Shown: positions 1 through 57,488 of the stretch, piece after piece | How positions within the stretch are numbered: the stretch's first letter is position 1 | Layout: every line of letters begins with the position of its first letter | Origin: Gemmatimonadota bacterium | GTDB taxonomy: Bacteria; Gemmatimonadota; Gemmatimonadetes; Longimicrobiales; Gaopeijiaceae | Direction of reading: 5' to 3' | DNA: 57,488 nucleotides | NCBI GenBank assembly: GCA_022561145.1 | Contig: JADFRS010000004.1 | Span: 1 to 57,488 of the forward strand | Program-made: the position numbers and the translations under genes | Notes under the pieces: model-generated | What the model saw: the letters and a program-made list of their open reading frames with translations, nothing else | What the model was told of the DNA's origin: nothing | The model's database searches: none

Positions 1-2
1 CG

Positions 3-908
3 GCTGCGGCGGCCTACACGGGTAGGTTGGCGGCAAGGGCCCTGGAGGACGAAAATCTGGTCGCGGGGGCCGACTCGGACCGGGCGGAGTTCTTGGGCGG
101 ACCCGCGCTGTTCCGAAAGCGGGTACTCCAGTGGTTCGTCGTCTTTTGGGCCGTGAAGATCCTGCTGGAGATGAACATCGGCTTCGAGGACATCCGATGG
201 ACAGCGGTCTTCCACGTGGGCGTGGTGTTCCTCGTCGCCCCGTTGCTGATGGTGTGGCATTTCAAGCTGAACGTTCGTGAGGCCCTGGCGTTGCGGGCCC
301 CGAAGCCGGGCGTATGGCTCGGAGTGGTGCTCGGCGCGCCGGCCGCGTTGATCGTGGTGACGGGGTTCTTCCAGCTCGTGAACCTGGTTCTGCCGATGCC
401 ACGCGAACTTCTCGAGAGCTTCGGCCAAGCCCTGTTGCCCGAAGAGATCCCCGTCTGGCAGATTGTGATCTTGCTGTCCGTGATCCCCGGCATCGTGGAG
501 GAACTGACGTTCCGCGGTGTCCTGCTCCACGGGTTGAGGCGCCGCTTCAGTCCGGTGGTGTTGTGCTTGGTCGTGGGCGGGATCTTCGGTTTTTTCCACT
601 TCCAGATCTTCCGGATCCCTTCCACCGCGGTGCTCGGAGTGATCCTGGCGGCGATCACCGTTGTCACCGGCTCGATCTTTCCCGCCATGTTGTGGCACAC
701 GATCAACAACGCGCTCGCGCTCTACCTCGGGTCGGAGGGAGTCGACCTCGCGGGTGGCTCTTGGATGACCTACGCCGGTGGAGTCGTCGCCCTCGCGCTT
801 GCCCTGTGGATCATTTGGCTGAATCGTTCGCTCTATCCGGACCTGAAGGGCGAGCTGCCCTCTCGGAGGGCGCCCGGCGAGTCCAATCCGCGAAGTTCTC
901 CTCCATGA
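3..908 (+). CDS. CPBP-family intramembrane metalloprotease, 5' end outside the window
   Basis: Polytopic membrane protein with the CPBP (Abi/CAAX protease-like) signature. Numbered from a TTG at 27, it has EExxxR as EELTFR at 158-163, FxxxH ending at His191 and HxxN at His224/Asn227-228; in the family these residues form the intramembrane metal site. The reading frame is open to the window edge with no in-frame stop before the TTG, so the gene probably starts to the left. The residues before the first membrane span (RLAARALEDE) resemble the linker after an ABC-2/NatB permease domain in known NatB-CPBP fusions, so this may be the C-terminal third of such a fusion (inference). Its substrate is unknown. 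It ends 22 bases before the NHL gene. Confidence 0.8.
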   Translation, partial: AAAAYTGRLAARALEDENLVAGADSDRAEFLGGPALFRKRVLQWFVVFWAVKILLEMNIGFEDIRWTAVFHVGVVFLVAPLLMVWHFKLNVREALALRAPKPGVWLGVVLGAPAALIVVTGFFQLVNLVLPMPRELLESFGQALLPEEIPVWQIVILLSVIPGIVEELTFRGVLLHGLRRRFSPVVLCLVVGGIFGFFHFQIFRIPSTAVLGVILAAITVVTGSIFPAMLWHTINNALALYLGSEGVDLAGGSWMTYAGGVVALALALWIIWLNRSLYPDLKGELPSRRAPGESNPRSSPP

Positions 909-930
909 CCGTGGGTCTCGAAAGGGAGCA

Positions 931-1959
931 ATGTCGATGTCATTTACGAGTGTAAGAGGAATCCGGCCGTTTATTGTGTTGCTCGGCATTCTCGCGGCGG
1001 CTGGCCCGGCGCACGCACAGAGCAACACCTACGGCACCGTGCGCGGCGTATGGGGCAAGCTGTCGGAGGGGCGGACCTGGGGCGCGACGAGCGCCGTGTA
1101 CCCTTCACCGGACGGCCGCACGATTTGGGTGGGTGAGCGCTGCGGCGTGAACACGTGCGCCGGCGCGGACGAGGTCGATCCGATCCTCCAATTCGATCTG
1201 GAGGGGAATCTGCTCAGGAGCTTCGGCGCGGGAATGATCCTCTGGCCTCACGGGATGCACGTCGATCGGGAGGGCAACGTGTGGGTCGCCGACGCGCTGG
1301 GCTTCGGGGAGCAGCCGGAGGGCCGCGGGCATGAGGTCCTCAAGTTCAGCCCGGAGGGCGAGTTGCTCATGACCCTGGGCAAGAAGGGCGTGCCTGGAGA
1401 CGGGCCCGACACATTCCGCAAACCCTCGGACGTCCTGGTTGCGCCCAACGGTGACATCTTCGTCGCAGACGGCCACGACGCTGGCGGCAACAACCGGATC
1501 GTCAAGTTCTCGAGTGACGGGACGTTCATCAAGGAATGGGGCCGCACGGGCTCCGAGGCGGGCGAGTTCAGGGATCCGCACGCCCTCGCCATGGACTCCC
1601 AGGGCCGCCTGTTCGTGGGTGACCGCGCCAACAGCCGCATTCAGATATTCGATCAGGACGGCAACCATCTCGCCACCTGGACCCAGTTCGGACGGCCGAG
1701 CGGGCTGTTCATCGACGAGAACGACGTGCTGTACGCGGCCGACTCGGAGTCCAACGCCCGGCGTAACCCGGGTTGGCATCGAGGCATCTACATCGGCAGC
1801 GCCCGCGACGGATGGGTGCACGCGTTCATCCCGGACCCGGAGCCCGATCCGAACAACTCCGGCACCAGCGCGGCCGAGGGCGTTGCCGTGGACGCGATGG
1901 GTAACGTGTACGGAGCCGAGGTCGGTCCGCGGATGCTCAGGAAGCACATCAAGCGGTGA
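931..1959 (+). CDS. Secreted NHL-repeat beta-propeller protein
   Basis: A 342-residue protein with a signal peptide (hydrophobic stretch about residues 11-28, cleavage after AHA) followed by repeated NHL blades. Each blade has the pattern 'P.G...D..G.i.VaD..n.ri..f...G', for example around residues 108-125, 165-185 and 205-225. The fold resembles the lyase propeller of peptidylglycine amidating enzymes, but no catalytic assignment is safe. It is probably periplasmic or extracellular and could bind protein or carbohydrate. An ATG at 937 is an alternative start. The next gene is convergent and ends only 68 bases away, so the gene is probably monocistronic or follows the CPBP gene. Confidence 0.8.
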   Translation: MSMSFTSVRGIRPFIVLLGILAAAGPAHAQSNTYGTVRGVWGKLSEGRTWGATSAVYPSPDGRTIWVGERCGVNTCAGADEVDPILQFDLEGNLLRSFGAGMILWPHGMHVDREGNVWVADALGFGEQPEGRGHEVLKFSPEGELLMTLGKKGVPGDGPDTFRKPSDVLVAPNGDIFVADGHDAGGNNRIVKFSSDGTFIKEWGRTGSEAGEFRDPHALAMDSQGRLFVGDRANSRIQIFDQDGNHLATWTQFGRPSGLFIDENDVLYAADSESNARRNPGWHRGIYIGSARDGWVHAFIPDPEPDPNNSGTSAAEGVAVDAMGNVYGAEVGPRMLRKHIKR

Positions 1960-2008
1960 CCGGCTCGGCCTGATTCGGCCTTATTCGTCGGCCCAAGTTC
2001 GGGTCGAA

Positions 2009-2043
2009 TCGGGCCGAATGGGCCCTATTAGGGCCGAATGGGC
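2009..2043. terminator. Hairpin and direct repeats between convergent genes
   Basis: The arms GGCCCT (2021-2026) and AGGGCC (2030-2035) form a short GC-rich hairpin with an ATT loop, and its 3' part contains the stop codon of the minus-strand dehydrogenase. GGGCCGAATGGGC occurs twice, at 2011-2023 and 2031-2043. There is no T tract on either side. It may act as a bidirectional terminator, but this is weakly supported. Confidence 0.35.
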
Positions 2044-4046
2044 AAGGCCAGAGCCACCAACTCGGCCTCCACGCCGGCTCCGGCCACCGCGAGCACGATG
2101 AACTGCCTGCCGTCGTGCATATACGACATCATCGCCGTATTGGTGGTAGCCGGAAGCTCGACCCGACCGATCTCTTCCCCCGTCATCTTGTCCACCGCGT
2201 GCAGGATGGGCTCCTGGCCCCTGCCCTCTCCGTAGATCAGCAGTGTCTTGGTGGTGAGGATGTTGGCATGGGCGTTCTTCCCGGTATTCGGGATGTCGAG
2301 GCCCTGCAGGGCCCGGTGGTTCTTGATGTTGTCGGGCGTGTCCCCGTTGGGGATGCGCCATAGGTGATCGCCGGTCTTCAGGTCGATGGCCGTGATCGCT
2401 CCGTAGGGGGGCTTCAGCAGCGGCAGTCCTTGGGGGCCTCGGATACCACCTGGGCCCGTCGCCACGTAGGTGGCGCTACTGGCGCACGGCACGGCCGGAT
2501 CTGGACATAGGTTGGACGGGCGGGGCTGGGCCGAGCTGCCCGGCACCAGGGAGATGACCGAATGACCTCTCTGGCTGGCCACGTAGAGAATGCCGTTTTC
2601 GGGATCGATCGATGAACCGCCCGGAATATTGGCCCCTCCGTTGGCCCCGGGAGCGTGGAAGGCGCCCTTCGTCCCGTCGGGGTGGTTCAGCAACGACGGC
2701 GGATTGAACCGCGGACCCATGCGGTACTCGCCGGCCAGTTCGAGGGCCGCCGCACGCAGCTCGGGCGTGAAGTCGATGAGGTCGTCCTCGGTCACGCCTT
2801 GGAGCTCGAAGGCCGCCGGCTTGGTCACGAAGGGCTGAGTGGGTGACGTCCGCTCGCCGGGTGTGTCGGACTGGGGCACGGGCATCTCTTCGATCGGCCA
2901 CACGGGCACGCCGTTCTCGCGGTTGAACACGTACGCCCAGCCCTGCTTGGTGGTCTCGATCACCATCGGTACACGGCGTCCGTCCTGCATCACGTCGAGC
3001 ACCTTGGGGGCATTCGGGTTGTCGTAGTTCCAGATGTCGTGATGAACCATCTGGAAGTGCCAGACCCGCTCCCCCGTCCGGGCGTTCAAGGCGATGATGC
3101 TGGTGCCGAAAAGATTCCCTCCCAGACGGTCGCCGCCGTAGTAGTCGTTGGTGGGCGTGTCGGTCGTGACATAGACGATGTCGAGCTCCGAGTCGGCGGA
3201 CAGGGGCGCCCAGGCCGATACGTTCCCGGTGTACTTCCAGGAATCACCCTCCCATGTGTCGTGGCCGAATTCACCCGGACCGGGAACGACATTGAACTTC
3301 CAGATCATCTCGCCGGTCTTGGCGTCGTACCCACGGATGTGTCCCGGGACGTTCTCCGGGCGCCTCGGGTAGTACCCGCGGTCGTGCGAGTTGCCCACGA
3401 CGATCACGCCGTTCACGACGATGGGGGCGGACGACGACGTTATGTCGCCCGAGCTCAGGATCCCCCTATCGGCGTCCACCGGATAGTCGCCAAGGCCCAG
3501 ATGCAGATCCACGATGCCGTTCATGCCGAAGTACGGAATCGGAACGCCCGTCTCGGCGTCGAGCGCGGCCATGTAATAGCCGGGAGTGATCACGTATATG
3601 ACGCCCCGGCCGTCCACCTCGGCGTACGCGACGCCCTTGCCGTAGTTCTGGCGGGTAGAGGCCTCCCACCGGGGGTTGTTGCGCATGCGCCACATCCATA
3701 GGGTCTCGCCCGTAGCCGGATCGATGGCGACGACCGCTCGTCGGGAGCCCGCTACGGTGAACAGCTTGTCGCCTACCTTCAACGGCGTAGCCCGGTAGAT
3801 GAAGTCGGGTTGGGGACCGTAGTTGGCTGCCTTCCAGCGCCAGACGACTTCCAGGCTCTCGAAGTTGCCGGCGTCGATTTGATCCAGCGGCGAGTATCGG
3901 CTACTGCCTTCGTCCCCACCCCAGTAGCGCCACTCGCCGCCCTCGGTGCCCATACGTTGGCCCGCGGCGGCACCGGCTGTCAGGCCCACTAGCAGGGCTC
4001 CTGCCAAGGCGGCGGCGGCCCACGTGCTCCATCCCCTGAACGTCAT
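2028..4046 (-). CDS. PQQ-dependent quinoprotein dehydrogenase (soluble, periplasmic)
   Basis: A 672-residue protein with an N-terminal signal sequence (hydrophobic about 9-28, AAAGQ cleavage region) and the eight-bladed PQQ dehydrogenase propeller. Visible family hallmarks are the WRYWGGDEGSSRYSPLDQI opening, repeated docking motifs such as 'AiDa.TGE..W' (about 110-117 and 240-250), a central 'VHHDIWNYDNP' segment and the closing AMMSYMHDGRQFI segment. Family members oxidise alcohols or sugars and pass electrons to cytochrome c. It resembles the glucose/quinate-type group more than methanol dehydrogenases, but the substrate cannot be read. Its ATG overlaps the stop of the upstream cytochrome c gene by four bases (ATGA), so the two are co-translated and probably work together. 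Confidence 0.9.
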   Translation of the reverse strand: MTFRGWSTWAAAALAGALLVGLTAGAAAGQRMGTEGGEWRYWGGDEGSSRYSPLDQIDAGNFESLEVVWRWKAANYGPQPDFIYRATPLKVGDKLFTVAGSRRAVVAIDPATGETLWMWRMRNNPRWEASTRQNYGKGVAYAEVDGRGVIYVITPGYYMAALDAETGVPIPYFGMNGIVDLHLGLGDYPVDADRGILSSGDITSSSAPIVVNGVIVVGNSHDRGYYPRRPENVPGHIRGYDAKTGEMIWKFNVVPGPGEFGHDTWEGDSWKYTGNVSAWAPLSADSELDIVYVTTDTPTNDYYGGDRLGGNLFGTSIIALNARTGERVWHFQMVHHDIWNYDNPNAPKVLDVMQDGRRVPMVIETTKQGWAYVFNRENGVPVWPIEEMPVPQSDTPGERTSPTQPFVTKPAAFELQGVTEDDLIDFTPELRAAALELAGEYRMGPRFNPPSLLNHPDGTKGAFHAPGANGGANIPGGSSIDPENGILYVASQRGHSVISLVPGSSAQPRPSNLCPDPAVPCASSATYVATGPGGIRGPQGLPLLKPPYGAITAIDLKTGDHLWRIPNGDTPDNIKNHRALQGLDIPNTGKNAHANILTTKTLLIYGEGRGQEPILHAVDKMTGEEIGRVELPATTNTAMMSYMHDGRQFIVLAVAGAGVEAELVALALPIRP

Positions 4047-4459
4047 CCCTGACTCCCTTCGATGATGATCTCTCTGAGTTCTTCAATACTCGACGACATT
4101 GGAACTTCACCTGCTGGAAGTCCGTTCAACTGGAAGATGTACGCGAGGACCTGGGCATATTCGCGAGGTCGCATTGAACCGGGCCGATCCTCCGGCATCT
4201 TGGTGCTGACCTCCTCGAAAAGGTCCCCCACACTCGCGCCGGCCCATGACTTGATGAACGTGCCCATGAACTCGTCGTCCATGTGGCATTCGGCGCAAAT
4301 GTCACGCATGATCTCCTTGCCACGTTCGGCCTGCTCTTCGGTATAGACGCCCTCCCGGGTCGACGAGGGCGGAGCCACTTGGGCTTCTTGCGCACTCGTG
4401 GGGAGCGCCGTTGCGATAGCCAACATGGCAAGAGGTCCTGCTCTTCGGAGTGCGCTCAT
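4043..4459 (-). CDS. Small secreted c-type cytochrome
   Basis: A 138-residue protein with a signal peptide (residues 1-23) and one haem c motif, CAECH at residues 55-59. A downstream Met in the TKMPEDRPGSMRP segment (about 87-97) could be the sixth haem ligand, and the C-terminal 'YAQVLAYIFQLNGLPAG' is typical of a class I cytochrome c helix. It lies directly upstream of, and overlaps by four bases, the PQQ dehydrogenase gene, and is most likely that enzyme's electron acceptor. The start ATG is preceded by a purine-rich GAGACGGA. Upstream (4460-4638) is the promoter space shared with the divergent peptidase gene. Confidence 0.88.
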   Translation of the reverse strand: MSALRRAGPLAMLAIATALPTSAQEAQVAPPSSTREGVYTEEQAERGKEIMRDICAECHMDDEFMGTFIKSWAGASVGDLFEEVSTKMPEDRPGSMRPREYAQVLAYIFQLNGLPAGEVPMSSSIEELREIIIEGSQG

Positions 4460-4638
4460 TCCGTCTCGGCTCGAAGGTGGGCCCTACCCGACTCGTAAGG
4501 GCTCGCCCAAGGTGTGACCTCGGCCGGACACGGGCAAGATAACGCGGGGCTTCATGTCGGCTCTCGGGGTCGTACCCCTGGCGACGAACCGCACCGCTCC
4601 CCAGCTTTCGTTTCCATCGTTCACCCCGACCGCGGATC

Positions 4639-5823
4639 GTGATGCCACACCGAACGCAGGCACTCGTTGGATCACACAGCTGGCGTGCCGTAGCCCTTTG
4701 TGCCGGTGTGCTCGTCGCACTGCCCAACACGGTGGCCGGCCAAACTCGACTGCCCTGGGAGGCCGTCGCCACCAAGCTCGTCGAGCGCATGGCGATATCG
4801 CCCGGCGAGCGGGTTCTGCTGGTGGCGATGCCCGGGGATTTCAGTCCGCTCGTTCCGGTGCTTCGCCGCCTTGTGGCTCGCGCCGGTGGGCATGATCTGG
4901 GCGCCATCGCGGTCGACGGGTCGCATCCGGCGGGCTGGGAGACGCCGTTCGGACGGGACTTGGAAGGACTGACGGTCCAAGAGATGGGCGAGTACTTCCT
5001 GGAGGTCGACGTGGCGGTGATGTTGCCGGGCGCGGGAACACAGCATGCGCCCTACGCGGCCATGCGGGCGCTGCTCCGTACCGGACGTGCTCGTACGATC
5101 CACTTCCACTGGGCGGGCGCGTACGACTTGCAGGGCAACCTGATGCCGACCGACCGCACGGTTAGCCAGACGTTGCTAAGGGCCTTGCTGCAGACGAACT
5201 ATAGCGCCCTCGCCTTGCACCAGCGTCGGTTCGAGTCGGAGATGCGGGGCCAGGTGATCCGGGTCACCACGCCGCTGGGCACCGATATCACGTTCCAGAT
5301 CGGCGACCGGCCCGTAACCAAGCAGGACGGCGACGCCTCCGCACGCGCGGCCGCAACCGCCCTGAACCTCATCGACCGTGAGATCGAGTTGCCGGCCGGG
5401 GCCATTCGGGTCGCGCCCATCGAAGGGAGCGTGGACGGTCGCATGGCGTTCCCACCCACCGTGTGGCAGGGACAGATGGTGGAGGGGCTCGTGCTCGAGA
5501 TCGCGCGAGGCCGCGTCGTGAACATCACGGCCACCACCGGACTGGAGGCTGTGGAGGCCGAGCTCGATGCGGCGGGCAGCTCGGGTCGGGCGTTTCGGGA
5601 GTTCGCGCTGGGGTTCAATCCCCGTCTGGCGATACCTACCGTGGGCTCGCCCTGGATTCCGTACTATGGCTATGGGGCCGGCGTGGTGCGGCTTTCACTG
5701 GGTGACAACACGGAACTAGGTGGTGCGGTGGAAGGCGGCTACGTGCGGTGGAATTTCTTCCATGACGCGACGGTCACCGTGGGTGAGGTGGTGTGGGTAA
5801 GCGAAGGGCGCCTCGTCCGCTAG
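4639..5823 (+). CDS. Secreted M29-like (thermophilic aminopeptidase family) protein
   Basis: A 394-residue protein with a signal peptide (hydrophobic 17-33, VAGQ cleavage site). The C-terminal half has the layout of M29 metallo-aminopeptidases: 'ELPAGAIRVAPIEGSVDG', then 'EFALGFNPRL', a GVVRLSLGDNTELGG segment and a late FFHDATVTV stretch, matching the family's ligands around the dinuclear metal site. M29 enzymes are normally cytosolic, so a secreted form is unusual but recurs in bacteria with large peptidase sets. Not all metal ligands can be confirmed by eye, so activity is uncertain. The gene is monocistronic and ends inside a strong hairpin. Confidence 0.72.
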   Translation: MMPHRTQALVGSHSWRAVALCAGVLVALPNTVAGQTRLPWEAVATKLVERMAISPGERVLLVAMPGDFSPLVPVLRRLVARAGGHDLGAIAVDGSHPAGWETPFGRDLEGLTVQEMGEYFLEVDVAVMLPGAGTQHAPYAAMRALLRTGRARTIHFHWAGAYDLQGNLMPTDRTVSQTLLRALLQTNYSALALHQRRFESEMRGQVIRVTTPLGTDITFQIGDRPVTKQDGDASARAAATALNLIDREIELPAGAIRVAPIEGSVDGRMAFPPTVWQGQMVEGLVLEIARGRVVNITATTGLEAVEAELDAAGSSGRAFREFALGFNPRLAIPTVGSPWIPYYGYGAGVVRLSLGDNTELGGAVEGGYVRWNFFHDATVTVGEVVWVSEGRLVR

Positions 5824-5836
5824 AACGAGGCGCCCT
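5805..5836. terminator. Perfect 12-bp hairpin spanning the aminopeptidase stop codon
   Basis: AGGGCGCCTCGT (5805-5816) and ACGAGGCGCCCT (5825-5836) form a perfect 12-bp stem with an 8-nt loop containing the TAG stop of the M29-like gene. A second short GGCC-TTC-GGCC hairpin follows. There is no U tract. It lies between convergent genes and probably marks 3' ends on both strands. Confidence 0.6.
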
Positions 5837-5877
5837 CGGCCTTCGGCCGCGGGCGGCGAGGTACCGCCAGGGCCGGC

Positions 5878-7902
5878 CTACTGCGTGACGGCCTTCGGCT
5901 TCTCCCACTTCTTGAACCACTGCCGCAGGAACAGCTGCGTGCGCAGGAAGTTCGAGGGGTTCGAGCTGGTGCCGTGCCACTCGTCCTGATACCGGACCAT
6001 GAGGGTCGGCACCTTCAGCACCTTGAGGGCTTGGTAGAACTCCTCCGTCTGCCCCATCGGCGTACGCAGGTCGTTGTCACCCGTCATGAGCATGGTGGGC
6101 GTCGAGACGTTGCCCACGTACATGATCGGCGAACGGCGCAGGTGCTCGCTCGGGTCGTCCCATGGGAACTCCTTGAAGTTCCTGTACCAGCCCGCGCCGT
6201 CGGTGGTGCCCACGAACGAGAACCAGTTGATCACCGGGCAGTTGGCCGAGGCGGCCGCGAAGCGATCGGTGTGCCCCACGATCCACGAGGTCAGCACACC
6301 TCCGCCCGAGCAGCCATACACGAACAGGTTGTCTTCGTCGATGTAGCCCCGGTCGACGACCAGGTCCACGCCGGCCATCAGGTCGTCGTAGTCGAAACCC
6401 GGATAGGCGTTCTTGATCGAGTTACCGAACACGCTGCCATATCCAGCGCTGCCCCGCGGGTTCGTGTAGAGCACCACATACCCGTTGGCCGCATGGTTCT
6501 GCCAGCCGAAGTTGAAGCCCACTCCGTACATGCCGTGCGGTCCGCCATGGATGGCGAGCATCATCGGGTACGTACGGTTCGGGTCGAAATTCGGTGGCTT
6601 GATGATCCAGCCCTGAATATCGAAATCGTCCACCGACTTGTACCAGATCTCCTCGACCTCACCGAGCGTCACTCCCACGAGCACGTCGGCATTCACGTGG
6701 GTGAGCTGCCGGATGTCATTCGGCCGGTTCACGTTGAATGCGATGACGTCGCCGGGCTGCTGGTAGCTCGAGCGCGTTCCCAAAGCGTTTCCGTGTGAAT
6801 CGATCGACGAAACGCGTAGAATGTGGTTGCCCTCGGTCACCTGCCGGGGTTGCCCGTTCACGGGCGCGAACCAGAAGTTGCTCGTGCCCTTCAGGCTGGC
6901 GTTGAAGTAGACGCCACTACCGTCCTCGGCCCAGGTCACGTTCGCCAAGCGCCGACCGAGCTCTCCTGCGATCCGCCTCGGGTTCGAGCCGTCGGCGTTC
7001 ATGACGTAGAGGCCGTTTTCGCGATAGGTGTCCTCGGAAAAATCCTGGCCCTGGTAGGCGATCAACCGTCCGTCGGGCGAAGGCACGGGGCTCCCGTCCT
7101 GACCCTTCCGGGTCGTGAGCTGGCGAATCGATCCGTCTGCGACCGCAACGCTGTAGATCTCGGACTCGCGCCATATGTATTCGGCGTCTTCGACTCGAAG
7201 CGAGCTGAAGACCAGGCTTTGGCCGTCGGGCATCCACTCCGGGCCACTGTGGTTCCAATCACCGTCCGTGAGCTGGCGTGGGGTGCCACCCTCTGCCGGA
7301 ACGACGAAGATGTGCGTGTACCCGTCATCGATGAAGCCACGGCGATCCCGCTTGTAGTTGAGACGGTCGACGACCTTGGGGTCCTTCGTCCACTTGGCGC
7401 CCTCGGGACGTGCTGGAAGCTTCACATTCCACTCGCTGTCGTCCGAGTCGACGGACATCGTGAACGAGATTTGCGTTCCGTCGGGTGACCAGCGGAGGTT
7501 GCCGGGCGACTTCTCGACCCGCGTGATCTGCGTGATGGAGCCCTCGGCGTCCATCCAGCGCACGAATATTTGACGGCCGTCAGGCTCGCCCTCGTCCATG
7601 AACGCGACCCGCGTCCCGTCCGGGGACCAGATAGGGCTGGAGCCCTCGATGAGCACGCGGCTCCTCGAGCCGTCGGCGTTCATGACCCAGATGGAGGACC
7701 GCCGGCGATCGTTGATCTTGTCCACCCAACCCCGCGTGAACAGGATCTGGCGGCCGTCGGGCGAGACCTGTGGATTAGCCACCGTCTCCCAATCCAGGTA
7801 CGTCTCGAGCGCGAGTGTGCCCTCCGGTTCCTGGGCGGCCGTAAACGACGGCAGAGTCAGGACCAGCGTGAGCAGGGTGAAGATGAAGGTACGGGTCCGC
7901 AT
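5878..7902 (-). CDS. Secreted S9 family prolyl oligopeptidase-like peptidase
   Basis: A 674-residue protein. The ATG at 7902 was chosen because GGAGAG lies 7-12 bases upstream and a signal peptide (MRTRTFIFTLLTLVLTLP...) follows directly; a further 48 in-frame codons upstream look non-coding. A TolB/WD-like propeller with many 'SPDG..i.f' blades (about 30-390) precedes an alpha/beta hydrolase domain. The catalytic triad is Ser532 in GCSGG, Asp611 in GDND and His643 in EWHG. S9C-type enzymes release short peptides or dipeptides, so this one is probably a periplasmic scavenging peptidase. It is transcribed alone, and 270 bases of featureless sequence separate it from the insertion sequence. Confidence 0.9.
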   Translation of the reverse strand: MRTRTFIFTLLTLVLTLPSFTAAQEPEGTLALETYLDWETVANPQVSPDGRQILFTRGWVDKINDRRRSSIWVMNADGSRSRVLIEGSSPIWSPDGTRVAFMDEGEPDGRQIFVRWMDAEGSITQITRVEKSPGNLRWSPDGTQISFTMSVDSDDSEWNVKLPARPEGAKWTKDPKVVDRLNYKRDRRGFIDDGYTHIFVVPAEGGTPRQLTDGDWNHSGPEWMPDGQSLVFSSLRVEDAEYIWRESEIYSVAVADGSIRQLTTRKGQDGSPVPSPDGRLIAYQGQDFSEDTYRENGLYVMNADGSNPRRIAGELGRRLANVTWAEDGSGVYFNASLKGTSNFWFAPVNGQPRQVTEGNHILRVSSIDSHGNALGTRSSYQQPGDVIAFNVNRPNDIRQLTHVNADVLVGVTLGEVEEIWYKSVDDFDIQGWIIKPPNFDPNRTYPMMLAIHGGPHGMYGVGFNFGWQNHAANGYVVLYTNPRGSAGYGSVFGNSIKNAYPGFDYDDLMAGVDLVVDRGYIDEDNLFVYGCSGGGVLTSWIVGHTDRFAAASANCPVINWFSFVGTTDGAGWYRNFKEFPWDDPSEHLRRSPIMYVGNVSTPTMLMTGDNDLRTPMGQTEEFYQALKVLKVPTLMVRYQDEWHGTSSNPSNFLRTQLFLRQWFKKWEKPKAVTQ

Positions 7903-8172
7903 GAAGACTCTCCTCGCAGGGGGTGACGCGTTGCCCGGTGGACGGACAGGCGTGCAGTGCTCTTGTAAGCAGAGCTTCAAAGTACGGGACTGTGGCGGGC
8001 TCGCAACCGTGGGTTGGTCGTGCCGGTGGGGCGCACTTATCGACATCGGGCGGCAGCCGATGGTGACAAACCACGAACCCCTCTGCGGGCCACTGCGGGG
8101 AAAGTGGCTTAACTACTCCTTGTTCAAGAGATTCGGCTCTGACGCTCCAGCGGTGGACCAGAGGTCGGGATA

Positions 8173-8192
8173 TGAGCCCCAGAAGTTGGACA
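8173..8192. repeat. IS left terminal inverted repeat
   Basis: TGAGCCCCAGAAGTTGGACA; matches the reverse complement of the right end at 18 of 20 positions. Confidence 0.88.
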
Positions 8193-8255
8193 TAGGCTGA
8201 TTGTGGAGTTGACCTCCTGCCGAACCGAGCGTCGTATAGGCGCAGGAGGTGCAGG

Positions 8256-8543
8256 ATGGTACGAGCGAAGAGGCGGACGTATTCGCCGAAGCTGAAGTTT
8301 CAGGCGGTCATGGAGGTCCTGACGGGCTCGAAGACCGTGGGGCAAGTGGCGCGGGCCTACGGGCTGCACGCGAACTCGGTGGGGCTGTGGCGCAAGACGG
8401 TGCTGGAGCGGGGCCCGGAGCTGTTCGCGCAGGACTCGACGGTCGCGGACTATGAGCGTCGGATCAGCGAGCTCGAGCGGCTGCTAGGGCAGAAGGAAGT
8501 CGAGATCGCGCTTTTAAAAAACTTCTTGGGGCAGCACGGATGA
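8256..8543 (+). CDS. IS3-family transposase OrfA (helix-turn-helix protein)
   Basis: A 95-residue DNA-binding protein. Residues about 8-48 (YSPKLKFQAVMEVLTG then VGQVARAYGLHANSVGLW) form the HTH_Tnp_1 domain that binds the IS ends. Residues about 65-92 are a leucine-rich coiled coil used for multimerisation. It is preceded by AGGAGGTGCAGG, a strong ribosome-binding site. The stop overlaps the orfB ATG (ATGA), and an A-AAA-AAC slippery heptamer in its last codons would allow synthesis of the OrfAB fusion transposase. Confidence 0.93.
   Translation: MVRAKRRTYSPKLKFQAVMEVLTGSKTVGQVARAYGLHANSVGLWRKTVLERGPELFAQDSTVADYERRISELERLLGQKEVEIALLKNFLGQHG
8516..8522 (+). promoter_or_regulatory. Candidate -1 programmed frameshift site (A AAA AAC)
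   Basis: In the orfA frame the bases read A-AAA-AAC, a classic X-XXY-YYZ heptamer. The -1 frame is open from here into orfB, so a slip fuses the two proteins at about OrfA residue 88. Confidence 0.6.
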
Positions 8544-9454
8544 GCGTGCGTGAGAAGGTCGGGCTGGCCCGGAGCGTTGTCGAGGAGTATCCGCTAGGGG
8601 TTGTCCTGTCGGTGTCGGAGCTGGCGCGCTCGACGTGGTACTACCACCGCGCACGGGCTGTGCGAAGCTATGAGGAGAAGTACGCCGAACTGAGGCGTCC
8701 GCTGGAGGCCATCGCGCGAGACCACCCCGGGTACGGATACCGCCGGACGGTGCCAGAACTGGGCGAGCGCCTCGGCCGAGTGGTGAACCACAAGGTCGTC
8801 CGGAAGCTGCACCAGTGCTGGGATCTCCCGCTACGACGGGCTACACGCAGACCGAAGCCGAGTGGAGTTCGTCAGGCGATCGAAGCCGCTGGGGATCGAG
8901 TCAACCTCGTGGCCAGGCTGGACGGCATCGGGCTCTTCGATGTGCTCTACACGGACTTCACCGAGCTCGTCTATGCCGGGGGGCGGGCGAAGGCACACCT
9001 GATCGTTCTGCTCGATCATGCGGGCAAACTGGTTCCGGGTCACGCCGTGGGAGAGCGGGCCGTGAGGGAGCTCGCGCTGGAGGCGTGGAAGCGGGCGAAG
9101 CGGACGCTGCGCCGGCTCGGACGACCCCTCGAAGGCCTGATCGTCCATCACGACCAGGACAGCGTCTTCACGAGCTACGCATGGACGGCCCAGTTGCTCC
9201 TGGACGACCACGTGCGGATCTCCTACGCCCTTCGCGGGGCCCGCGACAACCCGGAGATCGAGAGCTTCCACGGGCGCTTCAAAGGCGAGAATCACTCGCT
9301 CTTCCTCGACGCCGAGGATCTCAGCGAACTCCAGGCCGTGGTCGCTCGGCGCATCCGCTATTACAATCGTGAGCGTAGACACTCGAGCCTGGGCAACCGT
9401 TCTCCGATGGCCTTCCTCTCCCTCGGCGGAGGGGTGGAGGATTCACAAAGCTAG
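8540..9454 (+). CDS. IS3-family transposase OrfB (DDE integrase)
   Basis: A 304-residue rve-type catalytic subunit. After an HTH_21-like segment (GYGYRR about 65-69) come the DDE residues Asp139 (YTDFTEL), Asp205 (HHDQDSVF) and Glu241 (NPEIESFHGRFKGE); the 35-residue spacing between the second Asp and the Glu is characteristic of IS3. The C-terminal RRHSSLGNRSP motif is intact. Translation starts at the ATG overlapping the orfA stop or, by frameshifting, as part of OrfAB. Confidence 0.94.
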   Translation: MSVREKVGLARSVVEEYPLGVVLSVSELARSTWYYHRARAVRSYEEKYAELRRPLEAIARDHPGYGYRRTVPELGERLGRVVNHKVVRKLHQCWDLPLRRATRRPKPSGVRQAIEAAGDRVNLVARLDGIGLFDVLYTDFTELVYAGGRAKAHLIVLLDHAGKLVPGHAVGERAVRELALEAWKRAKRTLRRLGRPLEGLIVHHDQDSVFTSYAWTAQLLLDDHVRISYALRGARDNPEIESFHGRFKGENHSLFLDAEDLSELQAVVARRIRYYNRERRHSSLGNRSPMAFLSLGGGVEDSQS

Positions 9455-9465
9455 GGGGTCAACTC

Positions 9466-9485
9466 TGTCCAACTTTTGGGGCGCA
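9466..9485. repeat. IS right terminal inverted repeat
   Basis: The reverse complement begins TGCGCCCCAAAAGTTGGACA and pairs with the left end at 8173. The element ends at 9485. Confidence 0.88.
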
Positions 9486-9529
9486 CGTCCGGGGGAACGT
9501 CTGCCACTGGCGTGGCCCTCGTAAGGTCC

Positions 9530-9640
9530 CTAGGCGCTGATGGCCTCGAACGAAACCGTGGGCTGCCCGATCCCGCCCATGGACGCACACAGGCCGATCA
9601 CGACGGCGTCCAGCCGATCAGGCGAAGCTGCCCCTAGAAC
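9530..9640 (-). pseudogene. Out-of-frame terminase-like C-terminal tail
   Basis: Directly after the terminase stop codon, the -1/+2 frame on the same strand reads WVLGAASPDRLDAVVIGL and then about 15 more residues to a TAG at 9530-9532. 'PDRLDAvv.gL' matches the usual end of large terminase nuclease domains ('sDrvDAlvwal'). The frame changes within GGTGGGTTC at about 9632-9640, so a one-base deletion may have cut the last 34 residues from the terminase. Confidence 0.4.
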
Positions 9641-11376
9641 CCACCGAAGTCGTCAGGATCGTAAGCCACACCAGCATCGAAATCGATGATCCGTCCACCA
9701 ACCAATGCAAAGCCACCTCCCCAACTCGCGTGGGGCATCCCGATCGCGCATAAACCCCAGGCGACGGCCAGGTCACGCCCACCGAACTTGGCCGTCCCCT
9801 GCTCATTCGAGACGTTTTGAATCGACGTGACAGTCTCGATGTCACGCACCACAGGAAATTCCTCGCGTAGTGCTCGACCAACCGCAGTGGTCAACTGGAT
9901 GTGGTTGTGCCTCCAGCCTGCACGCTTCGACTCCCGTGCATCCTCGGCCGTTTCATCGATGTCGTGATGGACTGACGAGTCGGGGTAGGCGGCTAGCTTT
10001 AGTAATCCCGTCAGCACGGCGTGACCGTGATTCGGGCGTTCTACAATCACATAGGCCGGCGTGTAGGAGCCCGGTTTGCTCCAAAGCCATCCGAGCCCGT
10101 AGTCGCGATCGCCGATCACCTCAGCCCCCAAGACGTCCGGCGGGATGTCGTTGCGGTTGAACGCGAACGCCTGCTCCCCGGTCTTGAGGTTGACCCCGCA
10201 AACCGCCGAATCGTCACCACGGATGCCTTCGGCTGGATCTACGCCGATCACGTATCGAGCGCCCGGCTGATACTCCTCCCAGATGCGGAATCGTCCGCTC
10301 ACGATCGAGGCATGGAGCGGGCCGTAGTCACGGGTGAGTTCGCCGGGTGAGAGTGGAGGGCGGCACTGCTCGTAAGCTTTGTCGATCAGTTCACCGGCGA
10401 AATAGCTCTCTCCTCCCGTGAGGAAGCAACTCTCGTCATCGTGCGGATGCTCTTGATAAACCACGCTCGCGCTCCGACCGTCTGCCACGAGTTCCAGCCG
10501 CTTGGCGCGCCACCACTTCACCTGCTCTGGGCGTAGATCAAACCGAATCTGTAGCCGTGCCTCCTGGTCACTTAGGTCTCCCAGTTCATCGGGCTCAAGC
10601 AACGTGAGCGCGTTCCGGGGATCTGCGTGCCAGGGAAAGAACAGGGGTATGAAGTCGGATTCGCCACGCTTGGCCGTCTGCCAGAACTCGTAGAACGCCT
10701 CACCCCTACCGCTTCGACCATTGGGGGTCGACTCCATGACGTAGGGCCTGTCCTCGACTGCATCGCTTACGGCGTGATGAACGGCCCGAAGGTCTGTGCA
10801 ATGGGCTGCTTCAGAGATGTGAAGTCGGCTGAGTCGAGAGCCTCGAAACGCTCCGCTCGCACCTGCGGTTTCAGCCTTGTAGACACTGCCCCAGCCTGGG
10901 AAGTCGAGGTGATGGACGCCAGCAGTGGTCTTGTCATGACGCCGTTCGTGCGGCTGGTAATCATAGAACCGACTCACCATCGCGAAGATGCTGCGGGTGT
11001 CTTCGGCCCGGTGGGCGAGGGTGGCCACGAATGAGTTCGGTGTTGCCCACGTCGTCCAATAACCCAACGCCTGTTGAAGCGTGGTTACGCCGCCCCGTCG
11101 GTACTTGAGGATCAGGAAGCGAGGTGAGCGCCGCTGTCGTCGAGCACGCAACTCCGCCGCAAGGATCTGACGCTGAATCCAGTTGAGTTCAAGCGGAACG
11201 AGCAGACCGGTCTCTCGGTCGATCACGCGCAGGTGTTGTCGAGCGAACTGCGGGAAGTGCCTGAGTTCACGCAGGTGCTCGATACCGGCGAACCGACCTG
11301 CTCCCCCAAGTGGGCGTAGAGCCCTTGTGTCTCTTGTGAGCTTCTCAACATGCCGGTGAAGGTGCCGCAGTGCCAT
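9634..11376 (-). CDS. Phage terminase large subunit (possibly frameshifted at its end)
   Basis: A 580-residue terminase-like protein. The N-terminal ATPase domain has 'LNWIQRQILAAELRARR' then 'RFLILKYRRGGVTT' (about 89-102) as a Walker A-like loop, and a 'LHISEAAHC' Walker B-like strand (about 185-193). The RNase H-fold nuclease has 'YVIGVDPAEGIRGDDSAVCGV' (about 370-390) with the metal-binding Asp. It packages DNA into proheads with a small subunit. Its ATG overlaps the upstream gene's TGA by one base (TGATG), indicating translational coupling. No portal, capsid or integrase is seen, so this is a remnant or a satellite element. The last codons may be affected by a frameshift. Confidence 0.8.
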   Translation of the reverse strand: MALRHLHRHVEKLTRDTRALRPLGGAGRFAGIEHLRELRHFPQFARQHLRVIDRETGLLVPLELNWIQRQILAAELRARRQRRSPRFLILKYRRGGVTTLQQALGYWTTWATPNSFVATLAHRAEDTRSIFAMVSRFYDYQPHERRHDKTTAGVHHLDFPGWGSVYKAETAGASGAFRGSRLSRLHISEAAHCTDLRAVHHAVSDAVEDRPYVMESTPNGRSGRGEAFYEFWQTAKRGESDFIPLFFPWHADPRNALTLLEPDELGDLSDQEARLQIRFDLRPEQVKWWRAKRLELVADGRSASVVYQEHPHDDESCFLTGGESYFAGELIDKAYEQCRPPLSPGELTRDYGPLHASIVSGRFRIWEEYQPGARYVIGVDPAEGIRGDDSAVCGVNLKTGEQAFAFNRNDIPPDVLGAEVIGDRDYGLGWLWSKPGSYTPAYVIVERPNHGHAVLTGLLKLAAYPDSSVHHDIDETAEDARESKRAGWRHNHIQLTTAVGRALREEFPVVRDIETVTSIQNVSNEQGTAKFGGRDLAVAWGLCAIGMPHASWGGGFALVGGRIIDFDAGVAYDPDDFGGF

Positions 11377-11801
11377 CAGACCACTTTGATCGAACTGGAC
11401 GCGATTTCGGCCTTCACTCGATCGATCTCGAAGCGGAGTTCATTCACCACCTCCGCAGTGGCCCGTTCGCCGGCGGTACGCACCCATTCGCTGACTGCGC
11501 GAATAGCGGCCTGAGCCTGGCGATCGGAAAGCCGACCTGTCGCGACGGCCCTGCCGATGGTCTCGAGCCAGCCTTGTGCGTCCTCATGCGTTCGGAGGTT
11601 TGGTAGCTCGGCAGGATCGAGGCCAACACCTCGAAGTTTCTTTGCCGTGGCCTCTGCGCCCTTGCGACCGCGCTGCGCCATTGTTTGGGTCGAGCCCGGT
11701 CCATGTGCGTGACAGTAGCCCGAATCATCCACAAACTGCTTGGGAGCCCGACACCCCTTCCCGTCCGGCCCTACGTGCTTGCACGCCATCACCTTAGCCA
11801 C
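11376..11801 (-). CDS. Putative small terminase-like zinc-finger protein
   Basis: A 141-residue protein with an N-terminal metal-binding knuckle (Cys7, Cys17, Cys29 and His31-33 in 'CKHVGPDGKGCRAP...GYCHAHGPG') followed by helical segments. It is directly upstream of, and coupled to, the terminase large subunit, the usual place of the small subunit; the assignment rests on position, not recognised sequence. It starts at GTG (11801), but ATG at 11789 with AAGG upstream is equally possible. Confidence 0.5.
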   Translation of the reverse strand: MAKVMACKHVGPDGKGCRAPKQFVDDSGYCHAHGPGSTQTMAQRGRKGAEATAKKLRGVGLDPAELPNLRTHEDAQGWLETIGRAVATGRLSDRQAQAAIRAVSEWVRTAGERATAEVVNELRFEIDRVKAEIASSSIKVV

Positions 11802-11855
11802 TCATTGCCACCCGGCTTTGGTGCGGGCGTGCCCGGCTACTTTGCTACCAAACAC

Positions 11856-11867
11856 GTTACCCGAACG
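11856..11867. repeat. Left copy of the GTTACCCGAACG inverted repeat
   Basis: GTTACCCGAACG here is the exact reverse complement of CGTTCGGGTAAC at 13070-13081; the pair brackets the HNH gene. The right end carries further GTAAC/GTTAC copies nearby. Confidence 0.5.
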
Positions 11868-12023
11868 CTGATAGGGCAATGGGTACGCGGAAAAGCATGG
11901 ACCCTTGAGGCCCTCGCGCTTTGCCGCAGCACGTCCTACGCGGGGGGAGGTCGGAGTAGGGAGGGCAAGGCCCCTACACACGACGAGTGGCACGCCGGTC
12001 GGGCCACTGTGGTAGGATATGCC

Positions 12024-13034
12024 ATGGAGACGTGCATCTACTGCCTTGAGCAGAAGGCTAGGAACCAATTCAGCACAGAGCATGTGCTCCCTAAAGCTCT
12101 TGGCGGATTCAAACAAGCACTGACCCTGTCTCGGTCGACTAAGCCCTATGTGTGCGCAATGTGCAATCAGTTGTTTGGCGAAACGATTGACCGATTGTTG
12201 ACGCGAGAAGGGCACGAAGGGTTCCTCCGGCTCAAACATGCGTTGAAGTCCGTCCATGAAATCGCGGACCTCTTTCAAGACGGGGACATCTATTTCAACT
12301 ATCCGGCCTACCACCCCCTCGGTCCCCTCCACGCAGGGCTTCGTGCCCCGCCTCCCGGAATAGCGGTCCCCGGCCTTTTTTTGCGTCCACAGGTACGTCT
12401 TGGTCGATCTGGGAGCTTCGCTTGCCTCTTGGAGAAGGACTTCGATGGGTTGAAGGACCTTCCGTCGGATTACGATGTTGAAACCATCGCATTTTTCTGC
12501 ACCGATCCGGTGGACTTTCGACGGCTCAAGGCCAAACTTGATGCCAGAGGACTCGCGAAGAATTGGACCCCGATACCTGATCTGCCCAGTGGCGGTCTGG
12601 GTGAGACGACTCTGGAGGTGATCGGATCGGTGGGACCAGAGAGTGCCCGAGCGATAGCGAAGATCGCGTTCAACTACCTCGCCTACACAGCAGGCAGGAA
12701 ACTTGTGCTGCATCCCCACTTCAACCCGATAAGAGAGTTCATCCGTTGTGGCCGGGGAATATGGGGCAAGTACGTCCAATGCCGCGTGGAACCGACCGAA
12801 GATGGTGGACCCTCCGAGCGCGAGGGTCATGTCCTGGGGGTGAGATGGGCCGATGGCGATCGGGACGTTCACGCGATCGTGAGTCTCTTCAGCGTCCTTA
12901 CATACGAGGTACGCCTCTGTACCAACTTCTCGGGGGTGTGGCGTGAGGTTGGCTCGGGGCATCACTTCGACCTGGCTACCTGTGAGATTACGCCGCTGCG
13001 TTTATCCCCCCGTCCAAGGTTGACCGCTGAGTGA
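12024..13034 (+). CDS. HNH-type endonuclease-like protein
   Basis: A 336-residue protein. The ATG at 12024 starts right at the zinc-knuckle motif METCIYC and follows GTAGGAT; upstream in-frame codons overlap the terminase gene and look non-coding. The pattern is CxxC (residues 4-7), EHVLPKALGG (about 18-27) and CAMCNQ (about 46-51), matching HNH nucleases with four zinc cysteines and an (E)H catalytic region. The remaining 280 residues are an uncharacterised domain. It is divergent from the terminase genes. HNH nucleases next to terminases often aid packaging, but this stand-alone type also occurs in defence islands. Confidence 0.72.
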   Translation: METCIYCLEQKARNQFSTEHVLPKALGGFKQALTLSRSTKPYVCAMCNQLFGETIDRLLTREGHEGFLRLKHALKSVHEIADLFQDGDIYFNYPAYHPLGPLHAGLRAPPPGIAVPGLFLRPQVRLGRSGSFACLLEKDFDGLKDLPSDYDVETIAFFCTDPVDFRRLKAKLDARGLAKNWTPIPDLPSGGLGETTLEVIGSVGPESARAIAKIAFNYLAYTAGRKLVLHPHFNPIREFIRCGRGIWGKYVQCRVEPTEDGGPSEREGHVLGVRWADGDRDVHAIVSLFSVLTYEVRLCTNFSGVWREVGSGHHFDLATCEITPLRLSPRPRLTAE

Positions 13035-13069
13035 CCAGTCTGACGGAGGCCCCAGAGCGCCGCCGGTAA

Positions 13070-13081
13070 CGTTCGGGTAAC
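13070..13081. repeat. Right copy of the inverted repeat, in a cluster of GTAAC motifs
   Basis: CGTTCGGGTAAC. GTAAC also occurs at 13066-13070 and 13077-13081 and GTTAC at 13092-13096, so four half-sites fall within 31 bases next to the tRNA-like half. This could be an arm-type integrase or regulator binding cluster. Confidence 0.45.
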
Positions 13082-13173
13082 AAATCGGAGGGTTACGGGG
13101 GTGCACGCAGGGTCACCGAGCGCGCCAGAAACCCTTACTGGGCCTACAGAAGGCGCCCTGAGAGGAACCCGTC

Positions 13174-13218
13174 GAGGACTTTTAAGTCCCCTGCGTTTAC
13201 CGATTTCGCCACCCCGGC
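13174..13218 (-). pseudogene. 5' half of a tRNA-Leu(UAA)
   Basis: Read on the minus strand, it has the acceptor 5' strand GCCGGGG, a D arm (GCG...CGC with the AAATCGGTAAA loop), and an anticodon arm with CTTAAAA, i.e. anticodon TAA. One extra G follows the loop, so the anticodon loop would be 8 nt with stem GGGGA/TCCTC. No T arm (GTTCRA) and no complementary acceptor 3' strand follow in the next 90 bases. I read this as a tRNA broken at the anticodon stem, probably by integration of the neighbouring phage-like DNA. Confidence 0.6.
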
Positions 13219-13429
13219 GTGTGTTCAAAAGTGTTTATTGAATTGGGTTTCGGCCTTTCTCGTCAGTTTCAATGTTCAAACTAACGTTTTGTCGCACCGC
13301 CGCGTCGATGCGCTCGAAGACCGAAACATCAATTGGCACCCAAGATTCTTGAGATGCCGATCCTGGGGTATGCCGGGTACCTGCCCTTCGGCCTGGAATG
13401 TGTCGTGGTGGCCAGCTTGCTTCCCTGAA

Positions 13430-13446
13430 GGGCCCTGCCCGGGCCC
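13430..13446. terminator. GC-rich hairpin after the kinase gene
   Basis: GGGCCC (13430-13435) and GGGCCC (13441-13446) form a 6-bp stem with a TGCCC loop just beyond the minus-strand kinase stop. There is no T run, so termination is only a guess. The rest of 13219-13429 is AT-richer and holds nothing I recognise. Confidence 0.3.
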
Positions 13447-13455
13447 GGACCCGGA

Positions 13456-16107
13456 TCAACCCCCGAGCAACTCGCGCAACTCCTCGAACCAGTGTTCCAC
13501 CCAAATGAGTTCACCGCCGCCGGACGATACGTTTCGCAACATCAGAAACCGTTGGCCGTCGGGATGCACGTCGTAGTTCGGGTGATTCGGATCCGCTTGA
13601 TAAGGAAGGGCAGAGAACAAGACGCGCTTTTGTCCAACCGAGAACAATGTCGCCGCCTTTATCTCCACGGCAATGAGATCGTCATCGCCGTTGCGGTAGA
13701 ACAGTTCACGCCCATCCCGTGACCATACGGGTTCGGTGCCACCGTCGGTCGATACCTGCCACTTGGATGCCGAGGCGACGGGGAACGGCCTGACAAAAAC
13801 CTCATCGCGTCCGCTCTCGTTGGAGATGTACGCCATCCAGCGGTCGTCGGGCGACAGGGAGGCAGAGCGTTCTTCGTATTCGGTCACGAGGAGCGCCGTC
13901 CCCACCGTGTCGACCCCCAATCGCATGGCGTACAGGTCGCGGCTCGCACCCGAGCCCAACCTGTAAACGAGCCACTTGCCATCATGCGAGAACGCCAGCT
14001 CGTCAATCTGGCGGTCATCCGTAAGCAATCGTTCGGCCGTTCCGCTTCCGTCGGCGCGTTTCACCCAGGCCTCACGCCCAATCCGTTCTCTCGTGGAAAG
14101 AAACCCGACTGATTCTCCATCTGGAGTCCACTGCGGTCGAGCGTTGCGGCCGGCGAACGTCAACCGGGTCCCGTTACCGCTGAGGTCATGCATCCATAAA
14201 TCGGTGGAGCGCGGGCCCATGATCGGGAAGACGAATTGCGAACCGTCGGGGGAGAGGGCGATCCCCATGGAGCCGGCGATGACAGGGGCCGCCCACCCGG
14301 GTTTGATTTCCTCAACCGTACCGTCGCGAGCAACCCATACCGGCGCCACCCTGCTCATGATGTCACCTCGGCGATACAGCAAGGTCCCCGTCGCCGACAC
14401 GGCGAGGTGTGCACCGCCATACGGTCCAACGGAAACTTGCTCGACAATCGGTTGGGCCTGCCCGGTGAGCTCCAGTCGATCGAGGTCGAAGGGTGCCGCC
14501 ATGAGATCGCCCGATACCGTTGTCCAACTCAGGTGGCCGGTTGCCAAGTAGTGGGCGTGGGTTCCCGTAGCCAGGGTCGTGATCTTGCCAGTCGAGAACT
14601 CCACGACGCCGATTTCTCCGCTCGCCTGGAGCGCATCGGAAATCGTGAAGACGGCTGCCCGCGATCCTGGTAGCACATCGGGGTAAATGTGCGTCACACC
14701 GGCTTCCGGCGTGGAGAGCACTTCTATGTCGCTACCGTCCAGGCGTACGCGAGCGAGCCCGTCGACCGTTGTGAAGTACAAATAACCGTCACCGGGCCAA
14801 TCGAGACCCCGCCAGCCGGCGGAATCAACGACGGTGCGGATCGCTCCACCGGCGAGGGTGACGATCTTGATGGGTCCGGGCGAACCTGTCGTGAACGCGA
14901 TCTCCGTTCCGTCTGGAGAAACGGCGGGGTCGGTGGCCGATGCTGTTCCACGGACCGGTTCCGCTTCGAGGTCCCCACGCTTCCTGACCCAGATTTGCCA
15001 CGTCGGACCGTCGTGATCTCCGAGGTAAGCGAAGACCTCGCCGTTGGCGGAAACCGCGATCGACGTGCCGAGCCACGGATTTCGCAACCCCTGTCCTTCC
15101 GGAAGCGCTACACTCACGCGGTGGGTGGCGGGCGTCTCGGCGGTGGTGACGGCAAGGGTGATGGCCGCGATCGAGGCCAGGATAGCCACTGCCGAGGCCG
15201 CGACGGCTAGCAGACGCCAACGCTTCTCGGAGGAGACCTGAGTGCCGCCCTGCGACGCGGTCGCGCTAGTGAACGAAACGTCGCCCAAGGCCCGCGAGAA
15301 ATCGGCCGCCGTCGCGAAACGGTCCGCCGGAAGTTTTGCGAGGGCCTTTTGCAGCGCGCCGTCGACGTTCGGCGGAACGGTGGACCGGCGTTTCGATGGC
15401 AGGTCCGGCTCTTCGGTGATGAGCTTTGCGATGATCGCCTGAGTGGTTGGCCCCGTATGTGGCGGTTCCCCTACCAGCATCTCGTAAGTCATGCAACCCA
15501 ACGCGTACACGTCGCTGCGCCCGTCGATGTCGCGATCTCCGGTCGCCTGCTCGGGACTCATGTAGTGCGGCGTGCCGAGAGAGAGCCCCGTCTCGGTGAG
15601 CCGCGATCCCCCGGCCTGCGACACGGCGATCGCGATGCCGAAGTCGGCCACGAGCACCTGGTCGTCGTGGGTCAACACGTTCTCTGGTTTGATGTCGCGA
15701 TGAATGACCCCGTGCCGGTGGGCGTAATCGAGCGCGCCCGCCACGGCCTTCGCGATTTCGATGGCGTCCTCGATCGGGAGCTGCTTCTCCCTGTCGATCC
15801 GGTCCCGTAGCGTCTCCCCCTCGATATACGGCATCACGTAGAAGAGGAAGCCGTCTGCCTCGCCCGAGTCGAACAGCGGCAGGATGTGCGGGTGCTGCAG
15901 GTTCGCCGTCGTCTTGATCTCAGCGAGAAACCGCTCAGCGCCGACGATCGCAGCTAACTCCGACTTCAAGACCTTCAGCGCGACCTTCCGTTCGTGCTTG
16001 ATGTCGTCGGCCAGGTAGACCGTGGCCATCCCGCCTTCGCCTAGCTCGCGCTCGATGCGGTAGCGGCCTTCGAGGGCGGCGTTCAGGCGTGAGACGGGAT
16101 CGGACAT
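13456..16107 (-). CDS. Membrane Ser/Thr protein kinase with C-terminal TolB/WD40-like propeller
   Basis: An 883-residue PknB-type kinase. Numbered from the ATG at 16107 (GGTGG upstream; a GTG at 16128 is possible), it has a glycine-rich loop GEGGMATVYLA (about 23-33), VALKVL lysine, catalytic HRDIKPEN (about 135-142), DFGIA (about 156-160) and SPEQA (about 185). One membrane span (about 298-322, LLAVAASAVAILASIAAITLAV) leads to an extracytoplasmic domain with repeated 'SPDG..i.f' blades to the end. This architecture is common in Gemmatimonadota. The propeller presumably senses an envelope signal; the target is unknown. It is divergent from the S9D peptidase gene. Confidence 0.93.
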   Translation of the reverse strand: MSDPVSRLNAALEGRYRIERELGEGGMATVYLADDIKHERKVALKVLKSELAAIVGAERFLAEIKTTANLQHPHILPLFDSGEADGFLFYVMPYIEGETLRDRIDREKQLPIEDAIEIAKAVAGALDYAHRHGVIHRDIKPENVLTHDDQVLVADFGIAIAVSQAGGSRLTETGLSLGTPHYMSPEQATGDRDIDGRSDVYALGCMTYEMLVGEPPHTGPTTQAIIAKLITEEPDLPSKRRSTVPPNVDGALQKALAKLPADRFATAADFSRALGDVSFTSATASQGGTQVSSEKRWRLLAVAASAVAILASIAAITLAVTTAETPATHRVSVALPEGQGLRNPWLGTSIAVSANGEVFAYLGDHDGPTWQIWVRKRGDLEAEPVRGTASATDPAVSPDGTEIAFTTGSPGPIKIVTLAGGAIRTVVDSAGWRGLDWPGDGYLYFTTVDGLARVRLDGSDIEVLSTPEAGVTHIYPDVLPGSRAAVFTISDALQASGEIGVVEFSTGKITTLATGTHAHYLATGHLSWTTVSGDLMAAPFDLDRLELTGQAQPIVEQVSVGPYGGAHLAVSATGTLLYRRGDIMSRVAPVWVARDGTVEEIKPGWAAPVIAGSMGIALSPDGSQFVFPIMGPRSTDLWMHDLSGNGTRLTFAGRNARPQWTPDGESVGFLSTRERIGREAWVKRADGSGTAERLLTDDRQIDELAFSHDGKWLVYRLGSGASRDLYAMRLGVDTVGTALLVTEYEERSASLSPDDRWMAYISNESGRDEVFVRPFPVASASKWQVSTDGGTEPVWSRDGRELFYRNGDDDLIAVEIKAATLFSVGQKRVLFSALPYQADPNHPNYDVHPDGQRFLMLRNVSSGGGELIWVEHWFEELRELLGG

Positions 16108-16505
16108 CAAACCACCATAGCGTGACACGTGACGGCACGCTCCCCGGACGCCGACTTAGACGGAGGGCCACCCAAGGAGTCACGTTTCTGCTGCGCGATC
16201 AGGATGGCCTCCCTGGCCCAGCACCGCAAGGCATTCGTCTCCAGAAATCGACCATCAACGCGAGGTTAGTGGTCAGCCTCACCGAGAAGCCACCAGATGC
16301 CTCTTGAGGGTTCGCTGTCCCCGTGGTGCCGGTGTCGTAACAGAAGTCCACCGCCCCTAGGGCTCAGCGTCAGAACAGGGCTCTACGACGAGCGATCGGA
16401 ACGCGCCTCCGAGACCTCGAGGCCAACTTCACGGTCTCGCCATGGCGCGCCGCGGTCGCCGGTCCTAAGGTGAAAGCCTTCATGCATAGTCCATTCAGGG
16501 AGGTA
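16108..16505. other. Divergent intergenic region, 398 bases
   Basis: This lies between the start codons of the kinase (minus) and the S9D peptidase (plus) and must contain both promoters. I find no convincing -35/-10 pair, RNA gene or conserved short frame in it. The only clear signal is the strong ribosome-binding sequence AGGGAGGT at 16497-16504. Confidence 0.5.
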
Positions 16506-19046
16506 ATGGTGTCCCAGCTTTCAGCACTGCGAGCGAAGTCCCTTCTGCGTGCCCTGATCCTCGCGGGCGGGCTCGCGGTCGCGTCCGTGACGCCCCATGG
16601 GGCGGTGGCCCAAGATGCTCCGACAACCAATCCCGATGCCGACCGGTACATCCTTCCTCCGGCGTCGGTCCAGGAGTTGCTCGGGACGGACAAGAACTAC
16701 GCCAGGTTGAACTACATGAGCCCGGACGGGGACCACTTCCTCATACCGCTGGTGACGGAACTCTCCACCCTCGAGCTCATGTCTAGGGAGACCTATCGAT
16801 TGGCCGAGTTGGAGATCCGGCCGCACACGGACCGCCTCTGGCACCTCGACACGTACGGGATCTACGGGCTGCGCTTCTACTCGCTCAGCGCAAGGCGCTT
16901 CGTGGACGTGGATCTTCCCGAGGGCAGCTTCGCGAGCGATTTGACCTGGTCGCCCGATGGCTCGCAGATCGCGTTCCTGGCCCACCTCACGGGCGGGACC
17001 GAGGTCTGGACCGCGGACGCGGCCACGGGCCGCGCCCGGAGCCTCGGCAACGTGCGTGTGCTCGCCACTGTCGGAACCAGTGCCCGGGGGCAGGGCGGCC
17101 AGCCTTCCCGCATGCTTCAGTGGACCCCGGAAGGAACCGTGATCACGCTGGTGGTGCCCGAGGATCGAGGCCCGGAGCCGCCGCGCGACCGCGTACCCAG
17201 CAGTCCGGTGGTCAGGCGCACTCGTGCCGAGCCCACGCCGACGCCCACCTATCCGTTCTTGTTGAGGGACGAGCACGACGAGGCGCTCTTCGAGCACTAT
17301 ACGCGCAGCCAGATAGCGGAACTGGCAGACGGCAAGCCGCCCCGCATGATCGGCGAACCGGCCATGTTCGAGTCGATCTCGCTGAGCCCCGACGGGCTAC
17401 ATCTGCTGACGACCGCCATCGAGCGTCCCTTTTCCTTCAGAACCTCCTACCGGGGCTTCCCACGTCGGACCTCGATCACGGACCGACAGGGCACGGTGGT
17501 GGCAACCCTCGATGAGCGTCCCCTCCAGGAGGGGAGGCGTCGCCCCGGCTCGAACGGGAGCACCGACCCGCGAGCCTTCGCATGGCGTCCCGACGGAGTG
17601 GGCATCAGCTACCTGCAGCGTGCGGAGAAAGACGGAGACGCGCCAGGGAGCGACCGGGTCATGGTGCTTCCGCCTCCCTTCGACATGGAGCAGGCCCGGG
17701 TCGCCGCCGAGAGTGAGGATGCTATCGGGTCGGTGACGTATGCGCTGGACGGATCCGGCGTGTTCGGGGAGGTCTCGAAGGATGATGAGTCGGGGCTGGC
17801 CTACTGGAACCTGAGCGAGGACGCTTCGGCAAGACGCATGCTGGTGGAGTTCCACGACACCGATGATCCTACGGAACAGCCCGGCGACCTATGGACATCA
17901 CGCACCGGAAACGGCATCTCGTTTGCGCTCATGGCCTCGGACGGCCGTTCGGCGTACCTCACGGGTGCCGGATTCAAGGTGGACTTCCGCCCACGGCCCT
18001 TCGTGGACCGGCTGAGCGTCACTGACGGCTCAACGTCCCGAGTTTTCGAGGGGGCCCGGGACTCGTTCGACCGGCCGCTGGTCCCGCTGGATGCCGAACT
18101 CACCCGCATGATCGTGAGCCGGGAGTCGGCGACGGACTTTCCCGACAGCTATCTGTGGAGTGGGGGCGACTCCATGGAGAACCTTACCGACAACGTCGAC
18201 CCCTTCCCCGCCGTGACGGCCGCCCGCCGCATCGATTTCGAGTTCGAGAGGCGCGACGGGCTCACGGTCCAGGGACGCGTGTCGCTGCCCGTTGGTTTTG
18301 TGGAGGGGCAGAAGGTGCCGGCCATGTTCTGGACGTACCCCCGAGAGTACGAGGAGCCTGAGGGCTATGAGCACGCCGCCGTCCGAGGGCGCAACCGAAA
18401 CGCCTTCACTCACATGAGCTGGCTCCGCTGGTCCGACATATGGCTCACCCAGGGGTACGCGCTCGTCTATCCGGACATTCCCATCATCGGCGAGAATTAC
18501 AACGACACGTACATCTCGAACTTGGTGGATGCGATGTACGGGGCCATCCGAGCCGTGGACGGGTTGGGCGTGATCGACATCGATCGCATCGGCCACGGGG
18601 GGCACAGCTACGGGGCCTTCGCGACCGCCAACATCCTGGCCAACAGCCCGTATTTCAAGGCCGGGATCGCCGGGGATGGCGCCTACAACCGGTCGCTTAC
18701 GCCCGCGGGCTTCCAGTCCGAGCGGCGCAGCATCTGGGAGGCACCACAGACGTACATCGAGATGTCGCCCTTCTTCAAGGCGGACCAGATCAACACACCT
18801 CTGCTCATGTACCACGGAGGGGATGATAACAACACGGGCACCTTCCCCATGCAATCGGAACGCATGATCCAGGCCCTCACGACGCTGGGGAAGCCCGCGG
18901 TCCTCTACGTTTACCCATACGAATCACACACGCCGCGGGCGATCGAGAACAAGCTCGACATGTGGGCGCGCTTCATTGGCTGGTTCGACGAACACGTGAA
19001 GAACTCAGGCCGGGAGGCTGAGGTGATCTCCCAGGGAGGGCACTAA
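16506..19046 (+). CDS. Secreted S9D family glutamyl endopeptidase-like protein
   Basis: An 846-residue protein with a signal peptide (hydrophobic about 12-34, AVAQ cleavage). An N-terminal propeller (about 50-560) is followed by an alpha/beta hydrolase domain with GGHSYGAF (Ser701), GGDDNNTGTFPMQSER (Asp about 774) and YESHTPR (His808). These extended motifs, together with GAYNRSLTPAGFQ, match chloroplast-type glutamyl endopeptidases (S9D), which cut after Glu. GTG at 16509 is better spaced from AGGGAGGT than the ATG at 16506, so the start may be three bases later. It is monocistronic and followed by a short hairpin. Confidence 0.92.
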   Translation: MVSQLSALRAKSLLRALILAGGLAVASVTPHGAVAQDAPTTNPDADRYILPPASVQELLGTDKNYARLNYMSPDGDHFLIPLVTELSTLELMSRETYRLAELEIRPHTDRLWHLDTYGIYGLRFYSLSARRFVDVDLPEGSFASDLTWSPDGSQIAFLAHLTGGTEVWTADAATGRARSLGNVRVLATVGTSARGQGGQPSRMLQWTPEGTVITLVVPEDRGPEPPRDRVPSSPVVRRTRAEPTPTPTYPFLLRDEHDEALFEHYTRSQIAELADGKPPRMIGEPAMFESISLSPDGLHLLTTAIERPFSFRTSYRGFPRRTSITDRQGTVVATLDERPLQEGRRRPGSNGSTDPRAFAWRPDGVGISYLQRAEKDGDAPGSDRVMVLPPPFDMEQARVAAESEDAIGSVTYALDGSGVFGEVSKDDESGLAYWNLSEDASARRMLVEFHDTDDPTEQPGDLWTSRTGNGISFALMASDGRSAYLTGAGFKVDFRPRPFVDRLSVTDGSTSRVFEGARDSFDRPLVPLDAELTRMIVSRESATDFPDSYLWSGGDSMENLTDNVDPFPAVTAARRIDFEFERRDGLTVQGRVSLPVGFVEGQKVPAMFWTYPREYEEPEGYEHAAVRGRNRNAFTHMSWLRWSDIWLTQGYALVYPDIPIIGENYNDTYISNLVDAMYGAIRAVDGLGVIDIDRIGHGGHSYGAFATANILANSPYFKAGIAGDGAYNRSLTPAGFQSERRSIWEAPQTYIEMSPFFKADQINTPLLMYHGGDDNNTGTFPMQSERMIQALTTLGKPAVLYVYPYESHTPRAIENKLDMWARFIGWFDEHVKNSGREAEVISQGGH

Positions 19047-19069
19047 GAGCGGTCGCGGAGGCACCGCTC
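19047..19069 (+). terminator. Short hairpin after the S9D peptidase
   Basis: GAGCGG (19047-19052) and CCGCTC (19064-19069) begin right after the TAA stop. It is a 6-bp stem with an 11-nt loop and no U tract, so weak evidence. Confidence 0.35.
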
Positions 19070-19086
19070 CCGAGGACCGACACCGA

Positions 19087-19117
19087 TTGACAGCTTCCCG
19101 GCGTCCGGACGTATGAT
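19087..19117 (+). promoter_or_regulatory. Sigma-70-like promoter for the lipoprotein/trmH genes
   Basis: A consensus -35 TTGACA (19087-19092) and -10 TATGAT (19112-19117) with a 19-base spacer. Transcription would start near 19124, just before the lipoprotein gene. Confidence 0.5.
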
Positions 19118-19141
19118 AAACGCGAAGCAGTTTGTTCTTCA

Positions 19142-19576
19142 ATGCGAAACGAGTCGATCATGCGCACGTCACCCGCTCTTGTCGCAATAGCGACCCTCCT
19201 GACACTCGCGTGCTCATCCTCGGGCCGCTCATCCTCGGGCCTACCATCGCAATCCAACGCGCGCAACAGAGGGGCGGTGATTTCGGCCGAGGAACTGGCA
19301 ACCACATCGGAACTGGACGCCTACGACGCGGTGCGGCGTTTGCGGCCCATGTGGCTCAGGACGCGCGGCCCGGTCTCCCTGAGCCTGCAAGGGCAGGCAG
19401 GCATTCGGGTTTACGTGAACGGATCCAGGCTTGGCCAACTCCAGATGCTGAAGACCTTCCGAGCCACCGACATCGAGTCCATCACCTATCTCAGCGCGCC
19501 GGAAGCGACCACTCGGTTCGGGATAGACCACTCGGACGGGGCGATCATGGTGATCCTGAAAAGAGGCGACGCCTAG
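19142..19576 (+). CDS. Small lipoprotein with TonB-plug-like fold
   Basis: A 144-residue protein with a lipobox LTLAC (lipidated Cys about residue 24) and a low-complexity Ser/Gly linker, then 'YDAVRRLRPMWLRTRG ... VYVNGSRLG ... DIESITYLSAPEATTRFG ... GAIMVILKR'. That order (variable name, diversity, 'GAI.i.tk') matches the plug/secretin-like domain of TonB-dependent receptors, found as short stand-alone lipoproteins in Gemmatimonadota. The function is unknown. ATG at 19160 is an alternative start, giving a shorter signal peptide. It is probably co-transcribed with trmH, which starts 23 bases downstream. Confidence 0.7.
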   Translation: MRNESIMRTSPALVAIATLLTLACSSSGRSSSGLPSQSNARNRGAVISAEELATTSELDAYDAVRRLRPMWLRTRGPVSLSLQGQAGIRVYVNGSRLGQLQMLKTFRATDIESITYLSAPEATTRFGIDHSDGAIMVILKRGDA

Positions 19577-19599
19577 GATACCCTGGCAGGAGCAATGCG

Positions 19600-20247
19600 G
19601 TGAATGCCGAGAGATTCCGTAAACTTCAGGAGGTCCTGAGGCGCCGGCAACCGGATCTTACGGTCCTCATGGAACGGGTGCACAAGAGCCACAATCTGTC
19701 GGCGATCTTGCGCAACTGTGACGCCGCCGGCGTCTTGCAAGCCCACGCGATTCCCCCGAAGGACGGCTTGGAGATTCACGCACATACCTCGGCCGGCACC
19801 TCCAAGTGGGTGAAAGTGGTGAGGCATCGGACCTTACAGGCCGCGACGGAATTTCTGCGTGCCGAAGGATTCCGGATCGTGGCCGCTCATCCCGGCGACG
19901 GTGCGGCCGACTACCGTGAGGTCGACTTCACAGCGCCGACGGCGATCATGGTGGGCGCCGAACTTCTGGGCCTCACCGACGAGGCACTGGGCCTTGCAGA
20001 CCAACTCGTGGAGATCCCCATGCTCGGCATGGCGAGCTCGCTCAACGTCTCCGTGGCGACCGCCCTCCTGCTCTTCGAGGCAGCCCGACAGAGGACAGCT
20101 GCGCGTATGTACCAGACCTCGAGGCTTCCGCCGGAAGAATTCGAACGCATCCTATTCGAGTGGGCCTATCCTCGAGTCTCGCGTAGACTTCGGGAGGACG
20201 GGCGTTCCTATCCGACGCTGAGCCCGACAGGCGAGTTTCACCTCTAG
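19600..20247 (+). CDS. trmH: tRNA (guanosine(18)-2'-O)-methyltransferase TrmH
   Basis: A 215-residue SpoU-family SPOUT methyltransferase that uses SAM to methylate the ribose of G18 in the tRNA D loop. Visible are motif 1 'MERVHKSHNLSAILRNCDAAGV' (residues about 21-42, catalytic Arg in it), motif 2 'IMVGAELLGLTDEAL' and motif 3 'IPMLGMASSLNVSVATALLLFEA', which form the knotted SAM site. It aligns along its length with the E. coli enzyme, including the C-terminal 'LPPEEFERILFEWAYP'. The GTG start has AGGAG seven bases upstream. Confidence 0.95.
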   Translation: MNAERFRKLQEVLRRRQPDLTVLMERVHKSHNLSAILRNCDAAGVLQAHAIPPKDGLEIHAHTSAGTSKWVKVVRHRTLQAATEFLRAEGFRIVAAHPGDGAADYREVDFTAPTAIMVGAELLGLTDEALGLADQLVEIPMLGMASSLNVSVATALLLFEAARQRTAARMYQTSRLPPEEFERILFEWAYPRVSRRLREDGRSYPTLSPTGEFHL

Positions 20248-20280
20248 AAGGCCCGCTGTACTTCTTGAACAGCCTTCTAG
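20244..20280. terminator. Palindromic bidirectional terminator between convergent genes
   Basis: CTAGAAGGC (20244-20252) then CTGT, and ACAGCCTTCTAG (20269-20280), form a 12-13-bp stem with a small bulge. It contains the stop codons of both trmH (plus) and the TIGR01777 gene (minus), so one hairpin serves both. Confidence 0.6.
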
Positions 20281-21677
20281 TCCGCCCTCGGTGGTGGGGT
20301 TTCCAGCCGCCCCAACTGAAAGCGGAGCGACTCTTCCACTCCTGGGAAGAGGAACTCATAGCCCGTCGACTCGGCCTTCCTGGGAAGCACGCGCTGTCCG
20401 CTCAGGAGCAACTCGCGCCCCATCTCCCCGAAAAGCGCACGAATCGCCAGTCCCGGCACCGGAATGACCGTGGGCCTGTGAAGCACTCGGCCCAGGACAT
20501 CCGCAAACGTCGCGTTGGGCACCGGATAGGGCGCCGAAGCGTTGAGCGGCCCGCTGACGGATTCTTCGCAGATCGCGTGGTTGATCAGGCCGAGCAGGTC
20601 GTCGCTGTCGATCCAGCTCACGTACTGCTTGCCGCTCCCCAGACGGCCACCGATCCCGACCTTGAACGGAAGCAGCATGGTGCCCAGCGCGCCACCACGG
20701 GGGCTCAACACCATACCCGTTCGGAGGTGAACCACCCTGATCCCGGCCCTCTCGGCCAGCCTAGTAGCCCCCTCCCACTGGCGGCAGACCCCAGCGAGGA
20801 AGCCCTTCCCCGGTTGGGATGCCTCCGTGAGAATCTCGTTGCCACGATCACCGTAGTAACCGACGGCCGAGGCGGAGACCATCACCTTGGGCTTGGAAGC
20901 CAACCGGGAGATCGTGCGGGCAAGTAACTCCGTTCCTTTGACCCGGCTCTCCAGAATTCTCTTCTTCTTATCGTCGCTCCAACGCTCACCCACGATGCTC
21001 TCGCCGGCCAGATGAACCAAGGCGTCTATTCCCTCGAGCTTGCGGCCATCGATCTCGCCCGTTTCGGGGTTCCATTGAACGAGATTCTCGTGCGGGCCTG
21101 GGGGACGTCTCACAAGCTGGAGAACCTTGTGACCCGCGGTGTTGAGCATGTGGACGAGGGCCGAGCCAACCAGGCCCGAAGCGCCGCTGATCGCCACGGT
21201 AAGCGGCCCCCTCGCTTCATATCGACGGGCCCTATCGAGATCATCGCGAAGTCGACGATACCGAAACGCGAAGAGCCGGTCGAGTTCGCGTTGCACCACT
21301 GGCCCAGCAAACAGTTGGCCCGCCGATCCGAGCGGAGGCGCCCAATCCACGATGTCCTCAACGAGGCATCCGCCATCGTCCGTGGAGGTGAACCGGTGCT
21401 CGTGGCGCCAACTGGCCAGGGGACCGTTGACTTGCTCATCGCAGAACCGGTGCCCTTCCTCGTAGTCGGAGTGCACGAGTTCCCATCGGATCTTGGTGGG
21501 TCCGCGGCGAACGCGCAGAACCACCCTTCCGCCGTCTTCGATTCCGCCGGTTCGGCGTACCACACGGACATCTTCCCAGGGAGGAGTCAGGCGTTCGAGC
21601 GCTCCGGGGCGTGTATGCCACCGAAACACCTCTTCACGGGAATGGTCTAGAACTGTGCTGTATCTATGTTCAGGCAT
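20277..21677 (-). CDS. TIGR01777 family NAD(P)-binding epimerase with N-terminal SRPBCC domain
   Basis: A 466-residue fusion. Residues 1-145 form a START/SRPBCC-like ligand-binding domain ('STVLDHSREEVFRWHTRPGALERLTPPW'). Residues about 157-460 form a short-chain dehydrogenase/epimerase of the YfcH/SulA type with GASGLVG (about 160-166), 'DALVHLAGESI', 'SASAVGYYGDRG' and the DUF1731 C-terminal 'VLGRVLHRPTVIPVPGLAIRALFGEMGRELLLSGQRVLP'. The reaction is unknown. The start is well supported by AGGAG five bases upstream. It lies 36 bases downstream of the hybrid kinase on the same strand and may share its transcript. Confidence 0.9.
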   Translation of the reverse strand: MPEHRYSTVLDHSREEVFRWHTRPGALERLTPPWEDVRVVRRTGGIEDGGRVVLRVRRGPTKIRWELVHSDYEEGHRFCDEQVNGPLASWRHEHRFTSTDDGGCLVEDIVDWAPPLGSAGQLFAGPVVQRELDRLFAFRYRRLRDDLDRARRYEARGPLTVAISGASGLVGSALVHMLNTAGHKVLQLVRRPPGPHENLVQWNPETGEIDGRKLEGIDALVHLAGESIVGERWSDDKKKRILESRVKGTELLARTISRLASKPKVMVSASAVGYYGDRGNEILTEASQPGKGFLAGVCRQWEGATRLAERAGIRVVHLRTGMVLSPRGGALGTMLLPFKVGIGGRLGSGKQYVSWIDSDDLLGLINHAICEESVSGPLNASAPYPVPNATFADVLGRVLHRPTVIPVPGLAIRALFGEMGRELLLSGQRVLPRKAESTGYEFLFPGVEESLRFQLGRLETPPPRAD

Positions 21678-21713
21678 TCAATCTCCTGGGAGTGCGGGCT
21701 GGACCCACACCGT

Positions 21714-24700
21714 TCAATCAGGTTGGACCCCTTCGGGCTCCGCCTTGGGGGGGAAGAGCGCGCTCATCACGTCTTTCAGCCGGTCTTCCAACTCCTCATC
21801 CTTGAACAGAACACCCGACGCTTGTTCGACCAGGATCCTTTGCTCGTCGGGTTCAAGGTCCTTCGAAGTCACGACGATGGCAGGGAGTCCGCTGTGGTAG
21901 GGAATCGCGCGCAGTCTGTCGAGAAACTCCATTCCGTCCATCACCGGCAGCGTCAGCTCGAGGAACACCGCGTCCGGGGATTCCTTCTCGATAATCTGGA
22001 GCGCCTCCTCCCCGCTCGAAGCGAACTGCAACTTGACGTTGTCGCCGGCCAAGTATTCGCCCATCAGCCCTTGAAACTCGAGATCATCATCCACCACGAG
22101 CACATGGCGAGACCTTTGGGAACCGAGATTCCGCCACAGCACCCGGAGCAGATCCTCGCGCTCGAACGGCTTGTTCAGCAGATCGACGGCGCCAAGCAAA
22201 CGGCCGCGTTCGTCCCCTGCAACCACGCTGATCACTACGACGGGGATGTCTCTTAGATTCGGATCCTGCTTGAGGATCTGCAGTGTATCCCAACCATCCA
22301 AATCGGGCATCATGAGGTCGAGAGTGAGCAGGTCCGGGTGATCCTTCCGGGCCTTCGAGATACCCTCGGACGCAGACGCCGCCTCGCTCACGCGGCACCC
22401 AAACCCTTTCAGGTAATGGGTCAGAAGCGCTCGGGAATCGGCGTCGTCGTCGATGACGAGTACGTGATACGGCTTACCTTGCTGCGCACGCACGAGGGGC
22501 GCCGCATCTGGTGCCAGGTCTCCAGGCGCTCCTCCCGGAGCCTCATCGGTGACGATCGCATGGTCCTCGTCCAGATCAACGGCCGCGCCTGGATGGAGGT
22601 GGATCGAAAAGGTTGTCCCCTCCCCCACCACACTATCCACTGAAAGGCCGTAACCCATCAGCTTGCACAATTCCCGAGAGATCGTGAGCCCCAGTCCTGT
22701 GCCGCCGAACGTGCGCGCGGTGCCGGCTTCGGCCTGCTGAAACGCCTGAAAGATCGCCTCACGCCGCTCCGGCGGGATGCCGATGCCGGTATCCCGTACC
22801 TCGATCACCACGGGTTCATTGCGTCCCACCTCGGTACGGACCTGAATGACGATCTCGCCCTTCTCGGTGAACTTGAGGGCGTTCCCAAGAAGGTTCACGA
22901 GGACCTGCTTCAACTTGGCGGAATCACTTTCCATCTTCGCCAGGCCCTCCGGCACCTCGGTCCTGACCACGACCATGCCTTCCTTCTGCCTGATCTGGCC
23001 GTCCACCAGGGCCATCGCGTCGCGGGCCACGGCGCCCAGGTCGACGAGGTGGGTCTCGAGCTCGAGTTTCCCGGACTCGATCTTCGCGAGATCCAGGATT
23101 TCGTTGATGAGCGTGAGCAGATGGCGCCCGTTTACCTGGATTCGCTCAAGGAAGCCGAGCTCCCGCTCGACGAGGTGCCCGCCTTTGTTCTTGAGCAGAA
23201 TGTTCGCGAAGCCGATCACCGAGTTGAGTGGCGTTCGCAACTCGTGGCTCATGTTCGCCAGGAATTGGCTCTTGGCGATATTGGCCTCCTCCGCCTCGAC
23301 CTTCGCAGCCACGAGTTCATTCTCCGCTACTTTGCGCCAGGTTACGTCCTTGCCGAAAACTGCGACCCCCGCGGTGCCACGTTCGTCTCGAATAGGGTTG
23401 AAGAACAGCTCGTAATGGCGTAGCTGCCCGTTGACTAACTCTTCACGGACGCGGGAGAGTCGGTTTCCCATGAGCGCCAGATCGTAGGCCTCTCGATACC
23501 AGGCTACCTGATCCTGCGGCAGAGAATCTTCAGGAGCATCACCCACGGAGGGCTCGAAGCCGCTCCGCGCCTCGATCTCGAGCGCAAACGCGGAGTTGAA
23601 AGTGATCAACCGGTGATCGATACCCACCGACCAGATAGCGTCACCGGTGTTTTCCACGAGGGCGTTGAGGTTCGCCCGCGAGGCCGCCAGCTCCGCCTCG
23701 GCGTTGACCTGCTCGGTCACGTCCCGCATGATGCTCCGGACAGCGATCACCTCCCCATCTTTGAAACTGGGGTTCGCGTTCACTGAACAGATCACCGGGT
23801 GGCCGGCTCGGTGAGTGAACTCCAATATCAAGCCCACCTGCGGGTTCCCGGCCCGGACTCTCTTGAAGGCCTCCATCAAGCGTCCGCGGTCCCGCTCCGC
23901 GATCAGATCTCTGATGTTGAGCCCGGCTAGTTCATCTTCCCCGTGCCCGAGCGTGCGCTGCCAGGCCCGGTTGGCGTAGATGAGATTCCCTTGTGGGTCG
24001 GTCACCTGAATGAGGTCGTTCGCATTGTCGAGAAAGTCCTGGAGGCGGTGTTCGGCTTCGCGACGTACCTCCACCTCCCGAGTCATGGTGGTGTTCCAGT
24101 CGTGGATCGCCTGGAAGGCCTGCCCCTCTCTTTCGAACGTGACGAAGACGCTGATCATCAATCCACTGAGTACCGCGAGGTAGCTCGCGATCTTGAGCAA
24201 ATGCGCCGCCGCCGAGACCGAGTCGAACTCCTCGGTGGCGTGCGCCATGTACGCGCCGTGCAGCATCACGCTAATGAGGAGTGCGATGATCAAGAAATGT
24301 TCGAACGACTGATTCCTCCAATTTCCCTTCCGTAGATACCCGGCCATTGCCAGGAAGAAAAAGAAAGCCGGCACCAATTCCCCGGGTCGGGCAGCAAGGG
24401 ACTCCGGAAAATACGCTGTCGAAATCGGAACGAAGGCGAAAAACAGGAACGTCATCGCTGTGAGCATCGCCGCCGTCATATAGACGGAGGTCTCGTTGAC
24501 CCCTACGCCCGTCTCGGAGCCCTCCGGCTTCCAAAGAAGCAGGCTCGCGAAGAGGAAGATCGACAAGAAGGCACGCGAAGCGATCCAGGTCCAGGCCGCG
24601 GCGTCACCCGCATCGCCGAAAACGAGCAGGCTTGGCGCGAGACCCGACGTGATGATGGCGTGGTAGGCGTCCAAGACGCCCGCAGCCAAGAAACCCGTCC

Positions 24701-25076
24701 CGATGAACAGGAAGGTCTCCTGTTTGCGACTGTAGAAACGGACGAGCGCAAGGGCGCCGGCCACGAACGCCAGTGTGGTGGCGATAATTTCGAGGATGGT
24801 GTGACGTTGGGCGTCACCCTGCCAGGGCGAGTCCCTCAGAATGAACGAACCGCCCACGAGGACCACGAGCAGGACCCAGTACACGGTGGCGCGTTCGGGC
24901 GCGCGGTCGGTCGCAAACGGGATGACCGGCCTTGGTGGGGCCGAACTCGAGGGCGACGCCGATGAGGAGGCCTTGGAGGGCAAATTGCCGCCCGGCGTCT
25001 CTAGCGCCGCCTCGGCGCCCTGGGTCCGGTCGGCATCAGAGGCGGCATCGCTGTTCAGGGAGTCTCGCTCAGGCAA
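21714..25076 (-). CDS. Hybrid histidine kinase: MASE3-like sensor, 2 PAS, HisKA, HATPase, 2 receivers
   Basis: A 1120-residue sensor kinase. After a Ser/Pro-rich tail come about eight membrane spans (65-312) with a MASE3-like opening ('HTILEIIATTLAFVAGALAL'), two PAS domains (about 342-455 and 470-585), HisKA with His611 (FLANMSHELRTPLNS), HATPase with an N box and GIGIPPE, a first receiver with phospho-acceptor Asp920 (TLDLMMPDLDG), and a second receiver in which the acceptor is Glu1040 (VFLELTLPVMDG). The start is a TTG overlapping the upstream receiver gene by 22 bases; no better start is seen. With the upstream Hpt and receiver genes it forms a His-Asp phosphorelay. Confidence 0.92.
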   Translation of the reverse strand: MPERDSLNSDAASDADRTQGAEAALETPGGNLPSKASSSASPSSSAPPRPVIPFATDRAPERATVYWVLLVVLVGGSFILRDSPWQGDAQRHTILEIIATTLAFVAGALALVRFYSRKQETFLFIGTGFLAAGVLDAYHAIITSGLAPSLLVFGDAGDAAAWTWIASRAFLSIFLFASLLLWKPEGSETGVGVNETSVYMTAAMLTAMTFLFFAFVPISTAYFPESLAARPGELVPAFFFFLAMAGYLRKGNWRNQSFEHFLIIALLISVMLHGAYMAHATEEFDSVSAAAHLLKIASYLAVLSGLMISVFVTFEREGQAFQAIHDWNTTMTREVEVRREAEHRLQDFLDNANDLIQVTDPQGNLIYANRAWQRTLGHGEDELAGLNIRDLIAERDRGRLMEAFKRVRAGNPQVGLILEFTHRAGHPVICSVNANPSFKDGEVIAVRSIMRDVTEQVNAEAELAASRANLNALVENTGDAIWSVGIDHRLITFNSAFALEIEARSGFEPSVGDAPEDSLPQDQVAWYREAYDLALMGNRLSRVREELVNGQLRHYELFFNPIRDERGTAGVAVFGKDVTWRKVAENELVAAKVEAEEANIAKSQFLANMSHELRTPLNSVIGFANILLKNKGGHLVERELGFLERIQVNGRHLLTLINEILDLAKIESGKLELETHLVDLGAVARDAMALVDGQIRQKEGMVVVRTEVPEGLAKMESDSAKLKQVLVNLLGNALKFTEKGEIVIQVRTEVGRNEPVVIEVRDTGIGIPPERREAIFQAFQQAEAGTARTFGGTGLGLTISRELCKLMGYGLSVDSVVGEGTTFSIHLHPGAAVDLDEDHAIVTDEAPGGAPGDLAPDAAPLVRAQQGKPYHVLVIDDDADSRALLTHYLKGFGCRVSEAASASEGISKARKDHPDLLTLDLMMPDLDGWDTLQILKQDPNLRDIPVVVISVVAGDERGRLLGAVDLLNKPFEREDLLRVLWRNLGSQRSRHVLVVDDDLEFQGLMGEYLAGDNVKLQFASSGEEALQIIEKESPDAVFLELTLPVMDGMEFLDRLRAIPYHSGLPAIVVTSKDLEPDEQRILVEQASGVLFKDEELEDRLKDVMSALFPPKAEPEGVQPD

Positions 25077-25429
25077 CGTTCGATAGCGCCCATGAGGACC
25101 GTCTCATCAATGATGGGCTTCGTCAAGTAATCGTCGAAGCCAAGGTTGAGGTACTTCTCCCGGTCGCCCGCCATGGCGTGCGCTGTTAGAGCGATCACAG
25201 GCAACGCGGCCAGGGATTCCTGTTCGCGGATCCACTCCAGCACTTCGGTGCCGTCCATCTCCGGGAGCGAGATATCGAGGAGGATGAGATCAGGCTCGGC
25301 CTCTACCAGTTCCGCGACCGCCTGCCGGCCCGTCTCGAATTCGACGATGTCATAGACCTCATCGAGAATCGCCTCCACGAGCATCCGGTTGTCCGGGTTG
25401 TCCTCCACGACAGCGATCCGAAGCTTCAT
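25055..25429 (-). CDS. Single-domain response regulator (CheY-like)
   Basis: A 124-residue stand-alone receiver with acidic residues 'VVEDN' (about 7-11), acceptor Asp in 'LILLDISLPEMDG' (about 53), Thr in 'VIALTAHAM' and Lys in 'DDYLTKPI'. All switch residues are present. There is no output domain, so it probably acts by protein contact or as an intermediate in the relay. It overlaps the Hpt gene by four bases (ATGA) and the kinase by 22, and is surely co-expressed with both. Confidence 0.94.
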   Translation of the reverse strand: MKLRIAVVEDNPDNRMLVEAILDEVYDIVEFETGRQAVAELVEAEPDLILLDISLPEMDGTEVLEWIREQESLAALPVIALTAHAMAGDREKYLNLGFDDYLTKPIIDETVLMGAIERCLSETP

Positions 25430-25782
25430 TCAGGTAACCCTTTGGTAAGTGATTCGAGCACCTCGCGAGCACGGTCAAAGGCGGCTTCGATGGCTGGCAA
25501 CAACACTCGCACGGCTTCGAGATCGCCATTCGCCGCATGGTCCTCGATTTCTTCGGCGAGGCGCCGCACCTCTTGGGCGCCGACGTTGGCGGCGCTGGAC
25601 TTGAGGGAATGGCCGCCTCTTTCCGGGAGGTCCCCCGGATCGTCTTCCTCGCAGGTCCGGATTTGGTCGATGCGTTCAGGGGCACTCTCGAGGAAGAGCC
25701 GGACCATTTGACGCGTGAGGTCGGCACCTCCCCACTCTTCGAGGCGATCGAGCGCTGCCGGGTCGATAATTGTCTGGTCCAT
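25426..25782 (-). CDS. Histidine phosphotransfer (Hpt) protein
   Basis: A 118-residue helical-bundle Hpt domain with the phosphorylated His in 'GGHSLKSSAANVGA' (about residue 58) and downstream 'LAEEIEDHAANGD'. It shuttles phosphate between receivers. It is the first gene of the hpt-rec-kinase set, 91 bases after rpe; whether it is part of the rpe transcript is open, since no clear terminator lies between. It probably takes phosphate from Asp920 of the hybrid kinase to the single-domain receiver (inference). Confidence 0.9.
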   Translation of the reverse strand: MDQTIIDPAALDRLEEWGGADLTRQMVRLFLESAPERIDQIRTCEEDDPGDLPERGGHSLKSSAANVGAQEVRRLAEEIEDHAANGDLEAVRVLLPAIEAAFDRAREVLESLTKGLPE

Positions 25783-25873
25783 GTCACACTGAAGATAGGC
25801 CGCACCTGAGCGCCCTCCTAGAGGAATGCCGACTCCCGCCCATCAGACCCACCGCCGCGTTGTGTACGGTCGA

Positions 25874-26545
25874 TCAGGACGCCTTCATAATCGCGCCCCG
25901 CAGAGCATCGATGGCGACAGCGATCCCCTTGGGGTGGTTGAACACCGCTGACCCAGCTACGAGGACGTTGGCTCCCGCATCCACGACCGAAGGTGCGGTG
26001 CTGGCGTCGACGCCACCGTCCACCTGGACGTCCACCTCGGTGCGCCCCACTGCGGCGAGTGATTCTCGAACCCGTGCCACCTTGTCGGTGCACGAATGGA
26101 TGTAGGCCTGACCGCCAAATCCTGGATTCACGGTCATGATCAGCACAAGGTCCACGTAGGCCAACACTTCGGACAGCGTCTCGACCGGCGTTGCGGGGTT
26201 GATCGCCACGCCGGCCTTCACCCCCAACTCCTGGATCTGTTGGACCGTGCGATGCAGGTGCGGGCAGGCTTCCTGATGAACGGTGATCACGTCGGCACCG
26301 GCTTCCGCGAACGCCGCGGCATACAACTCGGGTCGCTCAATCATCAGATGAACGTCGACGGGCACATCCGTCGCCGCTCGCACGGCCTTGGTCACTCCGG
26401 GACCGATCGTGATATTCGGCACGAAGTGCCCGTCCATCACGTCTACATGGATCCAGTCCGCGCCTGCATCCACGGCCGCTCGTATATCGTCTGCAAGGCG
26501 GCCGAAATCGGCCGAAAGAATCGACGGTGCGATCAGAACACTCAT
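25874..26545 (-). CDS. rpe: Ribulose-phosphate 3-epimerase
   Basis: A 223-residue TIM barrel interconverting ribulose 5-phosphate and xylulose 5-phosphate in the pentose phosphate pathway. Signature motifs are '[12 protein letters not shown]' (6-17), '[17 protein letters not shown]' with catalytic Asp and metal His, 'VHLMIERP', '[13 protein letters not shown]' and '[10 protein letters not shown]' with the second Asp. The ATG at 26545 overlaps the rpiA stop by four bases (ATGA), so the two pentose phosphate isomerising enzymes are coupled. Confidence 0.96.
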
Positions 26546-27240
26546 TTGGATCTCTCGATGACGGTGATCCCACCGATGTCGGCAACATAGACCTTCTCGG
26601 CCATCTCGAGGAAAAGCCCCGTTTCTACCACTCCCGCGCGTGCGGCGAGCTCCGCTTCCACGGCCTTGGGGTCCTCGATGCCGCCCGGAAACTGGCAATC
26701 GATGATATAGTTGCCGTTGTCTGTGATCAGGGGCTGACCGTCGGCGCGCGTGCGCAGCGACGGGTGTGCCCCCATCTCGTGGAATGCGTGTTGGTGAACT
26801 TCCCAACCGAACTGAACGACCTCCACCGGGAGCGGGACTCGCTCCCCCAACCTGCGTACGATCTTGGTCTGATCCGCGATGATGACCATACGGAGAGCGG
26901 CCTGGGCCACCATTTTCTCGCGAAGCAGCGCACCACCCAGGCCCTTGATGAGGTTGACGGAGGGATCGACCTCGTCGGTACCATCGACGGTGAGGTCCAG
27001 AATCGGGTGGGAGGCCAGCGAAGTCAGCGGAATTCCCAAATCCCGGCAGCGATCCGCAGTCCACAGGGAGGTCGGGACGCCCACGATCTCCTTCAGACGA
27101 CCCACACGAAGGTACTCGGCGAGACCCACCAGGAAGTGGGCTACGGTGCTCCCGGTACCCAGGCCGAGGACCATACCCTCGCTCACTTCATCGAGGGCGC
27201 GAAGGGCAGCGGCCCTCTTGAGCGGTCCCGTCTCGGTCAT
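26542..27240 (-). CDS. rpiA: Ribose-5-phosphate isomerase A
   Basis: A 232-residue enzyme converting ribose 5-phosphate to ribulose 5-phosphate. It shows '[12 protein letters not shown]' (phosphate loop, about 25-36), '[31 protein letters not shown]' with the catalytic Asp/Glu/Lys set, and '[12 protein letters not shown]'. It lies 34 bases downstream of fba and overlaps rpe, so fba-rpiA-rpe is a carbon-metabolism operon. Confidence 0.96.
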
Positions 27241-27274
27241 GGGCTGCTGCCGGTCCGGGTCCGAGTGGATTGAA

Positions 27275-28213
27275 TCAGGCGCCGAATTCCCGAAGTACGT
27301 CCATCACACGGGTAGTCGCCGCAAGGGCTTCGTCGTAGGGTCGCTGCCACATGTTGCGCCCGAAGATCAGCCCGGTCGCTCCGGCCTCCATGGCCGTACG
27401 AGCCTTGTGGAGAAGATCCTCGTCGCCGAGCTTGCTGCCCCCGCTGAAGAGCACCATGCAACGCCCCGCCGAACGGACTACCCGCCGCGCGCCTTCCCCG
27501 TAGTCGAACTCTATGCCGGCGTACTCGCCCGGCTGTTCAGCGTCTTTTTCGCCATGCTTCGGGATGTTGAGCTTGACGATGTCGGCGCCCATCTCAAGGG
27601 CCACCCGCGCCGCGTATTCCACGGCGTAGAGGCTGTCTCGGCCGCCCTTCTGCTCGATCGCGCTGCCGCGAGGATACGACCAAACGATCAGGGGCATGCT
27701 GTACTTGTCGCAGTCCTCCCGAACCATCGCCAACTGCTGAAGGTCCTCGTCCTGCCTCGGTGAACCCACATACAACGTGTACCCGACCGCGTCCGCACCC
27801 AATGCGACAGCATCCTCGACACTTCCGGTCAACGAGGAGAACGCCTCGGCATCGGAAGGAATGGTGGTCTTACCGTTGATCTTGAGGATGAGGGGGACCT
27901 TGCCCGCATACTTCGCCATGTACTTGCGAGCTAATCCGTAGTGACAAGCCACGCCGTTGTAATTCCCCTCCAGGGCCAGACGCCATTGAAACTCTGGGTC
28001 TTGCGACGGGGGGTTGGGAAAGAAGTCGATCGGACCGTGCTCGAATCCCTGGTCGATCGGGAGCAGCAATAGCGTTCCGTTCTTGAGCCCTCGCTCATAG
28101 AGCAACCTGTGAAGGCGCACGCGCTTACCCAGCGATATGTCGAGTTGATCGAGGATGGGGCGGGTGACAGCGGGTGTGGCGGGAGCCTCTGACGCGGCAG
28201 GTCCAGCGGACAT
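27275..28213 (-). CDS. Class I fructose-bisphosphate aldolase (DhnA/FbaB type)
   Basis: A 312-residue TIM-barrel aldolase splitting fructose 1,6-bisphosphate into two triose phosphates through a Schiff base. The likely base Lys is in 'ADIVKLNIPKHG' (about 210-221); 'LLLPIDQGFEHGPIDFF' and the phosphate-binding 'LFSGGSKLGDEDLL' and 'GLIFGRNMWQRP' are typical of the archaeal/FbaB type. The start ATG has GGAGG eight bases upstream. It is first of the fba-rpiA-rpe set and divergent from aroF. Confidence 0.93.
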   Translation of the reverse strand: MSAGPAASEAPATPAVTRPILDQLDISLGKRVRLHRLLYERGLKNGTLLLLPIDQGFEHGPIDFFPNPPSQDPEFQWRLALEGNYNGVACHYGLARKYMAKYAGKVPLILKINGKTTIPSDAEAFSSLTGSVEDAVALGADAVGYTLYVGSPRQDEDLQQLAMVREDCDKYSMPLIVWSYPRGSAIEQKGGRDSLYAVEYAARVALEMGADIVKLNIPKHGEKDAEQPGEYAGIEFDYGEGARRVVRSAGRCMVLFSGGSKLGDEDLLHKARTAMEAGATGLIFGRNMWQRPYDEALAATTRVMDVLREFGA

Positions 28214-28311
28214 CTATTCCTCCAAGAGTGCGAATCGAAAGGAGCGCTTGGTGGTCGGGTCTTGGGGGTGTAAATCTATCTGCGCGCTACGGTAGATGCC
28301 AGACGTGATAG

Positions 28312-28340
28312 TTGACACCAGGGCACACCCCAGGCAGACT
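28312..28340 (+). promoter_or_regulatory. Candidate aroF promoter
   Basis: -35 TTGACA (28312-28317), 17-base spacer, weak -10 CAGACT (28335-28340). The predicted start (about 28347) is at the leader-peptide ATG, so the leader mRNA may be leaderless. Confidence 0.45.
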
Positions 28341-28347
28341 TCGAGTC

Positions 28348-28416
28348 ATGACTCGCCGCCAATCAGCGTCCGCCCAGTATTTTTGGTATCGACTCCCCAC
28401 CGGGAGTCCGGGGTGA
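28348..28416 (+). CDS. Aromatic leader peptide (Tyr-Phe-Trp-Tyr) of the aroF attenuator
   Basis: A 22-codon frame, ATG at 28348 and TGA at 28414-28416, too short for ordinary gene calling. Residues 11-14 are Tyr, Phe, Trp, Tyr in a row (codons TAT TTT TGG TAT, 28378-28389), all three end products of the pathway started by the downstream DAHP synthase. The codons end one base before the first hairpin arm (28391), as in trp and phe leaders where a stalled ribosome covers that arm. There is no strong ribosome-binding site (only GAG two bases upstream), consistent with leaderless translation. The peptide itself probably has no function. Confidence 0.8.
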   Translation: MTRRQSASAQYFWYRLPTGSPG

Positions 28417-28458
28417 CGTCCGTCTAGACAAACGGATCGCTGCTGCGGTGGGCTCCCG
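28391..28458 (+). promoter_or_regulatory. Alternative hairpins of the aroF attenuator
   Basis: Region 1 GACTCCC (28391-28397) pairs perfectly with region 2 GGGAGTC (28402-28408). Region 2, extended to CGGGAGTCCG (28401-28410), can instead pair over 10 bp (two wobbles) with TGGGCTCCCG (28449-28458), which is the 5' arm of the terminator. Ribosome stalling on the aromatic codons blocks region 1 and so favours the antiterminator. Confidence 0.78.
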
Positions 28459-28478
28459 ACTGGTCGGGGGCCTTTTTT
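28451..28478 (+). terminator. Intrinsic terminator of the aroF attenuator
   Basis: GGCTCCCGA (28451-28459) and TCGGGGGCC (28464-28472) form a 9-bp stem with a CTGG loop, followed by six Ts (28473-28478). It ends 45 bases before the aroF start, so it must be read through for expression. Confidence 0.9.
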
Positions 28479-28523
28479 ATTGCCCGTCCTTCAAGTAGGG
28501 CTTCTGAAATTGGGAGTGTCCAG

Positions 28524-29558
28524 ATGATCATCGTGACCCGCCGGGGCGTTACCGACGAGGAAATCGACCACATCCGTGAGCGCGTGGAGGCGCTGGGACT
28601 GCGCACGCACATCTCACGGGGCGAGGCCCGCACCGTGATCGGATGCATTGGGGATGAGGCCGTATTGCGGGAAGCTCCTCTCCTGTCGATCCCGGGTGTT
28701 GAAGCGGTGCACCCGGTCATGAACCCGTACAAGCTGGCCAGCCGCTTGTTCAGTGCGGAGCCTACGACGATTCAGTTGGGCGACACCTTGGTGGGTGGTC
28801 CCGAGCTGATCGTGATCGCCGGCCCTTGCACCGTTGAAGGAAAAGAAATGATGAGCCAGACAGCCGCCGGCGTCGCCGCGGCTGGGGCTCGGGCTCTTCG
28901 GGGCGGCGCCTTCAAGCCGCGTACGTCACCATACTCCTTCAAGGGCATGGGACAATCCGGGCTCGAGGTACTCGCAGAGGTGCGAGCCGAGACCGGCCTA
29001 CCCGTTGTGACCGAGGTGATGGACACTCGCGAGGTCGAGCTGGTCGCGAGCTACGCCGACGTGCTGCAGGTAGGGGCCCGCAACATGCAGAACTTCACGC
29101 TCCTCACCGAAGTGGGGCGCCTGCACCGGCCGGTCCTTCTCAAGCGCGGAATGTCGGCGACGATCAAGGACCTGCTCCTCGCAGCCGAGTACGTCATGAG
29201 CCAGGGCAACATGGACGTGATACTGTGCGAGAGGGGGATCCGTACGTTCGAGACCGCAACTAGAAACACGTTCGACCTGGCCGCCATCCCGGTCCTGAAA
29301 AAGGAGACCCACCTGCCGGTGATCGCTGATCCCAGCCACGCGGGTGGCCGGCGGGATTTGGTAGCGCCGCTCTCCTACGCTGCCGTGGCCGCGGGCGCGG
29401 ATGGTCTCATGATCGAGGTCCATCCGGACCCCGAAACAGCCGTATCGGACGGCGACCAGTCGCTCACGATTCCCGAGTTCGCCGAGATGATGGAGAGCTT
29501 GAGGCCATTCGTGGAAGCGGCCGGACGGATCTTGCCCCGAGGGAGTCTCACAGCTTGA
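28524..29558 (+). CDS. aroF: 3-deoxy-D-arabino-heptulosonate-7-phosphate (DAHP) synthase
   Basis: A 344-residue first enzyme of the shikimate pathway, condensing phosphoenolpyruvate and erythrose 4-phosphate. It is the Bacillus/Thermotoga type: an N-terminal ferredoxin-like regulatory domain (1-75, '[20 protein letters not shown]') that in the family mediates Tyr/Phe feedback, then the KDO8P-like barrel with '[10 protein letters not shown]', '[18 protein letters not shown]', '[14 protein letters not shown]', '[11 protein letters not shown]' and '[16 protein letters not shown]'. The start has GGGAG seven bases upstream. Expression is controlled by the attenuator just upstream. It overlaps the convergent permease gene by 11 bases. 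Confidence 0.96.
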
Positions 29559-30378
29559 CCGTCTCCCCTGCCTCGCCCTTCAAAACCGCCCGAACGACGA
29601 ACGCCACGACCAGGATGACGCCGTAGGCCACGACGAGGAGCGGACCCGTCGCAATGTCCAAGGTGAAGGACACCACCAACCCCAGCACGAGCGCCACAGT
29701 ACCGACGACCCAGGCCACCAGCAGTGCCGGGACGAAGCGATTGGTGAACAGGAAGGCGACTACCGCAGGGATCACGAGCAGGCTGAACACCAGCAGCACA
29801 CCCGCCACGCTCACCGATAGAGAGATGGCCACGCCGAACGAGAGGTAGAAGAGGAAATCCCACCTGCGGCCCCCCTCGACCGTCTTGCCTCCAAAGGAAG
29901 CCCCGAGCAGTGGTCCGCGGAATATGTAGTAGAACGCGCCCAAGCCGGCGTAGACGACCGCCATTCGCACGATCTCCGGCCATCCCACCCAGATCAACGT
30001 CCCGGTCAGGGTCCTCTGGATGTGCTCCGCCCCCTCCGCCGTGAGCCCTGCCAGCAAGATCACGGCAGCCGAAGCTACGACATACGTGATCCCGATGATC
30101 GCCTCCTGTGGGACGATGCTGTGCTCCATCCTGCTGAAGCTGAAGATCACGGCGCCAATCAGCGTGAAGCCAAGCGCGAAGACGAGCGAGAGCGGTGTGC
30201 CATGCTCAACTCCTACGAGGAGTCCCACGGTCGTACCGAGTGCCGCCACCTGAGCAAAGGCGAGATCGACGAAGATCACCCCGCGAGCGATCACATGTAG
30301 ACCCAGATAGGCGTGAATCGACAGGATCACCAATACCGCCACGAAAGGTGGAACCATGAGCTGGATGACGTCGCTCAA
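29548..30378 (-). CDS. Metal ABC transporter permease (ZnuB/TroC family)
   Basis: A 276-residue integral membrane protein with eight to nine spans and ABC-3 family signatures: '[20 protein letters not shown]' (about 30-50), a coupling-helix '[29 protein letters not shown]', and '[20 protein letters not shown]' near the end. The family imports Zn, Mn or Fe. It lies 43 bases after the binding protein gene, and no ATPase gene (ZnuC) is in the cluster, so the energising subunit must come from elsewhere. Confidence 0.93.
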
Positions 30379-30421
30379 GCTAACCGTCTCCTATCAAGAC
30401 TGTGCAGTTCATGGAGCTCGA

Positions 30422-31486
30422 CTATCCACTGGTCGCGAAGGCCGCCGCCAGTGACTCGACCCACAAATCCACGAGTGAGAAGTAGTCGAAGGCGTCTGGG
30501 TGCACACCAGGGGACAGAGGGACGATCACCCCCTGAGCGCCGCCTCGGCGGGTGACCGACTCCACCTTTTTCGGGTCGAAATAGGACGCCGCGAACACCA
30601 CGTTCAGGCCCTCGGTCTTCATGCGGCGGATCAGGTGTGCGACGTGGCCGGGGGTCGGGGGGATCCCGGGCTTGGCTTCGACGTAATCCGCGCAGGTTAC
30701 GCCGAAGCGTTCCTCGAAGTACACCCAGTTCTTGTGGTAACAAATCATGCGCTCACCGCGAAAGCCCTCCGCGGTCTTCAGCCACCCACCCAAACGCGAG
30801 ATGAGAGACGCGCCTTCGAATTCGTTGTCCTGGAGAAACGATATCAGGCTGCCGGCGAGCGCCAGGTTCGCCAGCTCCTTACCGCCTAACAGCTCTACGA
30901 GCTCGGCACCGAACAGCCGCTCGTGGATCCGCCGCGTGAAATCCGCGAGCCCCCGATCCCAGATCTCCGATCGGTCCGGGGCCACTCGCTTGAGTCCGAC
31001 CGTGATGTTACGCGCCACCTGAAGCGCCCTGAGGGGGTCGCTGGTGACGTGTGGATTCCCAAAAATATGGACGTCGCCGGCGCTCCGGTCCGCCGAGACC
31101 GGAATATCCAGCAGACGGATACCCGTGTAGGCCGTGACATACCCATTGCCACCCTCGGCGACGTCACCGTTCCCCGCCCGATCGAGAAGAATCGGAACCC
31201 AGAGCTCTAGATCCAAGCCGGTGGTGATGAACAGGTCCGCCCGCCTGATCGAGAGCGCGAAGCTCGGCTTCGGTCGCACGAAGTGAGCATCCTCGTTGGG
31301 TGCCGCAATAGAACTGACGTCCACCTCGGATCCGCCCAGCGTCCTCGTGATGTCTGCGTATACGCCCAAAGTGGTCACGACTCGGACCGGCGCGCGCACT
31401 CGTTCCGGTCCATCGTCACCCGACGGAACTGGAGACGCCATCCCAACGGTAACGAGCAAAAATAGTGCCTTAGTCATTTCCCTCAC
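30422..31486 (-). CDS. Metal ABC transporter substrate-binding protein (ZnuA-like)
   Basis: A 354-residue cluster A-I binding protein with a signal peptide (5-20). Likely metal ligands are His in 'NEDAHFVRPKPS' (about 67), His in 'GNPHVTSDP' (about 145), His in 'MICYHKNWVYFEERFG' and a late Asp. It lacks the long His-rich loop of many zinc-specific members, so the metal could be Zn or Mn. It lies 18 bases downstream of the outer-membrane protein gene, with which it is surely co-transcribed. Confidence 0.88.
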   Translation of the reverse strand: MREMTKALFLLVTVGMASPVPSGDDGPERVRAPVRVVTTLGVYADITRTLGGSEVDVSSIAAPNEDAHFVRPKPSFALSIRRADLFITTGLDLELWVPILLDRAGNGDVAEGGNGYVTAYTGIRLLDIPVSADRSAGDVHIFGNPHVTSDPLRALQVARNITVGLKRVAPDRSEIWDRGLADFTRRIHERLFGAELVELLGGKELANLALAGSLISFLQDNEFEGASLISRLGGWLKTAEGFRGERMICYHKNWVYFEERFGVTCADYVEAKPGIPPTPGHVAHLIRRMKTEGLNVVFAASYFDPKKVESVTRRGGAQGVIVPLSPGVHPDAFDYFSLVDLWVESLAAAFATSG

Positions 31487-31504
31487 TCCTCAGTCCCGAC
31501 ACCC

Positions 31505-32890
31505 TCAGTATGCCTCGTGACGATGTGGCCCCATGGCGAACGTCACACGAATCGTAAACTGCTTCCGAGTCTCCTCGGGGTTGTGCAAGAAGTCGTACTC
31601 AGCTCGAAAGCGGACGAACTCACTCTCCCAGAACGTGAGCGTCGGCGAAAACAACCAGGCTGATCGTGACGTGTCAGAAGGATCCTCTACCCAGTCCAAG
31701 CGCGCTCCCAGGAGCCACTGCCGCGACATCTTCAGCTCGCCCATGGCCCAAGCACCCTTCGCCGCATCGGGGTTCAGATCGTCGCCACGGCGCTCCGGAT
31801 CGAGCACCATCGCCCCCGCCCTCAGCGTAAGGCCCCGGTACCGTGAACGCCCCGGAGGAATCCAGTTGAACGCAGTCTCGATCCCAAAGAGCCGCTGAGC
31901 GTAACGCACGTCGTTCTCGACGCGGTCCCCGAAGACTCCGCTGAAGCCAAGCTCAAAGTCGGTCGCCGTAGAGAGTTGCCAGAAGGCGTTCACATGTCCC
32001 AGGTAGCTGGGTCGTTTGGACTCTCCGAAGAGCGCCTCGTTGCTGCTCCGAGTCACCTCGAACGTGGCCTCCCACGTACCAAACCCTTGCACGGGAAGGA
32101 GCCAGTGCAGCGATGCGCCGGTCTGCCCCAAAGTCCCTCCGCCAATGAACGCCATCTGCGGTAGCGACCGCGACTGGAACGGAAGGGCATGCAGGTGCCA
32201 CCGGTTTATCTTGCTGAACTGCTGGAAGAATTTTCCGAACTTCAGGCTGAACCCGCCGGGAAGGTGGCGCCATTCGATATAGCCCTCCTCGACCTCGACA
32301 AAAGGCTCTTCATCGCCTTTCTCCTCTCCCCCCGCGACGGGAAAGACCTCCAGGTCACCCCCATTTTGGTGAAAGATGATGAAGATCTTCGCGAGCGCAT
32401 ATGGGTCCAGCGCCGACTGCATGGAGAGCTCGAACTCGCGCGGAATGAAGTTGTCCGTGAGCTCGCCCTGGTTGGAGAGGTTGGCGAGGAGCTCGCCGGT
32501 CAGGCTGATCTCCGGGTTGAGCAACTGGAGTGAGCGCTGGCGGCCTACGAACTGCGCCTCTTGCGGCGAAGAAACCGAGTCCGTGGCAGTAGCCCCGGCC
32601 GCTGCCCGAGCCGCCGCCCGGAGACGCTCCAGCGGATCGACCTGAGGCTGCTCCGGCAAAGGCCCCCGGTCCCGCCACAATTGGAATAGCGAATCCAGCT
32701 GCGCTCTGAGGGCTGCGACCTCGGCTCGCAGAGAGTCGACCCGCGGCCCGGAGCCTGTTTGAGCCGTTAGCGGACTCCCACCGAAAGCGACCAGTGCCAT
32801 GGCGAGTACACACACGGCCGAAACCCGCATCGCGGGGGCGAACCCGCGACCAAAGATGGGCCGTGTATGTTGTGCGTCGTGATGGTGCAT
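31505..32890 (-). CDS. Outer-membrane beta-barrel protein of the metal-uptake operon
   Basis: A 461-residue protein. The ATG at 32890 was chosen for GGAGG six bases upstream; it gives an unusual His-rich start (MHHHDAQH) before the signal sequence (about 21-43). A short coiled coil ('VDSLRAEVAALRAQLDSLFQLW', about 52-73) precedes a porin-like region of alternating strands ending in an aromatic residue (Tyr), as in barrel proteins. No TonB box or plug is seen, so it may be a passive porin. Its place between a small His/Cys protein and ZnuA suggests metal passage across the outer membrane (inference). Confidence 0.7.
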   Translation of the reverse strand: MHHHDAQHTRPIFGRGFAPAMRVSAVCVLAMALVAFGGSPLTAQTGSGPRVDSLRAEVAALRAQLDSLFQLWRDRGPLPEQPQVDPLERLRAAARAAAGATATDSVSSPQEAQFVGRQRSLQLLNPEISLTGELLANLSNQGELTDNFIPREFELSMQSALDPYALAKIFIIFHQNGGDLEVFPVAGGEEKGDEEPFVEVEEGYIEWRHLPGGFSLKFGKFFQQFSKINRWHLHALPFQSRSLPQMAFIGGGTLGQTGASLHWLLPVQGFGTWEATFEVTRSSNEALFGESKRPSYLGHVNAFWQLSTATDFELGFSGVFGDRVENDVRYAQRLFGIETAFNWIPPGRSRYRGLTLRAGAMVLDPERRGDDLNPDAAKGAWAMGELKMSRQWLLGARLDWVEDPSDTSRSAWLFSPTLTFWESEFVRFRAEYDFLHNPEETRKQFTIRVTFAMGPHRHEAY

Positions 32891-32992
32891 GCTGAGCCTC
32901 CACGCGTCGTTGCGTAGATGATCGACCATGATGTGCCCGGCCGACCACGATAGATCGTCACCGGGTGCGACAGCCGTCGCTTTCGTGGTTGC

Positions 32993-33325
32993 TCAGACTA
33001 GAGGGGGTGCTCTCGAATCCTGACGGACTTCTCGCTGGAGGAGTTCGGGGGGAGTGACCGACGACGTACACGCCTCGAGTGAGGAGAGCGGCGGAGGGTC
33101 CAATGGCACGGAAGAGGTCTTCAGCCACCGTTGCTGTCCATGTTGTACACAGATGGAATGATCGTGGTCGGGGAGATAGCATCCGGAGTCGTGCTCTGCC
33201 TCGAAAACGATATCGTCGCTCAAGGTACCGGCCTCCAGCATCGGCACAGCTCCGCCGAGGGCTATGATAAGGCCGGTGGTCCAGAGCGCGACGCCCTTCG
33301 TCGAGCGATTCGTCCGTCGCATCAT
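32993..33325 (-). CDS. Small secreted or anchored His/Cys-rich protein, metal operon
   Basis: A 110-residue protein with one N-terminal hydrophobic segment (about 11-30) and a likely metal-binding patch of His45, Cys49, His54, His56, Cys59 and His62. I do not recognise a family. First gene of the metal-uptake operon, preceded at once by a consensus promoter whose start point falls at or near the ATG. It could be a periplasmic metal chaperone or sensor, by context only. Confidence 0.55.
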   Translation of the reverse strand: MMRRTNRSTKGVALWTTGLIIALGGAVPMLEAGTLSDDIVFEAEHDSGCYLPDHDHSICVQHGQQRWLKTSSVPLDPPPLSSLEACTSSVTPPELLQREVRQDSRAPPLV

Positions 33326-33331
33326 GCTCGA

Positions 33332-33360
33332 AGGCTAGAGGGACGCGGGAATCGTGTCAA
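33332..33360 (-). promoter_or_regulatory. Promoter of the metal-uptake operon (possibly leaderless)
   Basis: On the minus strand: -35 TTGACA (33360-33355, perfect), 17-base spacer, -10 TAGCCT (33337-33332), then six bases (TCGAGC) and the ATG at 33325. The -35 includes the argH stop codon. Confidence 0.6.
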
Positions 33361-34763
33361 TCGTCGCCATTCAAGTCGAGTCGACCGGCGAGCGCGGCCT
33401 GCGCAGTCGCCAATTGAGTCTCGATGGCGCTCCGCGCCGTTCCGCCCACCGATGCGCGGGCTTCGACGGAGGCCTCCCACGTGAGACCTGCAACCACGTC
33501 GGGTGAGAACTCCGGGTGAGCCTCCCGAAGAGCGTCTTCTGGAAGTTCATGCACGGCTTTCCCCTCGCGCTCGGCGGCCAGCACGAGGTGCGCGACCGCG
33601 TCGTGGGCCTTACGGAACGGGACTCCTTTCTTGACCAGGTAGTCGGCAAGGTCCGTCGCCAGGAGCTGCCAATCGAGTTGGGCGGCGATGTTCTCGGGTT
33701 GGAACTTCACTTCGGCCAGGGTGCCCGTTAAGGCGGGCAGGATGAGAAGAAGTGTGTCGACCGAGTCGAACAGGATGGACTTGTCGTCCTGTAGATCTCG
33801 GTTGTAGCCGGTAGGGAGTCCTTTGATGACAGTCAGGAGCGCCGTGATATTTCCGATGAGGCGGCCGGCCTTGCCGCGCGTGAGTTCGGCGACGTCCGGG
33901 TTTCTCTTCTGTGGCATGAGGCTCGATCCCGTCGAAAACCCGTCCCCGAGTCTCAAGTAGCCGAACTCGCGGCTGCTGAAGATCACGAGGTCTTCACAGA
34001 GCCGAGACAGGCGTGTCCCGATCATGCCGGCTGCGAACACGTAGTCGACCATCCAGTCACGATCGCTGACGGCATCCATGCTGTTTTCCGACAGCCGATC
34101 AAACCCGAGATCGTCCCGGAGCCGATCCCGATCGATGGGAAAGGGGCACCCCGCCAACGCCCCGGAGCCCAGCGGGAGCGAAGACGCCCTCGCGCGGGCC
34201 TGGCGAAGCCGATCACGGTCCCGCATGAGCGGCCAGAAGTGAGAGAGCGCCCAGTGCGCAGCCCGAACCGGCTGGGCCTGCTGGAGGTGAGTGTAGCCGG
34301 GCATGATCAAGTCCACTGATCGGCCGGCCAGAGAGACGAGCCCTCCAAGCACTGCGCTGAGTGCGTCATCCAGAACGCGCGCGGCTTCCATTCCCCACAG
34401 TCGCAGATCGGTGACCACCTGGTCGTTGCGGGACCGGCCCGTGTGCAGCTTGCCGGCGACCTCGCCGATTTCATCATGCAGCAGACGCTCGACGAGTGAA
34501 TGGATATCCTCGTCCGTGTGGCCGCCCACTCCGTCGGCGGCGAGTCGCTCCGCCACCGCATCGAGGCCGGACACCAGTGTCTCGGCCTCCTTCTGTGGAA
34601 TCACTGCGGCACGGCCGAGCTCGCGGGCCCACGCCTGGCTCCCCCTGATATCATGCTCCCAGAGGCGGAAGTCCACGCTGAGGCTGTCGTTGAGAGGAAC
34701 CATTTCGTCGGCCATGCCACCCTCGATCCGACCGGCCCACAGGGGCCGTTCCGGTCCGGACAC
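33357..34763 (-). CDS. argH: Argininosuccinate lyase
   Basis: A 468-residue enzyme splitting argininosuccinate into arginine and fumarate, the last step of arginine synthesis. It shows 'LHTGRSRNDQVVTDLRLW' (about 98-115), 'YTHLQQAQPVRAAHWALSH' (catalytic His), and the fumarase-superfamily signature 'GSSLMPQKRNPDVAE' with the catalytic Ser. The GTG at 34763 is chosen because PLWAGR follows, matching the family N-terminus, and because the restored argG ends four bases upstream. It is the second gene of argGH. Confidence 0.94.
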   Translation of the reverse strand: MSGPERPLWAGRIEGGMADEMVPLNDSLSVDFRLWEHDIRGSQAWARELGRAAVIPQKEAETLVSGLDAVAERLAADGVGGHTDEDIHSLVERLLHDEIGEVAGKLHTGRSRNDQVVTDLRLWGMEAARVLDDALSAVLGGLVSLAGRSVDLIMPGYTHLQQAQPVRAAHWALSHFWPLMRDRDRLRQARARASSLPLGSGALAGCPFPIDRDRLRDDLGFDRLSENSMDAVSDRDWMVDYVFAAGMIGTRLSRLCEDLVIFSSREFGYLRLGDGFSTGSSLMPQKRNPDVAELTRGKAGRLIGNITALLTVIKGLPTGYNRDLQDDKSILFDSVDTLLLILPALTGTLAEVKFQPENIAAQLDWQLLATDLADYLVKKGVPFRKAHDAVAHLVLAAEREGKAVHELPEDALREAHPEFSPDVVAGLTWEASVEARASVGGTARSAIETQLATAQAALAGRLDLNGDD

Positions 34764-34767
34764 CTGG

Positions 34768-36020
34768 CTAGGCGGCCGCCGTAGCGTCGAGCAACTCTCT
34801 GGCCCGCTCGCGCGCGTCTTCCGAGGCCCGATCCCTATCCCCACCCACACGTGCCGGCAAGCCGAAGAGTTTGATGAATCCGGACGCGTCCGCGTGGTCG
34901 TAGGTGTCCGACTCTCCGAACGAGGCGAGCCCTAAATCGTACAGCGAGTGAGGGCTGGTACGAGAGACGACCATCGCGGACCCTTGTAGAGCTTCATGCG
35001 AACCGATCCGGTGACCGTGCGCATGAGGACCTTGCCAAAGGCGTCGAGCGCCTCGCGTTCAGGAGTCCACCACCACCCTTCGTAGACGAGGTCGGCGTAG
35101 CGGGCCGCGAGCGAGTCCTTCATGGCGAGCGCTCTCCTATCGAGCGTCAGTTGCTCGAGCTCGCGGAGGGCGGTGTACAGGATCGTACCACCCGGTGTCT
35201 CGTAGAGTCCGCGCGATTTCATGCCCACCAGGCGATCCTCAACGAGGTCGATACGGCCTACGCCGTGTTGCGACCCGATTGAATTCAACGTGGTGAGCAA
35301 GGACACCGCGCCGAGGTCGGTGCCGTTCACCGAGACCGGCGTGCCCTCCTCGAAGCCAATCTCAACGTACTCGGGCTTGTCTGGCGCCAACTCGGGCGAA
35401 AGGGTCCACAGGTATACGGATTCGTCAGGTTCGTAAGCCGGATCCTCGAGCGGGCCACCCTCGTGAGAGATGTGCCACAGGTTCTCATCCCGTGAGTAGA
35501 GCTTGGTTGCGTCGACCCCATCCATGGGGATGTTACGCTCCTGGGCGTAAGCCAGTGCTTCCTCGCGTGAATGGAGGTCCCACTCCCTCCACGGAGCGAT
35601 CACTTTCAAGTCAGGAGCAAGCGCGACGAAGGTAAGCTCGAAGCGCACCTGGTCGTTCCCCTTCCCGGTGCAACCGTGCGCGAGGGCATCGGCATCGACC
35701 GCACGTGCGATCTCAACCATACGGCGGGCGATGATAGGCCGCGCCATAGAGGTTCCCAGCAGGTACTTGCGCCCGTAGACCGCACCCGAACGCAAGGTGG
35801 GCCAGACGAAATCCTCGACGAATTCTTGCTTGAGGTCTTCCCCGAAGAACTGAGACGCGCCTGAAGCCTTGGCCCTTGCTTCCAGGCCCTCGAGCCCTCC
35901 CGGTTGTCCAACGTCGGCCGCGACACATATCACCTCGGCGTCATAGGTCTCGCGGAGCCACGGCACCACGACAGAGGTGTCGAGCCCACCGGAGTATCCG
36001 AGAACAACCTTGAGTGACAT
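34768..36020 (-). CDS. argG: Argininosuccinate synthase, interrupted by an apparent one-base deletion
   Basis: Joins citrulline and aspartate using ATP. From the ATG at 36020: '[16 protein letters not shown]' (P loop, 7-22), '[13 protein letters not shown]', '[14 protein letters not shown]' and '[16 protein letters not shown]' are all intact. As given, the frame ends early at 34932 with a nonsense tail after RMKLYKG. The neighbouring frame picks up exactly there with the normal C-terminus ('[18 protein letters not shown]', then '[13 protein letters not shown]') and ends at 34768. One base is missing in or next to AAGGGTCC (about 34978-34985). Restored length is about 417 residues, normal for the family. 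The cause is either a sequencing/assembly error in a G run or a real mutation. Confidence 0.88.
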
Positions 36021-36066
36021 CGTGCGTGCCCCTAGGCGGTTAAGGAATCAGGCGAGAATATAGCAC

Positions 36067-36118
36067 AAAAAAAAGCGCGGGACGGGAGCAGGAACCAGCC
36101 ACTTCCCGCCAAAGCGCT
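36067..36118 (-). terminator. Intrinsic terminator in the argG leader, with a competing upstream pairing
   Basis: On the RNA, AGCGC...GGCGGGA (36118-36104) pairs with TCCCG...GCGCT (36087-36074) and is followed by eight Us (36074-36067). It lies between the ARG-box promoter and argG, 46 bases before the start codon. GGGACCGGGAG (36158-36148) could instead pair with CTCCCGTCCC (36088-36079), breaking the terminator. Confidence 0.65.
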
Positions 36119-36167
36119 GGTGACGGACGAGCCGTCTTGACTCCTAACTCCCGGTCCCGACACTAAA

Positions 36168-36202
36168 CCCAAAAATATTCAGTTAAACCGAATATTTATT
36201 GT
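36168..36202. promoter_or_regulatory. Tandem ARG boxes (ArgR operator)
   Basis: Two matches to TGAATWWWWATTCA, each 10 of 14: 36168-36181 and 36189-36202, 21 bp centre to centre as in known ArgR operators. A perfect inverted repeat AAATATTC/GAATATTT (36173-36180/36190-36197) lies across them. The second box overlaps the argG -10. Confidence 0.7.
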
Positions 36203-36227
36203 ATCCCTATAGCAATGAATACGACAA
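36198..36227 (-). promoter_or_regulatory. argG promoter
   Basis: Minus strand -35 TTGTCG (36227-36222), 18-base spacer, -10 TACAAT (36203-36198). Repression by ArgR bound to the overlapping box is expected. Confidence 0.6.
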
Positions 36228-36310
36228 ACCCAACCCCTTGTCAACCCGAAATAACATAGAAAATACTACACCTTAGAGTGCCTTCTTCGCGTCTGATGAG
36301 GACCTTCGTT

Positions 36311-36775
36311 TCAGCATGAATTTCCCGTGAGTTCGGATAACCTGCACTCGACCACGGGCGTGTCGCGGGCATCCTTCAAGATCACCAATATCGTGTCGTC
36401 ACCGGCGATGGTGCCCAGCACCTCCGGCCACTCTTCACTGTCGATCGCGATCGCGACTGCCTTGGCCCCTCCATAGGTCGTTCGCACCACGAGCAGGTTA
36501 CCCGCCCCATCCGCAGACAGGAACAGCAGCGGAAGCAGGGTCGCGAGTGGCGGCGCGTTTTCCCACTCTTCCCGCTTCCGGTACCGGGGTGTGCCCTCCG
36601 CATCCTGCACCTTCACGACACGGAGCTCCCGTATGTCTCGAGACAGCGTCGCCTGCGTCACATTGATCCCGCGATGCTGCAGGCGCTCACGTAGAGCCTC
36701 CTGACTGCCGACGCGATGTTCCTTGATGAGCTCGAGGATCGTCACTTGTCTTGATTGCTTACCCACCGGTCCCAC
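36311..36775 (-). CDS. argR: Arginine repressor ArgR/AhrC
   Basis: A 154-residue regulator. The winged-helix N-terminus has 'EALRERLQHRGINVTQATLSRDIRELRVVKV' (about 28-58), and the hexamerisation/arginine-binding C-terminus has 'AVAIAIDSEEWPEVLGTIAGDDTILVIL' with the GDD arginine-binding Asp pair. With arginine bound, the hexamer binds ARG boxes such as those 110-140 bases downstream in front of argG. The start is GTG at 36775 or GTG at 36766, the latter closer to AhrC in length. It lies 64 bases after the TonB receptor gene. Confidence 0.95.
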   Translation of the reverse strand: MGPVGKQSRQVTILELIKEHRVGSQEALRERLQHRGINVTQATLSRDIRELRVVKVQDAEGTPRYRKREEWENAPPLATLLPLLFLSADGAGNLLVVRTTYGGAKAVAIAIDSEEWPEVLGTIAGDDTILVILKDARDTPVVECRLSELTGNSC

Positions 36776-36839
36776 CTTCCCCGGTATCGCCTCCCAATTC
36801 CTTGAGTAAAACCGAGTCTAAGCCCACGCTGGGCGAGTC

Positions 36840-39677
36840 CTAGAAAATGTCGTATTTGACGCGTGCCATGAGAAGGCGCCCGATTTTCGGAACGCCGACG
36901 AAGCTCCGGTAGCCCGTGTCGAACAGATTGCTGACGGTGACCTGGAGCGTGGCGTTGCTGCGAGGGACCTTGTACCCAAACGTCAAGTCCATGAGCGTGT
37001 AGGCATCCACGCAGACTTCCTCCCCGACGCCCCCCTGCCCTCCCGTAAGGCACGCGGTGCCCACAAAGCCCGCGGAAACGGCCGGGAAGCCCGACTGGAA
37101 GCGTAGGCGGGCCTCTGCGTTGAACCCCGTGCGGACATCACGGTAACCGATCGAGGCGCTCCCCTTGAACTCGGGCGCGTTCAGGGCGATCGGCGCGATC
37201 CCGTCCTTAACCTCCACGTCGATGTTGTGCTGTGTGCCGAACGCCTCATCCGCGAAGAAATCGTTGGTGAGCCAGGAGGCGCTCGCGCCGATGGTCCACC
37301 GGTCGTTCACGAACCACTTGATCGCGAGGTCGGCTCCGTACATGTCTACCGTGCCGGCGTTGACGTAGGTCACGAGCAGGTCGGCACCCGACGCAGCCAC
37401 TCCGGGCGACGATACCGTCCCGAGCGGAACCGAAGCCATCGTGGTGGCAATCTGTCCCACCGTCGCCTCGGCCGTGGCTTGGTCCAGGCCTTGGGCCATG
37501 AGCGCCGGTACGACGAACGGTCCGATGAACGCCGCGATGTCCTGTCCGTTCAACAGAAGCAGGGGCGTGACGAGCAGGAGCGGCGAGACGAAATCTCTCC
37601 GCTCGGAGTACCAGACATCCGCTGCGATCAGGAGCGAATTGTTGAGCACGCCCTGGTATCCGAGCTCCAGAGTCGTCGAGGTGCTCTCCTTCAACTTCCC
37701 GATATCCGGGATGGCGCCAGGAACCAGTGGCGTCGGGTTGAGCGGGTCGTTCAAGTTCAGCAGCATGATCCCGATGTCCGAGTCGCTCGGTGTCAGTGAA
37801 GCGAGAAGCGGCAGAAGCGGCTGCAACGACGGCGGCGCTTGGGCCGCGAGCACTCCCATCGCCAACTGCCACAGGACGGCTGTATTGGCCGGCAGCAGCT
37901 GGCCGGGCCCTCCCAGTGCCGCCGGGTTGAACGGCGAACGCATACCTATCAATGACCCGTCCGCATTCTGGAATCTGAACCCCAGGTTGGGCCCCTGCGC
38001 CCGCAGGCGGTACCCTAAACCCGCCAACGCCGGATCGGGGAAGCGGCCGGCCGATATGTCCAGAAAGAAGTTCAGCGTCGTGGGCGTCGAAACACCCCGG
38101 TTGAAGCTGGCCCGGAAGCTCTGGTTGTCCGCGGGGCTGAACACGAGCGCGACCCGGGGTGAAAATACGTCGTCGTCCAGCTCGCTGTGCTTATCCATCC
38201 TGCCGGCCAGAATCAGCTTCAACTTGTCGGTTACGCCAACTTCCGCCTGAGCGTAGACGCCCACCTCGTCGAGGTCGTCATTGCCTTCGTAAATGCCGTT
38301 GATCGTGCCCTCCGTTCGAGGGTTGGTATGGAAATAGTCCAAGCCATAGGTCAGATCGAAGCGCCCGTCATCCGTCGCGAAGCCGTGTTGGATCTGAGCC
38401 ACGAAGAGTCTCGACTTGTCGTTCAAAGGGGCGCCATCGCGGAGCAAGAAGCTGTTCCCCGAGTCGGTCGTGTTGAGATACGTCTGAGTGAAGAATCGGC
38501 CCTTGTTGAGCCGGACCTGGTAATACGAATAGATCCAATCCTCGGTCTGACCCGCGCCCAGTCCCGTGAGCTCGATGCCTGACGCACTGGTCCTGCCGGA
38601 TTGCACCACCAACGTGCCATCCTCGGCGAACCGCCAGTCCGCCCGAACGTCTCCACTGAAGCGTTCGAAGTCGAAGTCCCGGACACCCACGCGCTCAAGG
38701 GCGAGTGCGGCCGTCTCGGAGCTAAGGCCGCGCGCCATGACTTCGGCCGTGAACGCGGCCGGATCGGAATCCGCGAGCGCTCGGAAACTTTCCTCGATCG
38801 GATCGCTGAATTCGAAGTCCTTTCCCCTGATGTACTGGCCGGAGAACTTGAACCCGAAGTTCTCGCCGATCAGATGCGACGTCCTGATGCCCGTCTGGAA
38901 CACCGACCTTTCGCCGCCGCCGAAATAGACCGTTGTCTTCGGATCCCTCAGCGTAGACTTGGTCAGCATGTGGAGCACGCCGTTGGACGTGTTCGGCCCG
39001 TAGAGCGCAGACCCGGCGCCCAGCACCACCTCGATCCGCTCGAGGTCCTCGTCGGTCGAAGGAACGAAGTGGAGCAGGTTCACCCGCAGGGATGGCACGC
39101 CGGCCAGGCGATAGTCCGTGAGAACGTGGAGGGCGCCCGAGAAGATGTTGTTGAAGCCGCGAATGACCACATTGGTGGACTGAACTCCTTGGCTGATGAT
39201 GTCCACGCCCGGCGTGCCTCGAAGATGGTCCACAACGGTCGCCGTCGGACGGTCCGCGATCTCAGTCTCACCGATCGTGATCGTCGTGTTGGTGGACTCC
39301 GTCGCCTTCTGAGGCTTTCTTCCGCTCGTTACAACGATTCCATCCAGTTGGAATACGTAGGATGTCAGCACCACGTCGAGGGTCGTGGTCGCTCCGGCCC
39401 TTACCCGGATGGTATACGAGACATCTCGATAGCCCAGATTCGAAAAAATGACCGTGTGCGCGCCCGCCGGCACGCTGAGCCGGAACTGGCCCGATGGATT
39501 GCTGAGAGCGCTTCCACCGCCGCCTAGGACCTCGACACTGACTCCGGCCAGCGGTACGGAGCTTTCGGCGTCCGTGATGGTGCCGGTAAGCGTCCCGGTC
39601 TGGGCCGCAGCCGGCATGGAAAAGATGGCGAACAGTATCAACGCGCCGAGTGTGTTCAAGCAAAGCCTGCTTCGCAT
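36840..39677 (-). CDS. TonB-dependent outer-membrane receptor with CarboxypepD-reg domain
   Basis: A 945-residue receptor. The ATG at 39677 was chosen for AAAGG seven bases upstream and a clear signal peptide (MRSRLCLNTLGALILFAIFS). A carboxypeptidase-regulatory-like domain ('GTLTGTITDAESSVPLAGVSVEVLGGG', about 26-52) precedes the plug ('PTATVVDHLRGTPGVDIISQG', 'GPNTSNGVLHMLTKS') and a 22-strand barrel ending in Phe (KYDIF). The ligand is unknown. Its position directly before argR might hint at an arginine-regulated nutrient, but that is speculation. The 284 bases upstream hold the promoters of this gene and of the divergent dehydratase. Confidence 0.93.
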   Translation of the reverse strand: MRSRLCLNTLGALILFAIFSMPAAAQTGTLTGTITDAESSVPLAGVSVEVLGGGGSALSNPSGQFRLSVPAGAHTVIFSNLGYRDVSYTIRVRAGATTTLDVVLTSYVFQLDGIVVTSGRKPQKATESTNTTITIGETEIADRPTATVVDHLRGTPGVDIISQGVQSTNVVIRGFNNIFSGALHVLTDYRLAGVPSLRVNLLHFVPSTDEDLERIEVVLGAGSALYGPNTSNGVLHMLTKSTLRDPKTTVYFGGGERSVFQTGIRTSHLIGENFGFKFSGQYIRGKDFEFSDPIEESFRALADSDPAAFTAEVMARGLSSETAALALERVGVRDFDFERFSGDVRADWRFAEDGTLVVQSGRTSASGIELTGLGAGQTEDWIYSYYQVRLNKGRFFTQTYLNTTDSGNSFLLRDGAPLNDKSRLFVAQIQHGFATDDGRFDLTYGLDYFHTNPRTEGTINGIYEGNDDLDEVGVYAQAEVGVTDKLKLILAGRMDKHSELDDDVFSPRVALVFSPADNQSFRASFNRGVSTPTTLNFFLDISAGRFPDPALAGLGYRLRAQGPNLGFRFQNADGSLIGMRSPFNPAALGGPGQLLPANTAVLWQLAMGVLAAQAPPSLQPLLPLLASLTPSDSDIGIMLLNLNDPLNPTPLVPGAIPDIGKLKESTSTTLELGYQGVLNNSLLIAADVWYSERRDFVSPLLLVTPLLLLNGQDIAAFIGPFVVPALMAQGLDQATAEATVGQIATTMASVPLGTVSSPGVAASGADLLVTYVNAGTVDMYGADLAIKWFVNDRWTIGASASWLTNDFFADEAFGTQHNIDVEVKDGIAPIALNAPEFKGSASIGYRDVRTGFNAEARLRFQSGFPAVSAGFVGTACLTGGQGGVGEEVCVDAYTLMDLTFGYKVPRSNATLQVTVSNLFDTGYRSFVGVPKIGRLLMARVKYDIF

Positions 39678-39961
39678 TGAATGGCCTTTCGATTCGAGTC
39701 TGTCGTGCAAAAAACGGCAGGGCGCCCTATGCGATCGTCTAGGTCGGATCCCCGTCGCATAACTCATCTCGTGCTGGATGGTTGGACGTGGACATGAGCG
39801 CTGTCAACCGCTCCGTGGCCAAGGTATGTGTCTGATTTCCGCCCTGCAATGTTATTCATTTTCTCGGACCGCAGGTTTCGCCAGTCCGCTCCAAGGTGTA
39901 ATGTGGGCGCCGAACTCTGGCGAACATTGAAATCCCCGCTAAGCAATGGGAACCGAGCCAC

Positions 39962-40939
39962 GTGTCCACGCTCCCAGATCCGCATCTCGTTTCAGCCGCC
40001 GCAGGGCGACTCGCCGGGCGTGTGCATCGCACTCCGCTCGTGGGCACGCGGAGCCTGAGCGACCGGATCGGAAGTACGGTCTACCTCAAGTGCGAGAACC
40101 TCCAGAAGACTGGATCCTTCAAGGTGAGGGGCGCACTGAACCAGCTATTGCAGCTCGAGCCCGAGGCAAGAGAACGAGGGGTCGTGACTATCTCGGCCGG
40201 TAATCATGCCCAAGCCGTCGCGTGGGCCGCCGGTCAGACAGGTGCCCGTGCCACGGTGGTGATGCCTGAGGGAGCGAGCCAGGCCAAGGTCGAGGCCAGT
40301 CGATCCTACGGGGCCGAGATCGTGATCCACGGCAACGTGCACGAGGCCTTTGAGAAATGCCATGACCTGGCGCAACAGCGCGCACTAACGTTTGTGCACC
40401 CCTTCGACGATCCTTTGGTGATCGCGGGTCAGGGGACCACCGGCCTCGAGATCGTGGAGGAGCTCCCAGAGTTGGCGACCGTTGTAGTGCCTGTAGGGGG
40501 GGGTGGCCTGGCTTCCGGGATCGCCCTCGCCCTCGCGGCAACCGGTACTGAGGCGAAGCTCTATGGCGTGGAGCCCGAGGGGGCCTGCGCCATGCGTAGG
40601 AGCTTCGACCAAGGGTCCCCTGCGACGCTCGACCGGGTCGATACGATTGCCGACGGACTCGCGCCTCCCATGGCGGGCGAGCTTACGTTCGCGATTCTGA
40701 GAAAACTGGCAGAGGACATTGTGGTCGTGAGCGACGAAGAGATTCGCGAAGCTCTGCGCTTCATCCTGGCACGTACGAAGCTCCTCGTCGAACCCGCGGG
40801 AGCGGCCGCCGTGGCGGCTTTGCTTTCCGGACGGATTCCCACCGAGCATGGTCCGGTCGTCGCCATTTTGAGTGGTGGCAACATCGACACTGGCCGCCTG
40901 GCTTCGCTCCTGACGCACGATGACGGGATGGAATCCTAG
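39962..40939 (+). CDS. Threonine ammonia-lyase (biosynthetic/catabolic type, no ACT domain)
   Basis: A 325-residue PLP enzyme of fold type II deaminating threonine (or serine) to 2-oxobutyrate. The PLP Lys is in 'TGSFKVRGALNQ' (about 54), the phosphate-binding loop is 'VPVGGGGLASGIAL' and the pyridine-contact Ser is in 'ILSGGNIDT'. Length and absence of a C-terminal ACT domain fit the TdcB/short IlvA group. Serine racemase is an alternative. GTG start. It ends one base before egtC, so the two are co-transcribed. Confidence 0.88.
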   Translation: MSTLPDPHLVSAAAGRLAGRVHRTPLVGTRSLSDRIGSTVYLKCENLQKTGSFKVRGALNQLLQLEPEARERGVVTISAGNHAQAVAWAAGQTGARATVVMPEGASQAKVEASRSYGAEIVIHGNVHEAFEKCHDLAQQRALTFVHPFDDPLVIAGQGTTGLEIVEELPELATVVVPVGGGGLASGIALALAATGTEAKLYGVEPEGACAMRRSFDQGSPATLDRVDTIADGLAPPMAGELTFAILRKLAEDIVVVSDEEIREALRFILARTKLLVEPAGAAAVAALLSGRIPTEHGPVVAILSGGNIDTGRLASLLTHDDGMES

Positions 40940-40940
40940 A

Positions 40941-41726
40941 ATGTGCCGCATGGTGGTGTACGCCGGAGAACGGAGCCCTGTGGCGCCGGTGATGTTCGGT
41001 GGTGATCATTCCCTCTATGAACAGAGCTTTCGTCCCAAAGAAATGATGAACGGCTCCCTCAACGCCGACGGCTATGCCGTCGCGTGGTACCACGAAGGAA
41101 AGCCCGTCCGGGTTGCGGACGACCGCCCGGTTTGGCAGAACGGGGATCTCGAGCAAATGCTGGGGACGGTGCAGTCGACCATGGCCGTTGCGGGCGTCAG
41201 GAATGCCTCTCCCGGCATGCCGTACGGTGTCACAGACGTTGCTCCCATGATCTTGGATCGATGGACCTTCACGTTGAATGGCTACGTGAGAGATTTTCGG
41301 CCCCGGTTCATGCGCGAGTTTCGGCGTGACCTGTCCGCCCCGTTGTATGGCGAGATCCGAGGCACCAGCGACACCGAAACACTTTTTCTCATGGCGATGG
41401 TAGAGGTCGAGCGAGGGCTTTCGCTCGGTGCCGCACTCGCGTCGGTTGCACGGACCGCCATCTCCGCCGTGAATCGAGAGGGGGTGGACGCACAACTCAA
41501 CATGGCGCTTACCGATGGGGAGTCCGCCGCCATTACCCGGGCCGCTTCCCTCGACCGGAGCAATTCGCTCTACGTGGCGGAGGCTTCCCCGCTCTTAGCG
41601 GCCGGCACGTTGGTGGCTTCGGAGCCTCTGGACCAGAGCACAACGTGGCAGACCGTGGGACATGACCAGATCGTGGAACTGATTCAAGGAAAAGAAGTTA
41701 CGATACGTGACTTGAGTACTTACTAG
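40941..41726 (+). CDS. egtC: Ergothioneine biosynthesis amidohydrolase EgtC
   Basis: A 261-residue class II glutamine amidotransferase-like hydrolase. The protein starts MCRMVVYAGE; after Met removal Cys2 is the Ntn nucleophile. 'GSLNADGYAVAWYHEGKP' and 'FTLNGYVRDF' are typical of the EgtC/DUG3 group. EgtC removes glutamate from the gamma-glutamyl-cysteinyl hercynine sulfoxide made by EgtB. Start supported by Cys2 and tight linkage to the upstream gene. It converges on egtD with a 10-base gap. Confidence 0.88.
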   Translation: MCRMVVYAGERSPVAPVMFGGDHSLYEQSFRPKEMMNGSLNADGYAVAWYHEGKPVRVADDRPVWQNGDLEQMLGTVQSTMAVAGVRNASPGMPYGVTDVAPMILDRWTFTLNGYVRDFRPRFMREFRRDLSAPLYGEIRGTSDTETLFLMAMVEVERGLSLGAALASVARTAISAVNREGVDAQLNMALTDGESAAITRAASLDRSNSLYVAEASPLLAAGTLVASEPLDQSTTWQTVGHDQIVELIQGKEVTIRDLSTY

Positions 41727-41736
41727 AGATATCGCG

Positions 41737-42750
41737 TCAAGGCTCGACCCTTCCCACCGCCAACGCATAGAGACCCTCTTGATCCTGGAACCACCTATCC
41801 ATCGACATTCCTGCCGCCCCGAACAACGCCTCGATGGACCGCAGATCATACTTGCAACTGATCTCGGTTCGGATCGTCTCACCCTCCCCGATTCGGACTA
41901 CGTCCCCGCCCGGAAAGTGCACTTCTTGTTCCGAGCATGAGACGAGGTGCATTTCGATCCGGCCCTGGTCGGCGTCGTAGAAGGCTCGATGCGAGAAGCA
42001 GTCCGGGTCGAAGTCCGTGCCAATACCACGATTGATGACCGTGAGGATGTTGAGATTGAATTCAGCCGTGACACCTGCAAAATCATTGTAGGCCGCCGTC
42101 AGACGCTCTCTTGACTTCCCCCGCCCGGGCCGAAGATCTGCTCCCAACAAGAAGCGATCCTCCGTCGACATCGCCCTTCGCACGTTGGCGAGCATGTCCA
42201 CGGCCGCATCCTGTTCGAAATTTCCGATGGTGCTCCCGATGAGCGCGAACAAGACCGGTCGCCGGAGGTCGGCGGCGAACTGGAGCGGGTCGGCGATGTC
42301 CTGCACGACCGGGTGCACTTCGAGTGATGGGTACTCGGCGCGGAGTTCGCCCGCGGTGGCCTGGATGAAATCTCCTGCGACATCAACGGGCACGTAACAG
42401 GCCCTCGCGTCCGCGGCGTGCATTGCGTTGAGCAGAATGCGTGTCTTCCTCGCGCTTCCGGCGCCGAGCTCGACCAGGGTCGCAGGTTCAATTACTTCGA
42501 GCCAACCTACCACATGGTCCACGAGAAGCTCGCGCTCGGTGCGCGTCGGGTAGTACTCAGGCAGCCGAGTAATCTCCTCGAACAGCTCGGAGCCCCTCGT
42601 ATCGTAAAAGTACTTGGATGGGAGCTGTTTCTGCGGCTGGGCCAATCCCCACCGCACATCCGCCGACATCTGCGCCCGTGGGCCGTCAGCCAGCATTGCG
42701 CCACCCGGCTCAACGGCGGCCCGGTGGGTGCGGTACGGACCGTCAGCCAT
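41737..42750 (-). CDS. egtD: L-histidine N(alpha)-methyltransferase EgtD
   Basis: A 337-residue SAM methyltransferase that trimethylates histidine to hercynine, the first committed ergothioneine step. It shows 'LPSKYFYDTRGSELFEEITRLPEYYPTRTE' (about 42-71), 'LVELGAGSARKTRILL' (SAM site), 'IGSTIGNFEQDAA' and 'FNLNILTVINRGIGTDFDPDCFSHRAFYD'. ATG at 42750, with CAGGTG upstream, overlaps the egtB stop by eight bases, so it is translationally coupled to egtB. A GTG at 42759 is possible. Confidence 0.95.
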   Translation of the reverse strand: MADGPYRTHRAAVEPGGAMLADGPRAQMSADVRWGLAQPQKQLPSKYFYDTRGSELFEEITRLPEYYPTRTERELLVDHVVGWLEVIEPATLVELGAGSARKTRILLNAMHAADARACYVPVDVAGDFIQATAGELRAEYPSLEVHPVVQDIADPLQFAADLRRPVLFALIGSTIGNFEQDAAVDMLANVRRAMSTEDRFLLGADLRPGRGKSRERLTAAYNDFAGVTAEFNLNILTVINRGIGTDFDPDCFSHRAFYDADQGRIEMHLVSCSEQEVHFPGGDVVRIGEGETIRTEISCKYDLRSIEALFGAAGMSMDRWFQDQEGLYALAVGRVEP

Positions 42751-44068
42751 CGGCTGCACACCTGAAACCGCTGAAAATCTGCCGCCTGATGGGGAGGTCC
42801 CAGTTCCGGAACGTAGTCCTGATCGCCCCGCTCCGCGAAGCCCACGAGCCTCCCCGCAGGACCTTATATTGATCTCCGAAGAAGACCTCCGAGTACTCCT
42901 TGTACGGAAACGTCTCGTATCCCGGATAACCCTCGAAGTCGGAAGCCGTCCACTCCCACACGTCTCCGATCATGCCGTAGCAACCGATGGGCGAAACATT
43001 GTTCGGATAGCTCCACACCGGCGCGGTCTGGAACGAGAGCGCGTCCACGTTGGCCAAGAGTGGCGCGGCCGGATCGTCACCCCAGGGATACGCTCGGGCT
43101 ACACCCACGGCCGGATCCCAGGAAGCCGCCGCCTCCCACTCGGTCTCGGTCGGCAATCGCTTTCCGGCAAAGCGGGCGAATGCTGCGGCCTCGTGATAAC
43201 AAACATGGCAGACCGGATGATCCGGATCGACCGGTCCCGACCGGTCCATCACCCGCGTGCTCCACACCCCGTCCACGTTCCTCCAATATTTAGGGGCCTC
43301 GGCGCCGGAGCCGCTGAGCCATGCTCGTCCTGCTTCATCCCACAACCCCTCATCCCGGTAACCACCGGCCTTGATGAACTCCGTGTAGGCGCCGTTGGTC
43401 ACCGGCGTGACATCGATGCGGAAAGGTGCCACCTCCATCGTGTGCCTCGGGCGTTCATTGTCGTACGCGGCGCTCCGATCGTCCGTGCCGACCGTGACTT
43501 CGCCGCCCGGAAACGTGACCATCGAACCAACGCTCAGCATCGAATTGCCAGGCTTGGTGGGGATAGGAAACGCACGCAGGGCCGCGTACGGGTCGCCTAG
43601 CTTGAGCTGCAGAGTCTGAAGGATGGTCTCGTTATGCTGATACTCGTGTTGGAGCACGAGCCGGAATACGAAGCCGTCTCGGAGAAGCGGATCGGACGAG
43701 GCCAGGTCCAGCGACTGGAGCCGACCAAGTGTGGCGCGGCGCACCGTCCCCAAGAACTCGAGACACTCGGTCAACGTCGGAAGGGCCAAATCTCCACGAT
43801 CCGCTCTCGGTGTCTCGAACGGGTTGTAGACCCCGCGAAGACCTTCCGACTCCCCTCGACCCCCAACCATGCCGTCGAGCAGCCAAACCTCCTCGAAGTG
43901 TGCGATATGGCCGAGGTCCCACATGATCGGACTCATGAGCGAGTCATGCTGCCGGCGAAGATCAGCTTCTGAGACACGGCTGATGAGCAGGAGGGTGCGG
44001 GCCCTGGCCTCCGCGAGCAGATCGGCAATTTCTGAGGCGTCGAGGCTACACCCGATATGGAGATTCAT
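42743..44068 (-). CDS. egtB: Ergothioneine biosynthesis iron-dependent sulfoxide synthase EgtB
   Basis: A 441-residue enzyme joining hercynine to a thiol using oxygen. The DinB-like N-terminus gives the iron His set: 'WDLGHIAHFEEVWLL' and 'LQHEYQHNETILQ'. The C-terminus is an FGE-sulfatase/C-lectin fold ('PVTNGAYTEFIKAGGY', 'RLPTETEWEAAA', 'GDVWEWTASDF', 'VLRGGSWASR'). 'PRADRG' (about 98-103) resembles the arginine pair that binds gamma-glutamylcysteine in mycobacterial EgtB, which fits the presence of egtC. The ATG at 44068 is chosen because upstream codons look non-coding. Confidence 0.94.
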   Translation of the reverse strand: MNLHIGCSLDASEIADLLAEARARTLLLISRVSEADLRRQHDSLMSPIMWDLGHIAHFEEVWLLDGMVGGRGESEGLRGVYNPFETPRADRGDLALPTLTECLEFLGTVRRATLGRLQSLDLASSDPLLRDGFVFRLVLQHEYQHNETILQTLQLKLGDPYAALRAFPIPTKPGNSMLSVGSMVTFPGGEVTVGTDDRSAAYDNERPRHTMEVAPFRIDVTPVTNGAYTEFIKAGGYRDEGLWDEAGRAWLSGSGAEAPKYWRNVDGVWSTRVMDRSGPVDPDHPVCHVCYHEAAAFARFAGKRLPTETEWEAAASWDPAVGVARAYPWGDDPAAPLLANVDALSFQTAPVWSYPNNVSPIGCYGMIGDVWEWTASDFEGYPGYETFPYKEYSEVFFGDQYKVLRGGSWASRSGAIRTTFRNWDLPIRRQIFSGFRCAADG

Positions 44069-44269
44069 GTCCGCCCTGGTGGAACACCGCGCGTTATGCC
44101 GACTCGGAAGGGCCAAAGGTAACGCGAGGCGCCTCCCCGGTGCATCCCCTCGAATGTCGAGGAGGGCGAGACCCACGTTGTCTTCGACGGCTATTGCGGT
44201 ACGCGTGCCAACCGTTCAGGATCGATCATGTAGTTCCATCCTAACTCGCCTCGGGGGTGAAGGACGCAT

Positions 44270-44392
44270 ATGACGGCCGACCTGATCATCATCGGCAGCG
44301 GCCAAGCCGGCGCACCGCTCGCGTACCGCTTCTACGTTCGCCGAAGGCCTCCAGACGTTGATGATGCGCCTGGACCGCTACGCACTGTCCTA
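44270..44392 (+). pseudogene. Remnant of an FAD/NAD-linked disulfide oxidoreductase (internal deletion)
   Basis: An intact start (AAGGA then ATG at 44270) encodes MTADLIIIGSGQAGAPLA, the FAD-binding N-terminus of mercuric reductase-like flavoproteins. About 55 bases later, in another frame, comes TFAEGLQTLMMRLDRYALS and a stop (44390-44392), which reads like the C-terminal interface helix of the same family. Over 1 kb between them is gone. The remnant sits just before the EgtUV-like ATPase gene. Confidence 0.6.
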
Positions 44393-44397
44393 GTGAC

Positions 44398-45159
44398 ATG
44401 TTGAACACGGCCGAACGCTCGGATGTGGCACTCGAGGCCCGCAATGTCACCAAGAGCTTCTCGGGGGTTCCCGTGCTGAAATCCCTGTCGCTCGTGGTGG
44501 GCCGGGGTGAGCGCGTCGCTCTCGTGGGCGAGAGCGGCGCGGGCAAGACGACACTGCTCAAGGCCTTCAATCGCATGGTCCGTCCGGACGAAGGGCTCCT
44601 GTGCGTGGGTGGCAAGGACGTCATGTCGCTCAGCGCTGTAAAGCTGCGCCGTTCGATCGGGTACGTCCAACAGGACGGCGGCCTGCTTCCGCATTGGACC
44701 GTGCTGCGCAACGTTGGTCTGGTGCCTTGGCTTCGCCGAATGGACGATCGTAAGGGTATGGCGCGCGACGCCCTGAACCTCGTGGGCCTTCAGACTGCCG
44801 AGTTCGGCCATCGCTATCCTCGCGAGCTCTCCGGGGGTGAGCGGCAACGGGTCGCTCTGGCCAGGGCGCTCGCGGCTCGCCCGGAAATCGTGCTTCTGGA
44901 CGAGCCGTTCGGCGCCCTGGACGCGATCACCCGTTCCGAACTTCTGGAATCGGTGAGGTCCCTCTTCCACGAGATCGGCGTCACGGCGCTCATGGTTACC
45001 CACGACCTCAGAGCCGCCGTGCGCTTCGCGGACCGGGTGGCGGTCCTTCGTAATGGTAGGATCGACCAGGTCGCAGACCCGAAAACGCTGTGTCGGACCC
45101 CTGCCACAAAATACGTCGCGGAGTTGCTCGCCCGGGCCGGTGTGGAGGCCGACGAATGA
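44398..45159 (+). CDS. ABC transporter ATPase of OpuA/ProV/EgtV type
   Basis: A 253-residue ATP-binding subunit with Walker A 'GESGAGKTT' (about 41-49), Q loop 'YVQQDGGLLPHWTV', signature 'LSGGERQR', Walker B 'EIVLLDEPFGALD' and switch His in 'MVTHD'. It is of the quaternary-amine transporter type but lacks the CBS domains of OpuAA/ProV. It overlaps the permease fusion by four bases. The neighbouring egt genes suggest a betaine-like substrate such as ergothioneine or hercynine (inference). The start lacks a clear ribosome-binding site. Confidence 0.9.
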   Translation: MLNTAERSDVALEARNVTKSFSGVPVLKSLSLVVGRGERVALVGESGAGKTTLLKAFNRMVRPDEGLLCVGGKDVMSLSAVKLRRSIGYVQQDGGLLPHWTVLRNVGLVPWLRRMDDRKGMARDALNLVGLQTAEFGHRYPRELSGGERQRVALARALAARPEIVLLDEPFGALDAITRSELLESVRSLFHEIGVTALMVTHDLRAAVRFADRVAVLRNGRIDQVADPKTLCRTPATKYVAELLARAGVEADE

Positions 45160-46736
45160 CTGCCGCGCTGCTATTCTCCCTTTCCCTCCAGGTGGTGGCG
45201 GCCGACAGCGTGTCGAGTCGGGTCGAGACCGCCGTTCTAGATGCTCAGGAGCGGGCTATCGTAGTCGCATCCAAGCCCTTCGGTGAGTCCTTCCTGCTGG
45301 CCGAGATGTTCGCGCAATTGCTGGAGAGCCGTGGCATTGCAGTGGCACGGCGTAGGCTTCAATCGACCCAGATGGCGTTCCAGGGTCTGCGCGAGGGAGA
45401 CATCGACGTCTACCCCGAATACACCGGGACCGGGCTAGTGGCGATTCTGAACGAGGATCCGAGCGGGACGCCCGCAGAGGTTTTTCGGCGCGTGGCCACA
45501 GTGTTTCGTGAGCGCTGGGGCATCCACTGGATGCCTCCCCTCGGGTTCGAGAATACGTACGCGATTGCTGTAAGGCGTGAGAGCGCCGAGCGAGACAGCT
45601 TGCGTACCCTGTCCGATCTAGCGCGGGTAGCGCCGAACTATATCGGCGGATTCACGCCGGACTTCATCGGCCGGCGAGACGGTTTGGTTGGCCTCCAGGA
45701 AGCCTACGGACTCCGCACCAAAGAAGTACGCTCGCTTCTCCAGGCGGTGAAGTACCGGGCCTTGGCCAGCGGCGACGTAGACGTCATCGACGGATATTCC
45801 ACAGACGGCCTGATCAACCGGTACGACCTGGTCGTCCTGACCGACGACCGGCACTTCTTCCCACCCTACGAGGCAGCACCCTTGGTGAGCCGACGCCTAT
45901 GGGAGACCCGCCCTGAGGCCGTGCGAGCCCTCTCGGAATTGGCCGGCATCATCGACGTGGAGACCATGCGCGGTCTAAACCGCAGGCTCGAGGTGGATGG
46001 AGACGAGGTGGAGGACGTCGCAAGGGATGCCTTGCGCGCGCTGGGCCTGATTGAGGGACCCGCCCTGCGAATCATCCGTGGACAGAATACCTCAACTACC
46101 GGTTCTTTCCTGTCCTACTTTTGGGCCAGGCGCGGGGTGACCCTCGAACTCACGCTCCGCCACCTCTGGCTCGTGATGGCCTCCTTGACCGGGGCCATAC
46201 TGGTAGGCGTACCGTTCGGCCTGCTTCTCGAGAGGGCACGAGTCGGCGCAGAGGGAGCCATCCGGGCGGTGGGTCTCTTTCAGACCATTCCGTCCATCGC
46301 GCTCTTGGCTTTCATGATCCCGCTGTTGGGCATCGGAGTCGTTCCCGCTGTGGTGGCGCTCTTCCTGTATTCCTTGCTCCCCATCGTCCGAAACACGTAC
46401 ACCGGCATCCGTGATGCCGACCCGGTGGCCGTGAACTCGGCGCGCTCACTCGGCATGACCGAGGGGCAGATCCTCCGCTACGTGCGACTCCCTCTTGCGG
46501 CTCCCGTGATCATGGCCGGGATACGCACTGCGGCGGTGATGACCGTCGGGACCGCCACCCTGGCGGCCTTCATTGGTGCGGGCGGACTCGGAGATCCGAT
46601 CGTGGCGGGCCTGGCGCTGGCGGACACACGGATGATTCTGGCGGGGGCCATTCCAGCGGCGCTGCTGGCCCTTGGTGTAGACGCGGTGCTCAGCTTGGTC
46701 GAGTGGGCGGTCACCCCGCGCGGCGTTGCCGTGTGA
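45156..46736 (+). CDS. Fused substrate-binding/permease subunit of a quaternary-amine ABC importer (EgtU-like)
   Basis: A 526-residue fusion. A signal sequence leads to an OpuAC/ProX-type binding domain (about 28-300: 'IVVASKPFGESFLLAEMFAQLLE', 'GDIDVYPEYTGTGLVAIL', 'DVIDGYSTDGLI'). It is followed by a BPD_transp_1 permease (about 320-520: 'GVPFGLLLER', 'FQTIPSIALLAFMIP', 'RSLGMTEGQILRYVRLPLAAPVIMAGIRTA', 'FIGAGGLGDPI'). EgtU proteins known to import ergothioneine are the same two modules fused, but in the described pneumococcal form the permease comes first, so the order here differs. The ATG overlaps the ATPase stop. A betaine/choline transporter is the main alternative. Confidence 0.86.
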   Translation: MTAALLFSLSLQVVAADSVSSRVETAVLDAQERAIVVASKPFGESFLLAEMFAQLLESRGIAVARRRLQSTQMAFQGLREGDIDVYPEYTGTGLVAILNEDPSGTPAEVFRRVATVFRERWGIHWMPPLGFENTYAIAVRRESAERDSLRTLSDLARVAPNYIGGFTPDFIGRRDGLVGLQEAYGLRTKEVRSLLQAVKYRALASGDVDVIDGYSTDGLINRYDLVVLTDDRHFFPPYEAAPLVSRRLWETRPEAVRALSELAGIIDVETMRGLNRRLEVDGDEVEDVARDALRALGLIEGPALRIIRGQNTSTTGSFLSYFWARRGVTLELTLRHLWLVMASLTGAILVGVPFGLLLERARVGAEGAIRAVGLFQTIPSIALLAFMIPLLGIGVVPAVVALFLYSLLPIVRNTYTGIRDADPVAVNSARSLGMTEGQILRYVRLPLAAPVIMAGIRTAAVMTVGTATLAAFIGAGGLGDPIVAGLALADTRMILAGAIPAALLALGVDAVLSLVEWAVTPRGVAV

Positions 46737-46769
46737 CCCAACCGGATGGGCAGCGCGGTAGAGCGTAGG

Positions 46770-47043
46770 TCATTTGACCTTGAGAATGCGTTCTACCCGC
46801 TCGTTGAGCACATCCTTGGTAAGTGGTTTACGTAGGAAATCCGCGGCACCCAGTTTGAGACCCTGGACCTCGAGCGCCTCATCTTCGTGGGAAGTCAGGA
46901 ATATTACGGGCGTCTGGATGTTCTTTTGCACCATCAACTCGAGGAGCTTGAGCCCATCCAGGTTGGGCATGTCGACGTCGGATAACACCAGGTCGAACCG
47001 GCTTCGCGCGAGTTCCATGAGCGCTTCATCTCCATGAGTCCGC
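46770..47043 (-). pseudogene. 5'-truncated response-regulator receiver
   Basis: From an ATG at 47018 an 82-residue frame carries the phospho-acceptor Asp in 'LVLSDVDMPNLDGLKLLELM', 'VIFLTSHEDE' and Lys in 'ADFLRKPLT', i.e. the last two thirds of a receiver. The coding sense continues upstream as 'RTHGDEAL' to a TGA at about 47049-47051, and the first strand with the acidic pair is missing. The protein could not form a normal receiver. The 200 bases further upstream contain a perfect inverted repeat CGTCGAC/GTCGACG (47065-47082) and nothing else I recognise. Confidence 0.65.
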
Positions 47044-47270
47044 CCGTGTCACAAGAAGCTGCACCGTCGACTACGGTCGACGAAGCAAGGATGCCGGACG
47101 AACCGGCAGTTTCAGTTTCGGCTCCCTCAAGCATGACGAAGAGTTCCCCGTTTCCTCTGATCTCATGACGTTGTCGGACAACGCACACGTCCTCGATTGA
47201 GGGTCGGCACAACGGGGGGGGGACATTGAGTGGGTGGCGAATATCGGCGAGATGCGAGAGACTAGTGCGA

Positions 47271-49376
47271 GTGAACTCCAACCATGATATCCGAACGCTG
47301 GCGAGACGGGGGCTGGGCGTACTCGTGCTCGCCCTCTCGTTCCTGCCCGTTTTTCACGTTGTCGATTCGGACTCCGAAGCACCGTTCCGGATAGCGAACG
47401 TCGAGATCGCCGAAGTGACTCTGCGGCTTGCCTGGTGGGGCACTCTCAGCACCGTGCTGGTCGGGGTGGTCATGGCCACTCTGTTCAAGGGTGGACCGGT
47501 GCGGCGTCTGACCGAGAAGGCGGGGAGACTTCTATGTACCCCCAAGCTACCTGTGTTCACGGTAGCGGTATCCTTGCTTGCGGCCGGGCTGGCGCTTTTC
47601 ACATGGCGCTACCTGTACCTTGGGCTCCTCACCAACGTCGATGAGATCGCGTCTACGGTACAGGCTCGCTACATGGCCGCGGGAATGCTCGCCGGAAGCC
47701 TGCCCACATTTCCTGAGGCGTGGTTGATCCCCAACATGCTCATGGTCGAGCAGGGCTTCGTGTCGCAATATCCGCCCACGCACCTCGCCTTATTGGCTTT
47801 GTTCATCCGTATGGACGCGCCCTGGCTCATTGGTGCGATCTCGCTCGGCACGATGGCCGGATTAGTTGCGCTTTCACTGCACAGGCTCTTGCCGGACCAC
47901 CCTGCCACCGCGCGCGCAGCCGCGCTCCTCGTGGCAGCGAGTCCGTTTCTGGTGTTCTTGGGCGGTGGGGCGCTGAGCCACCTGTCCGCCGGGGCCCTGG
48001 GCGCCTTGGTTCTCTACGCTGCCCTACGCGCCCGGGACGGACACGCGGCTTGGGGAGTGTTGGCCGGCGCCGCAGTCGGAGCCATGGTTTCGTCCCGCCC
48101 CTTCATTGGATTGATCCTGGGCACCCTATTTACACTGGGCCTCTGGGTACCGGCGGCGGTCTCACCCGATGCCGAACATCGGCAGCGCGGGAGAGAGGCG
48201 CCGCTCTCCTGGTTTCTCCGAAGATCGGCGGCCGCTCTGATGGGTGGAGCGCCCTTCGCCGTTCTCCTGGGCTGGTTCAATCATCGACTCTTCGGCGGAG
48301 CAACCACCTTTGGATATCTCGCGGCCTTTGGTGAAGACCACGCCCTGGGTTTTCATCGAGATCCATGGGGATCTCCCTACGGCGTGGCAGAAGCCATGGC
48401 GTTTACCTCGACGGACATGCTAGCAATCGGGATCCAGTTCCTCGAGACCTCGATTCCGTTAACCGCCCTGATAGGACTCTATCTCCTCACTACGCGGAAA
48501 CTGCCGAAGGGGGCGTCCATGCTCCTCGCCTGGGCGATGATCCCGGTCGTCGGCAACATGTTCTACTGGTTTCATTCGAGCCGGATGCTGTTCGAGACCA
48601 CACCCGCTTGGATTGCCCTTGCCGTTCTTGCGGCGGTCGAGTTGGGACGTGCCGATCTCCAGGGCTCGCCCCTCGGAGGGAGGCTCCGAGAGGCCGCGGC
48701 TTGGAGTTGTGCGGCGGCCCTGGTGGCCGCCCCTGTCTGGGGAATTCCCAGCCGTTGGTCGACCTACTCTTGGACCGAGGAGACGCTGTCTCGCATCATC
48801 GTGCCTCAAACGCCGACGTCGGGTCCCGCCATCGTCTTTACGCATTCATCCTGGAACGAGCGCATCAGCGCCACGCTCCAGGGTGCGGGCGGCATGCGTC
48901 AGGACAGCGTGATCTCCGCGCTCCGTCGCAACACCAGCTGTTCCCTGCACCGATTTGCCGAGGCACGCGAGGCCTTGGTGAGACGCGGAGAGGTAGACGT
49001 TACGCTTCCGCCTGTGGATCTCGAGCAGACGTCGGGCACCCCGACGGACATCGAGCGCCAGTCACAAGCTGCTGGAACGACCGTGCGCCTGCGCGCGGGA
49101 GAACCCCTCACGTCGGGATGCCTTCGCGAGTTGCGCGCCGACCGCTTCGGCGCCGTGGCTCTCGCCCCGTTGCTGTGGCAGGGGGATCTGCCAGGCCTGG
49201 GCGGAGAAGGCATACTGTTCGTTCGCGACCTCGGCCCGGAGAAGAACGCGGCAATCTTAGAGGCTTTTCCAGGCAGAAACGCCTACGTGTTCGTGCCCAA
49301 GACCGTGGAGGCGGCTCCTGAATTGGTGGCGTATGACGAAGCGATGAACGTGCTGTGGGGAAAGGAACCTCAATGA
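47271..49376 (+). CDS. Polytopic membrane protein, GT-C glycosyltransferase-like
   Basis: About 701 residues with roughly 11 membrane spans in the first 480 residues and a soluble C-terminal domain of about 220 residues. The first extracytoplasmic loop has 'LTNVDEIASTVQARYMAAG' with acidic residues, followed by a 'QGFVSQYPPTHLALLALF' segment, as in GT-C enzymes that use lipid-linked sugars. I do not recognise the exact family. Start uncertain: GTG at 47271 or 47265, or TTG at 47226. It overlaps the downstream methyltransferase by four bases, so it belongs to the glycan cluster. Confidence 0.7.
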   Translation: MNSNHDIRTLARRGLGVLVLALSFLPVFHVVDSDSEAPFRIANVEIAEVTLRLAWWGTLSTVLVGVVMATLFKGGPVRRLTEKAGRLLCTPKLPVFTVAVSLLAAGLALFTWRYLYLGLLTNVDEIASTVQARYMAAGMLAGSLPTFPEAWLIPNMLMVEQGFVSQYPPTHLALLALFIRMDAPWLIGAISLGTMAGLVALSLHRLLPDHPATARAAALLVAASPFLVFLGGGALSHLSAGALGALVLYAALRARDGHAAWGVLAGAAVGAMVSSRPFIGLILGTLFTLGLWVPAAVSPDAEHRQRGREAPLSWFLRRSAAALMGGAPFAVLLGWFNHRLFGGATTFGYLAAFGEDHALGFHRDPWGSPYGVAEAMAFTSTDMLAIGIQFLETSIPLTALIGLYLLTTRKLPKGASMLLAWAMIPVVGNMFYWFHSSRMLFETTPAWIALAVLAAVELGRADLQGSPLGGRLREAAAWSCAAALVAAPVWGIPSRWSTYSWTEETLSRIIVPQTPTSGPAIVFTHSSWNERISATLQGAGGMRQDSVISALRRNTSCSLHRFAEAREALVRRGEVDVTLPPVDLEQTSGTPTDIERQSQAAGTTVRLRAGEPLTSGCLRELRADRFGAVALAPLLWQGDLPGLGGEGILFVRDLGPEKNAAILEAFPGRNAYVFVPKTVEAAPELVAYDEAMNVLWGKEPQ

Positions 49377-50044
49377 CACGGCAGCAGCCTCCAAGAGACC
49401 CCGATATGTCCATGGAATCGATGCAGGATGATACCGGGCTCAAGAGGTTGCTGACGTTCTCACTTTTCTACGACGCCTTGCAAGCTATCGCGGGGGCGCG
49501 ACGCGCCAAGACCATGCTGGCCGCGAATTTCTGGAAGGTGGAGCCGGGTGAGAGACTGGTCGACGTTGGATGTGGCACGGGTGACATCGCGGATTACCTT
49601 CCTGCCGGCGTCGAGCTCGTTGGATTCGACGTAAATGAAAGATACATCGATACCGCTCGAAAGCGGTACGGTTCGAGGGGGCGTTTCCTTGTCGGAGGGG
49701 CGGCTGATGTCTACGACGATATCGGACCCGGGACGGTCGATATCGTAACTTGCAATGGCGTCCTGCATCACCTCGACGAGGACCGAATAGCAGAGGTCTT
49801 GGAACTCGCCGTCAAGGTCCTCAAGCCTGACGGGAGAATGTTTTGCGTCGAGCCTTGCTTCACGCCCGACCAAAGTCGTGTGTCGAGGTGGCTGATGAAG
49901 CAGGACAGGGGCCAGGGCATAAGGGACCGAGAAGGGTGGAGTGAAGTTACGCGTGGCTTCTTTCCAAAAACCGAATTGACTATTGTTTCCGGGCTTGTGC
50001 GAATTCCGTACGTACACGTCATAATCGCAGGTTCGTTTTCATGA
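49373..50044 (+). CDS. Class I SAM-dependent methyltransferase
   Basis: A 223-residue methyltransferase with motif I 'LVDVGCGTGDIADYL' (about 57-71), motif II 'ELVGFDVNERYI' and a post-motif 'DIVTCNGVLHHLD' (Methyltransf_11 pattern). The substrate is unknown. ATG overlaps the previous stop (ATGA) and follows AAAGGA. Codon third positions are noticeably less GC-rich than in the core genes, a trait shared with the next four genes. Confidence 0.88.
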   Translation: MTRQQPPRDPDMSMESMQDDTGLKRLLTFSLFYDALQAIAGARRAKTMLAANFWKVEPGERLVDVGCGTGDIADYLPAGVELVGFDVNERYIDTARKRYGSRGRFLVGGAADVYDDIGPGTVDIVTCNGVLHHLDEDRIAEVLELAVKVLKPDGRMFCVEPCFTPDQSRVSRWLMKQDRGQGIRDREGWSEVTRGFFPKTELTIVSGLVRIPYVHVIIAGSFS

Positions 50045-50075
50045 AAACGCTTCACACGGCACCAGGCGGAGGACG

Positions 50076-50570
50076 ATGATTACCGCAGACGTGAGGCTGG
50101 GAGACGGTGTCGTGATTCACCACGCCGCCTTGGTCAACCTTTATGGCTGCGAAATCGGGTCCGGCTCGACAATCGGCACGTTCGTAGAGATTCAAGGAGG
50201 CGCGCTCATCGGGGAGAACTGCAAGATTTCGTCACATACGTTCATATGTGAAGGGGTGACCATCGAAGATGGCGTGTTTGTCGGTCACGGCGTGATGTTC
50301 ATCAACGACATGCGTCCCCGCGCGGTTACCCGGAGCGGCGACCTGAAGGCGAAGACGGATTGGCAGATGGAGACGACCTTGATACGCACTCGGGCCTCAA
50401 TCGGTACTCACGCGACCATCCTGGCCGGCCTAACAGTTGGCGAGGGTGCGCTGATCGGGGCTGGAGCCGTGGTGACGAAGGACGTTCCGAACTACGCGAT
50501 CGTGGCTGGGGTGCCGGCGGAAATCATCGGCGACACGCGAAAGCAAGACGCTTCGATTGATCGCTCATGA
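50076..50570 (+). CDS. Left-handed beta-helix (hexapeptide) N-acetyltransferase, WlbB/FdtC-like
   Basis: A 164-residue trimeric acyltransferase with hexapeptide turns throughout ('IGSGSTIGTFVEIQGGALIGENCKI', 'IEDGVFVGHGVMFINDMRPRA') and a C-terminal 'IGAGAVVTKDVPNYAIVAGVPAEIIG'. The internal loop 'FINDMRPRA' matches sugar-nucleotide 3-N-acetyltransferases. Together with the downstream oxidoreductase and aminotransferase it fits a UDP-3-amino-sugar pathway. It overlaps the next gene by four bases. Confidence 0.88.
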   Translation: MITADVRLGDGVVIHHAALVNLYGCEIGSGSTIGTFVEIQGGALIGENCKISSHTFICEGVTIEDGVFVGHGVMFINDMRPRAVTRSGDLKAKTDWQMETTLIRTRASIGTHATILAGLTVGEGALIGAGAVVTKDVPNYAIVAGVPAEIIGDTRKQDASIDRS

Positions 50571-50941
50571 ACCGGAGTGCCCTTGCTCTGGTTGCGTTGA
50601 GCGCTATTCTCACCGCCGTCGCCAATATCACGCTGCGGGTAGGGGTGCTGAAAGCCGGCGGGCTCAGCTTGAGTCGTGAACGATTCTGGTCGGACGCAGT
50701 GGCGCTCACCTCTCAGCCGATGTTTGTCGTCGGGTTCATCTGCTACGGTCTGGCGGCGGTCGTTTGGTTGAGCGTCTTGCCGAGAGTAGACATCAGCGTC
50801 AGTTACCCGCTTCTCGTCGGCCTTGCATTCGTGCTCGTCGCGTTGGGGTCCGTGATCGTTTTCCATGAGGGTCTGCCTTGGGACAAGGTTGCGGGTATGG
50901 CGCTGATCCTGGCCGGCGTGGCGCTCGTCGCACAAGCTTGA
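50567..50941 (+). CDS. Small EamA/SMR-like membrane protein (ArnE/F-type)
   Basis: A 124-residue four-span protein (spans about 5-25, 45-66, 70-92, 100-122) of the small multidrug resistance/EamA superfamily. The context among sugar genes suggests a half-flippase for a lipid-linked sugar, as with ArnE/ArnF, but no partner subunit is visible; it could dimerise. Its ATG overlaps the acetyltransferase stop. Confidence 0.75.
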   Translation: MNRSALALVALSAILTAVANITLRVGVLKAGGLSLSRERFWSDAVALTSQPMFVVGFICYGLAAVVWLSVLPRVDISVSYPLLVGLAFVLVALGSVIVFHEGLPWDKVAGMALILAGVALVAQA

Positions 50942-50951
50942 GGAGACTCGA

Positions 50952-51959
50952 GTGCTGAGCGTCGGCGTTATCGGATACGGATACTGGGGACCCAACCTGG
51001 TCCGGAATTTCCAGGAGTCGGATGTGTCGCGCGTTACGATGGTCAGTGACCTCGATGAGGCGCGCCTGGGCCTCGTCCGGACCCGCTATCCGTCGGTTCA
51101 GACTACGTTGGAACATCGGGCCCTGATCACCAGTGATTCAGTCGATGCCGTGGTCATCGCAACGCCCGTCCACACACATTTTGATCTCGCGATGTCGGCC
51201 CTGAAGGCCGGCAAGCACGCGTTTGTGGAAAAGCCGCTCACTCAGACTTCCGACCAGGCGATGGAGTTGATCGCCGAGGCGCAGGCACGCGGCTTGGTGC
51301 TCATGGTGGATCACACGTTCGTCTACACCGGCGCTGTCAGGAAGCTGCGAGAGTTGGTCACGAGTGGTGAGTTGGGGAACATTTACTATTACGACTCGAA
51401 GCGCGTAAACCTCGGCCTCTTCCAGCCGGATGTGAATGTCATTTGGGATCTTGCGGTCCACGATCTCGCGATCATGGCCTATGTCTTTCAGCAGCAGCCG
51501 ATCGCCGTATCGGCTACGGGAATCAGTCACGTGCGTGGAAAGCCTGCGAATGTGGCCTATCTGTCGATCTACTTCGAGACTCAGATGATGGCGCATGTGA
51601 ATGTCAGTTGGCTCTCGCCAGTGAAGCTACGGCAGACCCTGGTCGGTGGCGATCGAAAGATGGTCGTATACGACGACTTGGAGCCCAGTGAGAAGATCAA
51701 GGTGTACGACAAAGGCATCGAGCTGACATCGAGAGAGAGCATCTACGAGACGTTGGTCGGGTATCGCACGGGTGATATGTGGGCACCGAAGTTGGATGCC
51801 GTGGAGGCTCTGAGTCGCGAAGCTCGACACTTCGTCGACTGCGTGGAGAACGGTGTGACACCGGAGAGCGGCGGTGAGGCGGGACTCTACGTAGTGCGTA
51901 TCTTGGAGGCCGCCACAATCTCCATGGAGGAACGGGGCGCCCCTGTGGACCTCACATAG
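50952..51959 (+). CDS. Gfo/Idh/MocA family oxidoreductase (WlbA-like)
   Basis: A 335-residue NAD(P)-dependent sugar oxidoreductase. 'VGVIGYGYWGPNLVRNF' (4-20) is the Rossmann GxGxxG, 'FVEKPLTQT' (about 92-100) carries the catalytic Lys-Pro, and 'WDLAVHDLAIMAYVF' (about 161-175) the catalytic Asp/His. WlbA oxidises the C3 hydroxyl of UDP-GlcNAcA before transamination; that role is inferred from the next gene. GTG start; 10 bases after the membrane protein. Confidence 0.9.
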   Translation: MLSVGVIGYGYWGPNLVRNFQESDVSRVTMVSDLDEARLGLVRTRYPSVQTTLEHRALITSDSVDAVVIATPVHTHFDLAMSALKAGKHAFVEKPLTQTSDQAMELIAEAQARGLVLMVDHTFVYTGAVRKLRELVTSGELGNIYYYDSKRVNLGLFQPDVNVIWDLAVHDLAIMAYVFQQQPIAVSATGISHVRGKPANVAYLSIYFETQMMAHVNVSWLSPVKLRQTLVGGDRKMVVYDDLEPSEKIKVYDKGIELTSRESIYETLVGYRTGDMWAPKLDAVEALSREARHFVDCVENGVTPESGGEAGLYVVRILEAATISMEERGAPVDLT

Positions 51960-51978
51960 AGCGGAGTTCGGAGATCGG

Positions 51979-53082
51979 ATGATCCCTTTTCTGGATCTGA
52001 AGGCCCAATATGCGAGCATCAGGGAGGAGCTGGAGGCTGGAGTCCTGAAGGCGCTCGCGAGCACTCAATACGCGCTCGGTAGCGAAGTGGCTGCCTTCGA
52101 AGAGGAATTCGCTGAGTTTTGCGACGCCGAGTTTGCCGTCGCAATGAACTCGGGGACCAGCGCCCTGCATGTCGCGCTGCTCGCAGCCGGCGTTGGGCGC
52201 GGCGACGAGGTCATCACGGTGGCTAGCACGTTCGTGGCGACCGTTGCCGCGATCGACTACGTGGGCGCGCGCCCCGTGTTTGTCGATGTCGAGCCGGGTA
52301 CGCTGAACATTGATACCAGCAGGATCATGGCCGCGATCACTGATCGGACAAGGGCCATCCTACCGGTGCATCTCCACGGACATCCTTCGGATATGGATCC
52401 CATCATGGAGATCGCGGCGACACATGGACTGCGCGTGATCGAGGATGCCGCCCAAGCGCACGACTCTGAATACAAAGGCCGTCGCGTGGGGAGCATCGGT
52501 GATCTTGGTTGTTTCAGTTTCTACCCGGGCAAGAATCTCGGTGGGGTGGGTGAAGGTGGCATGCTCGTCACCAATAGCGGTGACTACGCTGATGTTGCCC
52601 GCAAACTCCGGGATTGGGGACAGTCTGCCAAGTACCATCACGATGTGAAGGGCTTCAACTACCGAATGGATGGCATTCAGGGCGCGGCCTTACGAGTCAA
52701 GCTGCGACACCTCTCGGCCTGGACTGAAGCTCGTAGGCAAAACGCGGAGATATACAACCAATTGTTGACCGATGCGGACGTGGTGACGCCCGTCGAGGAG
52801 CCCTACGCACGTCACGTGTATCATGTGTACTCCATTCGGGCACCCGAGCGCGACGCGCTCCGAAAGACGCTGCAGGATAATGGTGTCCAGAGCGGCATTC
52901 ATTACCCGATTCCCGTTCATATGCAGAAGGCCTATGAAGAGTTCGGCTTCGCGGAGGGTGATCTTCCGATCACGGAGCGGGCCGCGAAGGAGCAATTATC
53001 GTTACCAATGTTCGCGGAGGTGACGGAGGCGCAGATCCAGGCGGTTTGCAGGGTCATCCACGAGCAGCCCTCCGCGGATTAG
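51979..53082 (+). CDS. DegT/DnrJ/EryC1/StrS sugar aminotransferase
   Basis: A 367-residue PLP aminotransferase of nucleotide sugars with 'MNSGTSALHVALLAAGVGRGDEVI' (about 55-78), 'VIEDAAQAHDSEYKGRRVGSIGDLGCFSFYPGKNLGGVGEGGML' region containing Asp and the PLP Lys (FYPGKNLG, about 186), and 'MDGIQGAALRVKLRHL'. Close in pattern to WlbC/FdtB-type 3-aminotransferases. It sits 19 bases after the oxidoreductase that would supply its keto-sugar. A marked rise in GC follows its stop. Confidence 0.92.
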   Translation: MIPFLDLKAQYASIREELEAGVLKALASTQYALGSEVAAFEEEFAEFCDAEFAVAMNSGTSALHVALLAAGVGRGDEVITVASTFVATVAAIDYVGARPVFVDVEPGTLNIDTSRIMAAITDRTRAILPVHLHGHPSDMDPIMEIAATHGLRVIEDAAQAHDSEYKGRRVGSIGDLGCFSFYPGKNLGGVGEGGMLVTNSGDYADVARKLRDWGQSAKYHHDVKGFNYRMDGIQGAALRVKLRHLSAWTEARRQNAEIYNQLLTDADVVTPVEEPYARHVYHVYSIRAPERDALRKTLQDNGVQSGIHYPIPVHMQKAYEEFGFAEGDLPITERAAKEQLSLPMFAEVTEAQIQAVCRVIHEQPSAD

Positions 53083-53083
53083 G

Positions 53084-54139
53084 ATGCGACGCGATCGAGA
53101 TGATCCGCGGCAAAGCCGCGGTACGCTGCCCGGCCTCGACCCCCGGCGGTTGGTCCGCCTGATGGAGGAATCCATCACCGCCTGTGAACTCGATCTATCC
53201 GGCCTGGTTGTCCTCACCGAGGCCGCGACCGGCCCTTACATGGTGACCCCTATTCTCGCCGCCATGGCAGGCGCCACCCGTGTTCATGCCCTGACCCGAA
53301 CGACGCGCTACGGCTCCGCTGAAGAGGTCGAGGCTCAAACCCTCGCGGTGGCCTCCCTCGCCGGAGTCGCTCAGCGCATCGACGTCACCACGCACAAGAC
53401 CGAGGAGATCGTCGCGTCCGCGGACATCGTCACCAACAGCGGCCATGTTCGCCCCATCGACGCATCCATGATCGGATGGATGAAGACGGCAGCTGTCATC
53501 CCCCTGATGTACGAAGCATGGGAGCTTCGCCCCGGCGATCTCGACCTTGCGGCCTGCCACGAGCGTGGGATTCTCGTCGCGGGCACCAATGAGCGCCATC
53601 CGGCCGTCGATGTCTTCGGCTACCTCGGCGTTATGGCCATCAAGCTACTCCTCGACGCCGGGGTTGCCGTGTACGACAGCATGATTCTGCTTCTTTGCGA
53701 CAATCCGTTTGCACCGTTCATCGTCCGTGGCCTCGAAGGCGCCGGGGCCCGGGTCACCCTCCAGTCGGCTCTCTCCGAGGACGACCGAGGAAACTTCGAC
53801 GCCGTCGTCGTCGCCATCCAGCCTGGGGCCGAAGCTGTCCTGGGCGCGCAGGCGCTCCCGGTCCTGTCCCGTTGGCCGGGAGTCGTTGTGGCTCAATTCT
53901 GGGGCGATATCGACCGGGGCGCGCTCGAAGGTGCGGGGATCCCGTTCTGGCCGTCCACACCTCCGGACCCGGGCCATATGGGCGTATTGCCTTCCCAGGT
54001 CGGCCCGGAGCCGATCGTGCGGCTCCAGGCCGGCGGCCTCAAGGTCGGTCAGCTGCTCACCAGGTCCCGCAGTGCGGTGGACACGGACGGTTTCGAGGAG
54101 GGAGGCTTCGTCCAGCTCGTGCCGCCGGGCTCTTCGTGA
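53084..54139 (+). CDS. Unknown protein with two Rossmann-like halves, glycan cluster
   Basis: A 351-residue protein I cannot assign. It has two nucleotide-binding-like segments: 'GLVVLTEAATGPYMVTPILAAMAGA' (about 40-64) with 'RYGSAEEVEAQ', and 'VYDSMILLLCDNPFAPFIVRGLEGAGARVTL' (about 196-226). Between them 'ADIVTNSGHVRPIDASMI' and 'GTNERHPAVDVFGYLG' recall 2-hydroxyacid/homocysteinase-type dehydrogenases. It may be an NAD-dependent enzyme of sugar or acyl-group synthesis. A perfect hairpin (53105-53121) lies inside the first codons, so the real start may be downstream. Confidence 0.6.
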   Translation: MRRDRDDPRQSRGTLPGLDPRRLVRLMEESITACELDLSGLVVLTEAATGPYMVTPILAAMAGATRVHALTRTTRYGSAEEVEAQTLAVASLAGVAQRIDVTTHKTEEIVASADIVTNSGHVRPIDASMIGWMKTAAVIPLMYEAWELRPGDLDLAACHERGILVAGTNERHPAVDVFGYLGVMAIKLLLDAGVAVYDSMILLLCDNPFAPFIVRGLEGAGARVTLQSALSEDDRGNFDAVVVAIQPGAEAVLGAQALPVLSRWPGVVVAQFWGDIDRGALEGAGIPFWPSTPPDPGHMGVLPSQVGPEPIVRLQAGGLKVGQLLTRSRSAVDTDGFEEGGFVQLVPPGSS

Positions 54140-54256
54140 CGTTCTTTCCCCCACCACAGCAGTGTTCTTCCCCGCCGAGGTGGGCGTATCTTGGGCTTGG
54201 GGTTCGGGTCGCCGAGTAATGGACTTGTTCAGTGTGGACTTTCCGAGGGGGTGAGC

Positions 54257-54931
54257 GTGGAGGGAGGAAGCCGTGACGGTGGGACCATCATCGGACCCAG
54301 CCGCGTGGGCGAGAATACCCTGGTCGCCGAAGGGGTCATCATAGGTCATCCGGCCAAGGATTCGATGTTGGAGGCGCGGGATTTCACTTCCAGTCGCGGC
54401 GCGCAGGTTGGGCGGGGGTGCATCTTGCGGGCCGGGACCATCATCTATGAGGACGCTGTCCTCGGAGATGACGTACAGACCGCCCATCATGTCGTCGTCC
54501 GCGAGGGTGCGCGGGTGGGAGACGGGTGCGTGTTGGGAAACAACACCGTTGTGCGGGAAGGCGCCGAACTGGGCCGCAATGTGCGCGTCATGGAGTCCGT
54601 GGTCATCTCGGAGGGAGCCCTCCTGGAGAACGACATCTTCATTGGGCCGGGGGTCCAGTTCACGGCAGGCCGCTTCATGACGGGGGCGATGCAAGCAGCC
54701 GGAAAGATGAGCGCCGAGGAGGCCTCGTCGGAGGAGGGACGCTACTGGAACGGTGCTTCCGTCACCGTCGAGGAGGGTGCCCGGATCGGTGCCAACGCCG
54801 TCATTCTGGCGGGTGTACGGCTCGGTCGTGGTTGTATCGTCGCAGCCGGATCGGTCGTCTCCAACGATGTTCCCGCAGGGGGCGTGGTGATGGGAAACCC
54901 AGGCCGATTGATGAAGCGAGGGACGCCGTGA
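54257..54931 (+). CDS. Hexapeptide-repeat acyltransferase
   Basis: About 224 residues built almost wholly of hexapeptide turns ('IIGPSRVGENTLVAEGVIIG', 'VGRGCILRAGTIIYEDAVLGDDV', 'VGDGCVLGNNTVVREGAELGRNVRV') ending 'ILAGVRLGRGCIVAAGSVVSNDVPAGGVVMGNP', the acyl-CoA site. A second acyltransferase in the cluster; it could add the FkbH-derived acyl group. GTG at 54257 is chosen for GAGGGG six bases upstream; GTG at 54251 is possible. It overlaps the next gene (GTGA). Confidence 0.85.
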   Translation: MEGGSRDGGTIIGPSRVGENTLVAEGVIIGHPAKDSMLEARDFTSSRGAQVGRGCILRAGTIIYEDAVLGDDVQTAHHVVVREGARVGDGCVLGNNTVVREGAELGRNVRVMESVVISEGALLENDIFIGPGVQFTAGRFMTGAMQAAGKMSAEEASSEEGRYWNGASVTVEEGARIGANAVILAGVRLGRGCIVAAGSVVSNDVPAGGVVMGNPGRLMKRGTP

Positions 54932-55698
54932 CCGTGGATTCAGCCTCCGGGGGAACCACGGGCAGGTCGGATCCCAAGGCCGACCTGGACGGGGTCTCCG
55001 GCGAGTACATCGAACCGACGCCCGATCGTGTGGTCGACCAGAAGCTGTTCGAATACATCTCGGATTATGTCATCGGGCGGCTCGAGGGGACGCGGGTGTT
55101 GGAGCTGGGAGTCGGAGATCAGGCCTGGACCTCCAAGCTGCTCGAGCGATTCCCCGACGTCACCACCGTGGACGGCTCCGCCAGGCTGCTGGACGTCGCG
55201 CGCCGACACCTCCAGGACAACAGCAGGTGGACCCCGGTGCATGCACTCTTCGAGGAGTACACCCCCGACGAGCCATTCGATCTGGTCCTGGCCACATACG
55301 TCCTGGAGCATGTCGACTCGGTAGAGGCCATTCTGGAGCGGGCGAGGCAGCACTGGCTGGTTCCGGGTGGGCGCATCGCCGTGGCTGTCCCGCACGCCTT
55401 GAGTCTGCATCGGCGGCTCGCAGTTACCATGGGGCTGGCGAACCACGTCAGTGAACTCGGAGAGACCGACGCGCGGATGGGCCACCGCCGCTGCATGACC
55501 TGGCAGGAGTTGGAAGCCGACTTGGTGAACGCCGGGTTCGAGGTGGTTGAGCGCAAAGGACTGCTCACCAAGGCCCTGCCCAACAGCGCACTCACGGCCT
55601 GCACGGATGAGCAGCTCAAGGGGCTGGTCGAGTTGGGCCTGGAGCTGCCGATCGAGTACTCGGCGGCGATCTACTTCCAGGCCAGGGTGAAATCCTGA
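54928..55698 (+). CDS. Class I SAM-dependent methyltransferase
   Basis: A 256-residue enzyme with 'RVLELGVGDQAWTSKLLERF' (about 53-72, motif I), 'VTTVDGSARLLDVAR' (motif II) and 'FDLVLATYVLEHVDSVEAIL'. The GTG start overlaps the acyltransferase stop by four bases (GTGA). Part of a tightly coupled acyltransferase-methyltransferase-VOC-FkbH set. O-methylation of a sugar or acyl group is a reasonable guess. Confidence 0.88.
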   Translation: MTVDSASGGTTGRSDPKADLDGVSGEYIEPTPDRVVDQKLFEYISDYVIGRLEGTRVLELGVGDQAWTSKLLERFPDVTTVDGSARLLDVARRHLQDNSRWTPVHALFEEYTPDEPFDLVLATYVLEHVDSVEAILERARQHWLVPGGRIAVAVPHALSLHRRLAVTMGLANHVSELGETDARMGHRRCMTWQELEADLVNAGFEVVERKGLLTKALPNSALTACTDEQLKGLVELGLELPIEYSAAIYFQARVKS

Positions 55699-56108
55699 TC
55701 TCTGGGGCGAAGTTCGCCCATGTGGGCATCGCGGTCAGGTCGATCGAGGAGACGCTCGCATCGTTCACGGCACTGCTGGGTTACGAGCTGTACTCGGGCC
55801 CCTTCGTGGATCCCATCCAGCGCGTGGAGGTCTGCTTTCTCAAGCGCCCGTCCTCCCCGGAAGATCCGGTGCTCGAGCTCGTCGCCCCCGCCGGTGACGA
55901 CTCCCCCGTCGAAAAGGTCCTCGAGCGCGGTGGCGGGGGCTACCACGTGTGCTTCGAAGTCGAGGAGCTGGAAGAAGCGATCAAGGAGGCCCGGGCGGCG
56001 AGCTGCCTCGTCATCAACGGCCCACATCCAGCGGTTGCATTCGAGGGGCGGCGGATCGTCTGGCTCTATACACCGGCGAAATTGCTCGTGGAGCTGGTCG
56101 AGAAGTGA
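55695..56108 (+). CDS. VOC (glyoxalase/epimerase-like) family protein, probable CTG start
   Basis: 137 residues of the vicinal-oxygen-chelate fold: 'KFAHVGIAVRSIEETLASFTALLGYEL', later 'YHVCFEVEELEEAI', closing 'IVWLYTPAKLLVELVEK'. Metal ligands would be His in HVGIAV, His in YHVC and the late Glu. The first strand lies upstream of the first GTG (55722), and the only start-like codon before it is CTG at 55695, which overlaps the previous stop (CTGA) and has AGGG eight bases upstream. Resembles methylmalonyl-CoA epimerase-like enzymes; the substrate is unknown. Confidence 0.78.
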   Translation: MISGAKFAHVGIAVRSIEETLASFTALLGYELYSGPFVDPIQRVEVCFLKRPSSPEDPVLELVAPAGDDSPVEKVLERGGGGYHVCFEVEELEEAIKEARAASCLVINGPHPAVAFEGRRIVWLYTPAKLLVELVEK

Positions 56109-57488
56109 ACGACCCCACACCGACCGACTACGGGTCGCTGAAGCGAGAGATCGAGCAGGCTCTCGAGGAGGCCGATCACATCAGAGCCAGGCGCCTGCTT
56201 GCGGAAGCATGGAGAGGCGACCCGGGCCCGGCGAGAGCCGGCTTCGTTTTATCCCGGGCAGAGCGCGTCGAGGGCGGCGCCTCGAGCGGCGCATGCAGGG
56301 TCGCGCTGCTGCGCTCCTTTACGGTCGAGCCGCTCGTCCCCCTCCTGCGCGCGTCGGCCTGGGTGGGTGGGGTACCGCTCGAGGTTCACGTAGGGCCGTT
56401 CGGCGCGTGGGCCCAGGAGATCCTGGATCCTGAAAGCGCCCTCTACCAATTCGGACCCGACATCGCCGTGCTCGCCGTGCAGGCGAGGGACATCGCCCCC
56501 GATCTATGGGAGCGGTTCGCGGAGCTGTCCGCCGAAGAAGTCGAAGCAGCGATCGACCGCGTCGCCGGCGAGTACGGCTCGGTGATCGAGGCGTTTCGCC
56601 ATCATAGCCGCGCGTCGCTGATCGTCCACACCCTCGAACTCCCCCCCGCACCACGCCAGGGTGTGCTGGACGCCCAGCTCGCGACGGGACAGAACGCGGC
56701 GATCGAGGCAGTCAACAGTCGCCTTCTCGAGCTGGCGGCCGAGCAGACCGGGGTCTATCTGCTGGACTACGACGGCCTTGTCGCACGCCATGGACGGCTG
56801 GCATGGCACGAGCCCCGCAAGTGGCTGACCACCCGCCTTCCCATCGCTCCGGACTGTCTGATGCACCTCGTACAGGAGTGGCTCCGGTTCATCTACCCTC
56901 TGACGGGGCGGAGCTGCAAGGCCCTGGTGCTGGACCTGGACAACACGCTGTGGGGCGGAGTGGTCGGTGAGGACGGTGTCGAGGGCCTTACGCTGGGCCT
57001 CGAATACCCCGGCGCCGCCTTCAGAGACCTCCAGCGCGTCGCACTCGACCTGTTCCACCGGGGAATCCTGCTCGCGGTATGCAGCAAGAACAACGAAGAC
57101 GATGCCATGGAGGCCTTCGATGGCCATCCCGGGATGCTCCTCGAGCGGGAGCACATCGCGGCCTGGCGCGTCGACTGGACGGATAAGGCCACCAACCTGC
57201 GCCAGATCGCCGAGGAACTGAACATCGGCTTGTCTGAACTGGCCTTCCTGGATGACAACCCCACCGAACGACACTGGATTCGGGAGCAACTGCCGGAGGT
57301 CCATGTGATCGAGTTGCCGGCAGATCCCTTCGAGTACGCGGAAGCTGTCAGCAACGTGTTCGTTGTAGAACGTTGCGAACCCCAGGTCACCAACACGAGG
57401 CGAACCGAAGTTGTACATCGTGACGCTAATGTTGTCGTCCTCTTGCGCGATGTCCAGCGCCGCGAACGTCGCTATCGCCCCTCCCAGG
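56105..57488 (+). CDS. FkbH-like HAD enzyme, C-terminus lost at an abrupt junction near 57345
   Basis: GTG at 56105 overlaps the VOC stop (GTGA). The N-terminus (about 70-260: 'VALLRSFTVEPLVPLLRASAWVGGVPLEVHVGPFG', 'ALYQFGPDIAVLAVQARD') is the FkbH N-terminal domain. The HAD-IIIC domain has DxDxT as 'LVLDLDNTLWGGVVGEDG' (Asp277, Asp279), 'LLAVCSKNNEDDAMEAF' and 'ELAFLDDNPTERHWIREQLPEV'. FkbH proteins load glyceryl or lactyl groups from a phosphorylated C3 precursor onto a carrier. Recognisable sequence ends at 'PFEYAEAV' (about 57352); the frame stays open to the window edge, but beyond it is antisense to a lipase. Confidence 0.85.
   Translation, partial: MNDPTPTDYGSLKREIEQALEEADHIRARRLLAEAWRGDPGPARAGFVLSRAERVEGGASSGACRVALLRSFTVEPLVPLLRASAWVGGVPLEVHVGPFGAWAQEILDPESALYQFGPDIAVLAVQARDIAPDLWERFAELSAEEVEAAIDRVAGEYGSVIEAFRHHSRASLIVHTLELPPAPRQGVLDAQLATGQNAAIEAVNSRLLELAAEQTGVYLLDYDGLVARHGRLAWHEPRKWLTTRLPIAPDCLMHLVQEWLRFIYPLTGRSCKALVLDLDNTLWGGVVGEDGVEGLTLGLEYPGAAFRDLQRVALDLFHRGILLAVCSKNNEDDAMEAFDGHPGMLLEREHIAAWRVDWTDKATNLRQIAEELNIGLSELAFLDDNPTERHWIREQLPEVHVIELPADPFEYAEAVSNVFVVERCEPQVTNTRRTEVVHRDANVVVLLRDVQRRERRYRPSQ
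57345..57488 (-). pseudogene. Fragment of a class 3 lipase
   Basis: Read from the window edge on the minus strand: LGGAIATFAALDIAQ, then VTMYNFGSPRVGDLGFATFYN and EHVADSFRV. This is the class 3 lipase pattern in which GHS-LGGA holds the nucleophile and 'y.fGsPRvGn..Fa..yN' follows. After SFRV the frame runs on for 280 codons as pure antisense of fkbH, so the lipase is cut at about 57345. Its start lies outside the window. Confidence 0.75.

Follow-up and report, generated by a model that had tools for sequence, protein, structure and literature searches.

Layout of the contig end

The window, i.e., the whole stretch of DNA analyzed (57,488 bp), corresponds to the entire contig G000:C217, which belongs to a draft genome (4.1 Mb, 252 contigs, 89% complete). 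Close to its end, a plus-strand gene for a protein of the FkbH type changes abruptly into a piece of a class 3 lipase gene on the minus strand (Table 1). The joint lies within about 150 bases of the contig end, and the feature under study is confined to the last 158 bases. The lipase piece makes up the terminal ~138–154 bases, about the length of one short read. It is probably foreign to the genome and directly adjoins the end of the contig; as this end is the contig's own, the lipase is cut on both sides.

Table 1. Positions of the features at the joint between the fkbH-type gene and the lipase fragment.
Feature	Position	Strand	Basis
5' part of an fkbH-type gene, truncated (FkbH_N and HAD-IIIC phosphatase-like domain)	56105–57352	+	Profile, PDB, relatives
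Junction zone with overlapping homologies (up to ~18 nt, possibly microhomology)	57335–57352		Lipase Pfam limit versus FkbH limits
Class 3 lipase fragment (PF01764 positions 72–125 of 140)	57335–57487	-	Pfam, PDB, relatives
Contig end (window = whole contig G000:C217)	57488		

The contig upstream of the joint

The contig is genuine upstream of the joint. Positions 3–8081 are 91% identical to a genus-mate (G001), and positions 19069–49360 are collinear with contig G001:C32 at 77–91% identity. A stretch of ~2.6 kb at 33396–36043 is present in the window and missing from the otherwise collinear G001:C32.

The region from 49361 to 57352 is a genus-variable cassette for sugar or small-molecule modification, and fkbH is its last gene. 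The cassette encodes two methyltransferases, two hexapeptide acyltransferases, a Gfo/Idh/MocA oxidoreductase, a DegT-type aminotransferase, a methylmalonyl-CoA-epimerase-like protein, and FkbH. It also encodes a protein of 351 residues (53084–54139) that matches no Pfam or NCBIfam family. No close counterpart of any cassette protein was detected in the stretch of G001 that was searched, and at the place of the cassette this genome carries other genes, including one whose product combines glycosyltransferase and methyltransferase domains. A 716-residue protein encoded at 47226–49376, where the variable cassette begins, is 78% identical in the genus-mate and has no Pfam or NCBIfam match; its family is thus conserved but unnamed.

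The FkbH side of the joint

The FkbH reading frame opens with a GTG codon and encodes an N-terminal domain (PF21211) and a HAD-IIIC core, which is matched by TIGR01681 and TIGR01686. These two domains, together with a cassette of methyltransferases, an aminotransferase, and acyltransferases, resemble the known FkbH/HAD-IIIC proteins (TIGR01686, PF21211). Unlike members of this family, the protein has no C-terminal domain (~210 residues), since other sequence takes over at this point of the contig. TIGR01686 aligns to residues 270–413 with its positions 3–138 of 323 (E = 1.8e-39); the score of 135.8 bits stays below the curated cut-off of 146.65, and the full HAD plus C-terminal domain is not covered, because the truncation of the gene shortened the profile match. 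The structure 3slr aligns up to residue 416. The 414 amino acids encoded by the fkbH part contain no internal stop, as expected for a live gene.

The position at which FkbH homology is lost was delimited with 25 relatives from related and distant genomes that were matched using phmmer. The best local alignments of these relatives end between 57313 and 57430, with a few drifting beyond 57370, and the limit is at 57346–57364 for most full-length relatives. Overall, homology on the plus strand runs to about 57349–57352. Five of the 25 relatives match the HAD part only and were dropped; all of the remaining 20, two of which run off their contig or stretch, continue beyond residue ~417 of the window protein by ~130–340 residues. 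Thirteen of these 20 were used for a tail profile (the seven omitted comprise the two that run off and five left out by our choice), and their aligned tails share a mean identity of 41% and 18 invariant columns and include a KTNQFNLTTRR block of the C-terminal domain.

With leave-one-out profiles, stubs of only the first 45 tail residues were recognized in 13 of 13 cases (24.1–42.2 bits), whereas none of the six frames of 57341–57488 scored above -0.9 bits. The loss of FkbH homology is therefore not due to insufficient power. A preliminary description of this DNA had placed the end of fkbH homology near 57352, and the FkbH signal is indeed absent after about this position, with no continuation in any frame.

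The lipase side and the joint

On the minus strand, 51 residues match the Lipase_3 family with an E-value of 1e-11 and a score of 45.3 bits, well above the gathering cut-off of 22, and a PDB search gave class 3 lipases as the best matches, among them the secretory lipase LIP1. The fragment resembles Lipase_3 (PF01764) from the LGGA that follows the nucleophile elbow through FGSPRVG to FRV, but unlike a complete member of the family it has lost both its start and its end. As it begins after the nucleophile serine and gives way to antisense FkbH after FRV, it does not hold the complete Ser-Asp-His catalytic triad of Lipase_3. From 19 loci examined, 12 lipase relatives were obtained at E <= 0.01. 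All 12 continue beyond the aligned part, and the motif RFVNNND is found in 11 of them. The lipase homology extends to 57335 with the Pfam profile, and single relatives cease to align at 57353–57371. Past the joint, the lipase frame reads antisense FkbH. Its codons are exactly in phase with those of the fkbH frame, and both frames are open through the joint.

The class 3 lipase core that had been proposed for the last ~140 bases of the minus strand is thus borne out by the Pfam match. The same description had both genes broken at one point; both are cut in the middle of a domain, and their homologies share up to ~18 nt (57335–57352) and have no single base at which they meet. This overlap may represent microhomology.

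We also considered a foreign base composition of the tail as evidence and rejected it. The tail has a GC content of 58.7% as compared to a contig mean of 62.7%, which corresponds to the 18.7th percentile of 2488 windows of the same size, and both GC and GC3 are inside the range of the contig.

Search for the missing halves and for a lipase donor

The FkbH tail profile gave no match at E <= 10 elsewhere in the bin. As a positive control, the same profile detected the FkbH tail in three of four control genomes; two of the four tail places in control genomes (G036:C30 and G021:C190) were absent from the query alignment. The genus-mate G001 had no FkbH match and therefore cannot show the intact arrangement. 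At the DNA level, no second match of the last 389 bases of the contig was found in the bin.

The lipase fragment likewise had no match elsewhere in the bin above a weak one of 24 residues (E = 0.085). The other Lipase_3 matches of the bin (C139 and C73 above the cut-off, C225 and C127 below it) were considered as the missing half and rejected, as they are separate genes. Among 395 genomes of the phylum, only the window itself matched at E <= 1e-6 and none of the other 394 did. Apart from the copy in this genome itself, a search among 98 genomes gave only a single weak match (E = 1.8e-4, 45% identity over 42 amino acids). One plasmid protein matches the lipase at 44%, and a plasmid search with the surroundings of the joint gave matches on the FkbH side only. 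An exact DNA match to a 29-base piece of the lipase was not present in the viral collection. In summary, neither the bin nor the phylum, viral, phage, and plasmid searches yielded an intact gene from which the lipase fragment could stem. Both partners are broken mid-domain and have no detectable remainder in this genome, although this absence is not a proof, as the bin is only 89% complete.

Origin of the joint

Two unrelated genes that are cut mid-domain at about a read length from a contig end, with no remainders found, argue for a chimeric read or misjoin, and we consider it very probable that the switch from fkbH to lipase is a chimera formed at the contig end. We infer this misjoin from the assembled sequence. 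The abrupt change of genes is most likely an ordinary artifact and not biology, with the last ~140 bases coming from a different organism. The preliminary description had left the choice between a real inversion or insertion and a misassembly; the evidence favors misassembly, and an inversion is least likely, because after it both missing halves would still be present in the genome, where they were not found.

The arrangement resembles chimeric contig ends described for short-read metagenome assemblies (PMC8172020) in that the added stretch is foreign, about as long as a read, and situated at the extreme end, with both coding sequences cut midway. In the mock-community test of that work, chimeric contig sequences were reported to be located always at contig ends (PMC8172020). 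The chimeric case presented there joined two closely related genomes (PMC8172020), unlike the present joint, whose two sides are unrelated save for the possible short microhomology; the likeness is one of sequence.

The contig-end chimera would have arisen as follows. The genuine contig reaches the middle of fkbH, and the last ~138–154 bases, which are antisense to a lipase fragment, would stem from a different organism of the community that was sequenced. Template switching at a short shared sequence during library preparation or PCR could have generated one or a few chimeric reads that joined the two; alternatively, a wrong path may have been taken in the assembly graph. The contig would have stopped there because nothing consistent extended it, and the true 3' end of fkbH was presumably either not assembled or not binned.

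A real junction, in which an insertion, inversion, or deletion placed part of a lipase gene beside a truncated fkbH and so made a pseudogene, is improbable. The gene belongs to a block that differs from the genus-mate, with collinearity ending at 49360, which is the kind of place that is prone to rearrangement, and the tail GC content would also fit. Against this, searches of the bin recovered the missing half of neither gene, the joint happens to lie very close to the contig end, the uninterrupted fkbH part looks like a live gene, and the lipase gene would have to be broken mid-domain as well. It is similarly improbable that a recent rearrangement brought a foreign lipase fragment into fkbH of this strain and inactivated the end of the genus-variable cassette, which would serve surface sugars or small molecules; a real joint would amount to no more than the ordinary disruption of a gene.

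Insertion of a lipase-carrying mobile element or prophage into fkbH, with the contig ending just inside the element, is very improbable: lipases that are 37–56% identical over the matched parts do exist on contigs of the viral collection, but the fragment matches no phage record at E = 0.01, neither a target-site duplication nor a repeat or terminal inverted-repeat pair resembling an element end was seen at the joint (where only one edge would lie on the contig), and the lipase is cut mid-domain, whereas the boundary of an element seldom falls in the interior of a cargo gene.

With the contig-end chimera as the preferred reading, the joint calls for no biological mechanism, and the finding matters for data quality only. 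In an automatic annotation, an FkbH-like protein would receive an artificial tail, and a lipase would be reported of a kind of which the genome otherwise shows no sign.

Assembler word length and the route to the chimera

A comparison of contig ends in the bin (n = 122, with 2 masked and unusable) revealed one real terminal overlap. It was found in contig G000:C205 (L111, L171), which has 16,885 bases and whose ends overlap exactly by 127 bases, indicating that this contig is probably circular and thus a plasmid, phage, or small replicon. From this one contig, the last k of the assembler appears to have been 127. A simple graph-branch model with this k predicts exactly 127 foreign bases, whereas homology gives ~138–154. 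This difference tentatively favors a dead end caused by a chimeric read over a graph branch. The mismatch in length hence counts against one mechanism of chimera formation, but not against a chimeric read.
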